64,000 nt of DNA from a virus. Position numbers and translations under genes: made by a program. The notes under the pieces were generated by a model. It saw only the letters and a program-made list of their open reading frames with translations, made no database searches and was not told where the DNA came from. Below, in pieces: positions 1 through 64,000 of this stretch. Where the stretch lies: positions 124,001 through 188,000 of IMG/VR virus record IMGVR_UViG_3300018424_000006, one strand, 5' to 3'. Within the stretch, counting starts at the first letter, position 1. Each line of letters opens with the position of its first letter.

Positions 1-1216
1 TTAGTTGCTTACCATGGAATGCACTAAGAGAGATTGATAAGAACACACTACCAACAGCAGAGAGTTGAGGCCCCAACCCAATGCCTGATTTAGCAACGGT
101 ATCGCCAATACATTTTTCGCAATAGTTGCCAGACTTCACACGACACCCAATCGGGCTTCGTATAATGACTTCTTTTCCAATCAAACCTTTTAGGTCTGAT
201 TCCGATAAAGGTTTGCTAGGAGCACTTACTTTGTAGTGTCCTACAAATTCTTTATAGTTTTCTTTGGTGATGTTAATGGGGAGACCTACTTTACTTCCAC
301 AATCTGCTTCAGTAATTTTGGTATTCTGATACATACGACCAGACATCTTAGCAGCCTCACCACCTAACGCCGTATCCTTACCGCGGTCATAAGAACCACT
401 TCGAAGGTTATTGGCAATGGCAGGTAAATCTTCTGCTCTCCACCCTTCCTCTAGAGAACGAGGGATAGTTTCTACCTTCGTCTCATCATCAAGTCTAGGT
501 ACGCCACCTATCATACCGTGAGTCATCTTACGTACAGTATTTATCGACTTATCTTTAATAAAGAAACCTTCGGCCTCATCCCCTTCTAGTTCTTCCTTCA
601 ACGCTTTGGTTATCTCAGCATCAATCTTAGAAACTACAACAGGATCATGAAGGTTATCGATATTTTCCTTTATCAGCCTGTCTTTAAGTTCAGCTACCTT
701 CTTAGAAGGAGCCAATACTTTAGGGCTGGCTGTAGGAACACAGAAATCTGTAAAGAGAGTAATGAAACCCATCGACTTCATGAACTTACGATATTCATCG
801 ATCGTAATGAGTTCTTCTCTCAAGTTACGTTCAATTATGCCGTTCAGTATTTTACCATTAAGTTCACCAGCCATAAAGGTAACTTTGTTACCAAAAGGTT
901 CAGCGAAGATAATGGCATTTAACAATATTTTACGATAGGTTGTTTTAATCGGTTCAGGAATATTTGGTAACATCTCAGTCTGGGCAGTTACTGCCTCATC
1001 AATGCCAAAGAAAGGCTTATCTAAAGCTGCCCCTTCAACTTGGATTGGTTCGCCACCCAAAAGAAATATTACTTTACCATTTACCACTGAAGGATCTTCA
1101 TCAGCTTCTTCTCGCTGACGAATAATCCCTAAGGTTCGTATAAGCCATGTTTTAGACTTATACTTCTTTTCCCGTAGACACTCAGTTAAGTAATCTACTT
1201 TCTTAATTATCTTCAT
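1..1216 (-). CDS. RNA polymerase beta'-like subunit, C-terminal part (cut by window edge)
   Basis: The gene starts at an ATG at 1216 and runs off the window; about 405 codons are visible. The product resembles the C-terminal half of bacterial beta'. A stretch reading SYDRGKDTALGGEAAKMSGR, followed by ITEADCGSKVG, matches the trigger-loop region of beta'. Further on, a CxxC (YCEKC) is followed by GLGPQLSAVGSVFLSISLSAFHG, which matches the conserved region after it in beta'. It is the second beta' C-terminal homologue in the window (the other is at 10081-12183). phiKZ-like phages have two such enzymes, one packed in the virion and one made after infection. By gene order this copy would be the virion one, but that is inference. 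It overlaps the upstream gene by 14 bases, so the two are probably translated together. Confidence 0.82.
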   Translation of the reverse strand, partial: MKIIKKVDYLTECLREKKYKSKTWLIRTLGIIRQREEADEDPSVVNGKVIFLLGGEPIQVEGAALDKPFFGIDEAVTAQTEMLPNIPEPIKTTYRKILLNAIIFAEPFGNKVTFMAGELNGKILNGIIERNLREELITIDEYRKFMKSMGFITLFTDFCVPTASPKVLAPSKKVAELKDRLIKENIDNLHDPVVVSKIDAEITKALKEELEGDEAEGFFIKDKSINTVRKMTHGMIGGVPRLDDETKVETIPRSLEEGWRAEDLPAIANNLRSGSYDRGKDTALGGEAAKMSGRMYQNTKITEADCGSKVGLPINITKENYKEFVGHYKVSAPSKPLSESDLKGLIGKEVIIRSPIGCRVKSGNYCEKCIGDTVAKSGIGLGPQLSAVGSVFLSISLSAFHGKQL

Positions 1217-2072
1217 CGTCAGCTAACCATTTCTTTAGAAGTTTGCCTACCATACCAGAGACATTACCGATGAAGAACAATTCTACATCTAGGTCATCTA
1301 GTAATTCACCAATCTTCTCTTGGATTAAAACTTGGTCTTCATTCGACGCTAAAGCAAGTAAAGTTAATTCGCTACTTACCCGCTCAATGTCTTTTGTTTC
1401 AATGAAGTACTCTAAGTCTTTGAAGATTGCTCTTACAGCCACTTCGAAATTAAAACCAAAGGCGAAGGAAACAGGTCGCATTTTAATGTGTTCTCTTGCA
1501 AGAAGCACTTTGTCGTTTGTTTCCATTTTAGTCAAAGCTTTCTTAGTCCGTAATCTAGATTTATGGATGATTTCTTTTTCATCTTCATCTAGTTCAACAT
1601 CGAACTTAACTTTAACATTCATAATTACTTCGTTATAGAACTCACCGATAATTGGATATAGTTCGCCCATCCCAATATTCGTTAGTTCATTAACTAGATT
1701 AATGAAAGATTCTTCAGGACTTAGTTCTTCATCAGAGAAGTGTTTGTCAACTAAATCCCTGTTGGTAGTATCAGCAATGTCTTCCATTGCATCTAACAAT
1801 GCGGCTAAAAGCTGTAGACTAATATCTTCATCGTTAGTTAAAACTAAACCAATTTCTTTAAGTACTTTCTTAGTATGTACTTTATAGACATCTTCGATTT
1901 CAGATGCTTTATCAGACTCGGTTGCTTCTGGGTGTGAAAGAGCCTGAGTAACTTCTGATTCATGATCACTATAATCGAATTTATCGAAAATAGAATCAAT
2001 GGATTCCAGATATCCTAATACGTCGGGTTTCATGATAGGGAGCAGGGTTTCCCTTTCGTTTTGAATGATCAT
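1203..2072 (-). CDS. Unknown acidic protein, 289 aa
   Basis: No family is recognised. The product is rich in Asp and Glu and mostly helical in appearance, and ends WLADDEDN. An upstream TTG start is possible, but the ATG at 2072 has AGGAG eight bases before it and is preferred. It is the first gene of a minus-strand unit that continues into the beta' C-terminal gene, with a 14-base overlap. That makes a role linked to the polymerase or to its packaging conceivable but unproven. A conserved upstream element (2096-2140) lies in front of it. Confidence 0.7.
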   Translation of the reverse strand: MIIQNERETLLPIMKPDVLGYLESIDSIFDKFDYSDHESEVTQALSHPEATESDKASEIEDVYKVHTKKVLKEIGLVLTNDEDISLQLLAALLDAMEDIADTTNRDLVDKHFSDEELSPEESFINLVNELTNIGMGELYPIIGEFYNEVIMNVKVKFDVELDEDEKEIIHKSRLRTKKALTKMETNDKVLLAREHIKMRPVSFAFGFNFEVAVRAIFKDLEYFIETKDIERVSSELTLLALASNEDQVLIQEKIGELLDDLDVELFFIGNVSGMVGKLLKKWLADDEDN

Positions 2073-2095
2073 TCGGCATTCTCCTGTATACAATA

Positions 2096-2140
2096 GATTC
2101 GCCGAATTAAAATAAAAAGGAAGGGGATATAATAAGGTAA
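2096..2140 (-). promoter_or_regulatory. Putative promoter element, second class
   Basis: On the minus strand this reads ACCTTATTATATC, then CCTTTTTATTTTAA, then GGCGAATC. The CCTTTTTATTTTAA and CGAATC parts recur before the minus-strand gene at 46578. The ACCTTATTATAT part recurs at 19262-19275. It lies between divergent genes and does not match the TATATTAC class. Confidence 0.4.
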
Positions 2141-2184
2141 GAAATGCCCTTTTCTAATAATATTTTTAAGTAAGGATTCATAAA

Positions 2185-2667
2185 ATGGCAAGCACTGAAA
2201 AGTCGGCTTCTGAAGTCGCATCCATGGAACGCTATCGTAAAGAAAAAGCACAGAAAGCGGAAAAGAAAAAGCAGCGTGAAGAAGAGCAGCTAACTGAAGA
2301 AGCTGCTCTACAATCTTGGGATGATGTTCATTCCATTATTGGTGATGTCCGTAATATGATCGGACAAATCACAATCTCTATTCAACAAGCGATTACTCTT
2401 GCCGCATCCATCGACCTAGACTACTCAACGAACATCGAAAATCTAAAGTTACATTCAGCAGATCTGGCTAAGGCCTCTATCGAATTCAATAATGACGTCA
2501 AGCAATATGACGACAAGAAAGGTCCAGTTGCTCCTGAAGACTATATGACCTTCCTAAGTGCCATGAGCAAAATGATGTCTGGTTACATCGAATCGTTCCA
2601 TCAAAAGATTGTTGCTATCGGCGATATCATCGAAGCCGTTAAGAAAGAAGCGAAGGATAAACAGTAA
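2185..2667 (+). CDS. Unknown protein with charged coiled-coil N-terminus, 160 aa
   Basis: Function is not recognised. Residues 12-40 are a Lys/Glu-rich helix that should form a coiled coil. The rest is helical, with no cysteine cluster or membrane segment. It is the first of three overlapping plus-strand genes (2185-4597). Its stop TAA shares a base with the ATG of the next gene, so translation is probably coupled. The trio ends at a strong hairpin. A structural or tail-assembly role is possible from the company it keeps, but nothing in the sequence proves it. Confidence 0.75.
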   Translation: MASTEKSASEVASMERYRKEKAQKAEKKKQREEEQLTEEAALQSWDDVHSIIGDVRNMIGQITISIQQAITLAASIDLDYSTNIENLKLHSADLAKASIEFNNDVKQYDDKKGPVAPEDYMTFLSAMSKMMSGYIESFHQKIVAIGDIIEAVKKEAKDKQ

Positions 2668-4181
2668 TGTCTTACGAAGAAACAGTACAACAAAACGAAG
2701 ATGTTAGTATTGATACTAGCGACTTCGCAAATGCAGTTAGTCCTACTGGAGAGTATGGGGATGACTTCCCTCTCTCCGCTCTAACTGAAAACCTTTCTAA
2801 TGAAGCATTTCTTGCTATCCAGAAAATCTTTAAAGAAAACACTAATATCGATAAAGAGACTCGGGAATTAATTCTTGAGTCTTTCCGTAGTGCTCTGTCT
2901 TCTCAGTTCTTTGATGATACTTATCAACGTTTAGTAGATGCTGCTAATCGCGACTGGAAACAAGTCGTTGAAGTAGACGGCAATAAGCTTCGTATAATGA
3001 AGCGTTCAGCCGCTAAGCCTACTGGCGGTAAGAAGTTACAAGGTCAAGCCGCTATCGACTTCATGAACAGCCAGATTAATGGTACTGGCTCTGTTAAGGT
3101 TCCTTTATGGAACAGTGGCATCACTGTCCTTTTGGGTAACTTTAAAGAACTCGAGTATATGGAAGTAATCGCTAAGATTGCTTTAAGCCGTATGGAGCTA
3201 GGTGCTTCTACTCGCGGTGCTCTATTCAGCGGTGATGATGTTTACATTACCATGGAAGTTGTAGACTTTATTTTAAGTAAAGTTATGGCTTCTACTCTGA
3301 AAGATTCTTCTAAGTCTAACTTAAAAGAACACATTTTAGTTTCTGATATCCCTACTCTTCTTGCAGGTGCGTTATCTGCCCTTAACCCTAAAGGCTATCC
3401 TATTAACCATACGTGTGTTAATGTGGCTAAAGGCGAATGTACATACGGCACTAAGATTGAAGAGAAAGACGGTAAGTATAAACAATACGGGATGGTTGAC
3501 TTTAAGAAGCTTCTATGGGTTGACCGTGGTCGTGTTTCTAAAGAACTAGGCCGTTTAGTAAATGCTAGCTGGGAATCAGTTTCAAATGAAGAAGTTAAGA
3601 AGATGCAAGCTTCTCTTCTTCCAGATCAAATCATTGGTCCTCTTGAATCTGATGCGGGCCTATTTAAGATTGTAGGTCAACATCCTAATCTAGCAGACTA
3701 CCAACGTCTTTCTACTGAATGGATTAATGAAGTTATCAATGCTGTTAACCGTGTTATGGTTACTGCCGATGATGCTACTGAACGTGAGCGTATTGAAACT
3801 CGTGTTCGTGAAATTGAAACATTCCAAGAAACGATTGGACGTCGTCGTAACATTGCATGGATTAAAGAAATCATCATGGAAATTCCAGATGAAGATGAGT
3901 CTATTGTGATGGAAGGTGAAGAAGCTATTGCAGGTATTCTTGATCAGCAGCTTGGTACTTTATACGCCGAAGAAATTGATGAAGGTATTCGTGACTATAA
4001 AGACGCTTGTACAATCTCTGTAGTAGGCTTGCCTAACTTTGAATGTCCTGTATGTCATAGTTCTCAAACTGACTCTAGTCGCTATCCTAGTCTGATTCCT
4101 TTGAATCTGATTACCTATTTTTTCAATATAGGGGAATGGAAGCGTATGACGACGCAACAGAGAGCGGGAATCTACCGATAA
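2667..4181 (+). CDS. Unknown conserved phage protein with C-terminal CxxC, 504 aa
   Basis: This is a large soluble protein without membrane segments. Near the C-terminus (about residue 454) a FECPVCHSS motif forms half of a possible zinc ribbon, followed by a hydrophobic LIPLNLITYFF stretch. A CPxC tail of this kind recalls baseplate-hub or tail-assembly proteins of myoviruses, but the resemblance is weak. It starts one base inside the preceding gene and overlaps the next by 46 bases. The three genes therefore look like one translational unit, possibly late and structural. Confidence 0.7.
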   Translation: MSYEETVQQNEDVSIDTSDFANAVSPTGEYGDDFPLSALTENLSNEAFLAIQKIFKENTNIDKETRELILESFRSALSSQFFDDTYQRLVDAANRDWKQVVEVDGNKLRIMKRSAAKPTGGKKLQGQAAIDFMNSQINGTGSVKVPLWNSGITVLLGNFKELEYMEVIAKIALSRMELGASTRGALFSGDDVYITMEVVDFILSKVMASTLKDSSKSNLKEHILVSDIPTLLAGALSALNPKGYPINHTCVNVAKGECTYGTKIEEKDGKYKQYGMVDFKKLLWVDRGRVSKELGRLVNASWESVSNEEVKKMQASLLPDQIIGPLESDAGLFKIVGQHPNLADYQRLSTEWINEVINAVNRVMVTADDATERERIETRVREIETFQETIGRRRNIAWIKEIIMEIPDEDESIVMEGEEAIAGILDQQLGTLYAEEIDEGIRDYKDACTISVVGLPNFECPVCHSSQTDSSRYPSLIPLNLITYFFNIGEWKRMTTQQRAGIYR

Positions 4182-4597
4182 CATCTAGGTTCTTTGAACC
4201 GCCCAAAGATGCTTTCAGTAATACCATGAACGAATTGATAAGGCTACCTCCTAAGTTAACGGGGGTAGCCTTTGATATGGCCGCTACAGAAATCTACGAA
4301 CGGAACTTTGGTATCTATTCCCATTCCCCGGAAACCGATCCGAATAATCCAGTTCCCTTATCTACTTATAACTCTAAGATAGATGCTCGTAGAACTAACC
4401 CGTTACGAAATGAAGTTAAGCGACTTCTTTCCATGCAAGCTCCAAAAAAATTAGGTATGGGTATTATGGATATCCTTAATCTAGATCCTCATACTTATGC
4501 AAGTCTTATTGAAGGCCTAGAATCTTATAATAAAACTGAACTAGCTATGAGAGAGCAACAGGAAGAAGAACTTAAAGAAATGACAGGTCAGGATTAA
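4136..4597 (+). CDS. Unknown protein, 153 aa
   Basis: This is the third gene of the plus-strand trio. The ATG at 4136 lies 46 bases inside the preceding gene, and an AGGGGA is almost adjacent to it. A later start at 4227 cannot be excluded. The C-terminal 20 residues are Glu-rich (EQQEEELKEM). No domain is recognised. It ends 12 bases before a bidirectional hairpin terminator. Confidence 0.65.
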   Translation: MEAYDDATESGNLPITSRFFEPPKDAFSNTMNELIRLPPKLTGVAFDMAATEIYERNFGIYSHSPETDPNNPVPLSTYNSKIDARRTNPLRNEVKRLLSMQAPKKLGMGIMDILNLDPHTYASLIEGLESYNKTELAMREQQEEELKEMTGQD

Positions 4598-4609
4598 ACA
4601 AAAAAATAA

Positions 4610-4639
4610 AGCTACTACTCCCATGAGGGAGTAGTAGCT
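4610..4639. terminator. Bidirectional hairpin terminator
   Basis: A perfect 13-bp stem (AGCTACTACTCCC) with an ATGA loop lies between convergent genes. The minus strand continues into TTTATTTTTTT. TTATGCCG follows on the plus side. Confidence 0.9.
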
Positions 4640-4648
4640 ATTATGCCG

Positions 4649-5506
4649 TTAGATTAGGTGAAGGCTATGGATAGTTACTTCACGACCTACTACATCTTCA
4701 GAGATACAGTCAGCTAGGTTAAGGCCTTCCTTACCAATCTCTTCTAGAGTACGATCGAATCTTATTGCAGCGAATTCGTCATCAAAGTTTATCTCTGCTG
4801 CATCCAGAGTACCTTTAGTTATCGCCGATGTAAGATTAGTAATCTCATAGAAAGATAGTACACGAGTAGGAGAAGAGTCTTTGATTCCAGCCAGTAAGAT
4901 AGGACGTCCATTTGACTTAGTAGCAATTGCTATATAGTCAACTAACGTACTAGGGCCATCACCAATTGAGACGCTGAAGTCAGGACAGTTCTCCATCATA
5001 TCAAGTACAGTTTGTACAGAGAATGTTTTATCGCCAACAGCTTCAGACTCACCAAATTCCATAGCTAGAGCGTCTAAAGCAGATAACTTAGAAAGTTGCT
5101 TAAACTTCGGACTAAAGTCTTCAGTTCTCTCTAATTTTTTATCTCCTTTAAACTCTGACACCAAGCGGCTGATTGCAGGCTTCAAACCTTTCAATAAAGG
5201 TAGAAGAGCTTTAACGCCACCTAGGAACTCATCCATTTCTTTACATGCAAAGAAGTTAACAAGAGCCATCCATTGATTAGCCGGAACATCAATCTCCATT
5301 ATTGACCGTACTCCTGTCTCGGTATAGATAAAGGCAATGCGATTGCCTTTATCGTCCGTCTCATCGAAGTTAGTACGAGAATGCATAATCGTCATCAGGT
5401 CATCTAACTCTTTAGAGTCGATGAAGTTTTTAGTAACGTTTACAAAAGCTGCAAGATAGCCATTCATTTCTTCGTTGGTAAGAGTAGTAGTTAGTGCAAA
5501 TTTCAT
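4649..5506 (-). CDS. Unknown protein, 285 aa
   Basis: No family is recognised. It is a soluble alpha/beta-looking protein with no membrane segment and no clear catalytic motif. It stands alone, with an early-type promoter (5576-5583) 70 bases upstream and a strong terminator after it. That arrangement suggests an early monocistronic gene, and such genes in this phage group often code for host-takeover functions. This is inference from layout only. Confidence 0.72.
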   Translation of the reverse strand: MKFALTTTLTNEEMNGYLAAFVNVTKNFIDSKELDDLMTIMHSRTNFDETDDKGNRIAFIYTETGVRSIMEIDVPANQWMALVNFFACKEMDEFLGGVKALLPLLKGLKPAISRLVSEFKGDKKLERTEDFSPKFKQLSKLSALDALAMEFGESEAVGDKTFSVQTVLDMMENCPDFSVSIGDGPSTLVDYIAIATKSNGRPILLAGIKDSSPTRVLSFYEITNLTSAITKGTLDAAEINFDDEFAAIRFDRTLEEIGKEGLNLADCISEDVVGREVTIHSLHLI

Positions 5507-5575
5507 TATTTGTTTTCTCCATTTATAATGAATTATTGTTATTTGACAGGAGATTAATTATCTCTAGTCATTAAA

Positions 5576-5583
5576 GTAATATA
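5576..5583 (-). promoter_or_regulatory. Early-type promoter core TATATTAC
   Basis: The minus strand reads TACTATATTACTTTAATG, 70 bases before the gene at 5506. It shares the TATATTACTT core and the AT-rich downstream stretch with nine other minus-strand sites. TATATTAC is the core reported for phiKZ early promoters. Confidence 0.65.
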
Positions 5584-5618
5584 GTACCTTTTTAGTCTAG
5601 AACACGGTTTAACGGCAT

Positions 5619-5652
5619 AATACCCCATACCCTTAGCTGGGTATGGGGTATT
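5619..5652 (-). terminator. Hairpin terminator after the dUTPase gene
   Basis: A 14-bp perfect stem (AATACCCCATACCC) with a 6-base loop lies between the stop of the gene at 5705 and the promoter at 5576. A CGGCATAA box flanks it on the left. Confidence 0.8.
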
Positions 5653-5704
5653 ATTATATCGAAACTAGAAGTAACGAGCCATCCTGTATCTTGAGATCAG
5701 CTAC

Positions 5705-6514
5705 TTATTCAGTAGTCGCTTCTATTGATTTAGCCAATGCTTCGGTCTTTTCGATTACTTCAGGAGTCGCTGCCGCAAGAGCCGCTTCTAGAGATTCGTA
5801 CTTAAGGTTAGCTCGTTCGTTTAGATCTATGATATAAATAATGTGGTGAGTAGCTTCTACTACATTATCTTTACCCGTAGTACCCAATAGAACTTCTTCA
5901 TAGCGAGCTTCTAGAGCTGCACGGATCTGATCAACAACATCGGTAGCTTCGGTATCGATCTTCGCCAGTTCTTCTTTAAGAACTTCGTTATCTTCTTTAC
6001 CAAACCACTGTTTGATATAAGTACCTTGTTTGTAACCGGCGTCTTGACGGAATACGTTAAGTACGTTCTTCGCCACATACAGTTCGTATAACTTATCCCA
6101 AGACAATTCTACTTCATCTAGGACATGTTGCCAATGGCGACCTAGAGGAAGAGTCTGAGCGTAGTTATGTAAACAGAACTCAAGGGTAGTCATCTTAAGG
6201 GATGGCGCTGGATGAACATCAATAAGCTGGAAGTTAATGTGTTTAGCAGCACGTTCGTGATCACCACTAAGCTCTTTAATTTGACGAGAGACATAGAAGT
6301 GGAATGCATCCACTACTTCTAACTGGGCTTGTTCAAGATTAGGAACAACCTTCTTCCACCATTTGTAAGCACCCATATGTTCAATTGCTTCCGCAATTTC
6401 AAGAGCACCTGCGGTTTCCCAGTTCCAAGGCATGGTAACCCAATTAGGATTTACCTTGGAGTTAATTCCGTCTTGTAGACGAACGATTGTTGATAGCTGA
6501 GCTAAGGTTAACAT
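5705..6514 (-). CDS. Probable dimeric dUTPase-like nucleotide pyrophosphatase, 269 aa
   Basis: The likely role is hydrolysis of dUTP (or a related dNTP) to the monophosphate, keeping uracil out of phage DNA. The N-terminus resembles the all-alpha dimeric dUTPase family. It has LAQLSTIVRLQDGIN, then an acidic helix with a GAYKWWKK element, then EVVDAFHFYVSR, which fits the metal-binding E/D helix of that family. The open frame extends further upstream, but the ATG at 6514 has AAGGA six bases before it and the extra 59 codons lie inside the kinase gene, so the short form is chosen. It sits 22 bases after a dNMP kinase gene, which fits a dNTP pathway pair. Confidence 0.68.
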   Translation of the reverse strand: MLTLAQLSTIVRLQDGINSKVNPNWVTMPWNWETAGALEIAEAIEHMGAYKWWKKVVPNLEQAQLEVVDAFHFYVSRQIKELSGDHERAAKHINFQLIDVHPAPSLKMTTLEFCLHNYAQTLPLGRHWQHVLDEVELSWDKLYELYVAKNVLNVFRQDAGYKQGTYIKQWFGKEDNEVLKEELAKIDTEATDVVDQIRAALEARYEEVLLGTTGKDNVVEATHHIIYIIDLNERANLKYESLEAALAAATPEVIEKTEALAKSIEATTE

Positions 6515-6536
6515 TTCTGTTCCTTTTTTGGTTGGT

Positions 6537-7265
6537 TTAAAATAAGAAATGGTTTCGGATATACTTAATGAGTTTATCCACCTCATGACCGAGGTCTTCT
6601 TCTGGACCGTTATTATCCAGAATATAATCGGCACTTGATTTGGAGATATTGAAGCTGGTTGCTGGTTCCAGTTCTTTACGCTCACAAGCATCTACCCAAA
6701 CAGAGAAGTCAAAGATACCTGCTTCTTCAGAAGGTTCAAATTCTTCAAAGTTTCGGTTCCCACAATAAATATCTTCATTGTGTTCAACAAGGATAAGTTC
6801 GAACAATGCTTTCTTATTATGGTAGCAAAACAAACGAATACCTTGATGCCATAGGGGACGGTGGTTGTCGCGATCCTCGAAGCACTCCTTGACTGTTTTA
6901 TAGCCATAGGTGTCTTTCATTAGATCGAACATGAACGCCTCAGCACAGATCTCTGAGGAGCTTCCGAAGGTAAGTCCTAGTCGGTCTCTGATCATCTCAG
7001 CTACCGTATCCTTACCGTGACGCTTATGACCAATAATAGCGATCTTTGGACGACGTACTAAGCGGAAATCAATAGCCTTTGCCCACTCAGGAATCTCAGT
7101 GCTAGGGATTTCTGTAATACGTACAAACTCCGGAATGGCGTCTTCTTCTCGAAACCGTCTCCCTAAGGTGTATTCATATGCACCATGTAAGTACTTGCCG
7201 ATCTTGATATAATACCCGTTCCGAATATTTGCATCGGAAGATCGGACTTGATAGATAGTTAGCAT
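6537..7265 (-). CDS. Probable deoxynucleoside monophosphate kinase, 242 aa
   Basis: This enzyme would transfer phosphate from ATP to dNMPs. Residues 73-90 hold a beta strand and P-loop, IAIIGHKRHGKDT, of the kind seen in T4-type dNMP kinases. An acidic C-terminal half contains the SKSSADYILDNNGPEEDL element that resembles the end of that family, where a D-x-x-I-x-N-x-G strand precedes a long helix. About 70 residues precede the P-loop, which is longer than the core family and may be a phage-specific N-terminal domain. It is followed by the dUTPase gene 22 bases on. Confidence 0.72.
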   Translation of the reverse strand: MLTIYQVRSSDANIRNGYYIKIGKYLHGAYEYTLGRRFREEDAIPEFVRITEIPSTEIPEWAKAIDFRLVRRPKIAIIGHKRHGKDTVAEMIRDRLGLTFGSSSEICAEAFMFDLMKDTYGYKTVKECFEDRDNHRPLWHQGIRLFCYHNKKALFELILVEHNEDIYCGNRNFEEFEPSEEAGIFDFSVWVDACERKELEPATSFNISKSSADYILDNNGPEEDLGHEVDKLIKYIRNHFLF

Positions 7266-7321
7266 TTGCGGTTTCCCATTGTCCTATAAGTACTCAATCA
7301 GCTTAGACAGTAAAAAAAAAA

Positions 7322-7353
7322 TAGTCTCCTCATCCCGAAGAATGAGGAGACTA
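7322..7353 (-). terminator. Hairpin terminator with T tract
   Basis: A 12-bp perfect stem (TAGTCTCCTCAT) with an 8-base loop is followed on the minus strand by ten T residues. It ends the unit that contains the ClpP-like genes. Confidence 0.9.
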
Positions 7354-7356
7354 GAA

Positions 7357-7461
7357 TTAAGCTCGAGGATAAACCCCAAGTATAGTTTGATAGCTATGTA
7401 AAATCTTAGCGATATCGCCCATGTCACCAAGTATGGTTTCTTCGATGTCATCATCATACAT
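7357..7461 (-). CDS. Candidate 34-aa microprotein
   Basis: A short frame starts at an ATG one base after the stop of the ClpP-like gene, with AGGA nine bases upstream. It reads MYDDDIEETILGDM... and ends PRA just before the terminator hairpin. The spacing, ribosome site and position before the terminator favour real coupled translation. No function is recognised. The product is acidic at its N-terminus. Confidence 0.5.
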   Translation of the reverse strand: MYDDDIEETILGDMGDIAKILHSYQTILGVYPRA

Positions 7462-7462
7462 A

Positions 7463-7945
7463 TTAAAGAATCCTATCCGCTGTACCGAAGTCAATTACTT
7501 CTTCGGCAGTTAAGAACATTTCTAATTTAGTAGCTTCTTGTACGCTTTCTGGATTACGTCCGGAATTACGTCCAATTACTTCTTCTTGGAAGCGTTTCAT
7601 CTGCTTACCAAAATCAGATGAAGCACTATCGTTAGGGAAACAACCACGAGGCATATGGAACATTACTTCAGAATGTTTACTCACTACCCGCTTGCCTTTG
7701 GTTCCATTAGAAGCTATTGTAGCAGCAGCACTAGAAGCCTCTCCTACAACGATGGTCCAAATGTCATTTGGAATTTCATCCATCGTACTTACAATCCCGA
7801 AACAAGCGTTAAGATCCCCACCACAGCTAGCAATATACATAAAGATGTCATCGGAATTCTCCTTGGATATCTCTACCAATTTACGGATAATGGCCTTGCC
7901 TGACGCAGAGGTCAACGTACCTTCAAGTACAACTATATTACTCAT
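7463..7945 (-). CDS. ClpP-like serine peptidase, 160 aa
   Basis: The protein matches the ClpP/crotonase-fold peptidase plan. It has a strand and oxyanion glycines (MYIASCGGDLN, residues 36-45), a GEASSAAA element with the likely catalytic Ser72 and an FHMPRG element with the likely catalytic His97. It ends with EEVIDFGTADRIL, which matches the ClpP ending in which an A/S-x-E-A-x-x-Y-G-L-I-D strand follows. It is shorter than bacterial ClpP because the N-terminal loop region is reduced. The gene starts four bases after its neighbour, a second ClpP-like protein without the serine, so the two may form a mixed ring. Target and partner unfoldase are unknown; a role in head maturation or host-protein turnover is inference. 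Confidence 0.78.
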   Translation of the reverse strand: MSNIVVLEGTLTSASGKAIIRKLVEISKENSDDIFMYIASCGGDLNACFGIVSTMDEIPNDIWTIVVGEASSAAATIASNGTKGKRVVSKHSEVMFHMPRGCFPNDSASSDFGKQMKRFQEEVIGRNSGRNPESVQEATKLEMFLTAEEVIDFGTADRIL

Positions 7946-7948
7946 AGC

Positions 7949-8428
7949 TTAGTCCTCAATAACATTGCCAGCAACCATATCTTCTTTATAAAGATACTTA
8001 CCTTCAGAAATCCATTCACGGATCTCTTCTAGAGAGAAATCGGTTAGGTCTTCAATAATAGCCAAAGAACGTTTCTCGATGCGTTCTGCTGAATCTGCAC
8101 TCAGAGAAATCTCGTCTACAGAACCAGACATTAATCCAACTTCTTTACTGAAGTGGATATTAGAATAAGGACTAAACTTACGACTAGCTTTATCGGCAGC
8201 TAGCATTACAATTAAGCCGTACTGGTTTGTACCGCCGATTAATTCAAAGTTAAATTTATAACCGGCTTTCTTGTATTGAAGAACTAAGTCGTGCATGCCC
8301 AATGCCTTTAAGCGGGTAGGATAGAAGCAGCTAGAACGGAAGGTTACTTCCACTTCTTCTTTCTCATCTACGCCAGCTAGTTCGGCAAAAGAGTGTAGAC
8401 TTAATTCATCTAAATAAACTTTCTTCAT
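7949..8428 (-). CDS. Catalytically degenerate ClpP-like protein, 159 aa
   Basis: From about residue 70 the sequence follows ClpP. NQYGLIVMLAA aligns with the ASMGAxLLxAG segment, then NIHF aligns with the MIHQP segment. A helix with ERIEKRSLAIIEDLT and FSLEEIREWISEGKYLYKED come next, then a GNVIE ending. The nucleophilic serine position is Gln here (NQYG instead of ASMG), so the protein should be inactive. With the active copy directly downstream this recalls ClpP/ClpR pairs. The match is by eye and the N-terminal 65 residues do not align well. It opens the unit, after an intergenic hairpin. Confidence 0.55.
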   Translation of the reverse strand: MKKVYLDELSLHSFAELAGVDEKEEVEVTFRSSCFYPTRLKALGMHDLVLQYKKAGYKFNFELIGGTNQYGLIVMLAADKASRKFSPYSNIHFSKEVGLMSGSVDEISLSADSAERIEKRSLAIIEDLTDFSLEEIREWISEGKYLYKEDMVAGNVIED

Positions 8429-8458
8429 TTTCTATTCCTCAGAAAACAGCAAAAAAAA

Positions 8459-8486
8459 AATAAGAGCGACGAGTGCCGCTCTTATT
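8459..8486 (-). terminator. Hairpin terminator after the helicase gene
   Basis: A 10-bp stem (AATAAGAGCG) with an 8-base loop is followed on the minus strand by a run of ten T residues. It lies three bases beyond the helicase stop. Confidence 0.85.
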
Positions 8487-8489
8487 TTG

Positions 8490-10016
8490 TTATACCCAGT
8501 GAACACTATCGAGTACCTCAACAGACTTTGACTTATCGACAAAATCTTTAAGGTGTCCTATGTCATACTCAACATGCTTCGGAATGTTCATGCATGATAA
8601 GTAATAGAACTTAGGATCGATATCGGGATACAGTTTTATAGGACGAGTACGACCGAGTATTTGTTGACTCAACTGCTTAGATGCAATGGCCGGTGTCATT
8701 ATAGACATATACAAGTTCGGGATATCCTTACCTGTACCACAACTCTTAGGAGTCGTAACAATTATCTCGAAGTCCTCTAAAACTGTCTCGGGTTCTGCTG
8801 CTGTAAATATAGAGACGGACATATCATCACTTAACTTTTCCTTTAAGTAATCAGCTATGATGACACAACTATCAACCATACTTGCAAAGACCAGCATCTT
8901 CATGCCTTCTTTACGATTTGCAAGATACTCTTCTTCAATAATATTGTAAATCATACTGAGGTAGTTCTCAGTCATCTCTCTATTCTTGAAGATGGACTTC
9001 TCAAACTCATTATGACTATAGCCCATCGCACCAATACATTTAATCTTGTTAGGATCATGAGCATGATAGCGATACGACTTAACGTCAATATGTGCATTAT
9101 TCTTAAAGTCTCTAAACCGATCTTTCAGAGGGAAAACAATTTCATAAAGTCTTTTGATCATCATACGACTAGGGTCCAGAGTAGCAGACAAATAAATCTG
9201 CAGCGGGACATTCGTCATGATCGCGCGGCGAACAACTTGATGTAACGCTTCGTGGCATTCGTCGGTTACGGATACGCCCGCACCAATCGTACTGAAGAAT
9301 TTATCAGGAGTCACGTCGTACTCTCGATCTTCTTCCATAGCGCCATGAAGAAATGTTTTCAAGTAATTATTAAAGGTAGTTGAAGATATTAAAATTATCT
9401 TCTCCCGAATATTACCGCTTAGACCTAAGTTGATTAAAGCATGCATGGATTTAGACCCACTAATAACTAGAATATCTTTCTTAGTTAAATTAGTATTCTC
9501 CATTATACTTTTAACCCAAGTAGGTATATGGACTGCTTGACCGAAAATCACTGTACGTTCTTTTCGTTGTGCCAGATATAGTAACGTAGTAAGAGTCTTA
9601 CCCTGTCCCGTAGGTAGAGGCAGTACCCGAATCCGCTTACCCGGCTCGTCCATAAACTTTAATGCAGAAACCTGTCCTTCTCGCGGTGTAATTCCCGGTA
9701 ACTCAAAGTCTATCGGTACGCCCGCATCAGGATGGTTTTCCCGTATCTCGTAATCGTGCTCTTTATAGCCAGCCATTTGTAGCTGACGTAAGAACTTTGG
9801 AAACTCCCCCAATACAAAACCGAAGGTGTCCTTATTTGGATTGGCACAAGCATAAGTCTTTTTAGGGACCTCTATCTTTCGACGGGCACGCTTATTCCAA
9901 ACCTTTTCATATTCTGTCAGCTCTCGACAAAAATTAAAGACAACTTGTCGGTCCGATGCATAGGGAACGAAAACATGAAACCCATGAGAAAACTTCTCTA
10001 TAATGAATTTCTTCAC
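8490..10016 (-). CDS. SF2 DNA helicase, UvsW-like, 508 aa
   Basis: This is an ATP-driven DNA helicase likely to act in recombination-dependent replication and fork repair. Motifs in order are a Q-like region PREGQ (about 111-115), Walker A PTGQGKT (135-141), motif II DECH (252-255), motif III SAT (277-279) and motif VI QQILGRTRP (about 445). The N-terminal 100 residues form an extra domain, as in T4 UvsW. It is a single-gene unit directly downstream of the polymerase beta' C-terminal gene, separated from it by a weaker hairpin. A helicase at this position relative to the polymerase genes matches the phiKZ gene order. Confidence 0.85.
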   Translation of the reverse strand: MKKFIIEKFSHGFHVFVPYASDRQVVFNFCRELTEYEKVWNKRARRKIEVPKKTYACANPNKDTFGFVLGEFPKFLRQLQMAGYKEHDYEIRENHPDAGVPIDFELPGITPREGQVSALKFMDEPGKRIRVLPLPTGQGKTLTTLLYLAQRKERTVIFGQAVHIPTWVKSIMENTNLTKKDILVISGSKSMHALINLGLSGNIREKIILISSTTFNNYLKTFLHGAMEEDREYDVTPDKFFSTIGAGVSVTDECHEALHQVVRRAIMTNVPLQIYLSATLDPSRMMIKRLYEIVFPLKDRFRDFKNNAHIDVKSYRYHAHDPNKIKCIGAMGYSHNEFEKSIFKNREMTENYLSMIYNIIEEEYLANRKEGMKMLVFASMVDSCVIIADYLKEKLSDDMSVSIFTAAEPETVLEDFEIIVTTPKSCGTGKDIPNLYMSIMTPAIASKQLSQQILGRTRPIKLYPDIDPKFYYLSCMNIPKHVEYDIGHLKDFVDKSKSVEVLDSVHWV

Positions 10017-10044
10017 GGCAATTCCCCAACTAAAAATAAATAGA

Positions 10045-10070
10045 TATAGAGGGACCGAAGTCCCCCTATA
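10045..10070 (-). terminator. Hairpin terminator, one mismatch
   Basis: An 11-bp stem (TATAGAGGGAC against GTCCCCCTATA, one A-C mismatch) with a short loop lies between the beta' gene and the helicase gene. The T-rich tail on the minus strand is weak. Confidence 0.6.
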
Positions 10071-10080
10071 CTATCAATCG

Positions 10081-12183
10081 CTACTGCGGAGGCGGAGTCG
10101 AGTTACCCAACATCATATCCAACGGATGATCTGGTCGATCTTTATAGATATAGGTTGCAGGGTTAGTCAGAATCTCAGCATGGAATCCAAATGCCATAGC
10201 GCCGCCCATAGAACGGTTCTTAATAACATTATGCATTCCCACAAACTGGAAGTCGCCATCTCCAATCGGCATACGGTAATTACCGTTATCCGGATCAATA
10301 CACATTAATGAACGTATAAAGACTTCTACTTCAGAGAAGTTTACGTTAATACGCGTTGCCCGTTCATTGCCGGGGATATCAGGAGGCGTCAAAATATCTA
10401 GGAAAGTTTCCATTGCTTCTTCGGCACTGGCGCAGTCTAGAACAGTTTGCATTTCAGCAGCTTTTGTATCGGTCTTCTTCTCAGGACTACCTAGAAGGAA
10501 GGTCATGATGGTGTTTAGGAAACTCATCATATCTTCGTTTTTACGCGGAGACATTAAGAATGGTTTCGAGAAATCCCATCCTTTCAAATCAAACGTTACG
10601 CTGTTCTCATCAAAAGTCCAACCTCGCTTCTTAGCGAATACTAGGAAGTCTGTAGTTAATGCAGACCCTGTACCGGAAATTTCTGTATCGAACTTAACGC
10701 TACGAACTACCTTGTTGTTTTTATCCAACAATTCTAGCTCAACGTTACGAACGTGAGAAATACGGCTAGGCGTTAGAGTACGGGCATCTTTCGCTTCAGA
10801 TAAGTTACCGATGTTTGAAACTTGTAGGCTAGGAATACGCATTACGTAGCGCAGTTCATCTTTGCCCATTAGTTTATCAACCACCTTACCAACTTTCTCT
10901 TTGGCTTTCTCGATAATGCCTTTCGGCTTATGAGAAGGATCGTTCAATGATACGAGCCATTTCTTTTCTTTGTTCAGGTGCACAAACGCCAATGCTGACT
11001 TAGGCAGATCTAGATACAAAGATTCCATACTTACTTCCAAGTGCTTTGTAGATAACAAGCGCTGGGAAATCTGGGAGCAGGGCCCAATAGATAGGAAATG
11101 GCCAACGTGTACTTTCGGCGGAATGATCAATGCATTGTGACCTAGACAGGTACGACATACATTTTGACCAGTGCCATTTGCACACTTTAATATAGAACGT
11201 ACTTTGATGGTTTCTCCAATCAAGTAGTCCATTGAACTTTCGAACTTCGTAAGCTTCTTGTGTTTCTTGCTTATGAAGTATTTGCCCTGTAGAATCTTCA
11301 GGTCGTCTTTACGTACCGTCCAATTCAAGAACTCTCTCGTTCCACAATCGTCTTCGGCTACATGACCAATCGACCCAACTAAAAGCTGCACTCGACGGTT
11401 AAAGTATTCTGACGTTTGTAGCGGAGCATCTTGCATATACAAGGCTCGCTTAGCAGAACAACTTTCTGTAGCAGAATCATAAAGGGTAGACAGGCCTTCA
11501 CCATAACTCACTTCGATTGGTAACGGGAATGTCTCACCATTAATATCTTTCGTGTAACCACGGAAGTCGGTAGTCTGCGCAATAGAACGACGATCCAAAG
11601 TACCTGACGAAATACCTTTACGGATTTCATTGGTTGCTAATAAAGGATCATTAGATTGCATCAGAGCCAGCGAACTATCGTAAACGTTTTCGATACGTTC
11701 ACCGTTAGACAGATCCATGTTATTGGCTTCTGCGTGATAGTTTTGTTTCGCTGCAACTACCTCTGGGTGAGTGATTGCCTCAAACAAATCTTTAAGGGAT
11801 AACGTATTTACATACGCCCCCAACAAATCCCCAACGTCATTAAACAGATCGTTAGTTGCTTCGTAGATTGCTTTAGCTAGTTTATATACAGTATCGTATT
11901 CCGGATTCGGCATACTGTTATAAACATTCCAAAATACCGTTGACGCGATATTTAAATGGTGTCCGCCTGTATAAGCACCGCCTTCCAATACATCTTCACA
12001 TAAAGGATTTGCACGATTGCTAAACAAGGCATAAAGACGCCAATAATACCACGTCAAGATAATACGACGGGAGGTAGTTTCCACCTCGCCGTCTTTGCAA
12101 GAAATGGTATACTTACCTTTCTGCATATTCCAGACATCGTCTTTAGACATTCTGACAATTTCTTTTGCCTGAATATAAAGCAT
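10081..12183 (-). CDS. RNA polymerase beta'-like subunit, C-terminal part, 700 aa
   Basis: This is the C-terminal half of a beta'-like subunit carrying the trigger loop and adjacent regions. YGEGLSTLYDSATESCSAKR, then YFNRRVQLLVGS, then EDDCGTREFL follow the trigger-loop region of bacterial beta'. A VCRTCLG ribbon and GPCSQISQRLLSTKHLE match the conserved segment after it. The ATG has GGGGAG five bases upstream. The gene starts 12 bases after the stop of the beta C-terminal gene, so the two are co-transcribed from the promoter at 14278. The pairing and gene order suggest the non-virion enzyme that transcribes later phage genes in the nucleus; that assignment is inference. Confidence 0.85.
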   Translation of the reverse strand: MLYIQAKEIVRMSKDDVWNMQKGKYTISCKDGEVETTSRRIILTWYYWRLYALFSNRANPLCEDVLEGGAYTGGHHLNIASTVFWNVYNSMPNPEYDTVYKLAKAIYEATNDLFNDVGDLLGAYVNTLSLKDLFEAITHPEVVAAKQNYHAEANNMDLSNGERIENVYDSSLALMQSNDPLLATNEIRKGISSGTLDRRSIAQTTDFRGYTKDINGETFPLPIEVSYGEGLSTLYDSATESCSAKRALYMQDAPLQTSEYFNRRVQLLVGSIGHVAEDDCGTREFLNWTVRKDDLKILQGKYFISKKHKKLTKFESSMDYLIGETIKVRSILKCANGTGQNVCRTCLGHNALIIPPKVHVGHFLSIGPCSQISQRLLSTKHLEVSMESLYLDLPKSALAFVHLNKEKKWLVSLNDPSHKPKGIIEKAKEKVGKVVDKLMGKDELRYVMRIPSLQVSNIGNLSEAKDARTLTPSRISHVRNVELELLDKNNKVVRSVKFDTEISGTGSALTTDFLVFAKKRGWTFDENSVTFDLKGWDFSKPFLMSPRKNEDMMSFLNTIMTFLLGSPEKKTDTKAAEMQTVLDCASAEEAMETFLDILTPPDIPGNERATRINVNFSEVEVFIRSLMCIDPDNGNYRMPIGDGDFQFVGMHNVIKNRSMGGAMAFGFHAEILTNPATYIYKDRPDHPLDMMLGNSTPPPQ

Positions 12184-12195
12184 GTATACTCCCCT

Positions 12196-14244
12196 TTATA
12201 CATTCTCGATTCCGACACCCTGAGAATTCAGGAGGTGATTAACAAAGGCACATGCTCGTTCATTCCCTAGGGGGAACTTCTCACGATCAACAACCATTGG
12301 AATATCCGACGGGTTCTCTGCCATTAATATGTTCTTCACCACTTCACGGTGTACGGCTGGGTTGGTAGTTAGGCCAATTAAATGCGCGGTGGCTGTGCTA
12401 CCGATTGAACCACTTAATGCTCTACCCTCAGACTCACCGTATACACGAGGGGCCTGTTCTTTGGTTGGAGTAGAATAACGAGTAGCTCGGCTGCTAGATG
12501 CTGGTAAGCCGTGGTGTTGTAAACGAGGACCAGTACAAGCCATAGACTTGGATTCTGATTTCTCAAGAACAATCATGTACTTACCGCCGATTAATACTTC
12601 GGACTTGGTACGTACTCGGTTACCTGCGCTGTTGGTGTAGGTTACTGGCGAAATGTTAACTGGACGGAATTCTTCCATTTTCCTATACAAGTCAATGGTT
12701 GTCCAATCATTATCTGCCGGGATGTGCAAATAGATTCCATCTCGATAGACAGTTTCTAAATGGGCATTACGCTTATTACCCTTAAGCTTTCTGAATAAGT
12801 CTGCCATTGGCGGACTTGCAATTTCATAGTACTTAAGTAGATGAATAGCTGCACCATCCATATCGCCTTTATCCATCATTGCTTTAACATCAAGCGTGAT
12901 GTCACGACTAGCTGCATTAATGTACTGTTCATACAACTGACCCGGGTTTAGACGGGCTATTGCAGAACGACCATAAACACAGACATCTGCCACGTTACCG
13001 AAATCATCGGTAGGCATTTGATCGTCAGGCAAAATTACGCACTCTACACCTTTACCGCCATGAAGATCCGAAAGTTTAGCAGATTCCATTAAATCGAAAT
13101 CGTATTCATACTTAACTTCTACGCGGAACTCATTTAGCTCAGCAGCACGATAGGTTCGCTTAATGGACTTAGAAGCATGATTAAGCTTTGCTCGGTTTTC
13201 TGCATTAGGCTCGTAGGCATATGCCCGGGCGAACAACGACAAAAGTTTCGGCTGAATCTTACTGTCGTTACCAGACATTTGAATTGACTTACGAATATCC
13301 AGTAGCTTATCAAAATATGCTTTCTGCAAATCGTTATATCGCAAAGCCTGTCCGGCCAGCTCGTCTGGTACCGTCCGGTAACGAGTCTTTGAGTTGGTAC
13401 AGTTAAGTACATCGACATCATATATCAAGGCACCCGGCTTACCGAATATCAAATCATCGAAAACCAAATCTGGTTCCATTAAAGCTTCTGGCGTTAAGGC
13501 TATTGCATCAACTGCACTGCCTTTCTTACGACGCCCAAAAACAATCCCATGGTCTGGGACTCGATCCCCCACGTCTGGATGGATCTTAGGATTTTCCGGA
13601 GTACCATAAAGGTTCAACGGTACCCAATCTCCTCCAAACTCAATCACTCGGCTGGAGACGCCTTTACTTTTACAGCGTTCGTTAAACGATTCCGATACTA
13701 CAAAACCGTCCTCTATTACACCGGGTACGCCTAGATAACATACGTTAGCCATTACGCCCGGAGAATAATATCCGTTCTTGATATTATTACTGTAGGATAG
13801 CATGGTACCTTTCTCAATGAAATCGCCACGCTGAAGATGCTGATAAGCTGGATTGATCTGGCTCTTAAAACCAAATGTATCATGATTCTTATGGTACATC
13901 TCGATATCCATAGTATCGAAGTTTCCAAATTCATCTTGATAGATAATAGTTGTAAGAGGGTTAGTTTTAATCGCATATTCCCCATACTGTGCCGAGTATT
14001 TAGGAATAACATCTACGATCGTTAAATCACACGGTGCCTTTGTACCGAAAACATATTCGGACATTTGGGTTTCGAATCCATGAAGACAACGTGAAGGTTC
14101 GGCTCCTGCAACTTGAATTGCTTGTGCTAACTGACTAGTTACCATAGCTAGACGAGATGAGGAATCTTTCGTAACAAATGAAGTATACGTGGATGCAGCG
14201 CCCATTGCTTGAACGTCATTATGCATCTTTGTGGGTTGGTTCAT
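12196..14244 (-). CDS. RNA polymerase beta-like subunit, C-terminal part, 682 aa
   Basis: This is the C-terminal half of a beta-like subunit. The key match is KLSDLHGGKGVECVILPDDQ, followed by MPTDDFGNVADV and ARLNPGQLYEQYI. That pattern is the beta-subunit R-H-G-N-K-G block with its Lys, the conserved MP and the M-N-x-G-Q-x-x-E block. Near the C-terminus APRVYGESEGRALSGSIGS corresponds to the beta G-Q-R-F-G-E-M-E-x-W-A region. An early-type promoter core lies 34 bases upstream and GGAG precedes the ATG. The first half of beta is not in this window. Confidence 0.87.
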   Translation of the reverse strand: MNQPTKMHNDVQAMGAASTYTSFVTKDSSSRLAMVTSQLAQAIQVAGAEPSRCLHGFETQMSEYVFGTKAPCDLTIVDVIPKYSAQYGEYAIKTNPLTTIIYQDEFGNFDTMDIEMYHKNHDTFGFKSQINPAYQHLQRGDFIEKGTMLSYSNNIKNGYYSPGVMANVCYLGVPGVIEDGFVVSESFNERCKSKGVSSRVIEFGGDWVPLNLYGTPENPKIHPDVGDRVPDHGIVFGRRKKGSAVDAIALTPEALMEPDLVFDDLIFGKPGALIYDVDVLNCTNSKTRYRTVPDELAGQALRYNDLQKAYFDKLLDIRKSIQMSGNDSKIQPKLLSLFARAYAYEPNAENRAKLNHASKSIKRTYRAAELNEFRVEVKYEYDFDLMESAKLSDLHGGKGVECVILPDDQMPTDDFGNVADVCVYGRSAIARLNPGQLYEQYINAASRDITLDVKAMMDKGDMDGAAIHLLKYYEIASPPMADLFRKLKGNKRNAHLETVYRDGIYLHIPADNDWTTIDLYRKMEEFRPVNISPVTYTNSAGNRVRTKSEVLIGGKYMIVLEKSESKSMACTGPRLQHHGLPASSSRATRYSTPTKEQAPRVYGESEGRALSGSIGSTATAHLIGLTTNPAVHREVVKNILMAENPSDIPMVVDREKFPLGNERACAFVNHLLNSQGVGIENV

Positions 14245-14277
14245 TTAATACTCCGTATTGTTTGTTAACCCTTAAAA

Positions 14278-14285
14278 GTAATATA
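14278..14285 (-). promoter_or_regulatory. Early-type promoter core TATATTAC
   Basis: The minus strand reads AAAACTATATTACTTTTAAG, 34 bases before the beta C-terminal gene. The AATTC part of the consensus is AAAAC here, so it is a slightly weaker match. Confidence 0.6.
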
Positions 14286-14315
14286 GTTTTGAAAAACTCT
14301 CGAACAGGAAAAGTC

Positions 14316-14657
14316 ATGACTCAACCAATTCATAGCCTTCAGCAGAATAAAGGCAATCCAGAGTACTATAGTACTGAGTTTAAGCAACTACTTGAGGACC
14401 ATTTACCAAATATTAAAACCCGTTACATGCGTACATTTGTTCCTACTGAAGAACAGAATATGCGTGCAGAAGGAGACTTCTATGGCCTGTTGACTGAACA
14501 TAATATTCCAATGGATCTACATTGGGTAACTATGCGAATCAACGGTTTGACCTCTCCTACGGACTATGAAGGTAATTTGGCAACGGTCTTCATACCAGAT
14601 GCGTCGGTAATCTCTGGTTTACTTCAGAAATTTAGGGCCAAAAAGTCATTGGCTTAA
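14316..14657 (+). CDS. Unknown protein, 113 aa
   Basis: A lone plus-strand gene in a minus-strand region. The open frame extends upstream to 14178, but only the ATG at 14316 has a ribosome site (AGGA, six bases before), and the upstream part lies inside the beta gene. The product is soluble. It has a helix-rich first half (EFKQLLEDHLPNIKTRY) and a C-terminal Lys/Arg-rich end (LLQKFRAKKSLA). No family is recognised. It ends at a hairpin shared with the converging gene. Confidence 0.7.
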   Translation: MTQPIHSLQQNKGNPEYYSTEFKQLLEDHLPNIKTRYMRTFVPTEEQNMRAEGDFYGLLTEHNIPMDLHWVTMRINGLTSPTDYEGNLATVFIPDASVISGLLQKFRAKKSLA

Positions 14658-14666
14658 GAAAGAAAA

Positions 14667-14702
14667 ATATAGACGGGAGGGCTTACGCCCCCTGTCTATA
14701 TT
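14667..14702. terminator. Bidirectional hairpin terminator
   Basis: A 15-bp stem with wobble (ATATAGACGGGAGGGC against GCCCCCTGTCTATAT) and a TTAC loop lies between convergent genes. TTATGCCG follows on the right. Confidence 0.85.
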
Positions 14703-14712
14703 TATGCCGTCA

Positions 14713-16242
14713 TTAGAACGTAGTTCCAATTGGCTGTTGCGGCATACGACCGATAGGTTGCCCTTGAGCATTATAGACAGTGCCATACTGATCTACACTA
14801 CTTCCCGGAGGAAATTGAGGCTGCTGCATAGGCTGACCATATTGCTGTGGCGGTACCATCTGAGGCTGTGCCGCATACTGAACAGGTTGCTGGACTGGTT
14901 GCTGATATACCGGCTGCTGTTGAGGAACTGCCATAGGCTGTTGCGGAGCGTTAGGATTCCAACCCCCACGCTGTGGCGCTTGATAACCTACAGGCTGCCC
15001 GCCATAAGGCATTTGCTGCATTTGGTCTTGCTGACTAATGCGAGCCATACGCTGCTCACGGCTTTCTTCTACAGGTTGCTGGACTGGTTGTTGGACTGGT
15101 TGCTGATATACCGGCTGTTGCTGCGGAGCAACTTGGGCCATAGCAGGAGCCTGAGTTTGGGCTACAGGAGCAGTCTGAACTGGAGCTGCTTCTGGAGCTG
15201 GTGCCATTACTGGCGCAGGCTCATTTAATGCTTTCTTGGCAGCAGCAACGTTGAAAATAGAACTCGACATTGTAGGTTCATCTTCCTTGTATGGACTTTC
15301 AGGTTTAGGGGCTTCGGCTGGCACAGTTTTAACAGGTACTTCAGTTGTCTCTTGTTTAACGGAAGGATCTTCATTCTTACCGCCACCCAAGTTACCCTCG
15401 AAGTTCATATTAAGTTCTGCGTCATGCATCTTTTCCAGATTTGGAATAACGCGCTTCCAACTAAGATCGGTCATAAAATCTTCCACGTCATGGGCAGACT
15501 TCAGAGCGGTCAAATAGTCATTAAATGTCGTCATGATAGCAACGTATGCTTTCAGCAGTGATTCAAAATACGGATGGCTGCGACTAGCACTACCTTCCTT
15601 AACTGTTTGATTAAGGACTGTAGAATATGCAACTCGTAGATTGTTCAATGCACGACGACTTGGAGGCTTAATTCCAAACGGCTGCTCTTCTTCTAAAGTC
15701 TTTAGAATGCGCGGACTAATAATTGTAATCCGGCTAAACTCTTTAGATTCAGATGCAGAAGTTCTAATGGAGCGATGCTGAGTCAACTTTTCTTTCGACT
15801 TAGCAATCGCCTCATTAATAGACGCCCAGTATTTCACGTCCCGGTCGTTAATCGGAGTTTCAAAATCACTGATCAATTCAAAGGCATCTTCAGGCAGGTG
15901 CTTCTGATAGTCAGTGTGTCGAGCAGTTTCATAAACCATGCTGGCGACAAGTAATGCGATCTTGTCAACCTTGGCTTTCGTAAATCTCGCTAAGAAGTTA
16001 AATACTTCAGAACGTCCACGGAAACAATTTTCGGATGTTGGGTGGAATTTCAACATGGTGTGATCTTCCGGCATAGACAAAACCTTCTCTGTAGGAAGGA
16101 ATAGTCGACCATCAGTCTTACCATGAATGGAATGGTTGTATGGCACAACAATTTGTTCGCCATTATAAAGAAGTTCATCGTTTTCACCGATAGTGATATC
16201 AAGTGAAGCAAGGTACTTCTTATAGAACGTAATGAGTTTCAT
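14713..16242 (-). CDS. Protein with long Pro/Gln-rich disordered C-terminus, 509 aa
   Basis: The first 290 residues look globular and helical. From about residue 300 the chain is low complexity: first Ala/Pro-rich (MAPAPEAAPVQTAPVAQ), then Gln/Pro-rich with repeated units such as QPVYQQPVQQPVQ. This should be disordered. The DNA behind the units contains a 32-base direct repeat (14885-14916 and 15086-15117). The ATG at 16242 follows AGGGA. The gene is downstream of two other large unknown genes (19143-16255) and was probably transcribed with them. Such tails can drive condensation or tether partners, but the function is unknown. Confidence 0.7.
   Translation of the reverse strand: MKLITFYKKYLASLDITIGENDELLYNGEQIVVPYNHSIHGKTDGRLFLPTEKVLSMPEDHTMLKFHPTSENCFRGRSEVFNFLARFTKAKVDKIALLVASMVYETARHTDYQKHLPEDAFELISDFETPINDRDVKYWASINEAIAKSKEKLTQHRSIRTSASESKEFSRITIISPRILKTLEEEQPFGIKPPSRRALNNLRVAYSTVLNQTVKEGSASRSHPYFESLLKAYVAIMTTFNDYLTALKSAHDVEDFMTDLSWKRVIPNLEKMHDAELNMNFEGNLGGGKNEDPSVKQETTEVPVKTVPAEAPKPESPYKEDEPTMSSSIFNVAAAKKALNEPAPVMAPAPEAAPVQTAPVAQTQAPAMAQVAPQQQPVYQQPVQQPVQQPVEESREQRMARISQQDQMQQMPYGGQPVGYQAPQRGGWNPNAPQQPMAVPQQQPVYQQPVQQPVQYAAQPQMVPPQQYGQPMQQPQFPPGSSVDQYGTVYNAQGQPIGRMPQQPIGTTF
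14885..14916. repeat. Direct repeat, copy 1 (in Pro/Gln-rich tail)
   Basis: A 32-base unit, identical to 15086-15117 except for one C/T difference. It encodes Gln/Pro-rich repeats and probably arose by local duplication. Confidence 0.85.
15086..15117. repeat. Direct repeat, copy 2 (in Pro/Gln-rich tail)
   Basis: Second copy of the 32-base unit at 14885-14916, with one mismatch. Confidence 0.85.
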
Positions 16243-16254
16243 ACTGTTCCCTAG

Positions 16255-17700
16255 TTACATTTGGAATTGTCCAGCCAAGTGGATTGCAGGCTGAAATGTA
16301 GAGTCAATTGCTAGACGTAAGTCAGATGCAACGTTGTTTAGTTGGTCTTGGCTAACGCCTACTACCGGAGTAGTGATTGAGTTGCAGAAAGCTGGAGCAC
16401 TAAATACGCACCATTCTTTACCGTCGATACTTAGATTAATATCAACGTTACCCATCAAGTTACACGACACGTTGATAGTAAACAGCGTGCAATTTGGAAC
16501 AACACAGGCGGCCATGATTTCATCAATCAATACTCGCTCAAGTGCCATCATTTTCATTGGGTTAATTGGAACTTCTGAAAACATGGAAATCGGATCGCTC
16601 GTAGGAGCCAGGGCCGGAGAATTTGTCATGTTTTGATTACTCATCTCGAAGCTAAAGCCGGAGATAAAGAAGTCGCCAAGAATGGTTGGTACTAAGTGAG
16701 TCAGGGTATAAGCAATCTTAGTTTCGATTGTACTCATGCCCCAGTCCATTGAATGCTGAGCCATATCAACGATTTCACCATTACCCAAGAATTGGATTGC
16801 ATAGGTGCCATCGTTGTAGTCTGGCCAAAGCTGCTGAACGTCACCAAGCGTTACTGTACGAGTTGTAGCGTATCCACAACGACGATCCATTTCAGTTAAG
16901 AACTGGGAGTTGGTGTGAGTCGCTTCACGTAAGTTTTCTGCTGCGTGATTACAAGTAAAGTCTTCTGAGCCATAACCGCAGTCGTCGTCATTCATAGCCA
17001 TGTTATAGCTGTTCAACACCCCACTCAGGAATTGACCAGAACGAACATTGCCTGTTTTAGACATACAAACTTTGTTATTCAAAGAAGTACGAGAATCCAC
17101 CACATTGGCATCATACATTGTCAAAGAACCCTGACCCATGGTGAGTAGAGTATCCTGGGGACGCATACCTACGCCATCTACTTGGCCATGTCCTGCCAAA
17201 GCAATTGGATTCAATACTTGTGATAACTTACGATCACTAGTCGCATGGTTTTCAATGCCCATTGCGGTCTGGGTCGCCATGATTTCATAAGGCATGAAAC
17301 CATTAAACCAGATGAACATGCCCGGATCTAGAAATCCGTTATGGGAGGCGTCTACTTTATCCGTAAAGCCAGTTAGCATTTCATATGCCTTACCAGTTGG
17401 ACGCGAAACTTCAATAAGCATGTAAACTGCAAACCGGCGTTCTTGCCAACCATTAGCAATGTCCAGTTGTCCGGAGGATTGTACTCTAGGCGTGAATAAT
17501 TTATTCGCTACGCCGTTTAAAGCAGGAGCAGATAAACTACCAGAGCCGTCCATTACACGGGAACTAATATTTTGCAATTCTAGCTCGATCTCTGAATTGA
17601 ACGTAGTGTCAAAAGGACGGTAGTGCTGTTGTCCTTGAGCAGCCTGCTCAACAAAGAACATACGCTTTAGTGTTAACGTAGGCTGGTAAAAGTGATTCAT
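16255..17700 (-). CDS. Unknown conserved phage protein, possibly virion, 481 aa
   Basis: No catalytic motif is recognised. The sequence is rich in Asn, Met and Gly with many short beta-like stretches, which fits a structural protein. A TTG seven codons upstream opens the frame further, but the ATG at 17700 has AGGA nine bases before it and is preferred. It lies 21 bases after the preceding gene and 12 before the next, so it is the middle gene of a three-gene unit starting at the promoter at 19188. Confidence 0.7.
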   Translation of the reverse strand: MNHFYQPTLTLKRMFFVEQAAQGQQHYRPFDTTFNSEIELELQNISSRVMDGSGSLSAPALNGVANKLFTPRVQSSGQLDIANGWQERRFAVYMLIEVSRPTGKAYEMLTGFTDKVDASHNGFLDPGMFIWFNGFMPYEIMATQTAMGIENHATSDRKLSQVLNPIALAGHGQVDGVGMRPQDTLLTMGQGSLTMYDANVVDSRTSLNNKVCMSKTGNVRSGQFLSGVLNSYNMAMNDDDCGYGSEDFTCNHAAENLREATHTNSQFLTEMDRRCGYATTRTVTLGDVQQLWPDYNDGTYAIQFLGNGEIVDMAQHSMDWGMSTIETKIAYTLTHLVPTILGDFFISGFSFEMSNQNMTNSPALAPTSDPISMFSEVPINPMKMMALERVLIDEIMAACVVPNCTLFTINVSCNLMGNVDINLSIDGKEWCVFSAPAFCNSITTPVVGVSQDQLNNVASDLRLAIDSTFQPAIHLAGQFQM

Positions 17701-17721
17701 AATGGGTTTTTCCTGTTTCAA

Positions 17722-19143
17722 TTAAAGCAAAAGGAATTTAGCATAACTGTTTCGAATATCAGTCAAGTAGAATTGATCGATATCCCAGTCGTAAGTATTC
17801 AGGAATTTCACTAGGGCTTGGATAGCTTTCAAGCCTTCGTTTTCTGCTTTACTTGACTTAGAACGTTTAGAGATATAGAAATACTTTTCCTTCAGCGCTA
17901 ATTCATGAGGCTTCTGCAATGCGTTCATTGAGAATCCACCAATCTTCATGGCATTGGGATCTTTATCGATACGTTCGGCAATGATCAGCTCAGCTAAGTC
18001 TTGGAAACCTAATTGAATTAGTTTCACGTAGGCTACAGCTATAGCAGATTGCATTGACGGTAAGTCAAGATGCTGGGTCGTATGCAGATGCATTTGACGG
18101 TGCAGTACCTTGGTTACAATTGGGTGGTGGAAATCGGATATAAAGAACGAAGGAATCTTCTCCATCTTCTCTCGAGCTTTAAGAACCATTTGCCACTGTT
18201 CATCGGTCATATCTTCGATTGCGTCTTTGGCTAAACGCGGGGTATCGGTGATATAAGTTTTAGCACACTCTATGACATAGTCCGGCACAGCTTGAGCAAT
18301 ACGGAATTGTTCCGCCTGTGAGTCACGATCTTGTTCCTCAGAGTTATTTACTCGACGCATATTCGGACCTTTCATAAGGTCTACTTTTTCATCCTTTAGG
18401 AAATTGAAAATTCCCGTAATCAGATTTTTACTTTCTACTTGGAATCGATGCGGAGGAATCCGCTTAACGATTGCGCCCGCTAAGAAATAAAACGGAATTT
18501 GTGTTTCCGGCATTTGCAGTGTAATTGAAGCATTAGACTTGTCTTTTATTTTCTCTGCACTAACAGTACAGTAACGCTTTAACTTCATTAAGGCTTCAGT
18601 CTTCATAAACTGAGAATCATTAATGAGTAGTAGAGCGTACAACTCCTTTTTCTTCGTACCTACTTCATTCATCATTTCATAGGTAAATTCTCCCCAGATG
18701 GGAGTAAGTGCTTTCACTACAGTTGAAAATGCCACTAATTTAAAGTAGTCACGTTTCAGATACGTTTGATCTTTATCATGGCTACCATAATCGTCAAGGA
18801 ATGAAGAATCCATATTGATATACTCGCCCTTCATAAGTTCTTCAACTTCGTCTAGGTTATGTAAGTCAACAAGTTCACAACAGATTCTTGACAGTTCAGG
18901 GTCTCTTGGTCCGATAGCTTGGTCAGAACTTAATAAGTCATGAGCAGCTAGATAGAGTTCAGAAACTTTGTTTTGGAATGCCTCCCCCTTGGAATCCCAA
19001 TACAAGAATAGAAGTCCGAAAACATCGCCATCGTTTTCGTGCTTAATTCTGCTCCACGTATGACTGGTCCACTCTAGCTCAATGCCATTATGTTCCGTCA
19101 AAATTCCGTGGCGTTTCCGTTCACTTTTGAGTAATATTCTCAT
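17722..19143 (-). CDS. Unknown protein, 473 aa; candidate fifth subunit of the phage RNA polymerase
   Basis: This is a soluble, helix-rich protein with no recognised motif. It is the first gene after an early-type promoter and lies in the block of polymerase genes. In phiKZ a fifth subunit of unrelated sequence (gp68, roughly this size) is encoded between the shell/beta' and beta genes. Position and length make this the best candidate here, but I see no sequence signature to confirm it. The ATG at 19143 has AAGG eight bases upstream. Confidence 0.6.
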   Translation of the reverse strand: MRILLKSERKRHGILTEHNGIELEWTSHTWSRIKHENDGDVFGLLFLYWDSKGEAFQNKVSELYLAAHDLLSSDQAIGPRDPELSRICCELVDLHNLDEVEELMKGEYINMDSSFLDDYGSHDKDQTYLKRDYFKLVAFSTVVKALTPIWGEFTYEMMNEVGTKKKELYALLLINDSQFMKTEALMKLKRYCTVSAEKIKDKSNASITLQMPETQIPFYFLAGAIVKRIPPHRFQVESKNLITGIFNFLKDEKVDLMKGPNMRRVNNSEEQDRDSQAEQFRIAQAVPDYVIECAKTYITDTPRLAKDAIEDMTDEQWQMVLKAREKMEKIPSFFISDFHHPIVTKVLHRQMHLHTTQHLDLPSMQSAIAVAYVKLIQLGFQDLAELIIAERIDKDPNAMKIGGFSMNALQKPHELALKEKYFYISKRSKSSKAENEGLKAIQALVKFLNTYDWDIDQFYLTDIRNSYAKFLLL

Positions 19144-19187
19144 AGTGTAACCTTTGTTTCTCCCGTTTATTATTAAGGCTCATGTAG

Positions 19188-19195
19188 GTAATATA
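19188..19195 (-). promoter_or_regulatory. Early-type promoter core TATATTAC
   Basis: The minus strand reads TCAATTCTATATTACCTAC, 45 bases before the gene at 19143. It is a full match to the shared AATTCTATATTAC consensus. Confidence 0.7.
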
Positions 19196-19261
19196 GAATT
19201 GAAAATTCTTACAGCACATAACCTATCCGTATACTATATATTTATCTTTTATTTTTTGTTT

Positions 19262-19283
19262 TAATATAATAAGGTGAAAAGAA
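19262..19283 (-). promoter_or_regulatory. Putative promoter element, second class
   Basis: The minus strand reads CATTTCTTTTCACCTTATTATATT. The same CATTTCTT and ACCTTATTATAT parts occur at 2126-2149. It lies about 120 bases before the gene at 19143, upstream of the early-type core, so the gene may have tandem promoters. Confidence 0.35.
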
Positions 19284-19286
19284 ATG

Positions 19287-19314
19287 CCCCCTACCGACGA
19301 AAGCCGGTAGGGGG
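19287..19314 (-). terminator. Hairpin terminator
   Basis: An 11-bp stem (CCCCCTACCGG region) with a short loop lies 12 bases beyond the stop of the gene at 19327. Confidence 0.75.
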
Positions 19315-19326
19315 TATTAGTCTGCT

Positions 19327-19998
19327 TTAACCTACTAGAGTTTCTGGTAGTCCAGAACTTCCAAAGGTTTCAGTATTAGCATCGGCTTGTTGGGCCTTCT
19401 TACGATTCATGAATTCTTCACGCTCTTTACGAAGGATTCGTTCATCAACATGATTCGTTACTAACACTTGGTTTGCTACTGCATCGATTACATTTAACCA
19501 TGACTTAGCTACAATCGTTGAGCACAATGTACGAGTCATTGGCTCGCCATTATAAGTTAGGTTATACCACTGACTATTAAGTAGCGGGAATCGAGGAGTC
19601 GGTCGACCGGGTACGTCCAGTTCAATATAGATAACGCCAGTTTCTGTACGGACAATCTTTACTTCAGATTGCTTGATTCGTGAGCCCGGAGCTTCCGGAG
19701 AAACCGTATTATTAACTACTGAATAAGAACAAGGGGTTTCGGTGCGAATAACTTTACCTAGTAGTTCTTTGAAGGTCTCAAAGATTACCGGGTCCATATT
19801 TGCACTAATTGCTTTCTTGCTCTTTACTGGGTCGGTTGCTTCTTCTGGGTGGTTTAACCAACTTTCCAAGCGTACGTTATTGTTAATAATCCGTACGCCT
19901 AGAATAGGAGACTTTTTACTGTCTCCCCATGGGTATCCCCAGATTTTTAACTTCTGCTTATCTAGAGCAGAATTGAAACGATTTTCTAGGTTTGACAT
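19327..19998 (-). CDS. Unknown protein, 223 aa
   Basis: No family is recognised. The central part is beta-rich (KIVRTETGVIYIELDVPG) and the C-terminus is a charged helix (DERILRKEREEFMNRKKAQQ) followed by a flexible tail. It is the last gene of a unit that runs from 22416 through the Mre11-like nuclease. That suggests, without proving, a DNA-metabolism role. Confidence 0.7.
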   Translation of the reverse strand: MSNLENRFNSALDKQKLKIWGYPWGDSKKSPILGVRIINNNVRLESWLNHPEEATDPVKSKKAISANMDPVIFETFKELLGKVIRTETPCSYSVVNNTVSPEAPGSRIKQSEVKIVRTETGVIYIELDVPGRPTPRFPLLNSQWYNLTYNGEPMTRTLCSTIVAKSWLNVIDAVANQVLVTNHVDERILRKEREEFMNRKKAQQADANTETFGSSGLPETLVG

Positions 19999-20011
19999 AA
20001 TGGGTTTCCTG

Positions 20012-20821
20012 TTAAGGTAAACTAGATCGTGATATATGTAAAAACAAATCTTTATTGGCGGTTCCGTATTTGTTTATATCACTTTTTATTTTTGTCATCG
20101 AAGTAAGCGGTGTCCACTTACCTGAGGCGGCAATATCTAGCAACTCATTCTTAACAGAAGGTTTGGCTGCATAGAAGTTAGCGCTCCTGTCTCCTAATAC
20201 TTGGAGAGTAAGAGTATTAAACGGTAGATGGAAATACTTAGGATCTTTGTTTAGCTTCTTGATCCATTCGTATCTACCTTTCGTTTCGCCTGTATGACTT
20301 TCGAGTAGGATCAATTTCCCAAATTCATAGTGGGAAAGTAAGTCTACTGGATAGCTGGTTAGAATGTGTGTAAATTTCGACCTATCTCCATTTAATCGAA
20401 CTACAAATTCCTTTAAGAGACTATCGGGTATGGAACGTTTAGCCATATCGATCGCCATCTCTTCTATATCAGCTAGGAAGGCCTGTTTTGGAGTTTTAGG
20501 TATCTTTACCTTAGCCCATCTAAAGATACGCTCCAGACGCCTAGGAGGAGCCGTAGTATAGTAAACAACTTCTACGTTTTGCTGTTCCAGTAGCGAAAGG
20601 ATATCTTGTATTTCACTAATGAAGTTTTCCAGTAAATCCTGACGACTATAGCGCTCTGGGTTCTCTATGGAATTAACAAAGTTACGTACTAACGTTCTTA
20701 CATTAACCCATAGAGTTTCTACCTTGCTATTCTCAGTAAAGATAGCTGACTCCAATGGCATTGCCGTACCGATACTAAAAGCTAGGCTCTCACCTAACTC
20801 CCGTTCAATTACTTTAGCCAT
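20012..20821 (-). CDS. Unknown protein, 269 aa, next to the Mre11-like nuclease
   Basis: No catalytic motif is recognised. A TTG two codons upstream opens the frame, but the ATG at 20821 has GGAG seven bases before it and is preferred. The gene overlaps the end of the Mre11-like gene by 8 bases and is probably translated together with it. The N-terminal region (GTAMPLESAIFTEN, then LWVNVRTLVRNFVNSIE) looks conserved and globular. A partner role to the nuclease is inference from the overlap. Confidence 0.7.
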   Translation of the reverse strand: MAKVIERELGESLAFSIGTAMPLESAIFTENSKVETLWVNVRTLVRNFVNSIENPERYSRQDLLENFISEIQDILSLLEQQNVEVVYYTTAPPRRLERIFRWAKVKIPKTPKQAFLADIEEMAIDMAKRSIPDSLLKEFVVRLNGDRSKFTHILTSYPVDLLSHYEFGKLILLESHTGETKGRYEWIKKLNKDPKYFHLPFNTLTLQVLGDRSANFYAAKPSVKNELLDIAASGKWTPLTSMTKIKSDINKYGTANKDLFLHISRSSLP

Positions 20822-21953
20822 TGACAATCTCCGCTAGTTCATCAAGAACCGGTAGTTTAATTTCTTCATCATATTCAGAATCGTCGAGACGTTTGCTGAT
20901 TAGAGAAGCGATGTTTCTTTCGTTAATAGGAACTGCTTCAGTAAGAACATTAATTCTCTTCTGATTAAGTTCGTCTCCGTCCACTTTAACCGGATTGGTT
21001 TTCCAATGGATATTCGGGAAACGATCTCTAAGAGAATCATACAGCGCTAAGAAAGAGGCCATCTTAACAAAAGTTAACCTTACCCAAGAGCCATCTGGAA
21101 GTTTCTTAACACATTCTACAATATGCTTTTCTGCTTCCTCTAGAGTAAACTTAGTAATATCGATTGTATCGAAACGACAAGCTCCTTCATTTACTACAAA
21201 GGTAACCTTATCCAACTCCGGATTCTCAATATCACATTCTACTCTATAATGCCCTTTGTCCTCTTCTTCACCAAAGCAAAGTCTATCAAAAGAACCTTGT
21301 GCCAAAATTCTTTTGTAGCGAGAAGGGTTATGGACATGCCCTATAAAGATATACCTTTCGGTAATACTTAGGTATCGTTCTTCCTTATGACAAGGAAGAG
21401 ATAATCCATTTGGCAATTGGTATTCAAACATACCATGCATGATGCTGAAGTCTACTTTCTCAAGTCCTTCTACACGCATTACTTCTTTTACTTGTTCCCA
21501 AGTATCGTCATTGTCAGAAGACCATTCGTCTGGTATATAGAGAATAGTAATGCCGATATCCTCCATCTTTTCAATAGAAAGAGTATCTACGTATTTACAA
21601 TCTACTACATTGCCCATTGCCGCATTAGCAATATCGAATTCTTTTGACTGACGTCTATCGTGACTAGGAGTACCTTCAAGTACCCTTAGCTTAATATTCC
21701 ATTGCTTGCAAATATTAAGTAGTCGGTTAATCCATCGTTGTGCTTGTCGTACTTCACTATCGGAGAACTCTCTAATGCGATCGAATATATCGCCCGGTAG
21801 GAATATAATATCTAAAGCGCCAGTCTCCGGAGTATTAGGGAAGGCGCTATTGAGATTCTCTATAATAAATGAAGTCGGAACTCGCTTATGAAAAAGATGG
21901 ATATCTGAAGCGCTTGCTACATTAAGCGTCTTACCATTCTTCGTATTCATCAT
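20814..21953 (-). CDS. Mre11/SbcD-type metallophosphoesterase nuclease, 379 aa
   Basis: The order of metal-binding motifs fits the calcineurin-like nucleases of the SbcD/Mre11/T4 gp47 group. They are SDIHLFH (D17, H19), LPGDIFDR (about 52-59), GTPSHDRR in place of the usual GNHD (about 94-101), a lone histidine in IMHG and GHVHNP (about 202-207). The C-terminal 130 residues would be the capping domain. In T4 this protein works with an ATPase partner (gp46) on DNA ends; I see no such ATPase in the window. The gene overlaps its upstream neighbour by 23 bases. Start choice between two adjacent ATGs is open. Confidence 0.78.
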   Translation of the reverse strand: MMNTKNGKTLNVASASDIHLFHKRVPTSFIIENLNSAFPNTPETGALDIIFLPGDIFDRIREFSDSEVRQAQRWINRLLNICKQWNIKLRVLEGTPSHDRRQSKEFDIANAAMGNVVDCKYVDTLSIEKMEDIGITILYIPDEWSSDNDDTWEQVKEVMRVEGLEKVDFSIMHGMFEYQLPNGLSLPCHKEERYLSITERYIFIGHVHNPSRYKRILAQGSFDRLCFGEEEDKGHYRVECDIENPELDKVTFVVNEGACRFDTIDITKFTLEEAEKHIVECVKKLPDGSWVRLTFVKMASFLALYDSLRDRFPNIHWKTNPVKVDGDELNQKRINVLTEAVPINERNIASLISKRLDDSEYDEEIKLPVLDELAEIVNG

Positions 21954-22416
21954 TACTGTCCGGAAGATTATTTGGTCTGTTATCCGATCCAGTCAATTTG
22001 TTTTTATTTAAAACATATTTATCATGAATCATCTTCCATTGAGCACGGTCTTCGTCGGTCATAGATGCTTTACCTACAAAACCTTTTAAATGGTAATTAG
22101 CATAGACTTCTCCCTTAATAGGATTCGCTCTACGACGAAGTTCTACTTCCCTTAATACTTCACCCATGTTTCTATTATGAGTGTTTAGAACGGGCTTCTG
22201 TTCGATTGGAGGTACCCAGAATAAAACCCCTCCTTGTTCATCGATTACATTAACTCGAATGAATGGATTGCCGCCGGTAGCTTTCTCTACCCAGATATCA
22301 CGCTTTTCTTTGCTATCCATATTAAAAAGAATATCAACAAAGTATTCACGAAATACATATTCAGGTACTTCAGGATTGTCTCCCATAATAGCATCTAAGA
22401 AATCTGTATCTGACAT
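21931..22416 (-). CDS. Unknown protein, 161 aa
   Basis: The sequence is soluble, ends with an acidic Asn/Asp-rich tail (DSNDEYEEW) and has no recognised motif. It overlaps the nuclease gene by 23 bases and starts three bases after the gene at 22420 ends, so it is the middle gene of a tightly packed unit. Confidence 0.7.
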   Translation of the reverse strand: MSDTDFLDAIMGDNPEVPEYVFREYFVDILFNMDSKEKRDIWVEKATGGNPFIRVNVIDEQGGVLFWVPPIEQKPVLNTHNRNMGEVLREVELRRRANPIKGEVYANYHLKGFVGKASMTDEDRAQWKMIHDKYVLNKNKLTGSDNRPNNLPDSNDEYEEW

Positions 22417-22419
22417 GGA

Positions 22420-22827
22420 TTACTCCTTGGCATTCAGTCTACGAATCTCCATGTGGATATTGGAGATATCTCTGGTACTAATTGTGGAACCTAGGCTTGT
22501 AGAAATACCGCCATCGGTAGTAGCGACAATGTCAATATCAATCTTGCGCGATTGAATATATTCATCATCGGAAGAATCTGCAATTTGTACATCTACTTCT
22601 GCGAAATAACGCAGTAGATATTTATTGAAAGCTGTAGTTAGCTCTCTACGGATTGTTTCTATATCATTCGGATTGTCAGAGATGATGGCCTGAACAGAAA
22701 TAACTTCACCATGGTAAAGATTACTCTGACTGCGATCAGAAACAAATGCTTGTTCGTATAACTTAGAAAGGGATTGAGCAGGATCACTAATCCATGCTTC
22801 GGCACCCAATACAGGAACTTCGTTCAT
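22420..22827 (-). CDS. Unknown protein, 135 aa
   Basis: The frame opens at a TTG at 22848, but the ATG at 22827 has AGGT eight bases before it and is preferred. The central segment (HGEVISVQAIISDNPNDIET, then a long helix, then VDVQIADSS) looks like a small alpha/beta fold. No family is recognised. It is the first gene of the unit that contains the Mre11-like nuclease. Confidence 0.65.
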   Translation of the reverse strand: MNEVPVLGAEAWISDPAQSLSKLYEQAFVSDRSQSNLYHGEVISVQAIISDNPNDIETIRRELTTAFNKYLLRYFAEVDVQIADSSDDEYIQSRKIDIDIVATTDGGISTSLGSTISTRDISNIHMEIRRLNAKE

Positions 22828-22860
22828 TGCAATTACCTGCGAAAACAAAAAAAATAAAGA

Positions 22861-22891
22861 AACAGAAAAGCCGACGAGCGGCTTTTCTGTT
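22861..22891 (-). terminator. Hairpin terminator
   Basis: A 13-bp perfect stem (AACAGAAAAGCCG) with an ACGAG loop is followed on the minus strand by TTTATTTTTTT. It lies just after the gene at 22898. Confidence 0.88.
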
Positions 22892-22897
22892 TTTATG

Positions 22898-23512
22898 CTA
22901 AAGAATCAAATCATTCCACTCTGAGGTTGGATCGACTGGACTGTTCTCAAGAGAACTATCAATCATATCCCACGTACGGAGGATTGATACCTTTTCAGGA
23001 GTCAGTAGAGGTTTGTCATCTTCTACGATTTTCTCGTAGTAGTTAACTACCTGATATTGATCTTCATGCTTAACGACCATACCGTCAGTTGCCCGACGAT
23101 AATCATAATGGTCTTTGCCAATAGCACCGGGGTGCATATCGGCATAACGATCACCGTAACCCTCGATCGAGTTGTCGTGATAAAGCTGTCTTAGAGTTGG
23201 TTGTGCCATTACCCATCTCACCATCTGCTGCGGCGCGTTCTGGATTTCCCCTGTCCGCTGCAAATAACGAATGGCGTCCGGCTGGCCGACAGCACTCACC
23301 TTATTGATGATTGCTTCCGCCTTGCGATAAATATCATAAAAGCCAGACGACTTTACCCTCTCTTGGAACTGCTGTAGCTGACCAGAAGCACTATCAAGCA
23401 CTTGACTATAGTCGGCCATACGACCTCGAACATATTCCGAAACGGCTGCTGTGGCTCGTCCGCCAATTGCTGCCATTGCGATGTTAGGGTTACCATAATT
23501 AACGGTAGCCAT
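22898..23512 (-). CDS. Unknown protein, 204 aa, downstream of beta' N-terminal gene
   Basis: The protein is soluble. The first 25 residues are Ala/Gly-rich, then come helical stretches and a Tyr-rich middle. No family is recognised. The gene starts 11 bases after exon 2 of the beta' N-terminal gene and ends at a terminator, so it is co-transcribed with that subunit. Confidence 0.7.
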   Translation of the reverse strand: MATVNYGNPNIAMAAIGGRATAAVSEYVRGRMADYSQVLDSASGQLQQFQERVKSSGFYDIYRKAEAIINKVSAVGQPDAIRYLQRTGEIQNAPQQMVRWVMAQPTLRQLYHDNSIEGYGDRYADMHPGAIGKDHYDYRRATDGMVVKHEDQYQVVNYYEKIVEDDKPLLTPEKVSILRTWDMIDSSLENSPVDPTSEWNDLIL

Positions 23513-23523
23513 ATACTCTCCGG

Positions 23524-26175
23524 TTATGCCGCTAGGTTAGAACCACGACCTTCAATCTCGTAGTCTTCCTCTTCGATCCAGTTATGTATAGTACCTACCG
23601 TAGCATCAGGCAACTGAATATTTTTATTCAACTTACCTGGGGATGCTGGGTTGTGGATACCATAGTGTGGTCTTAGATTCTCTACCATCTCCCGTTCTAC
23701 TCCAGAAGGGATTAGGCAGCCAGACATTTGGTCACCATCGAACTAATATCTTCGACAAGTATCGCTACTACTTGCCCGTTCTCTTATGAACTGCTTCAGG
23801 TTTTCCCTGAATGTAGAGACTATATCTTCATCCTCATGTACTCCATTTGTACGTAAAGGAGACCCCCATTCGATCCGCATTCGGACCACTTAGTCGTTGA
23901 ACCTATCTCATATTCTCGAAAGAACTTAGAGACTTCGCTGCGCCGGTTCTCCATCTATCCGTAAGGGTTTTTACCATGCCTAACGCTTCCATTACTGGGT
24001 TAGGTATTACACTCTATTTCTAGGTGTAAGTGGTACCTTACGGCTTTAGTGAGTTCCCGCAATTAGAGGGTTTGTTTTCTAGTAAATTACTTTACTAGGC
24101 AGACTTTTTAAACATAAAGCCTTGATAAGGCTCCATTGTCTTTATGCAGCGAGCAATGCGTTTTGAATTTATACCTGTAACTTTCTCCGCATGACGGATA
24201 GAGTTATACGTTTCTTCATTATCTCCATTAATGGAAACTACTTTGAAACGCGGAGGCATTTTATTCCTAGAGTAATTCACCAAGTTTCCATCTATATCAA
24301 CTAGATGGACTTGGTATCCGCAGTACTCCATTCCATTCCCATTCTTATCAAGAGCTTCAGAGAAGCTTGCAGGATTTCGGTCAAGGAATGTTGCTGCGTC
24401 AGCTTGGCTGACATGGCTAAACTTTTTACCTGTTTTCATGCATGTAAGTACAACAAAATTGTTATCCTTACGAAGTCCATGTTTAAAGGCATGTTTAGAA
24501 TTCTCTGCATAGCTAACCCATTCAAGATTAGCAGGTTTGTTATTTCGCTTGTCTCCATCAATATGGTTGATGAGAGGCTTGTCTTTTAGATTTGGTATAA
24601 AGGCTAATGCAACTAGTCTATGATGTAACTCATTCTTTCCATTTACTCTAACAGTAGAGTATCCGGCGGATTGAGTTTCTGACGTAGCTACTTTACCTCT
24701 AGGACCAAATACTTCTAGAGTTTCTTTCGAAATAACATATCCATCAAACCCCGGTATAAAGTAAAGGTTATCTTTACAAACCAATGGTTTAGTGAAATAC
24801 AGAGAGCCGTCAACAAATACCACAAAGCGATGAAGCCCTGTTGGCAGTTCAGGCATATGTTCCATACAAAGATCTTGGAAACACTTATCGTTGGAATCAC
24901 TACTATTTTCCACGACTTAGTTCCATATGTTATTGGTTTATCTGCGTTGGGCGCTGCAATAGCTAGAACGCTAATTTCGGAAGAGTTTCGACTAAACCCT
25001 GTAATACGGAACAACTGAGTTGAACCATATGCTAGTGTAGGATAACGAGTGAACGTTACCCAGAAGCCTTCTCCATTTGGAGTCTCTTTCACAAGCTGAT
25101 GCAGTTCGTCCCATAGGAATGAGTCGATTTTCGCACTATGCTTTATGATGTAGTCGTAGGCATCTTTTTCACTATAGCCATGCTTGTTCATAAGTCTATT
25201 TATTAAATGGACTCGGAACAGTACACAGCCTTCTGAGTAGGGAATAGTTAGTTCTTCATAATGATGGCGATCAGTACGAGAAGTAATTGTGGTACGGAAG
25301 CTGAAAGCTACACGGCTACCATAAATGGAGCTTCGGAACCAACCTGATTTAGATGCCAATATCTCTTTGAGAATATGGGTATAGTAGTCTGCTAAGTTAA
25401 CAGATACTTGGGTCAGTTTGTTTCCTATGCGCCGCAGGTCACTTTCATCTCGCAATTCAATCACTTTAAAGATTGCTTCACGAGCATGTCGCAAGGAGCT
25501 ATCTGAATAGTCTCCCATAGCGGTCTTCTCGATTACAAAAGCGATCTTATTTGGAATCGGCAAATACTTGCACGTAAGCTCGTTTCTGTAACGATGAAAG
25601 AACGTAATATACTCTTTATGAGTATTACGCCCTCGTAGACGTTTATCGATTAAATCAATCACACGATCGAAATCTTCGATGGTTTCATTGAGCCCCCGCC
25701 TTAAACCCATGTCATCAATTTGATTCTTGAGTCGAATGGCTTGGGAATTGGTTGGTTCTGGTGCTCGATAGTTCGTATTACAAAGATACTCAATACCGGA
25801 CCAAGAGCCTTGCTGCTTAACCGTTAAGGCTGACGATAACATCTCCCAAACAATGGGAGTGAACATGCCGTGGATGCCCTCTGGCGCACGTATCCAGAGA
25901 TTACTCTCAATAGGTCGAGTGTAATCGTAATCTACCGTCTGATTGCATTTAGGGCATGTCATACCAACAAAGGTACTGTTTGCCAAATAGCCGCAACCGC
26001 AGGTAGGAACACTGTTCAGCGTTACCTCATCCTTACCATAAGTAGTAAGGATTAAATTTTCAAGGGTCTCTTGATTTAATTTAGTAGATAAGTCGAAGTC
26101 ATTAAGTATGACTGGCTTAAATGGTAAAGCTTGAAAGAGTCTGTCTGGGTTTACTAAGGATAGCGTTTTTGCCAT
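23524..26175 (-). CDS. RNA polymerase beta'-like subunit, N-terminal part, split by a group I intron (484 aa after splicing)
   Basis: Exon 1 is 26175-24940 (412 codons) and exon 2 is 23742-23524 (72 codons). Exon 1 begins with a zinc ribbon (C59, C61, C74, C77) and ends with IAAPNAD. Exon 2 begins FDGDQMSGCLIPS. Joining them restores NADFDGD, the absolutely conserved beta' motif whose three Asp residues bind the catalytic Mg. Without splicing the frame runs on into the intron and yields a 486-residue protein without the active site. Exon lengths are whole codons and the join leaves no spare base. The gene is downstream of the shell-protein gene. Its partner beta' C-terminal half is likely the gene at 10081-12183. 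Confidence 0.9.
23743..24939 (-). ncRNA. Group I self-splicing intron in the beta' active-site codons
   Basis: The intron is 1197 bases. The base before the 5' junction is T (the end of an Asp codon) and the last intron base is G, both as group I splicing requires. The core is visible on the minus strand. TTGCGGGAA (24052-24062) fits P4. GTTCAACGACTA (23891-23902) and AAGATATAGTC (23818-23828) are the two P7 strands, pairing GACTA with TAGTC, and are typical group I R and S elements. I could not place the internal guide sequence with confidence. The intron carries an HNH endonuclease gene in its 5' part. phiKZ itself has an intron in another polymerase gene (71-73), so polymerase genes are known targets. 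Confidence 0.88.
24095..24913 (-). CDS. Intron-encoded HNH homing endonuclease, 272 aa
   Basis: The order is an N-terminal NUMOD4-like segment (about 51-75), an HNH core and a C-terminal NUMOD1-like helix-turn-helix (YNSIRHAEKVTGINSKRIAR). The HNH core runs from HHRLVALAF (H97, H98) through INHIDGDKRNN (N116, H117) to NLEWVSYAEN. The protein should cut the intronless beta' gene at or near the insertion point and so spread the intron. The frame opens with GTG at 24913, 26 bases inside the intron. The ATG at 24865 is an alternative that leaves more room for the P1-P2 helices. Related intron endonucleases in phiKZ-type phages have been shown to damage the polymerase genes of co-infecting phages. 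Confidence 0.85.
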   Translation of the reverse strand: MENSSDSNDKCFQDLCMEHMPELPTGLHRFVVFVDGSLYFTKPLVCKDNLYFIPGFDGYVISKETLEVFGPRGKVATSETQSAGYSTVRVNGKNELHHRLVALAFIPNLKDKPLINHIDGDKRNNKPANLEWVSYAENSKHAFKHGLRKDNNFVVLTCMKTGKKFSHVSQADAATFLDRNPASFSEALDKNGNGMEYCGYQVHLVDIDGNLVNYSRNKMPPRFKVVSINGDNEETYNSIRHAEKVTGINSKRIARCIKTMEPYQGFMFKKSA

Positions 26176-26209
26176 TTCCTACCTCTAACTGGCTTAAGAA
26201 AAAAATAGA

Positions 26210-26238
26210 AAGAAACCCAGCCTAGACCGGGTTTCTTT
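26210..26238 (-). terminator. Hairpin terminator after the shell-protein gene
   Basis: A stem AAGAAACCC/GGGTTTCTT with a mismatch near the loop is followed on the minus strand by TTCTATTTTTTT. It isolates the highly expressed-looking shell gene from the beta' gene. Confidence 0.8.
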
Positions 26239-26269
26239 TTTCAGTCGTCTTTCTTCTTTAAGCTAGTGC

Positions 26270-28096
26270 TTAGTAGAAGTAAGTACGGCTGTTATCTTGC
26301 CAGTTAGTGTTATTGCTAACATATAGGCCAGCAGGAGCATGGATGTTAGCCATGTCAGGCGCGGCATTCCAGTGGCTAGCAACTAACTGAGGCACAAGGT
26401 TAGTGAACCCTTCGGTACGCATAGTCATGCCCGCAGCGTGGATAGCTTGAAGCATTGCGTTGATTAGGTTCGGGTGGAACGTTAGACGGAAGATGATACC
26501 GCGCTGTTCGAAACCACCTGCTAGTAACTGCTTAAGGTTCTCACGGTAGTCGTGACAAGTCTTGTCGTTAGCAGTAGTAGGCTGAGAAGCCTGCTGGTAG
26601 ATTTCCATTAGCTGCGCATCGCCTTTAGAAAGCTCAAGAGTTTTCAAGTAGTCGATGTCACGGATATCACGAGTTACGCCGTCTTCGTCAACGTAAGTAC
26701 CGTCAACACGCTTAGTGGCACCTTGAAGCATGATTGGGTTTTGACCCCAAATGCCTTTGAACTTACCGTTGGTGAAACGATCGATTTCATTGATGATCAT
26801 TTCGTTCGCACGAGCTTGCGCTTGTGGATCACGATTTAACCCGGCAGCATCCATGAAGAAACGCTGTACCCAGTGTAGTCGAGAACCAACCTGGAAGTCT
26901 AGAGAAACAACTACACCTTCACGGAACAAGTTCGGAGAGATGGTGTATGGAGTTACTGCACCTTGTGCTACAGGAGCACCAATGTGCTGCGGAGTCAACT
27001 GGAAAGGCTTAGCGTCTTTCTTAGCTGGGATACCGCCGCTTGCTAGAGCTGTGTAGTCAAATTCGTAACCAAGGTTAGCTAGAGAGGCTTTACGGCTAGA
27101 GGCAGTGTTGTAAACTGACAATAGGTGATCGCCCTGTACTAAGTTAGCAATAGATACTAAGCTTAGAAGCTGACCAGATAGACCTTCACGAGTCACTTCC
27201 GCGCCCATGTTAGACATATCGGTTAGGACAACATGCTTCATGTAAGGAGGAGCAACTTTGTTCATGGCTGGGTTTTGGCCAACGCTGGTACGAATGATGT
27301 CAACGAAACCAGAAGCTTTTGCTAACTGCATGTTTACATCTTTCTTGTGCGGATCGTTAGACTTCTTGGCAGCTTCAGTAGTTAGCTGTAGAGTTGCAGT
27401 GAAGTCAGTGCTGATTGGTAGCCCGGCATTGTTAACATCGCCAGCACCCGGATTAACTTCTAGCTTGTTTACTAGAGTTAGTGGTACAGATGCAGATTGG
27501 ATATCGCCAATAGTTGGAGAGCTTAGTTCCAATACGTTTTCAGCACAAGCTAGTACCGCAGATTCAACTGTGCTGCGTGCAATACGCTCATCAGTGAAGT
27601 CAACAGTTTTAGGAACCATGCAGAAGCCGATAGTACGAACTTTAAGGCCGTCTTTATCAACTACTTTAGAAACCGCAGAAGCCACTTTGTCTTTTAGAGT
27701 GTCAGAGAACAACTCAGTAACTAGCGGATCGATTTCAATCTGGGTGCCCATGTTTTCAACGAACTTAGATTCTAGAGTATTGTCGCGCAGGAACTTCTCT
27801 AGAAGTAAGCAGAAAGTGAACGCCGTGTCACCTTTAATTAAATAAACAGCGAGAGTAGGTATGGCCAATTCATCGCTAATTAGTGCCAAGCCGCCGGAAA
27901 CCTGAGAGTTCTTCGCACAGAAGTCTTGAAGTAAAACTTCAGCCTGCTCATTGAAAATTTTCAAAGAGTCGGCTAGACCTTGACTTGAAGAAACAGTGCG
28001 CATTAGCATGTCTTCAATAGAACCGCCAAATGGAGACGCTGGAGTCTCGATTGGGTTGGCTTGTGGCTGCTGGGTATCGTTACCAGTATGGATCAT
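26270..28096 (-). CDS. chmA: Probable phage nuclear shell protein (chimallin), 608 aa
   Basis: Chimallin assembles the protein shell that surrounds replicating phage DNA in phiKZ-type infections. I base the call on three points. The length (608 aa) is close to the known shell proteins of around 600-630 residues. The gene lies between the tubulin gene and the polymerase genes, as phiKZ gene 54 does. It also forms its own unit with early-type promoter and terminator. The sequence is soluble, two-domain in appearance, with flexible N-terminal (TGNDTQQPQANPIETPAS) and C-terminal (NNTNWQDNSRTYFY) tails of the kind used to link neighbours. I cannot align it to a reference here. The main alternative is a virion structural protein. 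Confidence 0.66.
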   Translation of the reverse strand: MIHTGNDTQQPQANPIETPASPFGGSIEDMLMRTVSSSQGLADSLKIFNEQAEVLLQDFCAKNSQVSGGLALISDELAIPTLAVYLIKGDTAFTFCLLLEKFLRDNTLESKFVENMGTQIEIDPLVTELFSDTLKDKVASAVSKVVDKDGLKVRTIGFCMVPKTVDFTDERIARSTVESAVLACAENVLELSSPTIGDIQSASVPLTLVNKLEVNPGAGDVNNAGLPISTDFTATLQLTTEAAKKSNDPHKKDVNMQLAKASGFVDIIRTSVGQNPAMNKVAPPYMKHVVLTDMSNMGAEVTREGLSGQLLSLVSIANLVQGDHLLSVYNTASSRKASLANLGYEFDYTALASGGIPAKKDAKPFQLTPQHIGAPVAQGAVTPYTISPNLFREGVVVSLDFQVGSRLHWVQRFFMDAAGLNRDPQAQARANEMIINEIDRFTNGKFKGIWGQNPIMLQGATKRVDGTYVDEDGVTRDIRDIDYLKTLELSKGDAQLMEIYQQASQPTTANDKTCHDYRENLKQLLAGGFEQRGIIFRLTFHPNLINAMLQAIHAAGMTMRTEGFTNLVPQLVASHWNAAPDMANIHAPAGLYVSNNTNWQDNSRTYFY

Positions 28097-28164
28097 AGTA
28101 CTATAAACCTTTTATTCGAATGGTTGGTTAACGAGATGTGATAGATAGTATCACTCTCAATATA

Positions 28165-28172
28165 ATGATATA
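28165..28172 (-). promoter_or_regulatory. Early-type promoter core, variant TATATCAT
   Basis: The minus strand reads CGATTCTATATCATTATATTG, 69 bases before the shell-protein gene. It differs from the consensus TATATTAC at two positions. A further ACCTTATATT element lies upstream at about 28252-28262. Confidence 0.5.
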
Positions 28173-28324
28173 GAATCGTATTTTCTTGAAACACGGATTT
28201 TCAAGGGCAGAACGACATAGACCCTTAAGGGCAATTTGCATTGCTCTCTATAGAATATAAGGTGATATTATTTTTTTGCACGGTTGATCATATAGAGACT
28301 GAATCTATATAAAGGAATTTGGTA

Positions 28325-29419
28325 ATGTACAATATTTTTAAATATGCTGCGAGTAGTAGTCGCGGCAGTAAAGTTAATAATGATCTAAATAGATTGTTAT
28401 GGCAGCAGAATGAATCATGTGAAAAATTAATTGCGTATGAGCAAAAGAAAGGTTCTATAGTAGATGGTAGGCATCCACTCATTCGAGTCTTTCATACTCT
28501 TCCTGTTTTAGAACCAAAGGTAGATGCCTCTACTTACTACAACTCTGTAAGGAATGAAGAGATTGAGATCGGTAATTCAATTGATATTACTAATAGCCAT
28601 AATGAAGGCAAGATCTTTGATGATTTATTCTTCATGGGTAAAACAATCTTTCTTCAGGATAGAGAAGTTATTCCATTTACCGAATTACTGAATATCGATG
28701 AGACTAACTGGAAGACTCGTATTGTTCCTTTGAAGTGTTTACGTCTTTCTTCTTTTGTTAATCAAATTAATGATGCTAAACCTGAATCTAGTCAGATGGG
28801 TCTAGAAGACTATTCTGTGGTTAGTCTTAATATCCCTAAATTAGGTTTGATGTACTACTACTGGAAACAAGAAAATGCTAAGCGTCCAAGTGATGAGCGT
28901 GAGACTCCTGCTATCTTTATTTCCCGTTATGTAATTCCTAACATGTATAAGAGTCAAATGCAAGCAGGGCTTGTAAATGATCTTTATACTCTACTATCTG
29001 GTTTTAGTATCATTAAAGAAAAGCCTGAGACTAGCTTCTGGGTTATTGACCGTAACGAAGAAATGCTAAAAGAATATGAGGAGATGATTGAAGGCCTCCC
29101 CCTTAAGTCTTATGAGTTTGATGAGATACTTTTTGTCATGCCTAGTTATGAAGATAAAGTTATCTTAAGTCATATTCCAAATTTAATGGATCAAGAAACC
29201 CTTAATAACAAATGGGCTATTCTAGCAGCTTCTATTGATATGATTTCTTTAGCAGCTTTATTAGTTAGCAATAGTTCTTCTGGGTTAAGCGAGTTAAGAA
29301 CTCGATTCAAAGTACTTAATCGTCATATTAAGAATAACGGTATTCTTCGTAAGATTGATGATAAAGATATTCGAGAGACTTTGTCTTCTCGTTTAGATGA
29401 GATTGCGGATTTATTTTAG
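28325..29419 (+). CDS. Unknown protein, 364 aa, divergent from the shell gene
   Basis: A plus-strand single gene that shares its 228-base upstream region with the shell-protein gene. The frame opens at TTG, but the ATG at 28325 has AAGGA eight bases before it and is preferred. The protein is soluble and helical, with a hydrophobic stretch near residue 310 (AILAASIDMISLAALLV) that could be a buried helix or a membrane segment. No family is recognised. Confidence 0.72.
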   Translation: MYNIFKYAASSSRGSKVNNDLNRLLWQQNESCEKLIAYEQKKGSIVDGRHPLIRVFHTLPVLEPKVDASTYYNSVRNEEIEIGNSIDITNSHNEGKIFDDLFFMGKTIFLQDREVIPFTELLNIDETNWKTRIVPLKCLRLSSFVNQINDAKPESSQMGLEDYSVVSLNIPKLGLMYYYWKQENAKRPSDERETPAIFISRYVIPNMYKSQMQAGLVNDLYTLLSGFSIIKEKPETSFWVIDRNEEMLKEYEEMIEGLPLKSYEFDEILFVMPSYEDKVILSHIPNLMDQETLNNKWAILAASIDMISLAALLVSNSSSGLSELRTRFKVLNRHIKNNGILRKIDDKDIRETLSSRLDEIADLF

Positions 29420-29427
29420 CGGCATAA

Positions 29428-29456
29428 AACCCTACCTCCAGTTAGGAGGTAGGGTT
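29428..29456. terminator. Bidirectional hairpin terminator
   Basis: A 12-bp perfect stem (AACCCTACCTCC) with an AGTTA loop lies between convergent genes. CGGCATAA precedes it on the plus strand. Confidence 0.85.
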
Positions 29457-29463
29457 ATTCTGT

Positions 29464-31659
29464 TTACCCGAAATGTTTGTCAAAGTCTATTATAAGATTG
29501 TCTTTGGCTGTCTGCATATCAATATCATGATATGCGAAACGAGTCTTGTGTTTATTCTTATAATAGATACCTAGACATTCCAGCATGTAGTAGAACGATT
29601 CAGTTAGGTCTGTTAACAGTTTACCAATATCCACTGCTTCCCAGATCTCATCCGGAATAGTATTGTTTTCTAGATGCTCTTGACTTACTAACAGCATAGT
29701 GAAGTTAGTTCGTCCAGATTTCTCTAGCCAGCCACGCATTCTACCAGCTACAGCGGGATCAATTCTATCCAGCCATGCCGCCAAAGCAGTCTTGTTTGGT
29801 AAGTCTACAGGAATCTTTTTGCATTCCACAGTTGGGTCCGGCATCGCTCCGTATTTAGGCGCAAATACTTCCTGCCATAGATCATAGTAGACTAAGATAC
29901 TCGATTCAGGATTCTTATAAGCACTCGCATCTTTAATACGAACGTTATAAAGAGATTCCGAATTACCATTCCGCAAGTCTTCTTGGATTTTGTGTTCCAA
30001 ATAGGCTGGTACAGATATAGCTTGTGCTGGAGTAATCTTTTCACCTTTCTTAAAAGTCTCTACGATAGCGGTTACGTAATCATTAAAGATTTCGATAATC
30101 CAACGAGGTACTTTACTAGACTTAAGGGCTACCCCTTTTGTCTCGAGTTCTTCTTCCGGATATACGTTTCCTTCACAAGCTGAGATGGTTGCTATGTAAT
30201 GTTTAGAACGGTTAGTCACACCCATTACCGGCATAGCAAATTCTGGCTTCATCTTCAGAGTAAACATATGTTCTTCTGGAGTGCCGATGTTTGCTGACAT
30301 CTTCGCTAGGAAATGTGTTACCAACTGAGAGTTTAAGTAAGTCATTAACTCACGTGCACAGTCAGCTTGGAAGTCAAACTTAAGTTCGCCTAAATACCAC
30401 TCAATAATACTTTGCGTTGTAAACAAGGTACTATCTGTATCGGATGCTATTACGCATTCACGGACAGAAGTTGGGAAGTGGTGAATAGAACTTGGAGTCA
30501 AGTCAGTACACATAAATGCTTCAAAGAAAAGATTGTATCTTCCTGTGATCGCTTCTGTGATATATTTAACTCGATAAGCAAAGCGCTTATAGACCTTCGG
30601 ATCTTCCTCAACCAAATCTCCAATGGATCTACCTGCTAAATCCTGAGCAGACAAAGAAGCTACTAACGAATCAATATAGTCGTCAGCTCCTTTAATCCAT
30701 TTCTTAGCCTCATCTATTTCCATCTCTGGGAAGTCTTCAAAACCAAACAAAGTTAGTTCGTCAAACATCTTACGGACAAAGTCTGGATTAATATCCATCC
30801 AAGTCTTTAAGTCTGAAACGCCTATTACAACCATCAGTTGTACTGGATTAAGTTTACGCAAGAAAGCTTCTAACTTATTCCACTCTGGAGTACTCATCCA
30901 ATAGCGATCACAAGCATTCTTAAAACGCTCTAGGACGTATTCAATTGAAGGTAGTTTGAAACCATAAGTCTCAATAGCTTTCTTCACTAACTCCATATCC
31001 ACTAACTGAATAGCTGCTACTGCATTCTCCAGTGCAATGCTAGGCATATAGTAGTGACGGTTACCCATCATAAAACGTTCTGTGGAGCTATTAGAATTGG
31101 TTGTAGCTACACGACACGTAGAAGTTAATGAAGTATGTGCACTTCCGGCATAGTTTGGATTGTGAGGGCTACAGTGAGCCCCAGAGAACGAGTTATTCAA
31201 TATCTTGATATTAACCTGTTCTTTATCCCAGTAGCCTGCCATGTCTTCGTCGCCGGCCATCTTAGCTTCGAACTTTTTATTCTTTACTTTCTTACGGCGA
31301 CTTAGACCCTCATCAATAAAGTCCCCTTGATAGCAACGTTCTTTTTTTGGATCTTCATAGGCAATTAAACTTGGGCTTAGTACCAGATTCTTTTGCTGAA
31401 CCGTACGTAAGAATTCGGATAGTTTAATTTTACCTTTCTCTCTATCCGCATGCGCATGCTTGCGGAAGATAACCTTTAATTCTGGATCTTTAGGTTCCAG
31501 AGGACCGCCGGGTTTCGAAAGCTCTACTGCTTTCTGTAACGCTTCTTCATATGGAATATCTTTCATAATAGAAGCATAGCATGCTAGATGCTCACGATAG
31601 TTTCGAACAACGTTTAAGTCACGCTCATAGTCATTCGGCCCCTTTAAGAAAAGACTCAT
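29464..31659 (-). CDS. DNA polymerase with family-B motifs B and C, 731 aa
   Basis: The protein carries KILNNSFSG (152-160), matching family-B motif B (K-x-x-x-N-S-x-Y-G). It also has VIASDTDSTLF (403-413), matching motif C with its two catalytic Asp. A further KxY-like region (RSKHYIATI) follows. The motif A Asp is not clear: NLVLSPSLIAYED (91-103) sits at about the right place but lacks the leading Asp. There is no room for the proofreading exonuclease domain upstream. The polymerase is therefore probably split over two genes or very divergent, as suspected in this phage group. It has its own promoter-like site. Confidence 0.7.
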   Translation of the reverse strand: MSLFLKGPNDYERDLNVVRNYREHLACYASIMKDIPYEEALQKAVELSKPGGPLEPKDPELKVIFRKHAHADREKGKIKLSEFLRTVQQKNLVLSPSLIAYEDPKKERCYQGDFIDEGLSRRKKVKNKKFEAKMAGDEDMAGYWDKEQVNIKILNNSFSGAHCSPHNPNYAGSAHTSLTSTCRVATTNSNSSTERFMMGNRHYYMPSIALENAVAAIQLVDMELVKKAIETYGFKLPSIEYVLERFKNACDRYWMSTPEWNKLEAFLRKLNPVQLMVVIGVSDLKTWMDINPDFVRKMFDELTLFGFEDFPEMEIDEAKKWIKGADDYIDSLVASLSAQDLAGRSIGDLVEEDPKVYKRFAYRVKYITEAITGRYNLFFEAFMCTDLTPSSIHHFPTSVRECVIASDTDSTLFTTQSIIEWYLGELKFDFQADCARELMTYLNSQLVTHFLAKMSANIGTPEEHMFTLKMKPEFAMPVMGVTNRSKHYIATISACEGNVYPEEELETKGVALKSSKVPRWIIEIFNDYVTAIVETFKKGEKITPAQAISVPAYLEHKIQEDLRNGNSESLYNVRIKDASAYKNPESSILVYYDLWQEVFAPKYGAMPDPTVECKKIPVDLPNKTALAAWLDRIDPAVAGRMRGWLEKSGRTNFTMLLVSQEHLENNTIPDEIWEAVDIGKLLTDLTESFYYMLECLGIYYKNKHKTRFAYHDIDMQTAKDNLIIDFDKHFG

Positions 31660-31680
31660 AATTTAATTTCTCCACTCTCT

Positions 31681-31688
31681 CTAATATA
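31681..31688 (-). promoter_or_regulatory. Early-type promoter core, variant TATATTAG
   Basis: The minus strand reads TTATTCTATATTAGAGAGAG, 22 bases before the polymerase-B gene. One base differs from TATATTAC and the leading AATTC is TATTC. Confidence 0.5.
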
Positions 31689-31720
31689 GAATAAAAAAGA
31701 AATGTAAATTAGGCAGCAGA

Positions 31721-31754
31721 ATTACTCTACCTGCCCTAAGACAAGTAGAGTAAT
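31721..31754. terminator. Hairpin, probable terminator
   Basis: A 10-bp stem (ATTACTCTAC/GTAGAGTAAT) with a 14-base loop lies after the small-gene run that ends at 31764. The A/T tract lies on its right side, so direction is unclear. Confidence 0.55.
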
Positions 31755-31763
31755 CAAAAAAAA

Positions 31764-32174
31764 TTATTCGGACACCGAAAGTACTTCATATCCATTCAAC
31801 GTTAACAACGACTTGATACGAACATAATCCGCCTCTTTGAAGTTGTTAAGCTGAATAGTTACCAATCGATTTGAGACCGATGCTAAACTATTAGCATTGA
31901 TCCACGGAATGCCAATGTACACAATGGTAGTTGAATCCGTAGCCAATGCTAGATAGTTGTAAGAGGTAAAGTCATTACTAATTAATGCTTGGTCTTCTGC
32001 TGGGATAGAAGGCCAAATATTAGTATGATTTACCTGTGCATTTGAATCGGCTGGCAAGGCTCTAGGATTTACTACGCCTAGAACCTTACCTGTGAACGAC
32101 TGAACGCCGCCAATCAAACCGTGAGTTGTAAACTGAATTTCGTCATCAAGGATCAAGCTTGTTTGTGAGAGCAT
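31764..32174 (-). CDS. Unknown small protein, 136 aa
   Basis: The frame opens upstream at 32207, but the ATG at 32174 has GGAG seven bases before it. The product is beta-rich (TTHGLIGGVQSFTGKVLGVV) and has no membrane segment. It overlaps the preceding gene by 29 bases and is the last of a run of seven overlapping or nearly abutting small genes (34571 to 31764). No family is recognised. Confidence 0.65.
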   Translation of the reverse strand: MLSQTSLILDDEIQFTTHGLIGGVQSFTGKVLGVVNPRALPADSNAQVNHTNIWPSIPAEDQALISNDFTSYNYLALATDSTTIVYIGIPWINANSLASVSNRLVTIQLNNFKEADYVRIKSLLTLNGYEVLSVSE

Positions 32175-32475
32175 GAGGGATCTCCAATAGAATACTGGTT
32201 CCGCCAATTAGCTTTAGACTATCTACATCTGGCGATGTAGACAAAGAAGCTTCTTTGCGGATGTCATTTAAAATTTCCATTATAAGATCAGTCGGCTCTT
32301 CTTCAATAAGTTCACCATAAACAATGGCAACCTCAAGAAGTTCTTCTGCTTTCGCATAGAGTTGTTTCCGAACTTCCTTACAAGAAGGAGTATCCGGTAA
32401 GCTTTGATTATGAAGTAGGTTAATCAGTTTTAAAACCGCGTTTGACTGACAGAGTAGTACTACGGGCTTATCCAT
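32146..32475 (-). CDS. Unknown small protein with C-terminal GGTS motif, 109 aa
   Basis: A helical N-terminal two thirds, then a C-terminal strand SLKLIGGTSILLEI. The same hydrophobic-GGTS-hydrophobic ending occurs in the genes at 32837 and 34188 in the same run, which suggests these are distant paralogues. No known family is recognised. Confidence 0.65.
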   Translation of the reverse strand: MDKPVVLLCQSNAVLKLINLLHNQSLPDTPSCKEVRKQLYAKAEELLEVAIVYGELIEEEPTDLIMEILNDIRKEASLSTSPDVDSLKLIGGTSILLEIPHALTNKLDP

Positions 32476-32484
32476 GTACCTTAC

Positions 32485-32895
32485 CTATTTATAGTTGACT
32501 ATACCGAAACTGGCCGACCATTGATCGATGGTGACGAGTTCAGCTTCTAAGTATTCGATACCATCTACGTTTAAATTTTTCTCGGCGAATGAGACAAGGC
32601 GATAAAATATCTCCTTAAAGTAAACGTAGAAAGTGTCTTCTTCAACATGTCCTATTGATAGACGGATACCATTAATTATGTCATCCGAAAAAGAATGCTC
32701 TGCAACTGCGATATGTTGCAGCATATCTATAAAATTATCTTCTACGTTATCAGGCATGTAGCCACGACTAAGTAGACGCCGTTTAGCATCGATAATTATA
32801 TCTTTAATATCAATTATAAGGATCAAGGGCTGGTGTTCAGACAAGCCTGTTCGGGAGAGTACTTCTCCCTGCGGTGCTTTGAACGGGAATGGCAT
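32485..32895 (-). CDS. Unknown small protein, 136 aa
   Basis: Starts 59 bases inside the upstream gene, which is long for a coupled start; a weak GAGG lies 11 bases before the ATG. The C-terminal part (EAELVTIDQWSASFGIVNYK) could be a degenerate form of the strand-GGTS-strand ending of its neighbours. No family is recognised. Confidence 0.6.
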   Translation of the reverse strand: MPFPFKAPQGEVLSRTGLSEHQPLILIIDIKDIIIDAKRRLLSRGYMPDNVEDNFIDMLQHIAVAEHSFSDDIINGIRLSIGHVEEDTFYVYFKEIFYRLVSFAEKNLNVDGIEYLEAELVTIDQWSASFGIVNYK

Positions 32896-33313
32896 TTTGC
32901 ATTGCGCCTCGATTAACGTTCTGAATGAAGTCTATTGTAAAAGACGTACCTCCTACATACTTCGCCATAATGCTTAAATTGGGGCGATGAATATGGTAAA
33001 TAGGTGGCAGCGCAGAAAACTCAGTTTGCATATACGCGCCCACATCCATTATCAAAGTATACGCATGACTTTGCTGATTGGCCAGAAGGTTGCAATCTCC
33101 GCAAATATAACTTACGTCACACTGACAAGTTTTAGGTGGTGAGTACAAGTCTAGATAGTCAGTAGAGACCATATCGTCAATGATATTTTCTAGAGTCTGG
33201 AACTGGAACACTGCTTCTATACAATGGCAAGCTAAGGTAACGTTGTCAATAGTAGCCAACTTACCCTGCAAGATTGGAACATCGATAATGAGTCGACTGG
33301 GTAGTACGTCCAT
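32837..33313 (-). CDS. Unknown small protein with Cys cluster and GGTS motif, 158 aa
   Basis: The frame opens at 33364, but the ATG at 33313 has AAGGA about seven bases before it. Four cysteines in CQCDVSYICGDC (about 76-87) could bind zinc. Later the strand IMAKYVGGTSFTIDF matches the ending of neighbouring small genes, followed here by a 28-residue flexible tail. No family is recognised. Confidence 0.65.
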   Translation of the reverse strand: MDVLPSRLIIDVPILQGKLATIDNVTLACHCIEAVFQFQTLENIIDDMVSTDYLDLYSPPKTCQCDVSYICGDCNLLANQQSHAYTLIMDVGAYMQTEFSALPPIYHIHRPNLSIMAKYVGGTSFTIDFIQNVNRGAMQNAIPVQSTAGRSTLPNRLV

Positions 33314-33323
33314 ATCTATTTCC

Positions 33324-33758
33324 TTATAGGTTTTCTTTGAGAAGAACCCCTTCGTTGGGACCAATCCATTGAAACTTAATTCTTTCCAATGGCCATCCTG
33401 CCGGAAGAAATACTAGTAAAGCTCTCAGCTTATCTTTAATCATTTCGCTGGCTAGATTAAAGGTTGACTCGGCATGATAGGTAGGCATACCTAACGTGAC
33501 GAACATGTCGAAGTTATGCGGAGTTTTCATTAACCTCTGATAGAGATCTCTGACTCCTTCCCCATAAAGAATGCAACTGACTTCTGCGTCCAAAAACCCT
33601 CGTATATCAAAGAAGCTTATTCCTAGATTCGAGTGGTTCTCAAGCGATTGTCGGATGTGTTCTTTGACATCAACAAAACTGATAACTTCTATTTCATTAT
33701 TTTCGTTTAGGATCGGTGAATATATTTCCCGTCCCGGTCGGTATTGAGTCGCTCCCAT
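33324..33758 (-). CDS. Unknown small protein, 144 aa
   Basis: An alpha/beta protein ending RIKFQWIGPNEGVLLKENL, a possible variant of the strand-GGTS-strand ending of its neighbours. It starts 52 bases inside the preceding gene with AGGG before the ATG. No family is recognised. Confidence 0.62.
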   Translation of the reverse strand: MGATQYRPGREIYSPILNENNEIEVISFVDVKEHIRQSLENHSNLGISFFDIRGFLDAEVSCILYGEGVRDLYQRLMKTPHNFDMFVTLGMPTYHAESTFNLASEMIKDKLRALLVFLPAGWPLERIKFQWIGPNEGVLLKENL

Positions 33759-34198
33759 TCTAAAACCCTATAATCTCCAAGTGGTTCGGCTACTACGGTA
33801 GTATTCATGCATGTAACATGAAATACCTCGAACATGTTTTCTGGGCAATAAGGTGTGACTTCCCGTAGAATGAATAGATTGATAGGGTCGTAGTAACGAA
33901 CACCGTAAACCAACTCATTAACGTCTTGGTCAGTAAACGTAATAGTACTCTTCAAGGCAAACATTCTAGAGATGATATCTCGACGTACACCATGTAGTTT
34001 GTCTCCCACATTACCGCCACCCAAATACTGGTTTAAGTCATGATGCAACGAATCTGCCACAGCAGCCGTTATTAACTCTAAACCAAATAGTTCCCAGATC
34101 TGGTGAAAGGGACTACCCTTACCATGAGACGACTCTAGAAACTCTAGAGTAGACCGCGTTATCCCCCCAATATCTATCAGGATAGTTTTATTTTGCAT
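33707..34198 (-). CDS. Unknown small protein, 163 aa
   Basis: The frame opens at 34312, but the ATG at 34198 has GGAG eight bases before it and only an 11-base overlap with the preceding gene. The N-terminus reads MQNKTILIDIGGITRST, a strand followed by a glycine turn. The rest is mixed alpha/beta. No family is recognised. Confidence 0.62.
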   Translation of the reverse strand: MQNKTILIDIGGITRSTLEFLESSHGKGSPFHQIWELFGLELITAAVADSLHHDLNQYLGGGNVGDKLHGVRRDIISRMFALKSTITFTDQDVNELVYGVRYYDPINLFILREVTPYCPENMFEVFHVTCMNTTVVAEPLGDYRVLEWERLNTDRDGKYIHRS

Positions 34199-34571
34199 AT
34201 TCTTTCTCCAAAGCTGCAAAACTGGTTCCGCCCAAATATCGAATTTCAAAGTTCTCTGGTAGGTGATGGCTAGTTGGAATACTCTCTCGTATTTCAGCAG
34301 ACATTTCCGCAAGGATCTTTCGATCTAATGCTTCCAGAGGTTCGAAATCAAAAGCGGTACTTTTTGTTCCACTTAAATCACAAACTAAATACATCCCTTC
34401 TATAACCCGTCCGATCCAGAAGACGACAATATCGATAGGCTCATTACCTAACGAGTCTACAGGATGTGCATTTGGGTTGTTTGGATTTTTAATTTCAGAT
34501 TTAACAATGGAAATAGCATCATAAAAACTTTCCGGTACTGCAAAGATAGTTCCTTTAAGTCCATTAACCAT
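34188..34571 (-). CDS. Unknown small protein with C-terminal GGTS motif, 127 aa
   Basis: This is the first gene of the overlapping small-gene run, right after the tubulin terminator. It ends FEIRYLGGTSFAALEKEYAK, the clearest example of the shared C-terminal motif. A central strand (DIVVFWIGRVIEGMYLVCDL) precedes it. No family is recognised. Confidence 0.65.
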   Translation of the reverse strand: MVNGLKGTIFAVPESFYDAISIVKSEIKNPNNPNAHPVDSLGNEPIDIVVFWIGRVIEGMYLVCDLSGTKSTAFDFEPLEALDRKILAEMSAEIRESIPTSHHLPENFEIRYLGGTSFAALEKEYAK

Positions 34572-34599
34572 TTTTAATAAACCCTATATTAAGAAAAAA

Positions 34600-34625
34600 A
34601 TATCGGGAGAATTAACTCCCGATAT
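34600..34625 (-). terminator. Hairpin terminator after the tubulin gene
   Basis: A 10-bp perfect stem (ATATCGGGAG) with an AATTAA loop is followed on the minus strand by seven T residues. Confidence 0.9.
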
Positions 34626-34639
34626 TTTAAGTTTTGCCT

Positions 34640-35641
34640 TTAGAAAACGAAACCGTCTTCTTCTTCACCGGCTACTTCAGTAGTCTTAGAAGCTTCTTCT
34701 ACCAATGCAGATGCCGCACGAGTAAAGTCTGCTACTTTTTCTTTTAGCTTGGCGATACGAGGCTCACGCTGAACCGCTGTAGTCGCGAAGTGTAGAGATA
34801 GCTTTTCATCTGGCATACTGTCCAGAATCTCTTTAGGGTAGTAACCTACAGTTGAGTACAACTGGCTACCAGAGATTTGCTCAGAATCTGCATTAGGAAT
34901 AACCGATGCAGTACTGATCATCTTGCCCTTTAGAGTGTCTAGACGACTGACGTCAGACGTAATAACGACATCCACTAGTTGTGGAGGTACGCTAGTTACT
35001 TTGTTATAGCAGATGAAGTTAGCAATGTCTGCACGGTCTAGCTCAAGGTGTTGTTCACCCATCAATAGAGCCATGCGAGTTGCATCGTCAAGAACGCGAG
35101 CATCAACCTTTGTACGAGTATTGATGTTACGACTACCTTCTTCGCCATTAGTGATGTTCTCATAATAGCTAATAAGGATTGGGTTCTTGGCGGTCTTTGA
35201 AGCTAGGTTCTGAAGAGTAGCTAGAGTCTTCAAAGTGTTGTCAGTTTCTTTTGCAGAGATAGTGCTACCCACTACTAAGCAAATTGCTGGTACCTGACGA
35301 CGCGCTAGTTCTGCAGCTACTAATGGGCCAATAACAGAACCAGAACCACCAGAGGTGCTGAACAGTACAAGGTTAGTAGTACCCGGTTTGAAAGTTTTCA
35401 ACATTTCAACCACTTGGTCATATGCAGCTTGGTGAGCCACTGCACGATTCTTGCCTGCTCCAGACATACCTGCTACCACGAAGGTATTGGCATTGTCTTC
35501 TTCGGTTACGTTTGAATGGCTGGTATCCAAGAAAGTCTTTTCAACTGCTGGATAACCTACAGCGTTAGGGACAGTCAATTGCTTGGCCAAGTTAATGCCA
35601 CAACCACCACAACCGTAAATACGAAGTTTTGCTTTTTCCAT
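34640..35641 (-). CDS. phuZ: Phage tubulin/FtsZ-like GTPase PhuZ, 333 aa
   Basis: PhuZ forms dynamic filaments that centre the phage nucleus and carry capsids to it. The protein has the nucleotide-binding N-terminus LRIYGCGGCGINLAK (6-20), a second glycine loop VVAGMSGAGKN (55-65) and the tubulin signature LFSTSGGSGSVIG (93-105, in place of GGGTGSG). The length is right for the family. The C-terminus is an acidic tail ending EEEDGFVF, the kind of tail that makes the lateral filament contacts in PhuZ. It has its own promoter (35723) and terminator, so it is an independent early unit, as expected. Confidence 0.93.
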   Translation of the reverse strand: MEKAKLRIYGCGGCGINLAKQLTVPNAVGYPAVEKTFLDTSHSNVTEEDNANTFVVAGMSGAGKNRAVAHQAAYDQVVEMLKTFKPGTTNLVLFSTSGGSGSVIGPLVAAELARRQVPAICLVVGSTISAKETDNTLKTLATLQNLASKTAKNPILISYYENITNGEEGSRNINTRTKVDARVLDDATRMALLMGEQHLELDRADIANFICYNKVTSVPPQLVDVVITSDVSRLDTLKGKMISTASVIPNADSEQISGSQLYSTVGYYPKEILDSMPDEKLSLHFATTAVQREPRIAKLKEKVADFTRAASALVEEASKTTEVAGEEEDGFVF

Positions 35642-35722
35642 AGTTCTCCCCTTTAGGAAATAAGATTAATGTATTTGGGTTTTCTTACTACCATGAGAGT
35701 TTTATTATCTCATGCCACTAAA

Positions 35723-35730
35723 GTAATATA
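35723..35730 (-). promoter_or_regulatory. Early-type promoter core TATATTAC before phuZ
   Basis: The minus strand reads TTTCAATTCTATATTACTTT, 82 bases before the tubulin start. About 20 bases downstream CATGAGATAATAA also occurs at the 44838 site, so the conserved region is longer than the core. Confidence 0.7.
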
Positions 35731-35814
35731 GAATTGAAATTCCCTAGAACTCCCATGAAATCAAGGGTCTAGGTATTTTTAGTTAATCCTCTGTAAAGCA
35801 ATGAGGATATAAAA

Positions 35815-36597
35815 ATGAACGCTATTGACTATGCTTTGAATAATCTTTTTCAACGTATACCTTCTGAACTAATCACTCAGGCTTTTGGTACTTCTCCTGT
35901 CTATGGTTATATTGATAATCGTAGCTTAGAGCAGCGAGTTCGTGAAACCGTAATTGATTCTTTTGTTTCTATAGACTGCAATTTAGTAGGTGGACAACAG
36001 GTAATGCTTCCGATGAGTACTTTGCCAGGCAAGCCTGTGGAAACTGGATGGATTTATGAAATACCTTTAGCCATGACTCAAGGAAGAAAGATTACTTCTG
36101 TATTGGGAGTAGAGTATTCGTCTGGCAATGGGAACCTTTCTAATCCTGATATGAATGCAATGGGTAGAAGTTTAATGGATATGGTAAACTTCGCTACAGG
36201 GCCTTCCGGAGGCGTCGCTAGCGGTAACGTCATGCTGGTGGGACCTAATACTGTTTTCGTTGGATCGAATATGGGAACCGGTAGCTTGTACCTGCGGTGC
36301 ATGATTGCGAATGATTCACAGATGGCTAATCTGAATCCACGTGCACTTCCTATCTTTGCTCAGTTATGTGAGTATGCTTGTAAAGGAATGATTTACAATG
36401 CATTACGAATTAAGCTTGGTGAAGGTTCGATTACGGGTGGTTCTTTAAATAGCTACTTGAATCAGATACTGGATGAATACTCTGATTCTTTTACGTTGTA
36501 CAATGAACTACGTGACGGTAAGTGGAAGAAGGTTTCTATTCTTGCTGATGACTTCACTCGACGTGAGTTGACTAGAATGTCATTACCTAGAAGCTAA
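35815..36597 (+). CDS. Unknown protein, possibly virion, 260 aa
   Basis: A single plus-strand gene between the tubulin promoter and an isolated terminator. The ATG has GAGGA eight bases before it. The middle is rich in Gly, Ser and Asn (GPSGGVASGNVMLVGPNTVF), which suits a structural protein. The C-terminal third is helical. No family is recognised. Confidence 0.7.
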   Translation: MNAIDYALNNLFQRIPSELITQAFGTSPVYGYIDNRSLEQRVRETVIDSFVSIDCNLVGGQQVMLPMSTLPGKPVETGWIYEIPLAMTQGRKITSVLGVEYSSGNGNLSNPDMNAMGRSLMDMVNFATGPSGGVASGNVMLVGPNTVFVGSNMGTGSLYLRCMIANDSQMANLNPRALPIFAQLCEYACKGMIYNALRIKLGEGSITGGSLNSYLNQILDEYSDSFTLYNELRDGKWKKVSILADDFTRRELTRMSLPRS

Positions 36598-36608
36598 AAG
36601 CATATTTA

Positions 36609-36637
36609 CTCTATACCCAGCATAGCTGGGTATAGAG
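36609..36637 (+). terminator. Hairpin terminator
   Basis: A 13-bp perfect stem (CTCTATACCCAGC) with an ATA loop is followed by TTTATTCTGTTTT. It lies 12 bases beyond the stop of the gene at 35815. Confidence 0.85.
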
Positions 36638-36952
36638 CTTTATTCTGTTTTAAATTTTCTAAATGTAAATCATATAGATATTAATAATTAATTATAATAT
36701 TAATTTAATATTTATTTTTATTCTTTAAAATTACTTAAAAAATTTATTCCCTTATATTATAGACAGTAATATATTTGACGAGGAACGAGGCAAATATATA
36801 TACATTTAGTAGTCAATATCAGAACTACTAAAAATAGACCTATTTTAAGCTACTTTCTATCTTAGGATAGGAGGTAGTTATTATGCTGTTTAAAAATACA
36901 AATAGGTATTAGGGTATGAATTAAACATAAACCAACCAAAAGGAATTTAGAT
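36638..36952 (+). promoter_or_regulatory. AT-rich upstream region of the four-gene tandem cluster
   Basis: No convincing gene lies in these 315 bases. The left half is extremely AT-rich (36655-36760) and probably holds a promoter. A 12-bp hairpin with two wobble pairs (36850-36861 with 36866-36877) resembles the phage's terminators and is followed by TTATTATGC, as they are. A tiny frame MLFKNTNRY (36883-36912) follows an AGGAGG buried in that hairpin. A GTAATATA at 36766 lacks the rest of the early-promoter consensus. Confidence 0.5.
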
Positions 36953-37519
36953 ATGAACTTCTTTAAGTTATTATGGAAACGGATAGTAATATCCATTCTA
37001 GTGGATAGACCTTTCTTTGCTTTCTCAAATGAGATAGTGGAAAGTTTCTATCGGGGTTATAAGTCAATAGGTCGTACTAGGTTTACCCAAGAGCTGGATA
37101 GGCTCTTCGTGGCAAAGAGAGCTAAGATTGATCCTAAGTACACAAGTCCTAAAGCTTTAGGTTCTTATTCAGCCTTAGAAAGATTGAAAACTTTAAACTA
37201 CTGGGCTGCTTATCACACTAACCTATTTGCAGACGCATGGGCGCTTATGTCTAAAGAGCCATTGTTTTTCTCTATCTTACCTCTAAGCAAGACTCGATAC
37301 GAAGACGAAGATAGTCTACAGGACTATCTAGAAGACTCTAGAGATCTTTTTACGTTTTTGGATATAGAAGATCTATGGAGCAGTAGTCCTAGACTAGATT
37401 TATATAACCGCCTAGTCGCTTACAAGGAAGTCTATGAAGAACGTGGTCAGTTAGAATACTGGCAACGAATCTATGATATGCTAAAACCAAGATTGATTGA
37501 GGTGGGTTATGACCTATAA
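36953..37519 (+). CDS. Tandem-family protein 1, 188 aa
   Basis: First of four adjacent genes of near-equal length (180-188 codons). Each starts with a short basic amphipathic helix. Here it is FFKLLWKRIVISILVDRP. Later there is a Trp-containing helix with a Leu-rich stretch (FADAWALMSKEPLFF) and an acidic segment (YEDEDSLQDYLEDSRD). The four seem to be diverged copies of one gene. No known family is recognised. The ATG has AAGGA eight bases upstream and overlaps the next gene by 11 bases. Confidence 0.72.
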   Translation: MNFFKLLWKRIVISILVDRPFFAFSNEIVESFYRGYKSIGRTRFTQELDRLFVAKRAKIDPKYTSPKALGSYSALERLKTLNYWAAYHTNLFADAWALMSKEPLFFSILPLSKTRYEDEDSLQDYLEDSRDLFTFLDIEDLWSSSPRLDLYNRLVAYKEVYEERGQLEYWQRIYDMLKPRLIEVGYDL

Positions 37520-38066
37520 GAATTGGTTCAAACGAAAGATCCTAAGTTTCTTTCTTGATATTCCTATGGACTATGTTCCGATGCGTTATGCAGACGCAGC
37601 ATTTGCACATCTGACTAATGGTCCTTGGGAAACCAGAAAGTATCGTGCTCGGATGTATTTAGCTCAGTGTAGAAGTATTCCGTGCAAAGACTCTACCCCG
37701 GATGTACTTTATTTATATCCGTTCCATGAGGTACTTACCTATCTTGCCGATAATCAATACGACATGGAGAAGGCCAAGTTCTTATGGAAAGATAAGAACA
37801 TGGCCAAACACTGGATGGAAGTCTTTAGGGTATATAAGCTAGCGGATGGTACATATTCCAATAGTAATTTTATTTCGAATTACTATCTTAAGTTGGCAGG
37901 CTATATCGATATGGGTACTCCCGGGTTTTTAGAAGCGCTGGATGACTTTATTATGAATTTGAATGTAGTAGCCTACTCTGTCCAGGATGCCGATAAACAC
38001 GTTGCTCTAGTTCAGGAGATTGAAGTTTATAAGAAGCTACAATCTAAGCTTAGGGGCGAATCATGA
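37509..38066 (+). CDS. Tandem-family protein 2, 185 aa
   Basis: Second of the four. The frame opens at a TTG at 37497, but the ATG at 37509 follows GAGGTGG and is preferred. The N-terminus, YKNWFKRKILSFFLDIP, parallels protein 1, and the central AKFLWKDKNMAKHWMEV parallels its Trp helix. It overlaps the next gene by an ATGA. Function unknown. Confidence 0.72.
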   Translation: MTYKNWFKRKILSFFLDIPMDYVPMRYADAAFAHLTNGPWETRKYRARMYLAQCRSIPCKDSTPDVLYLYPFHEVLTYLADNQYDMEKAKFLWKDKNMAKHWMEVFRVYKLADGTYSNSNFISNYYLKLAGYIDMGTPGFLEALDDFIMNLNVVAYSVQDADKHVALVQEIEVYKKLQSKLRGES

Positions 38067-38626
38067 TCAGACTAAAGCGCTATATACTAGAGGTCGTCCT
38101 ACAACGGCCTCTAGAGTCGCTCACGGATAAAAACATCCTTGAGATATGGCATTACCTTCCTGATGGCGTAAAAGGTCTTATGGGGGTTTACAGCGCCCCT
38201 AAGGAATGGATTAGGAATCTTTATTTCCTAGGACTTCTCCCTATAACGGAATTTACGATCTCTGAGATTCATGATTTCTTTATAAATCCAATGTGTGATA
38301 TCCATCCAGATATTCCGGGCGAACCTATACTTCCATATTACTTATCTGAAGCAGCGAAGCATAAACGCAAAGTAGAGATCTTTAAAGACTTCTGGGAAAC
38401 CTGTCCTCCAAAGACTTTATTTGCATTCTTTATGAGTCCTCATCAAAGTACTCATAAGCTGCTGTTAGAAAATGTAATAAGGGAGACGGGTAATGGCCGC
38501 TACGATTATCAGAAGTGGCTACTGAAGTATGGGAAAGATTATAGTCATATTTTCCATCAGTTACCGATGCCTTTTATACATGTCGATTTAATAACTAAGT
38601 TGGAGTTTGATTTAAGACGTAAATAG
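38063..38626 (+). CDS. Tandem-family protein 3, 187 aa
   Basis: Third of the four, starting within the ATGA overlap and with AGGGG upstream. The N-terminus is IRLKRYILEVVLQRPLESL, again a basic helix followed by R-P. The central EIFKDFWETCPPKTLFAFF corresponds to the Trp helix of the others. Function unknown. Confidence 0.72.
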   Translation: MIRLKRYILEVVLQRPLESLTDKNILEIWHYLPDGVKGLMGVYSAPKEWIRNLYFLGLLPITEFTISEIHDFFINPMCDIHPDIPGEPILPYYLSEAAKHKRKVEIFKDFWETCPPKTLFAFFMSPHQSTHKLLLENVIRETGNGRYDYQKWLLKYGKDYSHIFHQLPMPFIHVDLITKLEFDLRRK

Positions 38627-38684
38627 GTTGTTAATCCTATGTATTAGCTTGTTCATTAATTAACCTGAAAAAGGAGAAAAGGTT

Positions 38685-39227
38685 ATGAGCTTTAAAATCT
38701 CAATGAAAACTTTGTTTATAAAGTTTTTACCATTAGCGTTGTTGTCTGGGTTGTCTCGACGCTTAACTGCTGCGTTGTTTATTGGTCCTCGCGGTTTTAA
38801 ATTAGATAACGAAGGTCTTGATATGGCAATCGCTGCTATCAAGAAAACGCCTCTGTCAATCTTTCTGCGTCCATTTGAATTACTAGAGAAGCTTTATCTA
38901 GCTAATAAGCTAGAGGCTTCTCAATTGTTCAATGAAGAGATTGCAAACTTTACTGAAGAATCCTACATCGCCATTATTAACCGCTACCTGACTCTGAATC
39001 CAGAGCGGGCTAGAATGATATGGAACTGGACCTCTTTAGATCGTCAATTACATATTCTTTTGAATAGCCATTTCTTGTCTGCTAAGATCAGCAACCTTGG
39101 CGATGTAATTGCAAACGAGCCGTTGATTAAAACTGTTTGGGATGCAAACACCCCATTCAAGAAAGGTGAGCGTCAGCGTGCTAAGAACTTAATCCGCAGA
39201 ATGTATCCGCATCTGGATTTGACTTAA
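38685..39227 (+). CDS. Tandem-family protein 4, 180 aa
   Basis: Fourth and most divergent copy, 58 bases after the third and with its own strong site (AAAAGGAG). The N-terminus is SFKISMKTLFIKFLPLALL, more hydrophobic than the others. The central ERARMIWNWTSLDRQLHILL parallels the Trp helix. A region full of hairpins follows downstream. Function unknown. Confidence 0.72.
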   Translation: MSFKISMKTLFIKFLPLALLSGLSRRLTAALFIGPRGFKLDNEGLDMAIAAIKKTPLSIFLRPFELLEKLYLANKLEASQLFNEEIANFTEESYIAIINRYLTLNPERARMIWNWTSLDRQLHILLNSHFLSAKISNLGDVIANEPLIKTVWDANTPFKKGERQRAKNLIRRMYPHLDLT

Positions 39228-39298
39228 AATAAACAGATGACCTTATACTTTGTAATTACTATTGATCCAGTCGTTAACTTGTTTGGTAGTGGTTCTTT

Positions 39299-39770
39299 AA
39301 AAATTCGATTTTAAATCAAATTTTAAATTAGCCCTTAGGAACAATATTGATAGTTCCGTGCCTTTTATGGTGGGCAATAAGACTAACAGTAAAGAGACTC
39401 CTGTTAACTGGTCCTCGTTTTCCCGGGTTACACTGACCGTTAGTCTTCTCCAAATTTACGTCTTCTTGTCGGATCTGCTGGGTGTCCGACATTTAGGTTG
39501 GAAAGGTATGAAGGCCGCTATAAGCTTTAGCGTTTTTTTGCGGCTTCTCCCACTCGTGCTGCTTTGTTACTTACGCTCGTTATTGGCAACGTCCTTTTGG
39601 TTGGTTCGTCGTGCCAGAATAAGCTATTCCGGATATTTTTCTAATGGGTTTATATCCGTGCGACTCACAGCGGCCTTTATACCGATCCTTCTCCACTTCT
39701 CCCTTACCCGCACAGACTTTGTCCTCACTGCAGTCTTCGGATTGCAGTGGGGCGTTTTCTGCCGTTAAAA
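39299..39770 (+). ncRNA. Candidate structured non-coding RNA, about 470 bases
   Basis: The 599 bases between 39227 and 39827 have no gene I can support. Instead they hold a dense series of pairings. These are GGAAC/GTTCC (39338-39357), AGACTAACAGT/ACCGTTAGTCT with one mismatch (39380-39446), TGTCGGA/TCCGACA (39467-39491) and CGCTA/TAGCG followed by seven T (39516-39539). GCCGC/GCGGC closes around the last. Further on come GAATA/TATTC (39617-39629), CGGATAT/ATATCCG (39630-39658) and a 10-bp hairpin with a TTCG tetraloop (39726-39749). The GC content looks higher than in the surroundings. Strand is assumed plus from the TTCG loop and T run. A 136-codon frame crosses the region, but it lacks a ribosome site. 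Confidence 0.55.
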
Positions 39771-39826
39771 AAAAATAAAGAGGCTCCTGAGTTATTGTAA
39801 TCAACCCAGCCAAGAGAAAAACTTCG

Positions 39827-40813
39827 ATGTTAAAATTACATAAACTCCCCTACTCTCGATTTCAAGAACTTGTCGATGAAGATATCTTCCCTGCCGCTAT
39901 CGGTGATGAGCTACTTGCTTTCCAAATCCAGAAGAAAGAAGGTAACTTGTTTATCGCTTATTTCGATATGGATAAATTCGGTACCGTTAATACTGAAACT
40001 AACGTTACCTATCGTGAGTTACAACTACCGGTAGAAGTTGAAACTATCGGTAGATTGCGCCTAGAATGTAGTAATGCATTCGCGGTCCCAGTAACATATA
40101 AAGACCCCCAAACTAAAAAGATCGTCAATCAGCTACTGCATGTCAAAGATTATCTGCCGGGTCAAGAAACTCTAATCACTTTTGATAATCTTAATCTGAC
40201 AGATCACTATGAGCTTGAGATTAATGAGAAAAGTTTTAAGGTAACTCCGGCAACTGGTACTGTACTGAAGATTTCAGATTCCGATAAACTTGGTGAAATT
40301 TGTGATAGTGCTGTTGAAGCGATCAATAAAAACCCTGAAATCCATCTACAGTTTGCTTTTGAATTGCAGATGCCGTTCAGTATTCTAGGCGGTATTGATA
40401 ATCTGTTCTTCGCATATATGGATTTAGCAAAAGGACATCGCACGGCATTTGTAATCGATAGAAATACTGGCGAAGCTAAGTTGTTGTCTCAGTTATTTGC
40501 ACCTCTTAATCTAGAACGCAAGTCAATAGCGATTTGCGGACATAACTCCGACGGCTTCTTTGTGCTCTTCGGCCATCAAGATGGCGAGCGTAGTGGTTCG
40601 ATTATGTTCGTTACTTATGACGAACTACGTAACTGGAAGATCACAGATGGCTCTTTAACTACTGAAGCGATTGTGTTCCGAGACGAAATCTATCTTCTTG
40701 GTGAAGATGGTTACTTCATTAATGATGCCACTGGTGATATCGTTGGTCGTCTTAATGAAGACGAACTACTTGTTGCAGTATCTCCAAATCTACCTTTCAT
40801 TTTGATTGGTTAA
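39827..40813 (+). CDS. Unknown protein, 328 aa
   Basis: A beta-rich soluble protein with repeated short strand-turn units (for example YELEINEKSFKVTPATGTV and SIAICGHNSDGFFVLFGHQD), possibly a propeller or a stacked beta domain. It ends NLPFILIG. The gene stands alone between the structured region and a strong terminator. No family is recognised. Confidence 0.72.
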   Translation: MLKLHKLPYSRFQELVDEDIFPAAIGDELLAFQIQKKEGNLFIAYFDMDKFGTVNTETNVTYRELQLPVEVETIGRLRLECSNAFAVPVTYKDPQTKKIVNQLLHVKDYLPGQETLITFDNLNLTDHYELEINEKSFKVTPATGTVLKISDSDKLGEICDSAVEAINKNPEIHLQFAFELQMPFSILGGIDNLFFAYMDLAKGHRTAFVIDRNTGEAKLLSQLFAPLNLERKSIAICGHNSDGFFVLFGHQDGERSGSIMFVTYDELRNWKITDGSLTTEAIVFRDEIYLLGEDGYFINDATGDIVGRLNEDELLVAVSPNLPFILIG

Positions 40814-40826
40814 AAAAGAAAAAAAG

Positions 40827-40858
40827 ACTACTCCCTAGGCTAATGCCTAGGGAGTAGT
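40827..40858. terminator. Bidirectional hairpin terminator
   Basis: A 14-bp perfect stem (ACTACTCCCTAGGC) with a TAAT loop lies between convergent genes. The minus strand continues into TCTTTTTTTC. Confidence 0.9.
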
Positions 40859-40867
40859 TAGTCTGCC

Positions 40868-41278
40868 TTAAAGAGTAGATTCTGGGAATATCTTCTTTAT
40901 GGTAATGTTGACTAGTGGAATCACATCTAGGTATGGAACTAAGATATCTAGGACCGCTTGACGATCGTAGTTATCCACCCACCTACTATCTAGAGTTAGG
41001 AAACCAGCATTGCGTACTTTATCTCGAGCAGGATGAGAATACGTTATCACTGTTTGGAATAGGATATCGTAGTAATAGTTCTCGGCATACTTGATAGCAG
41101 CTTCTGCGATCTCTTCTGGATTGAAATTCTCGCCTACACGACCACTAAATAGAAGATAGCCAAAATGATCCTTGGCGACCCTATGGGCTCCGTACAGAGC
41201 CATTGTTTCCGACCGGTCAATGAAGTTATGTACTTCATCGATAAGTGCTAGCGAAAGGGGCAAAGTTTCATATTGCAT
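40868..41278 (-). CDS. Unknown protein, 136 aa
   Basis: The frame opens at 41299, but the ATG at 41278 has AAGGAG seven bases before it and is preferred. The product is soluble and alpha/beta. It starts just before the stop of the gene at 41290 is cleared (12 bases apart), so it is the second gene of a two-gene early unit. No family is recognised. Confidence 0.68.
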   Translation of the reverse strand: MQYETLPLSLALIDEVHNFIDRSETMALYGAHRVAKDHFGYLLFSGRVGENFNPEEIAEAAIKYAENYYYDILFQTVITYSHPARDKVRNAGFLTLDSRWVDNYDRQAVLDILVPYLDVIPLVNITIKKIFPESTL

Positions 41279-41289
41279 ATCCAATCTCC

Positions 41290-42258
41290 TTATTGACATT
41301 CTGCTAAACTCGAAAAATAATCTTCCAGCATTTTACGTACAAATTCTTTGCACTCGCTGCGACTATTATATTTCTTAAAGTTTTCCAGTCTTTTCCAAGG
41401 ACTTCTACGATCCACTGCCATATAAAAGTTTCCAATTCGAATGGAAGGAACACCTTCTCTAGAAGTACCTAGAGAAATAACTCCCGTTCCAGTATGGTTT
41501 TCTTCTATGGCCGGATAGTAGACATCGACAAATGGACCATTATACCCCCTATGATAGAGAACTCCATAGCTATCTTGCTTCTGACTAATCTCTATAATCC
41601 TTGGGAATAAAGAGTATATAGTCTCCACTGCCTTTTCTTGCTCAGCATTTAAAGCCAGAGTAATAAAAGACCGTTTGACAGTTTCCTTGCCTCGATTAAG
41701 GCTAATATACATAGGAGAATATTTAGTACGTAGGTTGTACGTTTTATCGAAACAAAAGAACTGACGTTCAAGAATGAGCCTGGCTCGTTGAAATAAAACA
41801 AGAAGTGCTACATCCTCGAAACTTACATTTAAGTTACTAAGATATAACTTAGTAGTTACGCTAAGCCCAAAGAAATCTTTGTCAGGCTCAGGCCTGCTTG
41901 GCTTTAGTAGTTTATGCATCGATTCAGCTAGCATCTCTTTCTGTTCACATTCCACGTCTTTTTCAAAACGCCCGTGACGAAAGTAATCATAGATGTTTTT
42001 ATAGATCGGAAAATACTTTCTAAGTGCAAGTATTTTTTTAATTTTCTCTTGGTCTTCTCCGCCATGTCGTAGAGTATTTCCTGAGTCGCTATACATCCAC
42101 CACCAGTCGTAATGGTCAAGTAGTAAGAAAAAATCTTCTGGGGTATAGTCCTCTGGATTAACCAGCGTTCTTTTTCGTATCATCAAATCCCCAATTAATT
42201 TACCGTGCTCTTGGGTATCCTTTATAAACTGCTTTTCTTCTGTTGTTAAAAATCGCAT
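41290..42258 (-). CDS. Unknown protein, 322 aa
   Basis: First gene of a two-gene unit behind a full-match early-type promoter (42327). The protein is soluble, rich in aromatic residues (DHYDWWWMYSDSG) and helical in its first half. No family is recognised. The early promoter suggests a function soon after infection. Confidence 0.72.
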   Translation of the reverse strand: MRFLTTEEKQFIKDTQEHGKLIGDLMIRKRTLVNPEDYTPEDFFLLLDHYDWWWMYSDSGNTLRHGGEDQEKIKKILALRKYFPIYKNIYDYFRHGRFEKDVECEQKEMLAESMHKLLKPSRPEPDKDFFGLSVTTKLYLSNLNVSFEDVALLVLFQRARLILERQFFCFDKTYNLRTKYSPMYISLNRGKETVKRSFITLALNAEQEKAVETIYSLFPRIIEISQKQDSYGVLYHRGYNGPFVDVYYPAIEENHTGTGVISLGTSREGVPSIRIGNFYMAVDRRSPWKRLENFKKYNSRSECKEFVRKMLEDYFSSLAECQ

Positions 42259-42326
42259 TTGTGTTGCTCTCCTTTAAATGGATTATTTTATAGGAGACTT
42301 AGATTATATATCACAGCCTCACTTAA

Positions 42327-42334
42327 GTAATATA
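42327..42334 (-). promoter_or_regulatory. Early-type promoter core TATATTAC
   Basis: The minus strand reads TTTGAATTCTATATTACTTA, 69 bases before the gene at 42258. Full match to the shared consensus. Confidence 0.7.
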
Positions 42335-42419
42335 GAATTCAAATATTCTAAAAATACATATCCTACTTAGCGTATGAAGTAGTAACCAACCAAATTAAAA
42401 AAACCTACGGAGAAGGAAA

Positions 42420-42917
42420 ATGATTACATATGTTGAAGGCGATGTCTTCGATAAGAAACTCCTTAAAGAAAATGACTTCTTTTTACATCTAGCCAATTGC
42501 CATAAAACAATGGGTGCGGGTGTAGCTCTGGGAGTGAAGCATTTTATGCCGGAGCTATATCAGGCTGACCTAAATGATTCTCGAACCCCAAAACAGAGGC
42601 TGGGTTCTTATAGTACCGCCAGCGTTACTCTGACTGAAAGTATCCCTAGTATGAGAATTCCTGCCGAAAAAATAACGGGTGTCAATATTTATGGCCAGTT
42701 TTATTACGGTAGAGAACAAACCTACGTACGGTATAAAGACTTAGAGGCAGCACTTTTAGCTTTCCATAAATCTTTCGAGTTGAAAGAAACCTCTAGAATC
42801 ATCATGCCTATGATGGGTTCCGGTCTAGCTGGCGGTAGTTGGAAACGTGTTGAAGAAATCATCGGACGCACTTTCCCATTGCAAAAAGTAACAGTAGTTA
42901 TTAAGAAGGATCAGTAA
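42420..42917 (+). CDS. Macro-domain protein (ADP-ribose binding or hydrolase), 165 aa
   Basis: Macro domains bind ADP-ribose and often remove it from proteins or nucleic acids. The family pattern is clear. It starts ITYVEGDVFD (a strand then G-D), then FLHLANCHKTMGAGVALGVK (the N-x-x-x-x-M-G-x-G-V-A loop, about 21-40), and MPMMGSGLAGGSWKRVEEII near the C-terminus (the G-x-G-L-x-G-G-x-W loop). It is a complete single domain. It opens a plus-strand unit of three overlapping genes. A plausible job is to reverse ADP-ribosylation by a host defence toxin, but this is inference. Confidence 0.88.
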   Translation: MITYVEGDVFDKKLLKENDFFLHLANCHKTMGAGVALGVKHFMPELYQADLNDSRTPKQRLGSYSTASVTLTESIPSMRIPAEKITGVNIYGQFYYGREQTYVRYKDLEAALLAFHKSFELKETSRIIMPMMGSGLAGGSWKRVEEIIGRTFPLQKVTVVIKKDQ

Positions 42918-43201
42918 TGGAAAACATGACTCAGTCCCCTAACTGGGATCTACCTACGTCTTTAGCGGAATTAATTGAATACAATGAAGATTGCCTTCTT
43001 TCCGAAAAGCCGGACCGCATGGCAATTCTTCTATCTGACCCTAATGACCCGGGTAAATTGGTTATATTGGAATATGGTGATGATGGCTGGCAGAACCGTC
43101 CGGGTTCTCGTGAGTGGGTTTGTGACATGCCTATCCTGGATCTTCAGGAAGGTATTAACGCCGTACTAGAACGTCATACTTTCGATAATGAAAAAGGATA
43201 G
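42917..43201 (+). CDS. Unknown acidic protein, 94 aa
   Basis: Second gene of the macro-domain unit, with its ATG sharing a base with the preceding stop. The product is acidic, with a central strand (MAILLSDPNDPGKLVILEYG), and ends near the start of the next gene (14-base overlap). No family is recognised. Confidence 0.7.
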   Translation: MENMTQSPNWDLPTSLAELIEYNEDCLLSEKPDRMAILLSDPNDPGKLVILEYGDDGWQNRPGSREWVCDMPILDLQEGINAVLERHTFDNEKG

Positions 43202-43937
43202 ATTTGGGATAGAGCAGTATCCCGATGAAATTGCTTACCAATCAGTGCCTTGTCCCGGACACGAGGCCTATCTGAGGGAAATGTATATGCCCAGTTATAA
43301 ATCTAACGTAGTTATAGAACGAGCCGCTATTTCAGCTAGACAAACTGGCAAGACTTTAGCTAATAAGTATGCGTTTGATATTCTGGCAGAACGTTTACGA
43401 GATAGTCATGGGGATAACTTTTCTTTTAGTTCGATAAGTCCTTTTGGGACTGCTTCACATATTTCCGAACTCTATCCTCGGATTAACTTAGACTATATGT
43501 ATGAAAACAGTGCGGCTATTCGTAACCATATATCTAATGCTAGGTTCTCTTTGAAGATGTTTAAAAACTCTTCAGTATTTCAGACGATGTTGAAGTGTTG
43601 GCTACGCTATACTATCGATATGAATCGCTTTGTCGATTCTCTTATAGCTAAAGAGGAGGTAAGCCGGTATAATGAAAGTCTTTCTCCGATAGGAAACTTC
43701 ATTAACCAAGCTAAGGCTAAGTTCGGATTTAGGGATGACTATTATACCCCTATTAACGTAGGTACACTTTCCAGCTATGATGAATCCAAATACGAATTTG
43801 TCTATGGCATACCACAACCTAGAAATACTTTCCCGTTCGAGATTTTTGATTACTATTTAGATAACCGTAATACTGGTCTTGATACTCTGAATGTCTTTTC
43901 GGAAGAGTTCTATTGGTTAATTATCTACCCTAGCTAA
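43188..43937 (+). CDS. Unknown protein with a P-loop-like motif, 249 aa
   Basis: Third gene of the macro-domain unit. Near residue 50 AISARQTGKTLANKYAFDIL resembles a terminase-type Walker A (the RQxGK pattern also occurs in the terminase of this phage as IRQAGKS). The rest shows no Walker B or nuclease motif, so an ATPase is not established. It ends at a strong bidirectional terminator. Confidence 0.65.
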   Translation: MKKDRFGIEQYPDEIAYQSVPCPGHEAYLREMYMPSYKSNVVIERAAISARQTGKTLANKYAFDILAERLRDSHGDNFSFSSISPFGTASHISELYPRINLDYMYENSAAIRNHISNARFSLKMFKNSSVFQTMLKCWLRYTIDMNRFVDSLIAKEEVSRYNESLSPIGNFINQAKAKFGFRDDYYTPINVGTLSSYDESKYEFVYGIPQPRNTFPFEIFDYYLDNRNTGLDTLNVFSEEFYWLIIYPS

Positions 43938-43946
43938 AAAAAGAAA

Positions 43947-43984
43947 AAGCTATACACCAGAGCTAGTGCTCTGGTGTATAGCTT
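43947..43984. terminator. Bidirectional hairpin terminator
   Basis: A 17-bp perfect stem (AAGCTATACACCAGAGC) with a TAGT loop, the longest in the window, lies between convergent units. Confidence 0.92.
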
Positions 43985-44024
43985 GATCTGCGTTTAGGTA
44001 AACGTACAGGAACTACCTCGTCAG

Positions 44025-44480
44025 CTAACCTACTTTTTTCATTTGAATGACGTTGTCATATTTGCCCATGACTTTACAACCTTTAAAGTGAAGATCCTTT
44101 TCAAAGTTAAAGCAAGCTACTCGAGCTAGATTGTTTTCAATCAAGTTCTTAAGTAACTTAACGTTATCAGGATCTTCAATGGGGTTAGTATTGAACAATT
44201 CAAACATATGCTTTTGTATTTCAACAACAAGATAGGTGTTATCTACATCTTCTTTGTACATTCCAAATTGCACTCGAAACTCTTGACACTTTTTAACATA
44301 AAGACCTAGCTCATCTAGACGAGGTTTAGTCATTAAGTTAAGCGCATCCAAACGAACTGCGTCTTCAATGTCTTCCGTAAATGCTCGTACAGAATATTGA
44401 AGGTTAAGATCACGACGCGGAATGTTTTCCCCAAGTACTTTTAATTTGGAGAGTACAAACTCCTTTATTTCTTTGTTCAT
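44025..44480 (-). CDS. Unknown protein, 151 aa
   Basis: The frame opens at a GTG at 44495, but the ATG at 44480 overlaps the stop of the upstream zinc-ribbon gene as ATGA, which settles the start. The product is helical, with a basic C-terminal end (KYDNVIQMKKVG). No family is recognised. It is the last gene of an early three-gene unit. Confidence 0.7.
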   Translation of the reverse strand: MNKEIKEFVLSKLKVLGENIPRRDLNLQYSVRAFTEDIEDAVRLDALNLMTKPRLDELGLYVKKCQEFRVQFGMYKEDVDNTYLVVEIQKHMFELFNTNPIEDPDNVKLLKNLIENNLARVACFNFEKDLHFKGCKVMGKYDNVIQMKKVG

Positions 44481-44626
44481 TGCTCGTCTACCCACTTAGG
44501 GTCGTTATAGCACGAAGAACAGTGATCCTGATATTCACGATTACCGTCTTCGTCTACTCCAGTTAAAACGATCTGTGCTCCGCAGCAGTCAGAAACTTTA
44601 TCGTCCATATCTGTAGTTGTTTGCAT
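44477..44626 (-). CDS. Zinc-ribbon microprotein, 49 aa
   Basis: A short frame with GGAG before its ATG, ending in an ATGA overlap with the next gene. It has two Cys pairs, SDCCGAQI and CSSCYND, spaced as in a zinc ribbon (22 residues between pairs). A single small metal-binding domain of this kind is common in phage early proteins and may bind nucleic acid or a host polymerase, but no target is visible. Confidence 0.72.
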   Translation of the reverse strand: MQTTTDMDDKVSDCCGAQIVLTGVDEDGNREYQDHCSSCYNDPKWVDEQ

Positions 44627-44630
44627 TTTT

Positions 44631-44804
44631 TTATTTCTCCTCTCTACCAGATTTATTGTCCGTCACTCTAACCGGCCTCATATCCCAACTACATTTACTG
44701 CAGTGATCAGAATAGTAATGCCAGCCATTTTTAAATTTGCCGTAATAATCAACAGGCACATTGCAGCAGGGAGAAATAAAATCACCCTTCTTCTTAGTCC
44801 TCAT
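44631..44804 (-). CDS. Zinc-ribbon microprotein, 57 aa
   Basis: A second short frame directly upstream of the previous one, with AAGGG before the ATG and an early-type promoter 34 bases upstream. It has SPCCNVP and HCSKCSW Cys pairs and a basic N-terminus (RTKKKGD). Like its neighbour it has the order C-C, aromatic-rich middle, D-H-C-x-x-C, so the two look like diverged copies. Function unknown. Confidence 0.72.
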   Translation of the reverse strand: MRTKKKGDFISPCCNVPVDYYGKFKNGWHYYSDHCSKCSWDMRPVRVTDNKSGREEK

Positions 44805-44837
44805 CTAGCAACCCTTTTATTATCTCATGTCAATATA

Positions 44838-44845
44838 GTAATATA
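44838..44845 (-). promoter_or_regulatory. Early-type promoter core TATATTAC
   Basis: The minus strand reads TTCAATTCTATATTACTATA, 34 bases before the microprotein gene at 44804. Full match to the shared core. Confidence 0.7.
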
Positions 44846-44875
44846 GAATTGAAATGTTTTCCACAACGGCAAAAA

Positions 44876-44904
44876 ACTCCATGCCCCAACTACGGACATG
44901 GAGT
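44876..44904 (-). terminator. Hairpin terminator
   Basis: An 8-bp stem (ACTCCATG) with a 13-base loop is followed on the minus strand by TTTTTTGCCG. It ends the unit that contains the gene at 44913. Confidence 0.7.
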
Positions 44905-44912
44905 GAAAGGCC

Positions 44913-46130
44913 TTAGCCGTTATAGTAACGGATACTAAGAATACGTAAAGAAATGTAAACTAAGACAGCTACTTTAGTTGCAGATAGAGTTGCTTCATGG
45001 CGAGCGCTTATAGAACGCTTCACAATGTCCTCTACCTTCTCTTTTATGTCTAGCACTGCTTTGTTATTAGTTCGATGCGATCGGAAGCCTGAGCGCAATC
45101 TAGAGACGATCTCGGGGATGTTCTTTTCATCTATCTCAGAACTTTTCATGAACTGGTGAATATAGACTACTAGAGCCCCTACTTCTTTAGTGATATCGAA
45201 TCGCTTCTTACCGTCAATGTTATCTGAGATAAAGTCTAGAGCTTTAACTAGATTACTCTCAGTAGCAGATTCTACTAAGTTAAGAGTTGCTTGAATTAAC
45301 TCTTCCTTAATGAAGTCATTTCGATACTGAAGAATGTCATGCATCTTCTTGGCATTATCTTCGATATTGTTAGTAAACTCACGAAGTACTTGCTCGCCTT
45401 CTAGGTTTGTAATGAAAGCTTGCTGACTAAGAATACGAGCTTCTGAATCTCGTAATTCATAGAAGGTACTAGTCAGCTTATTATAGCTCTTACGAACCCT
45501 ATCCTGAACATCATTTACTAAAGCAACTTGCTCTTCGTTATCATCCATCTTATTTAAAGCTTTTTGATGGATACTCTTCTTACTCAAGAAGCCGTCTGTA
45601 CGATATTCAATTAATGCTTTCCAATTACCAGTCAGCTTAAGTAGGCTCTTTCTGCTAAGCTGTTCATATACTGCCTGTGCCAATGCTTCATCTGCACGAT
45701 ATGGAAAACGCTTAGCGTCCACACTGGTTAGGAATTTAATCTGCAGCATGTTCATTGCTGCATGAGCACCCATCTCCTTATATTTGGAAGGAAGATCTGC
45801 TGTAAGGCATTTATGAATAATCCAAGTAAAGATATAGTTTACTGGGTTACCAGAAACCGCAAACTCTTTGTTGATCTCTGGTAGTTCGTGTAATTCTTCT
45901 TTGAAAGATTCTATATCTAGAACCTCGGCTACATCTTCGACCCAGTAGTCACGATCTTCAGACTTAAAGCGGATAGGATAAACTCCTATTAAGTTTCCGC
46001 CAAAGAACTGGATATGGTCATCGTTCTTATGAATAAAGTTATTATAACCGCGAACGATCATTTCCATCTTAGCGCGGTCAAATTTTGCCTCGCTATATTT
46101 TTCAATTAAATCTTTGATTGTTTTCTTCAT
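44913..46130 (-). CDS. Unknown helical protein, 405 aa
   Basis: A long, mostly helical, charged protein, probably with coiled-coil segments between residues 190 and 300. No catalytic motif is recognised. It overlaps the upstream gene by 29 bases and has only a weak ribosome site, so translation is probably coupled. A structural or assembly role fits the shape, but there is no direct evidence. Confidence 0.7.
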   Translation of the reverse strand: MKKTIKDLIEKYSEAKFDRAKMEMIVRGYNNFIHKNDDHIQFFGGNLIGVYPIRFKSEDRDYWVEDVAEVLDIESFKEELHELPEINKEFAVSGNPVNYIFTWIIHKCLTADLPSKYKEMGAHAAMNMLQIKFLTSVDAKRFPYRADEALAQAVYEQLSRKSLLKLTGNWKALIEYRTDGFLSKKSIHQKALNKMDDNEEQVALVNDVQDRVRKSYNKLTSTFYELRDSEARILSQQAFITNLEGEQVLREFTNNIEDNAKKMHDILQYRNDFIKEELIQATLNLVESATESNLVKALDFISDNIDGKKRFDITKEVGALVVYIHQFMKSSEIDEKNIPEIVSRLRSGFRSHRTNNKAVLDIKEKVEDIVKRSISARHEATLSATKVAVLVYISLRILSIRYYNG

Positions 46131-46578
46131 CGTAAATACTCAGTTTGCCATGGAAGGCTTCTCGGAAGTCTGGATGTTTCTTTGCTAATAACTTAGCATA
46201 TTTAACAGAGTACGAAATGCGGTCTACATCTCGCTGTAACCCTACGGAGTCAGTACCAATATCAACAAGCTTTTCATGTACCTTATCTTTACTAGGAACT
46301 GTCTCTTCTATGGTAGTATCAATAAAGTCAGCGATCATTGCAACGGAACGCATAAAGACTTTACCCGCATACTTATTCAGATACTTAGTATCCTTATAGG
46401 AGCTATGGTCGGTCAAGAAAAAATGTAGGAATTGATCCTTCGTTTTCAAGTCCTTCTCGACTATTTTAGTTAGACAGTAATCCATCATATTCCATTCCAT
46501 CTCGCCGATCGGAAAGAAACCCCAGATTATGCTATTTAATTCATGACGTAATTTATCATTCATTTGTGCTTCTAACAT
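46102..46578 (-). CDS. Unknown protein, 158 aa
   Basis: First gene of a two-gene unit, with GGGAG seven bases before the ATG at 46578. The product is soluble and helical. Upstream lies the conserved CCTTTTTATTTTAA element also found before the gene at 2072. No family is recognised. Confidence 0.7.
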   Translation of the reverse strand: MLEAQMNDKLRHELNSIIWGFFPIGEMEWNMMDYCLTKIVEKDLKTKDQFLHFFLTDHSSYKDTKYLNKYAGKVFMRSVAMIADFIDTTIEETVPSKDKVHEKLVDIGTDSVGLQRDVDRISYSVKYAKLLAKKHPDFREAFHGKLSIYDEENNQRFN

Positions 46579-46614
46579 GGCAAGCTCCCCCTTCTTATTT
46601 TTGGGCTTACATTT

Positions 46615-46651
46615 GATTCGGCAATTTAAAATAAAAAGGTAGGATTATATA
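46615..46651 (-). promoter_or_regulatory. Putative promoter element, second class
   Basis: The minus strand reads TATATAATCC, then CCTTTTTATTTTAA, then GCCGAATC. It matches the element at 2096-2131 over most of 35 bases. It lies 37 bases before the gene at 46578. Confidence 0.45.
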
Positions 46652-46736
46652 CATAATCGAAAAGTAGCCTATAAAATTTCAGTGTCGTTTTTACAGAGCT
46701 GCTTTGTTGTCAAAAACTTTCTAAAGGAAAAAAGAG

Positions 46737-47609
46737 ATGAGTGGTAACTTTCAACCCAAGCCTCGTCCAGTGATCGAAGAACCCGGTCATGACTTAAACC
46801 CAATGGCAGAATACATGATTGCCAGTAAAAAAGATTTGAAGCCTCATGCCACTCCGGGTGGTCAGGTTTCTGGTAACACCATGCCTGTAAATGGCCAGAT
46901 GGTTAAGGTGGGCACTTTCGCAGTTATTGCTAAGTACCAAATAGGTATCCCTGCCGACCATCCTAACTTCCCAGAAGTAGCTAAGTTCGCTACTACTTTC
47001 CCAGAGAACGAATACTTCGTTGCTTGGGGTAAGTCCGGCCCTGTACCTTGGGAGAAAGATGAGTCTTTCCGTTACATCCCAACCTTCTCTCGTTATGTAG
47101 TAAACGAAGCAGGTACCGTTAAAAATGCGCATACCGGCGCTGTTGTATATGAAGACGTATTCGACAAGCGTGCTCAGTTAGTAGCTGACGGTTTCATGAA
47201 TGGCCTATCTTGGGTTATGGGTAACATGATCAAGATCCTAGCATTCAGCAAACTACCTGAAACATTCACTGACTATACTTTCCAGAACTATAGCCATTCT
47301 ATTGGTGTAGTGGACGGTCAATTAGGCTGGGAACCAAAACCGGTAATCTCTGCTCGTAGTAATGTTGATGGTCAGATTGTTAAATCTCGTACTGTACAAG
47401 ATTTCATTACTTGCCGCATTAAAGACTTCACTCAGAAAGGTGAGGCGCGTAAACAGATCCGTAACCTATCTTCTACCGCTGCCGTGCGCATGGGTGAGTT
47501 TAGTGTTCTTAAAGGTGACGTTGACGACGTGACTAAGTTTGGTCCTGCTCAAGAGTCTGCTCCTGTCCCACAAGGCAATGCAAGCTTTGACAATGATCTA
47601 AGCTTCTAG
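46737..47609 (+). CDS. Unknown protein with SSB-like acidic tip, 290 aa
   Basis: A single plus-strand gene with AAGGA before its ATG and a strong terminator behind it. The C-terminus is a Pro/Gln linker followed by SFDNDLSF, which resembles the D-D-D-I-P-F tip by which single-stranded DNA-binding proteins recruit partners. The N-terminal 30 residues are also flexible. No OB-fold can be proven by eye. A DNA-binding replication role is a hypothesis; another is an abundant structural protein. Confidence 0.6.
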   Translation: MSGNFQPKPRPVIEEPGHDLNPMAEYMIASKKDLKPHATPGGQVSGNTMPVNGQMVKVGTFAVIAKYQIGIPADHPNFPEVAKFATTFPENEYFVAWGKSGPVPWEKDESFRYIPTFSRYVVNEAGTVKNAHTGAVVYEDVFDKRAQLVADGFMNGLSWVMGNMIKILAFSKLPETFTDYTFQNYSHSIGVVDGQLGWEPKPVISARSNVDGQIVKSRTVQDFITCRIKDFTQKGEARKQIRNLSSTAAVRMGEFSVLKGDVDDVTKFGPAQESAPVPQGNASFDNDLSF

Positions 47610-47623
47610 ACAAAAAAATAAAG

Positions 47624-47651
47624 CTACTCCTAGCCTAATGGCTAGGAGTAG
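47624..47651. terminator. Bidirectional hairpin terminator
   Basis: A 12-bp perfect stem (CTACTCCTAGCC) with a TAAT loop lies between convergent genes. The minus strand continues into TTTATTTTTTTG. Confidence 0.9.
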
Positions 47652-47662
47652 TCTTTTATGTC

Positions 47663-48139
47663 CTAATCGGAAATAGACTCTACCATGAGGTTGATATCAG
47701 GAAACATACCAAAGCCTCCATAATCTTCATCTGGATCGTAGATAGTTTCTATTGTGTCCGGTTCCTCTACAGCTAAGTAGGTAAGTATACCTATGGCCGG
47801 TTTTACATCCTCAAAGTAGAATACTCCAGAATGCTCCATTAAAGAACCTAGTACAATCTCGATAGCATGACGTATTAGATATTTTCTATAGTCAGTATAG
47901 CTAAGGTAGTCATACGGACCCTTTACTATATCTTCAGCAAGTGCGTGATCAGGGACTTTGTTATTCATTAATAAAATCGAGTTCATATAGCTAACCGATT
48001 TATGTAACGAACGTGCCTGAGTTCCTTTCCAATTTCCATTTACAAAGATTAGCGATGGAGAGGTTAGTGCTCTCCCTTCTATCTTTTTCTCCATTTCCAT
48101 AATCGCTAACAGAAGTTTTTCTCTAGACATTTCTGCCAT
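47663..48139 (-). CDS. Unknown protein, 158 aa
   Basis: A single gene behind a full-match early-type promoter, with GGAG eight bases before the ATG at 48139. The protein has an acidic C-terminus (YDPDEDYGGFG) and a helical middle. No family is recognised. The early, monocistronic layout is the one often seen for host-takeover genes. Confidence 0.7.
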   Translation of the reverse strand: MAEMSREKLLLAIMEMEKKIEGRALTSPSLIFVNGNWKGTQARSLHKSVSYMNSILLMNNKVPDHALAEDIVKGPYDYLSYTDYRKYLIRHAIEIVLGSLMEHSGVFYFEDVKPAIGILTYLAVEEPDTIETIYDPDEDYGGFGMFPDINLMVESISD

Positions 48140-48173
48140 AGGTTTCTCCAGTTATGGTTGGTAATGCATTTAA

Positions 48174-48181
48174 GTAATATA
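48174..48181 (-). promoter_or_regulatory. Early-type promoter core TATATTAC
   Basis: The minus strand reads TTGTAATTCTATATTACTTA, 35 bases before the gene at 48139. Full match to the shared consensus. Confidence 0.7.
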
Positions 48182-48211
48182 GAATTACAAAATTCTCGAC
48201 AACAGAAAAAC

Positions 48212-48241
48212 CTATCCTACCCCAATAAAGGAGTAGGATAG
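48212..48241 (-). terminator. Hairpin terminator after the tail-tube gene
   Basis: A 9-bp stem (CTATCCTAC) with a 12-base loop is followed on the minus strand by TTTTTC. It lies 10 bases beyond the tube stop. Confidence 0.75.
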
Positions 48242-48250
48242 ATAAATACC

Positions 48251-49099
48251 TTATTCTTGAACTTCGTCTGGTAGACTTGCAAAGCCGTTGTCGGCTGCTG
48301 CAACGTCTGCAGAGATCTCTTCAATGAAAGTAGGTAAGGCGTCAGGATTCAAACCTAATTTGTTTAGGTTATCCAAGTAGTCCTGTGCCATGGCGCGTAC
48401 AGAATTACCACGTTCGGTAATAGCTGTAAACTCGATGTCGGTCTGAGGAGACTCTAGAGCCTCACCCATAACACGACTACCAGTATTCTCACCACCAGTC
48501 TTAGGCATCATGTTGCTACACAACCAAGCGTTTACAACGCCATCTAGAGATGGGTTAGGCTCGATGAATAGAACAGTGAAGCTAACTTGAGATTCCAATA
48601 GAGGAAGCTTGTTAGGATCGTTCTGGTACGCTTCAGTACTAATAATACCTGCACGTCCTAAGTCAGGGTCATGCAATAATGCTTTACCCAACTGTTCCCA
48701 GAAACGGTTAACTTGCTTACCATAGATCTCAGGCCATGAAAATGCCGGAACACTACGTTCAATTGTGGCATTGGTAACAGTCTCACGCATCTCACCAGAG
48801 TTGCCTTCAACAGTCTCACCAAATTCCCAAGTGATAGTAGAGTTAAGTCCAGTAATGGAAATCGCACGATCTTCGATTAGGCTCTTAAGAACCGCAACAC
48901 GCTTTTCGTAGTCATCCATATAACGCATGGCTGGAGGAGCTTCAACTAGAACAGGAATGATACGTTGTTTAACGTAGCGAGCTGAACTTTCGAAGCTGGA
49001 TGGATCGCGCATCGCGCCTTGTTGGCCACGCGCAGAAGCATCAATACCCGGAGCATAGCCGCCATTCAGACTTGTTTTTTCGTCTAATAGAACACCCAT
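48251..49099 (-). CDS. Probable tail tube protein, 282 aa
   Basis: In contractile phages the tube gene usually follows the sheath gene, and this gene starts 12 bases after the sheath stop. Length, position and the mixed beta-rich sequence (SITGLNSTITWEFGETVEG, then SQVSFTVLFIEPNPS) fit a tube subunit. In phiKZ the pair are genes 29 and 30. I see no motif specific to tube proteins, so the call rests mainly on context. AGGAG precedes the ATG. Confidence 0.72.
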   Translation of the reverse strand: MGVLLDEKTSLNGGYAPGIDASARGQQGAMRDPSSFESSARYVKQRIIPVLVEAPPAMRYMDDYEKRVAVLKSLIEDRAISITGLNSTITWEFGETVEGNSGEMRETVTNATIERSVPAFSWPEIYGKQVNRFWEQLGKALLHDPDLGRAGIISTEAYQNDPNKLPLLESQVSFTVLFIEPNPSLDGVVNAWLCSNMMPKTGGENTGSRVMGEALESPQTDIEFTAITERGNSVRAMAQDYLDNLNKLGLNPDALPTFIEEISADVAAADNGFASLPDEVQE

Positions 49100-49110
49100 T
49101 GTTTAATCTC

Positions 49111-51168
49111 CTATGCTTCTAAGTCAGCACGACGCTTAGCGATAACGTTAAACGTACCTACAGTCTTCATTGGGTCACCGTAAACAGCAACGTCCATAGT
49201 CCAGCTATAGCCGCGTGCATCATCAGCAGTGGTGAAGTAAGTTGTAGGAACGATAGTAACGCGGTCATCGTAACGACCTTCTACTAAGTCATTCATTAAC
49301 TGGTTAGATTTCTCAATGAACTGAGCTTTAGTCAAACGAGTTTGACCACTTAGTTCACGCCATACCACGTCACAAAGTTTTGTAACGTCGACCATGATGG
49401 TCATTAGCATCTCTGAGTTCAGGATACTAGTGTCATCTTTGTACACTGTCTGGAATGCAGGATAGAAAAGAGTCTGACGGTCATTATACTGAACGTAGTT
49501 AAGACCCGCTTCCCAATCCGCTTCACGGATAGACAGTTTCTTGTAGGTACAGTTAACGTCAGAGAAACCAGCAACACGGTTAAGTGGAGCTTCATCGTAA
49601 CGCTTGTTAGGACGCATCTTACCATCGCCAGAGCCAGCATATTCTGCACGCTTCATTGCTAGGTCGTGTACAAAGCTAACCAAACCTTTATAAGGAGAGT
49701 TAGGTTGATAACCAGCATGGCCAACGATAACAGCACGACAAACAGAAGTACCGTACAATTGAGATTCTGGGAAAAGACCAATCTTGGCGTTAAGAACACC
49801 AGTGATTGAACTTTCTTCAGCGATAGTATTTTGAACGCCGCCGTTAGTCACTAAGTCGTGAGTAGAGAAGGCAACGTGAACGTCAGGACGATAGCCCATG
49901 GCTAACATCAAAGCGTCTTTAACCGCTGATGGGAAACCGGTATCGTACATCGCAGAGAAAGGATAACGAGCTACGTCTTTAAGCGCGTAGTCTGGGTTTT
50001 CCCAGTTGTAGTTCATCTCGTCGATAATACGGTTACCCAGTTCTTCAACACTTACTGTACCGTCGTTGCCGCCTGTAGCAAAATGAGTAGTGATCTCATC
50101 AAGGCTGATACTATCAGCACTATAAATGAAGCTCTCGTACTCAACGCCAGACATGTCCTTACCAGTCAAGAAGTTGATAAGGTGGGCATCAGCAAAAGTG
50201 TTAGAAGAAATTAATTCTTCTTGGGTTTTCAATAGACCAAGAACTGTTGCGATGTTATCTGAATAAACATGCATGTCTTGGAATGGGCCATACGTTGGAA
50301 CACGGCCAGAAGTAGGATCGTTATCTTCGTACGCTTTCACGATACGGTCAGAACCTAAATCTAAGTTGGTAGCGCGATCGAAAACACCTTCTTTAAAGGC
50401 GAAGTCAATGTAGCGTTCAGAATTAATAGTTTCTTGAACTACCGCAGTGCCAGTTTCGCTTAGCTCAACTAACTGAGCGCGATATAGCATTGCATTCTGA
50501 TCCAGAACGATTCCGGCATCAGCAGGATCGTTAGTACCATCAACAGGAGCACTTAGACGAATGCCCATGTTGTTGCCATAGTCACCAATATAGGTTTCTA
50601 AACCTAAGATTGGATAGATAGTCGAAGTCTCACCAGTCTTACCGGTAAGAGTACCACCAACCTGAGTTGCTACTGTTTTAATGTCAGTTGCATCATCAAC
50701 AGGCAATAAGCTCCAGCGTAACTTGTAACCTTCAACTACGTTTGAGCCGTCTTGTTGCTTCTCACCGCTACCGGCATCTACAAGAACTTTACCGTCAGCA
50801 CCACGAAGGTAGACTGGAACAGCATCGTCAAGTACGATTTCTAGAGCAAGAACAAAACGAGCAGACTTAGCATCAGCAGCTACTACACGCTTAATGAAAC
50901 ACTGGTTACCCGCACCAATTATAGATTGGGCTAGATAAGTGTGGTGGTTATAGAACTTACCACGAACATCAAAGGTTTTAGAACCGAAGATTTTTTGTAG
51001 GGGAGCACCTACAACCATCTGAGGATCTAAAGGACCACGTTCAGTTTGCAAATAAAAGAACGGTAGATGTTGGGGTAACTGTTCAACTTCGGATTGTAGA
51101 GTTCCGCCTGACTCGTCCTTAATGCCGGGACGAATAGAACGCGGAGCGGCATTTTTAATCGACGCCAT
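49111..51168 (-). CDS. Contractile tail sheath protein, 685 aa
   Basis: Sheath subunits surround the tube and contract to inject DNA. The length is close to phiKZ gp29 (about 695 residues). The C-terminal domain shows the sheath pattern: a region with NRVAGFSDVNCTYKKLSIRE, then QTLFYPAFQTVYKDDTSILN, then a long helix LTKAQFIEKSNQLMNDLVEG and a final strand TMDVAVYGDPMKTVGTFNVI. The N-terminal half contains the variable outer domains. AGGAG precedes the ATG and the tube gene follows directly. Confidence 0.85.
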   Translation of the reverse strand: MASIKNAAPRSIRPGIKDESGGTLQSEVEQLPQHLPFFYLQTERGPLDPQMVVGAPLQKIFGSKTFDVRGKFYNHHTYLAQSIIGAGNQCFIKRVVAADAKSARFVLALEIVLDDAVPVYLRGADGKVLVDAGSGEKQQDGSNVVEGYKLRWSLLPVDDATDIKTVATQVGGTLTGKTGETSTIYPILGLETYIGDYGNNMGIRLSAPVDGTNDPADAGIVLDQNAMLYRAQLVELSETGTAVVQETINSERYIDFAFKEGVFDRATNLDLGSDRIVKAYEDNDPTSGRVPTYGPFQDMHVYSDNIATVLGLLKTQEELISSNTFADAHLINFLTGKDMSGVEYESFIYSADSISLDEITTHFATGGNDGTVSVEELGNRIIDEMNYNWENPDYALKDVARYPFSAMYDTGFPSAVKDALMLAMGYRPDVHVAFSTHDLVTNGGVQNTIAEESSITGVLNAKIGLFPESQLYGTSVCRAVIVGHAGYQPNSPYKGLVSFVHDLAMKRAEYAGSGDGKMRPNKRYDEAPLNRVAGFSDVNCTYKKLSIREADWEAGLNYVQYNDRQTLFYPAFQTVYKDDTSILNSEMLMTIMVDVTKLCDVVWRELSGQTRLTKAQFIEKSNQLMNDLVEGRYDDRVTIVPTTYFTTADDARGYSWTMDVAVYGDPMKTVGTFNVIAKRRADLEA

Positions 51169-51355
51169 TTTTTACTCCTAAAGTTTCGTTGTTAACAAAC
51201 AAATTTGACTACAGAAAAAGTCACCTAATAAAGGGTAATAGATTCCGTAATCTTGTGGGCGCTAGCATCACACATTATTATGTATTAAAGTGTGCATAAA
51301 TAGTGCTAACTTTTATTTTTTTACTTGCAATGTAACTTAACTAATTGAGGGAACC

Positions 51356-52264
51356 ATGAACATTTATGAAACCTATTATGGCAAAAACCTTCGCGCACTT
51401 GCCGGTGAAGTAACAAAGCAGCTTAAAACTTACATTGCGATGAACGATGAAAATCTAAAACAGTCAGAAGTAGGCAATGTTTACTATCTTTCTATTGAAG
51501 ACGAAAACGTCATTCAATGGAATTTCCCAATCGTTATTGATGGGAAGGCTTATGTAGATCTTCGTCCCTATCTAACTAAACAAGGTACGGTTCGTAATCC
51601 TCAAGATGTCTCAGCTGCTATTCGTCGTGCCCAACTAGAACTTCTATGGTTAGAAGATCGAGACGACTTCGAAAACATTATGATTGGTACCGCAACAATC
51701 TTCGGTACTTGGATAGCTTCTTTATTGGCGTTTAGTCACAGCCTTTCTGGTCGTGATAAAGTAGTTATTGAAATAGCATTAACTGCTTACTATGCTGTTC
51801 TGTTTATGGACGAAGAAAAGCTAGACGATCGTGATGTCGAAAAGATCTTTGTACAGTTAGCTCGTAGTTCTAATGTTGGACGTCAAATCTTAGATGACGT
51901 TTTTGAAACAAAAGGTAGTGGTAGCTATACTTTAACCGAGGCTTTATTGGATAGAAGTATTGAACCTCTTGGTCCTGTACTGAACTGGATCAATAATGTA
52001 ATCGATGTAGAAATTGAAGGTCTTTCTCCTAAGCTACTTTTCAATAAAGTAGTGAATGGTAGCTGGGTAGGTGCATTAGCGCCTGAACTAGCCTCTGCTT
52101 CATTGTACCATCCACCAATCTTTATTAGCTTACTAGATCGTGCTATGACATATAGCTTCTTTGAGCGTACTGCTATTGGCCGTTCGGTTAAGAACAATAG
52201 TCGTAATCGCGCTGTACGTAATCTAGAGCCTTGGTTAAAACGGGCTCTTGAATATCAGGAGTAA
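51356..52264 (+). CDS. Virion-associated protein (phiKZ gp28-like position), 302 aa
   Basis: First of four plus-strand genes that run to the terminase, divergent from the sheath gene. phiKZ has three virion genes between terminase (25) and sheath (29). This is the third counting from the terminase. The sequence is helical with a hydrophobic stretch about residues 115-145 (ATIFGTWIASLLAFSHSL). No motif is recognised, so the role is inferred from position. GAGGG precedes the ATG. Confidence 0.6.
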   Translation: MNIYETYYGKNLRALAGEVTKQLKTYIAMNDENLKQSEVGNVYYLSIEDENVIQWNFPIVIDGKAYVDLRPYLTKQGTVRNPQDVSAAIRRAQLELLWLEDRDDFENIMIGTATIFGTWIASLLAFSHSLSGRDKVVIEIALTAYYAVLFMDEEKLDDRDVEKIFVQLARSSNVGRQILDDVFETKGSGSYTLTEALLDRSIEPLGPVLNWINNVIDVEIEGLSPKLLFNKVVNGSWVGALAPELASASLYHPPIFISLLDRAMTYSFFERTAIGRSVKNNSRNRAVRNLEPWLKRALEYQE

Positions 52265-52267
52265 CCA

Positions 52268-54787
52268 ATGTTAGATCAACTTGTCGATCGTGCAGTCCAA
52301 GAAGTTTGGGCTGCACCGGATATCGATAGACAGTTCCTTATTGAACCTGTAGCACTTTCTGATAAGAATGGTGATATAGGTAAAGTCTATCTTCCGTATG
52401 AACAAATCATCTTGCCCGACAACAGTGAACGCTTCATGGTCTATCAAGTAGGTCAATGGGCTCCTGACAGATTGGGTATTGATGACCGTCTTTGGAACTG
52501 GGTTAAATTAAGCGACCTAAGTAATGACGATGGTCTACTAGTGCAGTTTATGATTAATCATAAGTTGTTACCTCTCCATGAAGGCTATATCCGCAGAACT
52601 AAGAATCGTGCTTTAATCTTTGCTTTCCCATTAAGGGTAGCCGAAGAAGATATTAAGGCAGTCTATAGCCCCATGGTTCGTGTCTATACAAACCACTGGT
52701 ATAGTACCCCTGAAGGAACTGCGGACCCACGTCCTTCATATATGGGTTCTACTTACAGCCAGCTTACTGGCGACCCTGCGTTCTTTACGCACTGGGCAGG
52801 CATTAAAACTAATCCTGGTTCTTTCCTATATAAGAATGGTATTCTCGTAAATGATCTTACTCCGTCTGAAATAGTGACTGGAGATAAATTATCGTTATAC
52901 GAAGACCATTCTGTTGAAGGTTATTTTGATATAGCTTTGGATGACTTACTCTTCTATACCTCTGATGTAGATTCTAAGAATAGATACATCATTCAAGTAC
53001 CAGAAGAACTAACCAGTAACCTCCATTACATAGATGACCTTGAAGTTTATATAATGGGTCATATCGAACAGAATGGGATTACTCGAGATGCAGGTATCTA
53101 CGTTCCTCGTATTACGAAGGGAACGATTAAGATGCTTACTCACTGTGACTTCGCCCTAGAAGTTAACTATGTGACTAATGCGATTAACCAGAACGATCAT
53201 TTAATTGATTTTGCTAACACCCGCATTCGAGTTTATTACCGTAAGAATAATAAACTTCGTCCAGATGTTGCTAACTCTTCGTTCCTACGTCAGTTCTACC
53301 AGCTTCCTAAAACTACTCGTCTTCTCTTGATGACAGGTACTAACTCTAACGTTGCTGTATGGCAAGCTAAGAATCTAGAGCAAGGGGCCTTTACGACATT
53401 TATGTCCATGACTCCTCTTGAGTTAACTAATGCCTTACAGATTCCTGCTGCAGGTATTAATGACGTTTATAACTATTTCGGTTTAATGGAAATCTTTGAG
53501 ACTTCCACTATTTCGAACGGTAAGATCCAGTGGTGTAGAGCAGATAAAGAGAATGGTTGCTTAATCAAGTCTTTTGATGCCGATGGGAATATGATTGATT
53601 ATCGATTTGTTGACGATATCTATACGTCAATGGAGAGAGACATCTTCCCGGGTACGACCTACATTGAAACTATCCCGGGTAAACAGACTTCAACTGCCGA
53701 GATAAATGGCTATGATGAAACAAATGACTTTGTTGGTAAATATAACGAGGTTCGTTATTTGCTAAAAGAGTCCGGGGAAGTTAAAGCCGTCTTAGATAAT
53801 GACTTTACAGTCAATAGCATAACTGGGAAGGTTACATGGGACGGGAAGAACGCAGGTATCCCCAAGCGTCTTATTCGTTCTACCGATATTATCATGAGTG
53901 AGTATACTCTAGCCGCTACCGACGTAACAGAGTCTTTGCCTCTGTTAGGTCCTGAAACTCCATTAACGTTTACTCCGGGTATTCCGGGAGTAGAAGTTTA
54001 TATTGATGGTAAGCGTGCTAACTTAGGTCTGGACTATATTCTGGAATATCCTAACTTCAGAATCTTTAAGCAGATTACTCATGACAATCCAATTGATGTT
54101 AAGGTTATCCTTCACGGCATTCCTTTAGTCGATGATAAGATCTACCCTGCTCCTAAAACAGGCTGGATTTTAGATGGTGAGATTAGTCGCAACAATGTCT
54201 TTGAGTTTTACAAGGATACCTACTCTGAGATCTATATCGATGGTAGATATGTTTCACAAGACCAAATCAAGCTCGCTGAAACTGGTTTAGGTTCAATGCC
54301 TAACTGGGTGACGAACGGCATGCCTTACGCAATCTATCCTCGCGTACAGCACATCCCTACAGACTTTGTAGATAGTGTTACTGCCGGACGATTCTGGGCA
54401 TACGAGACGCTCGATAATGCAGCAGGTGCTGTTGATAACATTCTTACTCAGGGTGCAGATCAGATACCTAGTGTGATCATTGGACAGTATGAATTAGTCA
54501 GTCCACTTCTTAAAAAGGTTATTGACGAGATTCGTAATGGTTCTATTCAGATTGATTCTAATCTTTCGGATGCTGCAGTAGGTGTTAAGATAACGCCATA
54601 CTCTAACCTAGTTGAAATTGATCCTGCTTCTGTACGGACAGATATCGAATATTTAGATTTTGTCCCTCATAGTGAGACAACCCCAATATCAGTAACTCTT
54701 TTGGAATACAATTTCCTAGAGAGAGTTAACGCAATTTATCTGAATAATAATTGCACCCTTTCATCGTACATACTTATAGGTTCTTAA
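52268..54787 (+). CDS. Large virion protein (phiKZ gp27-like position), 839 aa
   Basis: Starts four bases after the preceding stop, with GGAG upstream. It is rich in beta strands and Tyr/Asp/Asn, without membrane segments, and contains repeated ImmunoG-like strand-turn elements (for example GVEVYIDGKRANLGLDYIL, then DVKVILHGIPLVDDK). This suits a large neck, tail or head-surface protein. The assignment rests on position and composition. Confidence 0.62.
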   Translation: MLDQLVDRAVQEVWAAPDIDRQFLIEPVALSDKNGDIGKVYLPYEQIILPDNSERFMVYQVGQWAPDRLGIDDRLWNWVKLSDLSNDDGLLVQFMINHKLLPLHEGYIRRTKNRALIFAFPLRVAEEDIKAVYSPMVRVYTNHWYSTPEGTADPRPSYMGSTYSQLTGDPAFFTHWAGIKTNPGSFLYKNGILVNDLTPSEIVTGDKLSLYEDHSVEGYFDIALDDLLFYTSDVDSKNRYIIQVPEELTSNLHYIDDLEVYIMGHIEQNGITRDAGIYVPRITKGTIKMLTHCDFALEVNYVTNAINQNDHLIDFANTRIRVYYRKNNKLRPDVANSSFLRQFYQLPKTTRLLLMTGTNSNVAVWQAKNLEQGAFTTFMSMTPLELTNALQIPAAGINDVYNYFGLMEIFETSTISNGKIQWCRADKENGCLIKSFDADGNMIDYRFVDDIYTSMERDIFPGTTYIETIPGKQTSTAEINGYDETNDFVGKYNEVRYLLKESGEVKAVLDNDFTVNSITGKVTWDGKNAGIPKRLIRSTDIIMSEYTLAATDVTESLPLLGPETPLTFTPGIPGVEVYIDGKRANLGLDYILEYPNFRIFKQITHDNPIDVKVILHGIPLVDDKIYPAPKTGWILDGEISRNNVFEFYKDTYSEIYIDGRYVSQDQIKLAETGLGSMPNWVTNGMPYAIYPRVQHIPTDFVDSVTAGRFWAYETLDNAAGAVDNILTQGADQIPSVIIGQYELVSPLLKKVIDEIRNGSIQIDSNLSDAAVGVKITPYSNLVEIDPASVRTDIEYLDFVPHSETTPISVTLLEYNFLERVNAIYLNNNCTLSSYILIGS

Positions 54788-54788
54788 A

Positions 54789-56444
54789 ATGCCCATAGTT
54801 CAACATGACGGTAAAAAGTCAACTGTTATAAATATGGATGAGTTGTACCAAGGAGTCGATCCTGCCGAAGGTGAAACTCTCCATATTCCTGCTATAGGAG
54901 ATCTGGTTGTTGATTTCAATCGTGGTTTCTTTAAGGTAGACGCGGTTGACCCAATTACCAAAATCCCGACCCTATCTCCATGGAAACCTGAGACATTAGG
55001 CGACTCTGGAAATAGTGATGACATTAACGCGGGTCTAACTCGCAACTTTACTTCTGGCGCTAACCGCGCCTTTGTAAATTACAATGTTTCTCCACCGACA
55101 ATCAACATCGATCGTCGAGTACTTATTATGGATGCGGCAGCTACGACTGTTAAAATCTTTAAAGGTACTGATACTAGTTCCGCTACCGGGACGGTCATTA
55201 GTCGTGTATATGACAATAACCAAAACTTCATTAGCGAGAACGTAGAACTTGAACGCGTCTTCCCTGAGAACGACGTTATCAAATATGTTCCAGAGACTCA
55301 CATTGATACCGGCCTTAATCAGGGCGAAATTGTTACTGTAGTTGCTTACTCCGCAAATAGCGGCGTAGTACATGAAGAACATTTCACGACTCGACTAACG
55401 GACGCCATTGGTACTCCAGATCTTAATAATAAGTATCTGGTTGGTATCAGTCTGGTATCTGACTTAGTGTCTGCTGAAGATCCCGAGATGATCCTGAATG
55501 ACCTTAACGTTCCTTTCAATACTACATTAATGCAATGTCGTTTACATTATAACGACGGCTCCCATGTAGACATCGGTATCGATGGTATGAAAGCTAAGTT
55601 AATGGGTATTGATAATTTCAATGAATCTACTCTAGGTCCTGCCAATGATATTCTATTGGTATACTACCCTTCTGCAGATGAACCAGCGATAAATGTAGTT
55701 GATGGCGAGAATCCTGTTCTCACTAAGAGCTATAAGCTTTCTAATCAGCGTGGTGAGGCGACCTTCGGATTCAAGTTATATGTCATTCCGAAATATCAAG
55801 ATATTAGTCTTGGCTATACTTTAGAATATCGTCTAACTAACTTTGACTACGACATCGATGTGGACGTTACCGCAAATGTAACAACTACTCTTCGTTCAGA
55901 CGGTTCTGCATGGTCTCCGACTAACTACGGTAATCGTCAAGAGCTGTTGGCAGTACTTCGCTTAGAAGATGTAATGCCGGGCATCTATGATGGCTGGATT
56001 CATACTCAGAACTTTAATATCACTCTTGACGTTCCTACTGACGGCGCTGGTAATAGCTGGGTTATTGATTACGCGGCTGATAACTCTCGTCTATTGGGTT
56101 ACGATGTGGATATCGAAGCATCTAATATTAATAGTCGTGTGTTGATTCAGAACGGACACGTTAATCAAGCTGACTGGCTTGATAAGCTTTACTATGAAGC
56201 TGTGCCGTTGTTCGACCAAGATCTTATTTCCGCTCCTCCTCGTCCGACACATTTCCGATTCACCTATGGCGAACCGGCAATCTCTAAAGTGTTTGGCATT
56301 GACGAATGGGATAAGTATCTTTCTCGCGATACTGCTGATCCGTATACTGCACATGAAACAGCCACAATTACGTGGTTATTGGAAGATGGACCAAGTACCT
56401 TTACTTTGGGTCATACTCCACTACTAGTTCGTATTGTAGACTAA
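54789..56444 (+). CDS. Virion protein (phiKZ gp26-like position), 551 aa
   Basis: Starts two bases after the preceding stop. The sequence is beta-rich throughout (for example VSLVSDLVSAEDPEMIL, then LEYRLTNFDYDIDVDVTA), with no membrane segment, and resembles a multi-domain structural protein. It precedes the terminase gene by 55 bases that contain a hairpin. The role is inferred from position. Confidence 0.62.
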   Translation: MPIVQHDGKKSTVINMDELYQGVDPAEGETLHIPAIGDLVVDFNRGFFKVDAVDPITKIPTLSPWKPETLGDSGNSDDINAGLTRNFTSGANRAFVNYNVSPPTINIDRRVLIMDAAATTVKIFKGTDTSSATGTVISRVYDNNQNFISENVELERVFPENDVIKYVPETHIDTGLNQGEIVTVVAYSANSGVVHEEHFTTRLTDAIGTPDLNNKYLVGISLVSDLVSAEDPEMILNDLNVPFNTTLMQCRLHYNDGSHVDIGIDGMKAKLMGIDNFNESTLGPANDILLVYYPSADEPAINVVDGENPVLTKSYKLSNQRGEATFGFKLYVIPKYQDISLGYTLEYRLTNFDYDIDVDVTANVTTTLRSDGSAWSPTNYGNRQELLAVLRLEDVMPGIYDGWIHTQNFNITLDVPTDGAGNSWVIDYAADNSRLLGYDVDIEASNINSRVLIQNGHVNQADWLDKLYYEAVPLFDQDLISAPPRPTHFRFTYGEPAISKVFGIDEWDKYLSRDTADPYTAHETATITWLLEDGPSTFTLGHTPLLVRIVD

Positions 56445-56448
56445 TAAT

Positions 56449-56476
56449 GAATGCTAGGTCTTCGGGCCTAGCATTC
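56449..56476 (+). terminator. Hairpin, probable weak terminator
   Basis: A 10-bp perfect stem (GAATGCTAGG) with an 8-base loop is followed by TTATCTT. It lies between the virion genes and the terminase and may reduce rather than stop transcription. Confidence 0.6.
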
Positions 56477-56498
56477 TTATCTTACCCGGGAGTCTATT

Positions 56499-58649
56499 GT
56501 GATTTTATTTAGAAAAGATTGGGCCAAATATCCCGGCGCAATCATACATGCTAATACTAAGAATAAATCATTCTTACGCTATAGCTATATCTTAAGGGAA
56601 ATGGGAATAAAGAATAACTTCTTTCATCTAGCTTTATTGCAACCAGAGTTAGCTAACGTTGATCCCTTTGATCCTGACTTAGATAATGAAACTAAGTTCA
56701 AAATTATCCGAGAATGTAAATACAACATTTGGTACTTCTTAAGAGAAGTTGCACGATTCCCTCCAAAGGGCGGTAACGAAGCAATACCATATGCAGCCAA
56801 CCGCGGTAACATGGCCCTTACTTGGTCATTCATGAACCATATCGACTTTGCGCTTATCATGATCCGTCAGGCTGGTAAGTCGGGTTCAACTGACCAAATA
56901 CATTCTTATATAACCCATGTAGCTGGGGAAGGTAATGCTACACAGATTCTAACTAAGGATAACAAACTTAGAAAGGCAAACATCGAACGTATTAAAGCGA
57001 TTCGAGATCAATTGCCTAGTTATTTGCATACATGGACTCGTGACGATGCCGACAATACCGTTGAGGTCACCTGTAAGGCCCTAGGGAACGAGATTCAGAC
57101 TGGAGTGGCCCAGAAGTCGGAAGACGGTGCAGATAATCTTGGAAGGGGTCTGACGGCGCAGGTGCAGCATATAGACGAAGCGCCATACATTGCAAACATC
57201 CATATCTCTCTTCCGGTAGCACTTGCATCCGGTACAGCAGCACGTGACCTTGCTAAAGCAGCAGGTGGTTTCTATGGAAACATCTTCACTACAACGGCTG
57301 GTAAGAAAGATACAAAAGAGGGTCGTTATATTTATGATCTAATTCATGAAGGCATGTATTGGAATGAAGCAATCTTAGATTGTGCTGATATTAATGAAGC
57401 TATTGAAATGATTGATAAGAACTCAGTGGGAGATTCTATCATTATCAATGGTACATTCAGTCATTCTCAGATTGGTAAGTCAGATGAATGGTTACGTAAG
57501 GCAATCCTTAATACGAAAGCCACTGAAGATATCGCTGACCGAGACTTCTTCAATGTATGGACTTCCGGTTCTGAAAGTTCTCCTCTATCTCAGAAACTAA
57601 GTACGGTAATTCGTGCTTCTGAAACTAGCCCTATTTATACCAACATTACTCCAGAGAAATATCAGATACGTTGGCAGATCCCTAGAGAAGATATCTTTAG
57701 ACGAATGCAGAATGGACAATTCGTAATGGGTCTCGATACGTCGAATGCGGTAGGTCGAGATGGTAACGGTATAGTACTTATAGATGTGAAGACTCTAGAA
57801 GTAGTTATGCTTGCCAGAATAAGTGAAGCGAATATTCTTAAGTTTGCTAAGTGGATTTCTAGCTTTATGGTTATGTTCCCGTCAGTTACTTTGGTTCCAG
57901 AGAACAAGTCTTCGGGTCAGTCTATTATGGATATTATATCCACAGACTTAATGGCCGCTGGATACCATCCATTTAAACGAATCTTTAATAGATTGGTAGG
58001 CGGTAGCGAAGGGAAAGCTGAGAGAGGCTGGTTGGAGATTAAGAAGAACTTACCTTGTACTGAAGAGTTCTATGTTTCCTATAAAGGTTACTTAGGGTTT
58101 ATGACCACAGGTAATACTCGTGCTCAACTATATGACTCTGTATTTCAACAAGCTGCTGGTTCTGCGGGCCACTTAGTTAAAGATAAGATTTTGATTGACG
58201 AGATCTTAGCTCTTGTAACTAAGAATGGACGTGTTGATCACCCTTCCGATGGACACGATGATACGACTATTGCGTGGCTATTAGGTAACTGGTTCTTACG
58301 TCAAGCATCACACCTTGATAACTATGGGCTATCTAGATTGAATGTATTGGCTGAAGTATCCGATGAAGGTGCAACAGTTGATCCAGAAGAACTAGAACGT
58401 GTACGTGAACGAAACCTTGTTCGTAAAGAAATAGAAGAATTGAAACTTGCTCTTGAAGGCACTAATGACATTATTGCCAAGACTAAGATTGAAGCTCGTC
58501 TATCTATCTTAACAAACAAATCTCAAGTAGACGGCGGTGAACCTGTAAGCCTAGATGCTGTATTAGGTGAAGCTCGTGAGAAGAAGAAGTCTAAGACTAC
58601 TATTCTTGAGAAGATGAAGCGTATACAGCAATACCGTAATGCGACATAG
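56499..58649 (+). CDS. terL: Large terminase subunit, 716 aa
   Basis: The packaging motor that pumps DNA into the head and cuts it. The ATPase domain shows a Walker A MIRQAGKSGS (121-130) and a Walker B VQHIDEAPYI (222-231, with Asp-Glu). The nuclease domain follows, with FVMGLDTSNAVGRDGNG (first acidic motif), LVPENKSSG (Glu motif) and DGHDDTTIAW (final Asp-Asp). The start codon is GTG with GGGAG seven bases upstream. Between Walker B and the nuclease there is no interruption, so the gene is intact. It is followed by a strong terminator. Confidence 0.92.
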   Translation: MILFRKDWAKYPGAIIHANTKNKSFLRYSYILREMGIKNNFFHLALLQPELANVDPFDPDLDNETKFKIIRECKYNIWYFLREVARFPPKGGNEAIPYAANRGNMALTWSFMNHIDFALIMIRQAGKSGSTDQIHSYITHVAGEGNATQILTKDNKLRKANIERIKAIRDQLPSYLHTWTRDDADNTVEVTCKALGNEIQTGVAQKSEDGADNLGRGLTAQVQHIDEAPYIANIHISLPVALASGTAARDLAKAAGGFYGNIFTTTAGKKDTKEGRYIYDLIHEGMYWNEAILDCADINEAIEMIDKNSVGDSIIINGTFSHSQIGKSDEWLRKAILNTKATEDIADRDFFNVWTSGSESSPLSQKLSTVIRASETSPIYTNITPEKYQIRWQIPREDIFRRMQNGQFVMGLDTSNAVGRDGNGIVLIDVKTLEVVMLARISEANILKFAKWISSFMVMFPSVTLVPENKSSGQSIMDIISTDLMAAGYHPFKRIFNRLVGGSEGKAERGWLEIKKNLPCTEEFYVSYKGYLGFMTTGNTRAQLYDSVFQQAAGSAGHLVKDKILIDEILALVTKNGRVDHPSDGHDDTTIAWLLGNWFLRQASHLDNYGLSRLNVLAEVSDEGATVDPEELERVRERNLVRKEIEELKLALEGTNDIIAKTKIEARLSILTNKSQVDGGEPVSLDAVLGEAREKKKSKTTILEKMKRIQQYRNAT

Positions 58650-58653
58650 TAAG

Positions 58654-58683
58654 CTACTCCTCCAGCCTGGGCTGGAGGAGTAG
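58654..58683. terminator. Bidirectional hairpin terminator
   Basis: A 13-bp perfect stem (CTACTCCTCCAGC) with a CTGG loop lies between the terminase and a converging gene. Confidence 0.9.
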
Positions 58684-58686
58684 TCT

Positions 58687-59499
58687 TTATGCAAATCCAA
58701 AATCAGCAGCAGTCTTTTCGCCAATACCTATATCTTTAAGTAATGGATTCAGCTCACTAATCAAATCTTTATGGAAAGTTAAAATCGAATTAGAGCTATT
58801 GAAAGTTAATTGATCATTAGTCTTATTAGCAATAAAGATAACAGGACGAATTTCGCCTAACTCAGTTCTAACGAAGTCATCCCACCCAGGAGCATTAAGG
58901 ATTTCAGGAACCTTACAAATATACTCCATAAACTTTAAATAATTAGGGTGACTACTATTCTTATTATAATAGTTCTTAAAGTCATTCAGATAAGCGCCAA
59001 ATGTTGGATCATTCATTAAGTTGGATTTAACTACAAAATTAACACTGGAAGTATTCATCTTGTCATAACCACCTAAGGCAGCGACGATTTGCGGAATGTC
59101 TGACGGGAATACTGAGATCAAAGCAAGCATAAGTAAGTTACGGTTAGTATCTTCCATACCACTTGTATCAGTATGAGCTACATCCCCCGCTTCAAATAGC
59201 TGGACTTTAGTATCTCTTCCAGATCCTAAACTCTCCCATTTAGCTCGTATAGCAGGCCCATCTAAACGAGCTGGATTTAGAGCAGTCATAGAAATGAATG
59301 CTTCATATGCATCCACAATCATAACTGCATACTTATGAAAGATACATTCTTCTACTACTGGAGTAGGCTGTACTTTGTTATATGCAGGATAGTCTCCGGT
59401 TGCAGGGACTTCTACCGTAGGATAGTCGGTATACTCCCTGTAGTGTGGAGGACGTCGAAACATCCCCTCTAAATACTTAAGCGCTTCTGGCTGTTCCAT
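58687..59499 (-). CDS. Unknown protein, 270 aa
   Basis: A soluble helical protein, overlapping the exonuclease gene upstream by 23 bases and probably translated with it. AGGA precedes the ATG. No motif is recognised. The C-terminus is helical and ends EKTAADFGFA. Confidence 0.68.
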   Translation of the reverse strand: MEQPEALKYLEGMFRRPPHYREYTDYPTVEVPATGDYPAYNKVQPTPVVEECIFHKYAVMIVDAYEAFISMTALNPARLDGPAIRAKWESLGSGRDTKVQLFEAGDVAHTDTSGMEDTNRNLLMLALISVFPSDIPQIVAALGGYDKMNTSSVNFVVKSNLMNDPTFGAYLNDFKNYYNKNSSHPNYLKFMEYICKVPEILNAPGWDDFVRTELGEIRPVIFIANKTNDQLTFNSSNSILTFHKDLISELNPLLKDIGIGEKTAADFGFA

Positions 59500-60082
59500 C
59501 TGGTTTTCCTATATAGTCTTGTGTGCCAGCGATAAGAACTTTAGCTTCAAAACGAGCATCGTCAAGAGCATGATGCTTTCTTCCTTCAAAAGGAATTTTG
59601 TGAGTAAGCTTTTCGCCGTGTTTGTATACATACAATCTATTGACTGTTCTTAAGGATTCTTGATTCCAGAAGAACCATGGAATAGGCATACCGACATGAG
59701 TATAAGCATTGTTTAAGATACTACAATCAAACTCTGGACCATTCCCATATACAACAACACGACTAGCGTCTCCAAAATGCTTCATTAGAAAATCAGAGAA
59801 CTCTCTAAGAGTATCTTTCAGTGTCAACCTTTCTTTTTCGCGGGTAAAGACCTCATCATAAGCTTCAGGAGAATCTTTCTTCTGCCTTCCCCAGAAACGT
59901 AATGTATCTTCGCAAGTATCACGCTCACGATTGTGCAGACATTGATGCGCTACTCGTCGATAGAACGTCCCTACCTCTTCCCCTGTTATAGGGTTAACAA
60001 TTACACAGCCTACGTTAGTAATAACTGCATTCTCTTTCTTAGAGAAAGTTTCGATATCGGCTACCGCCGCTAATTGATTCAT
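59477..60082 (-). CDS. DEDDh 3'-5' exonuclease, DexA-like, 201 aa
   Basis: The protein has the DEDDh exonuclease motifs in order. ADIETF gives the first Asp and Glu (8-13), YGNGPEFDCSIL gives the second Asp (about 111-122), and HHALDDARFEA gives the catalytic His and last Asp (about 174-184). A TTG start upstream is possible, but the ATG at 60082 is preferred. Such enzymes degrade single-stranded DNA or RNA from the 3' end; T4 DexA is a family member. The role here (DNA turnover or mRNA decay) cannot be told from sequence. Confidence 0.85.
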   Translation of the reverse strand: MNQLAAVADIETFSKKENAVITNVGCVIVNPITGEEVGTFYRRVAHQCLHNRERDTCEDTLRFWGRQKKDSPEAYDEVFTREKERLTLKDTLREFSDFLMKHFGDASRVVVYGNGPEFDCSILNNAYTHVGMPIPWFFWNQESLRTVNRLYVYKHGEKLTHKIPFEGRKHHALDDARFEAKVLIAGTQDYIGKPDGTARSA

Positions 60083-60108
60083 TTTAAAATCCAACAAAAA
60101 ATAAACCC

Positions 60109-60130
60109 ACTAGACACCTAAGTGCCTAGT
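60109..60130 (-). terminator. Hairpin terminator, overlapping a stop codon
   Basis: A 9-bp stem (ACTAGACAC against GTGCCTAGT, one mismatch) is followed on the minus strand by TTTATTTTTTG. It includes the stop codon of the gene at 60118. Confidence 0.7.
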
Positions 60131-60486
60131 AGAGTTGTAACATAAGTAGTTAGGAGGATGATCGGAATAGCTACTTTCAGATAGCGCTTTCTAAAACTCC
60201 GTTCATCTTCAAGAGTTCTCCGGTCCAGACCATAACTACCGATACAGGCCATGAATAAACAAAGGATTCCTAAATGCCCTAGAAGTATTATGCCCGGCAT
60301 GTTTCTTAGTACGTCGGTAATATACTCTAGACTATTGGGCCCCGTAACAATCTTTATAATGAACACAGACATTGATAGTTGAAAGAGAGCGTGGAGTAAC
60401 AGGAAGCCAAATACTCTTTTACGGTGACCAAATCCTATTCCAAGCATAAGTTGGAATAGGATTATCGTGGAAAGGTAAGCTACCAT
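60118..60486 (-). CDS. Small membrane protein, 122 aa
   Basis: Four hydrophobic segments are visible (about 3-20, 27-46, 62-84 and 104-120), with a basic loop (GHRKRVFG). The gene overlaps the upstream membrane-protein gene by one base (TAATG). Holin-like or membrane-remodelling roles are possible, but no family is recognised. Confidence 0.7.
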   Translation of the reverse strand: MVAYLSTIILFQLMLGIGFGHRKRVFGFLLLHALFQLSMSVFIIKIVTGPNSLEYITDVLRNMPGIILLGHLGILCLFMACIGSYGLDRRTLEDERSFRKRYLKVAIPIILLTTYVTTLLGT

Positions 60487-60905
60487 TAAACTTGCATCAC
60501 TGCGATAAGAACGACGATAATAACGCGGATAGCCAAAGTCTCAATAAGCGGAATTATAAAATCTTTGTACTCGCGTAGATCATCTTTCATGTTGCGCGCT
60601 TTGATTAATATGGAATAGACAACGTCAAGTAGAACACTAATAATTAAAAGTGCGGCTACTTCGCCCAGCGCACTAGTCGCACTAAGATTAGCTAAAGCGG
60701 TAATCGCACCGCCGATCAATAACGTATAGCCGTGATCACGAATATTTGAATAGCCTAAGCGACGGACGAAGTTTTCATTTTTTGTATCAACAACTTGATC
60801 GACATACGCTTTCGTATAAGCACGATAAAGGCTAGAACGCGTCTTAGTAAAAGTCCAGACCATAACCGCTAGTAGAAATAGCGAAATAGCGAAATTAGTT
60901 TCCAT
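60486..60905 (-). CDS. Small membrane protein, 139 aa
   Basis: The frame opens upstream at 61013, but the ATG at 60905 has AAGGA nine bases before it. The first 18 residues are a hydrophobic segment. Others lie around 60-80, 87-105 and 118-138. It is the first gene of a two-gene unit of membrane proteins after a hairpin. No family is recognised. Confidence 0.68.
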   Translation of the reverse strand: METNFAISLFLLAVMVWTFTKTRSSLYRAYTKAYVDQVVDTKNENFVRRLGYSNIRDHGYTLLIGGAITALANLSATSALGEVAALLIISVLLDVVYSILIKARNMKDDLREYKDFIIPLIETLAIRVIIVVLIAVMQV

Positions 60906-60980
60906 GATTATTTTCCTTTTGGTTGGGATAATTGAGTTATACAGGCTATAAGAAAAATAAATAAAAAAAGAAAGAGGGTA

Positions 60981-61003
60981 CTCTCTCCCACAGGGGGAGA
61001 GAG
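60981..61003 (-). terminator. Hairpin terminator
   Basis: A 9-bp stem (CTCTCTCCC) with a short loop, 19 bases beyond the stop of the gene at 61022, is followed on the minus strand by TCTTTCTTTTTTT. Confidence 0.8.
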
Positions 61004-61021
61004 CTGGGTGCATTGACAGGG

Positions 61022-61426
61022 CTAGGCTAACTCTTCTTCCGTGAGAGTCATGTCTGCTGCCATACGACGAATAGTATCGAAGTTAGGCATCGCTGTTACC
61101 AACGAAGTCTTAACATCGATATTGTCGCCGTCTTTTGAAGCGTAGATGTCACTGGTAACGTGATCAGTGAAACGCACAGTAGTAACTACTTCATGCATAT
61201 CACTATTGATTACGCCAGCACCTACTTCAGCTGTTGCGAGGGTCGCAGCTTCAGTAAAGTTCTGAGTGAACTCCATTGCTTCGTTATATTGTTCAGGTGT
61301 CAGCGTTGCAGGTAACATACCTTGTACAACATCTTGTCCGATGTTGGCAATGCCGTTCTGATCAAAATTAATTTCGTCTTTAATTTGAGCGCTAAGTGCA
61401 GTCAAACTAGTTGGTAGTGTAGACAT
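61022..61426 (-). CDS. Unknown acidic protein, 134 aa
   Basis: A soluble, acidic protein with Thr/Ala-rich helical stretches and no membrane segment. GGAG precedes the ATG at 61426. No motif is recognised. It is a single-gene unit. Confidence 0.7.
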   Translation of the reverse strand: MSTLPTSLTALSAQIKDEINFDQNGIANIGQDVVQGMLPATLTPEQYNEAMEFTQNFTEAATLATAEVGAGVINSDMHEVVTTVRFTDHVTSDIYASKDGDNIDVKTSLVTAMPNFDTIRRMAADMTLTEEELA

Positions 61427-61535
61427 TATTTCTCCTTAATGTCAATGGGTTTTACACTCGACTAAATGCCGAGATGTTCTTTTGCCTTTTCTTCAATAAA
61501 GCTTTCGAAAGCATTACGAAGATCAGGCTTAAGTC

Positions 61536-61925
61536 TTATGCCATATACAAAACGACAGATGGTAAAACGAATACATAGCCCAATGTCATCGGGCCCATGT
61601 TACCGCCTAGCGAATTACGAATACTGACTCGAGACTTCTTATTTGTATAAAGCACGAAAGCTAAAACATGAAGAAAGATCTCGATGAACAAGACAGAGAA
61701 GATGGTTTCCAAATGCTCAGTGATCGGTTCTTGGCTAATGCTAATTAAGAACAAAACAATTAAAGAGCCCGAGGCAAATCCGAAAATTCGACGAACTTTA
61801 TTTATGCGCCTTTGTTCTGCAGGTGTATAGGGTTTGGAAATAGCCCCTACTTCTGTCTTATAAATTAGATACTGCATAATAAATATAAGTGCATAAGCAG
61901 TACCGATTAGTAAAAAAAGTTCCAT
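61536..61925 (-). CDS. Small membrane protein, 129 aa
   Basis: The frame opens at a TTG at 61940, but the ATG at 61925 has GGGGGA eight bases before it. Hydrophobic segments are visible at about 1-18, 45-62, 75-95 and 112-128. It stands behind an early-type promoter. The last stretch may continue in another frame (see findings). No family is recognised. Confidence 0.7.
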   Translation of the reverse strand: MELFLLIGTAYALIFIMQYLIYKTEVGAISKPYTPAEQRRINKVRRIFGFASGSLIVLFLISISQEPITEHLETIFSVLFIEIFLHVLAFVLYTNKKSRVSIRNSLGGNMGPMTLGYVFVLPSVVLYMA

Positions 61926-61985
61926 AGTTTTATCCCCCAAAACTTATAGTAGTTTAATAGAGATTATATATCTCTACTCATTAAA

Positions 61986-61993
61986 ATAATATA
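61986..61993 (-). promoter_or_regulatory. Early-type promoter core, variant TATATTAT
   Basis: The minus strand reads TTACAATTCTATATTATTTT, 61 bases before the gene at 61925. One base differs from TATATTAC. Confidence 0.6.
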
Positions 61994-62023
61994 GAATTGT
62001 AATTTCCTAGACAACGGCATAGT

Positions 62024-62053
62024 AAGGACTACTACCAAACGGTAGTAGTCCTT
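62024..62053 (-). terminator. Hairpin terminator
   Basis: A 13-bp perfect stem (AAGGACTACTACC) with an AAAC loop lies beyond the stop of the gene at 62062. CGGCATAG flanks it on the left. Confidence 0.82.
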
Positions 62054-62061
62054 TAAAATCT

Positions 62062-62379
62062 CTAAAAATAAGAGAGAATAAATCCTAGAAGAAATGTTAA
62101 TGCAAATGTAAGCAAGAAAATATAAGATTTATACTTCTTAGCTTTCTTTGAAATATATTCCATAGAAACGTTTCTACGTTCACTAACGGAATAGAATACA
62201 AGACCGTATGAAACGTTCAGGCTAATATTTATCCGATTAAAGATAATCACCAGCTTTCTAGTCCAGCCTTTACTTGTAAACTTATTAGACACAAACTTAG
62301 CTATTAGTAATGATAGTAAGAACCACACTATAATAGCTATTCCCATAGCAGCGCTATATAAGAGCCTCTCTTCAACCAT
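62062..62379 (-). CDS. Small membrane protein, 105 aa
   Basis: Two clear hydrophobic segments (about 8-30 and 86-104) flank a basic middle (KFTSKGWTRKL, then EYISKKAKKYKS). It lies between the protease gene and a terminator. No family is recognised. Confidence 0.68.
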   Translation of the reverse strand: MVEERLLYSAAMGIAIIVWFLLSLLIAKFVSNKFTSKGWTRKLVIIFNRINISLNVSYGLVFYSVSERRNVSMEYISKKAKKYKSYIFLLTFALTFLLGFILSYF

Positions 62380-62416
62380 TTCCCCTTTTACTCCCTCTTT
62401 TATTTATTCTTAAAGA

Positions 62417-63178
62417 TTACCAATCCATAGAACTTGGCTTAATAAGCTGGGTCTTAGACCAGCCTAAATCATCACGAATCATCGTGGTGGTTACCAATGG
62501 ATTACTTTCCAGACCAGCGCCATCAATCAATACAGCTTGCTCGGCCATATTTAAAAGCTCTGGAGTTACTTCAAAGCTATAAGCAGATTCCAAACCAGCA
62601 GAGTCGTATTTGTTAGCGATTAGAATACCGCCATCATTAACATTATCCCAAGTAATTAATTCACGTACCTCGCGAACCAGACGGCCATTTACTGGACGCT
62701 CGCCACAGATAGTACGAACAGAGAAGCAAACGTTCTCTTCTTTATTACTTAGTTGATCAAGAAGTACATCACGCTTAACGCCTGATGGACGAACACTTGC
62801 TTCAACTAGAATAATATCACGACCTTCATGGTCTTTAGCTGCAGTAGCAGTAACGTCTTTAAAGTGGCAGATGGTATTGCGACCATCGATCATACGAAGA
62901 CGGTTAAAGTACTGAGCCATATTTTGACCCGGGGTCATTTGGGGATGCTCAACTTCTCCACGAAGACGTCCAGCGCTAATGCGCTGTTGTAAGAGAGAGC
63001 CCTGAGAGAACATATTCTTCAAATAGTTATTGAAGGTATAGAAAGTCCCGTGAGCATTATAGGCTTCAAAAGCACCTAAGTTAACTCGGTAGTAACCGTC
63101 AGCATCCGCTTTCAGTTTACCTACCTTATTAGTGCCATTTAAAACCGTTCTTTCGAATTTCATTTTTTGATCGGCCAT
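62417..63178 (-). CDS. Probable prohead protease (T4 gp21-like), 253 aa
   Basis: Head-maturation proteases cut scaffold and capsid proteins. The sequence has the family layout: RLRGEVEHPQ with the likely catalytic His78, a central DIILVEASVRPSGVKRDVLL, then ENVCFSVRTI with the likely catalytic Ser153, and VRELITWDNVND. This parallels the GE-x-HP and SSRG blocks and the LITWD segment of T4 gp21. It lies six kilobases from the terminase. phiKZ's known protease (gp175) is the obvious comparison. Confidence 0.68.
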   Translation of the reverse strand: MADQKMKFERTVLNGTNKVGKLKADADGYYRVNLGAFEAYNAHGTFYTFNNYLKNMFSQGSLLQQRISAGRLRGEVEHPQMTPGQNMAQYFNRLRMIDGRNTICHFKDVTATAAKDHEGRDIILVEASVRPSGVKRDVLLDQLSNKEENVCFSVRTICGERPVNGRLVREVRELITWDNVNDGGILIANKYDSAGLESAYSFEVTPELLNMAEQAVLIDGAGLESNPLVTTTMIRDDLGWSKTQLIKPSSMDW

Positions 63179-63180
63179 AA

Positions 63181-63903
63181 TTATTTCCTTAATAGCTCTT
63201 CAATTTCTTCGGTTTGTTTGGCAGGGTTAAGCAGCGAGGAATTAATACCCTCACTTAAATACGCGCCAGTAAGGCGAGCCGTGGTGTTGGTTGCACCATA
63301 TGACACAGAGCGCAATGGGATAACGTCTGTTGGCATATTTATCAAATCATCTTGAGTCTTATATACTTCACGAGCATAACGAGACCGGTCACCCGGAATA
63401 CGAACGCGAGAAGCAGTAAAGATCTGAAGAATGGCAGGAGCAGAATGTAAGTTCGCGCCAGCATGTTTAACGGAACTATCAAACAACGTACCTAGATCGA
63501 CAGGTGTTAGATACCACGGAGTTTTCCCTTTAGCTACGATTTCATCGTAAACAGCGTATGCCATTTTATCATTAACCACCAAGTTCCGGTTTGGGCATAC
63601 TACCGATCCAGCTTCCCAAGATAGTTCAGCATACGGAGTTCCGTCGATAGTAACAACATTGGTTTCGTCAGGAGTAAATGGCATGACGGCTAAGGCAGAT
63701 GAAACGCCATAACTATCACCCATCACTACCGCAAAGATGGCGATGGTATTAAAGCGTTCATCAACACTACCTAACTGTGAGTCTAGGTAGTGTTTAGGGA
63801 AAAGTACCTTACAAGGAACCTTAGTGACAATCTGCCCGCCTTTCTGATTAACCCAGTTGCGGTGAATGACGTCGGGTGCTCGCTTCAAATTTGAGATATC
63901 CAC
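63181..63903 (-). CDS. Unknown protein, probably virion, 240 aa
   Basis: The gene is directly upstream of the protease gene and separated from it by two bases. The start is GTG with AGGAGG nine bases before it. The sequence is mixed alpha/beta, without membrane segments, and ends with an acidic helix (KQTEEIEELLRK). No motif is recognised. A head role is inferred from its neighbour. Confidence 0.68.
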   Translation of the reverse strand: MDISNLKRAPDVIHRNWVNQKGGQIVTKVPCKVLFPKHYLDSQLGSVDERFNTIAIFAVVMGDSYGVSSALAVMPFTPDETNVVTIDGTPYAELSWEAGSVVCPNRNLVVNDKMAYAVYDEIVAKGKTPWYLTPVDLGTLFDSSVKHAGANLHSAPAILQIFTASRVRIPGDRSRYAREVYKTQDDLINMPTDVIPLRSVSYGATNTTARLTGAYLSEGINSSLLNPAKQTEEIEELLRK

Positions 63904-63922
63904 GAAAGGTTCCTCCTAAAGA

Positions 63923-64000
63923 TTAAAATGCTTCGCAAGAAAGCTGATCAGCAATCCAATTAGCAACTAGATCACATACTGCTAAACAAGCAGCATCGCT
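63923..64000 (-). CDS. C-terminal end of an unknown gene (cut by window edge)
   Basis: The last 25 codons of a minus-strand frame are visible, ending LSCEAF and a TAA at 63925. It lies 19 bases upstream of the next gene, with the AGGAGG of that gene between them. Nothing can be said of its function. Confidence 0.6.
   Translation of the reverse strand, partial: SDAACLAVCDLVANWIADQLSCEAF

Follow-up and report, generated by a model that had tools for sequence, protein, structure and literature searches.

A candidate structured antisense RNA with two leader-complementary loops in a nucleus-forming phage

The region between positions 39299 and 39770 of the phage DNA analysed here seems best read as a structured non-coding RNA of about 430-540 bases. 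The new feature is a pair of adjacent 15-nt apical loops, each complementary to a different leader motif peculiar to this phage, and these loops point to antisense translational regulation rather than to an ornate RNA of the nanocage type. We computed the fold, the terminator, the complementarity and the enrichment of leader motifs; transcription, processing, pairing in the cell and an effect on translation are what we infer. Our tentative interpretation, to which we give slightly less than an even chance, is that the + strand encodes a lineage-specific structured antisense RNA, either 3'-UTR-derived or free-standing, which would control the translation of a phage regulon.

The window, i.e. 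the whole stretch of 64,000 bases that was analysed, corresponds to bases 124001-188000 of a virus record of 219,819 bases. By its gene content the source is a phage of the nucleus-forming, phiKZ-like type, as the window encodes chimallin (26270-28096, -), PhuZ (34640-35641, -) and a DUF7484 protein (35815-36597, +), together with DNA polymerase and RNA polymerase subunits. Even the closest known relatives, 80 in number from the alignment of DNA polymerase, share only 31-38% identity in this enzyme. Upstream of the structured region lie four adjacent + strand genes (36953-39227; starts at 36953, 37497, 38063 and 38685) for proteins of 180-189 aa that belong to no family. The preliminary description had placed the region directly behind a tandem gene family; the four genes are indeed there, but no significant similarity among them was detected. 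A short leader ORF, MLFKNTNRY (36884-36913, +), follows a perfect AGGAGG site just 5' of gene 36953.

All the elements named in the preliminary description, which had noted dense hairpins in 39299-39770, were recovered, with stem probabilities mostly of 0.8-1.0, in a single-sequence fold of 39335-39768. This segment is the minimum extent of the candidate RNA as set by fold, codon scores and terminator (+ strand), and it may belong to a 3' UTR that starts at 39228. From 5' to 3' it contains a hairpin GGAAC/GTTCC (39338-39357; pair probability 0.89), the long-range stem AAGACTAACAGT/ACCGTTAGTCTT with one mismatch (39379-39390/39436-39447), a hairpin TGTCGGA/TCCGACA (39467-39491; 0.83-0.94), the CGGATAT stem (39630-39636/39652-39658) and the TTCG hairpin (39726-39735/39740-39749), the latter of 10 bp including one G-U pair and extending to 13 bp (39723-39752). 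The higher GC content was likewise borne out, with 46.5% for 39335-39768 against 39.8% and 39.5% for the flanking genes. The strongest element had been overlooked: a 15-bp stem, 39505-39519/39669-39683 (pair probability 0.89-1.0), closes a core (39505-39683) that contains both of the putative antisense hairpins. The internal terminator-like element, a small hairpin CGCTATAAGCTTTAGCG plus T7 (39516-39539, +), shares bases with this closing stem, so that the two are mutually exclusive.

The fold z-score of 39335-39768 was -3.35 for the + strand and -4.31 for the - strand, and none of 100 dinucleotide shuffles folded as well on either strand. Most of this signal sits in the core (39500-39690), with z-scores of -3.9 (+) and -5.4 (-). 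Such folding is not unique, however, since 300-nt windows of the phage average a z-score of -0.8 (sd 1.6), with 4 of the 62 lying beyond -4; as other windows fold about equally well, the folding by itself makes no case.

At its 3' end the region carries a terminator of the phage's own type (39723-39765, +), recognized by the signature 13-bp UUCG hairpin, the T-run CGTTTTC and the sequence TGCCGT. Among the strong intergenic hairpins of the phage, TGCCG was found within 15 nt downstream of 18 out of 134 and upstream of 2, and the IMG/VR relatives share this signature (downstream of 121 out of 860 hairpins vs. 18 upstream). Other examples of hairpin, T-run and TGCCGT are located at 4610-4650 (+) and 44870-44904 (-) of the window. 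In the 12 strict cases the hairpin overlaps a stop codon or starts no more than 17 nt from one, with the exception of 39723-39752, which is located 495 nt past the last stop; no phage-type terminator was detected between the last of the four genes (stop at 39227) and 39723. Judging from this terminator, a + strand transcript would end at about 39760 after about 500 non-coding bases. Three of the four discriminating wobble pairs in the main stems also favour the + strand, and the flanking genes lie on the same strand. We found no promoter for the RNA on either strand, and hence it could form the 3' UTR of the four-gene operon or be transcribed on its own. No promoter class emerged for the + strand, and the strong class that this phage does have (24 sites, all on the - strand) has no site in the region. 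The promoter-like motif of this class is GTTCTAGnn...AATTCTATATTACTTTAATG, and all 24 good sites lie on the - strand even though 82 of 221 genes lie on the + strand; the sites within the window are at 5587, 14289, 19199, 28176, 35734, 42338, 44849, 48185 and 61997, with 15 more in the record.

Hairpin 1 (39584-39616, +; arms 39584-39591/39607-39616; stem probability 0.85-0.97) displays the 15-nt apical loop UCCUUUUGGUUGGUU (39592-39606), complementary to leaders with AACCAACC(AAAAGGA). The complementarity was first detected by a repeat search, which paired 39592-39606 with 36930-36944 (+). The latter segment, AACCAACCAAAAGGA, contains leader bases and the Shine-Dalgarno sequence upstream of the first tandem gene (ATG at 36953) and complements loop 1 perfectly over 15 nt; the 15 complementary bases are exactly the apical loop. 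A match of this length was reached by 1 of 1000 shuffles compared with 65 leaders and by none of 260 real segments; exact 14-nt leader matches arose by chance elsewhere in 7 of 260 segments. The hybrid energy was -22.4 kcal/mol, against opening costs of about 3.3 and 5.2. As a point against the antisense reading, partial weak pairing was predicted inside the loops of hairpins 1 and 2.

Over 9-13 nt, loop 1 is also complementary to other leaders, including those of the genes for chimallin, which forms the nuclear shell (AACCAACCA, 28121-28129, -; start at 28096), a DarG-like macro-domain protein (AACCAACCAAA, 42384-42394, +, an 11-nt complement; gene 42420), a MazG-like protein (AACCAACCAAAA, 6526-6537, -; start at 6514) and a 139-aa protein (CCAACCAAAAGGA, 60914-60926, -, a 13-nt complement; start at 60905). 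The motif AACCAACC or ACCAACCA precedes these four genes, that for a 535-aa protein of the polymerase-associated family phrog_2943 (named 'polymerase'), and others. ACCAACCA is the top-enriched 8-mer outside Shine-Dalgarno sequences in the phage leaders (8 of 199; 0.40 expected), and it was found in 1 of 1595 leaders of relatives. A similarity of 45 nt between the leaders of 36953 and 42420 was striking at first, yet reached only E 0.17 when taken alone and was set aside. The macro-domain gene (42420-42917, +) is related to DarG, a DNA ADP-ribosyl glycohydrolase antitoxin, and is possibly a counter-defence gene.

Hairpin 2 (39630-39658, +; stem probability 0.73-0.94) surfaced from a blind listing of all leader matches. 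Its 15-nt apical loop UUUUCUAAUGGGUUU (39637-39651) is complementary to AAACCCATTA, which is present in five leaders, including that of an RNA polymerase beta-type subunit (phrog_3148, 941 aa), presumably of the virion type. In two - strand leaders the motif extends to the A of the start codon (17700-17709 for gene 16255-17700 and 19998-20007 for gene 19327-19998). The core of the motif, AACCCATT, was found in 5 of 199 leaders of the phage and in none of 1595 leaders of relatives.

Counted post hoc, on the same genome from which the antisense idea was derived and with motif-sharing leaders that are not independent of one another, five leaders carry a perfect complement of at least 12 nt to the RNA. 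The corresponding mean was 0.45 for shuffles (p 0.0005), and 3635 genome windows gave 0.44 (p 0.0006). The locus complements seven common leader 9-mers, the top count among 7296 windows of 472 nt on both strands of the record; the best other windows have four, and at least some of these lie opposite leaders. All seven 9-mers map to the two loops or their borders. Nothing comparable was found on the - strand of the region, nor was a comparable locus found by the leader-complement search in four relatives and phiKZ, and the duplex energy of the whole RNA with the leaders was no better than that of shuffles. We also considered a general anti-Shine-Dalgarno RNA. CTTCTCC occurs four times on the + strand, far in excess of chance, but averaged over all leaders the duplex energy is the same as for shuffles, and no such role is claimed.

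The proposed mechanism would start with an RNA that cleavage releases from the long 3' part of the four-gene operon transcript, or that is transcribed separately, and whose core, closed by the 15-bp stem, displays the two 15-nt hairpin loops. The partners of loop 1 would be the AACCAACC(AAAAGGA) motifs that precede the upstream operon and about seven to nine other genes; those of loop 2 would be the AAACCCATTA motifs of about five additional leaders. Where the pairing covers the Shine-Dalgarno sequence or the start codon (genes 36953, 60905, 17700 and 19998 of the - strand, and perhaps 84810 in record coordinates), it should block initiation; where it lies 25-36 bases upstream (chimallin, the macro-domain gene, the 535-aa protein and the 941-aa RNA polymerase subunit), it could block, protect or activate. 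The leader sites vary from -36 to -9, and thus occlusion of the Shine-Dalgarno sequence fits only some of the leaders. As a speculation, the terminator-like hairpin at 39516-39539, which excludes the closing stem, could halt transcription before the loops are made. Such pairing might let the RNA turn several key viral genes off or on jointly. More doubtful is the wider proposal that a two-headed antisense RNA co-ordinates a post-transcriptional regulon, the loops having co-evolved with two lineage-specific leader motifs placed before core genes (the chimallin shell, the virion-type RNA polymerase subunit, and the RNA polymerase-associated, MazG-like and DarG-like proteins) and before its own neighbouring operon. 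Nucleus-forming phages time transcription with their own RNA polymerases; to our knowledge, little is known of translation control in their infection cycle. If the proposal is true, one RNA would tie the production of nuclear shell and RNA polymerase subunits to one switch. Each loop-leader pair is an exact prediction that can be mutated, and the TGCCGT terminator signature combined with leader motifs offers a practical route to other non-coding transcripts in nucleus-forming phages.

The same complementarity could serve only in cis. A long structured 3' UTR that pairs with its own first ribosome-binding site, or that just protects the mRNA from decay, would agree with the lack of a terminator between 39227 and 39723 and with the finding that the longest match, of 15 nt, is to the first leader of the same operon, and it has precedents in icaR (PMC3868564) and OppZ/CarZ (PMC7398697). 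The other leaders would then match through resemblance to the first one. We regard this as unlikely, because loop 2 fits a different motif, absent from the first leader of the operon, and because distant leaders on the opposite strand match by 11-13 nt. Still less likely, in our view, is a decoy RNA from the opposite strand, which in the manner of CsrB/RsmY would soak up a translational regulator or the initiation machinery that binds phage leaders. The - strand of the region is purine-rich, and GGAGAAG occurs on it four times within 39299-39770 (0.045 expected), a clustering seen nowhere else in the record; the most frequent Shine-Dalgarno hexamer of the phage is GGAGAA. A repeated binding motif in loops is a trait of CsrB/RsmY, and in the - strand loops the leader motifs would stand in sense orientation. 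The z-score of the core, -5.4, is better than that of the + strand; this and the purine bias count against the + strand reading. In the region, however, the - strand contains neither a promoter of the 24-member class, all of whose sites lie on that strand, nor a phage-type terminator, which leaves - strand transcription unsupported. The canonical terminator and the wobble pairs described above favour the + strand, on which the flanking genes also lie.

Two further explanations dispense with regulation, and we consider both of them improbable. The stems could be incidental to a real gene of foreign codon usage for a multi-helix membrane protein of 136 aa or shorter. At 155 codons its open frame exceeds what shuffles allow (p about 0.001), a length that stays unexplained by the antisense-RNA reading. 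The product is hydrophobic, and helical in an AlphaFold model of such low confidence (pLDDT 65) as to be uninformative. The preliminary description saw no coding frame with a ribosome site, and the 136-aa ORF indeed starts with GTG and lacks a Shine-Dalgarno sequence. Its synonymous-codon score of -0.25 is below those of all 42 genes tested (lowest -0.15), no homologues were found, and the phage-type terminator falls within the frame, 5' of the stop codon, so that its message would end without a stop. Since codon usage of the genome, ribosome site and homologues all speak against it, the ORF is probably non-coding. Alternatively, the region could be DNA or RNA that is structured without having a regulatory role, for example a recombination relic or a terminator-rich spacer, with leader matches due to chance. 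The absence of conservation, the good folding of other phage windows and the chance 14-nt leader matches noted above in 7 of 260 segments are compatible with this; the enrichment that the two loops show jointly (p about 0.0005, top of the record) is not readily so.

The antisense RNA proposed here resembles known systems in its general kind only, and no family membership is claimed beyond that. The c4 antisense RNA of phages P1/P7, which regulates ant, is structured and pairs around the ribosome-binding site through complementary sequences probably located in loops (as described in the review PMC12197685). Here, too, both complementary stretches are exposed, in the predicted fold, in 15-nt apical loops on strong stems; unlike in c4, two loops match two leader families before about a dozen genes. 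OppZ and CarZ are autoregulatory sRNAs derived from 3' UTRs by RNase E processing, as shown in vivo (PMC7398697). Like these, the candidate phage RNA lies behind an operon, on the same strand and ending at its terminator, and is complementary to the leader of its own operon, here over a perfect 15 nt; it differs in its large size and in being known from sequence alone. The icaR mRNA has a long 3' UTR with an anti-Shine-Dalgarno motif that pairs with its own 5' leader (PMC3868564). The candidate 3' UTR of the phage likewise has such a stretch against its own leader, but in contrast to the single cis target of icaR it also matches leaders elsewhere in the genome. The PHIKZ298 ncRNA of phiKZ is derived from a 3' UTR, has two stems in about 100 nt and no known target (PMC8545117). 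The two would have in common a nucleus-forming phage, the 3' end of a transcript and a terminal terminator hairpin; their places are not homologous, and the RNA described here is larger.

In the preliminary description ROOL, GOLLD and HEARO had been suggested as possible classes. ROOL and GOLLD are found near tRNA genes and form homo-oligomeric cages. The Rfam scan gave no hit at the gathering score and, at E<=10, only three unrelated sub-threshold hits in the region, while tRNA genes are absent from the whole 64-kb window. The candidate phage RNA shares with ROOL and GOLLD (659 nt and >800 nt; PMC12286853) the character of a large structured RNA of phages and prophages; it is shorter, and it lacks the Rfam match, the neighbouring tRNA gene and the conservation. 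A structured non-coding RNA is thus retained as the best reading, whereas ROOL, GOLLD and HEARO are not.

Searches of phages, IMG/VR relatives and five relative genomes revealed no homologue of the RNA, and hence covariation lends no support. Neither the RNA nor its neighbouring genes occur in the 80 relatives, DNA similarity searches in near and distant phages gave nothing useful, and scans of viral contigs with the downstream protein, PhuZ, a single DNA polymerase and a 20-mer of the RNA, as well as of genome contigs, gave no match. A covariance model built from the single sequence of the core matched the - strand of the relative L096/L131 (25.6 bits, E 0.0003), very probably by chance: the match lies antisense within an intact RNA polymerase subunit gene and has lost both target hairpins, its nucleotide score of 127 barely exceeds the maximum from 1500 random segments (118), and the protein profile of that subunit gene fits the region no better than shuffles.

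The Intron_gpI model matched nowhere in the structured region and only at 23794-24126 (-) of the window, where a group I intron (Rfam RF00028, 74 bits) lies near an RNA polymerase subunit gene, with a 272-aa ORF close by (24095-24913). A second orphan non-coding stretch of about 380 nt (about 11230-11610, +, in record coordinates) has no complement to the common leader motifs and ends in a large hairpin and TTTTTTGCCGT.
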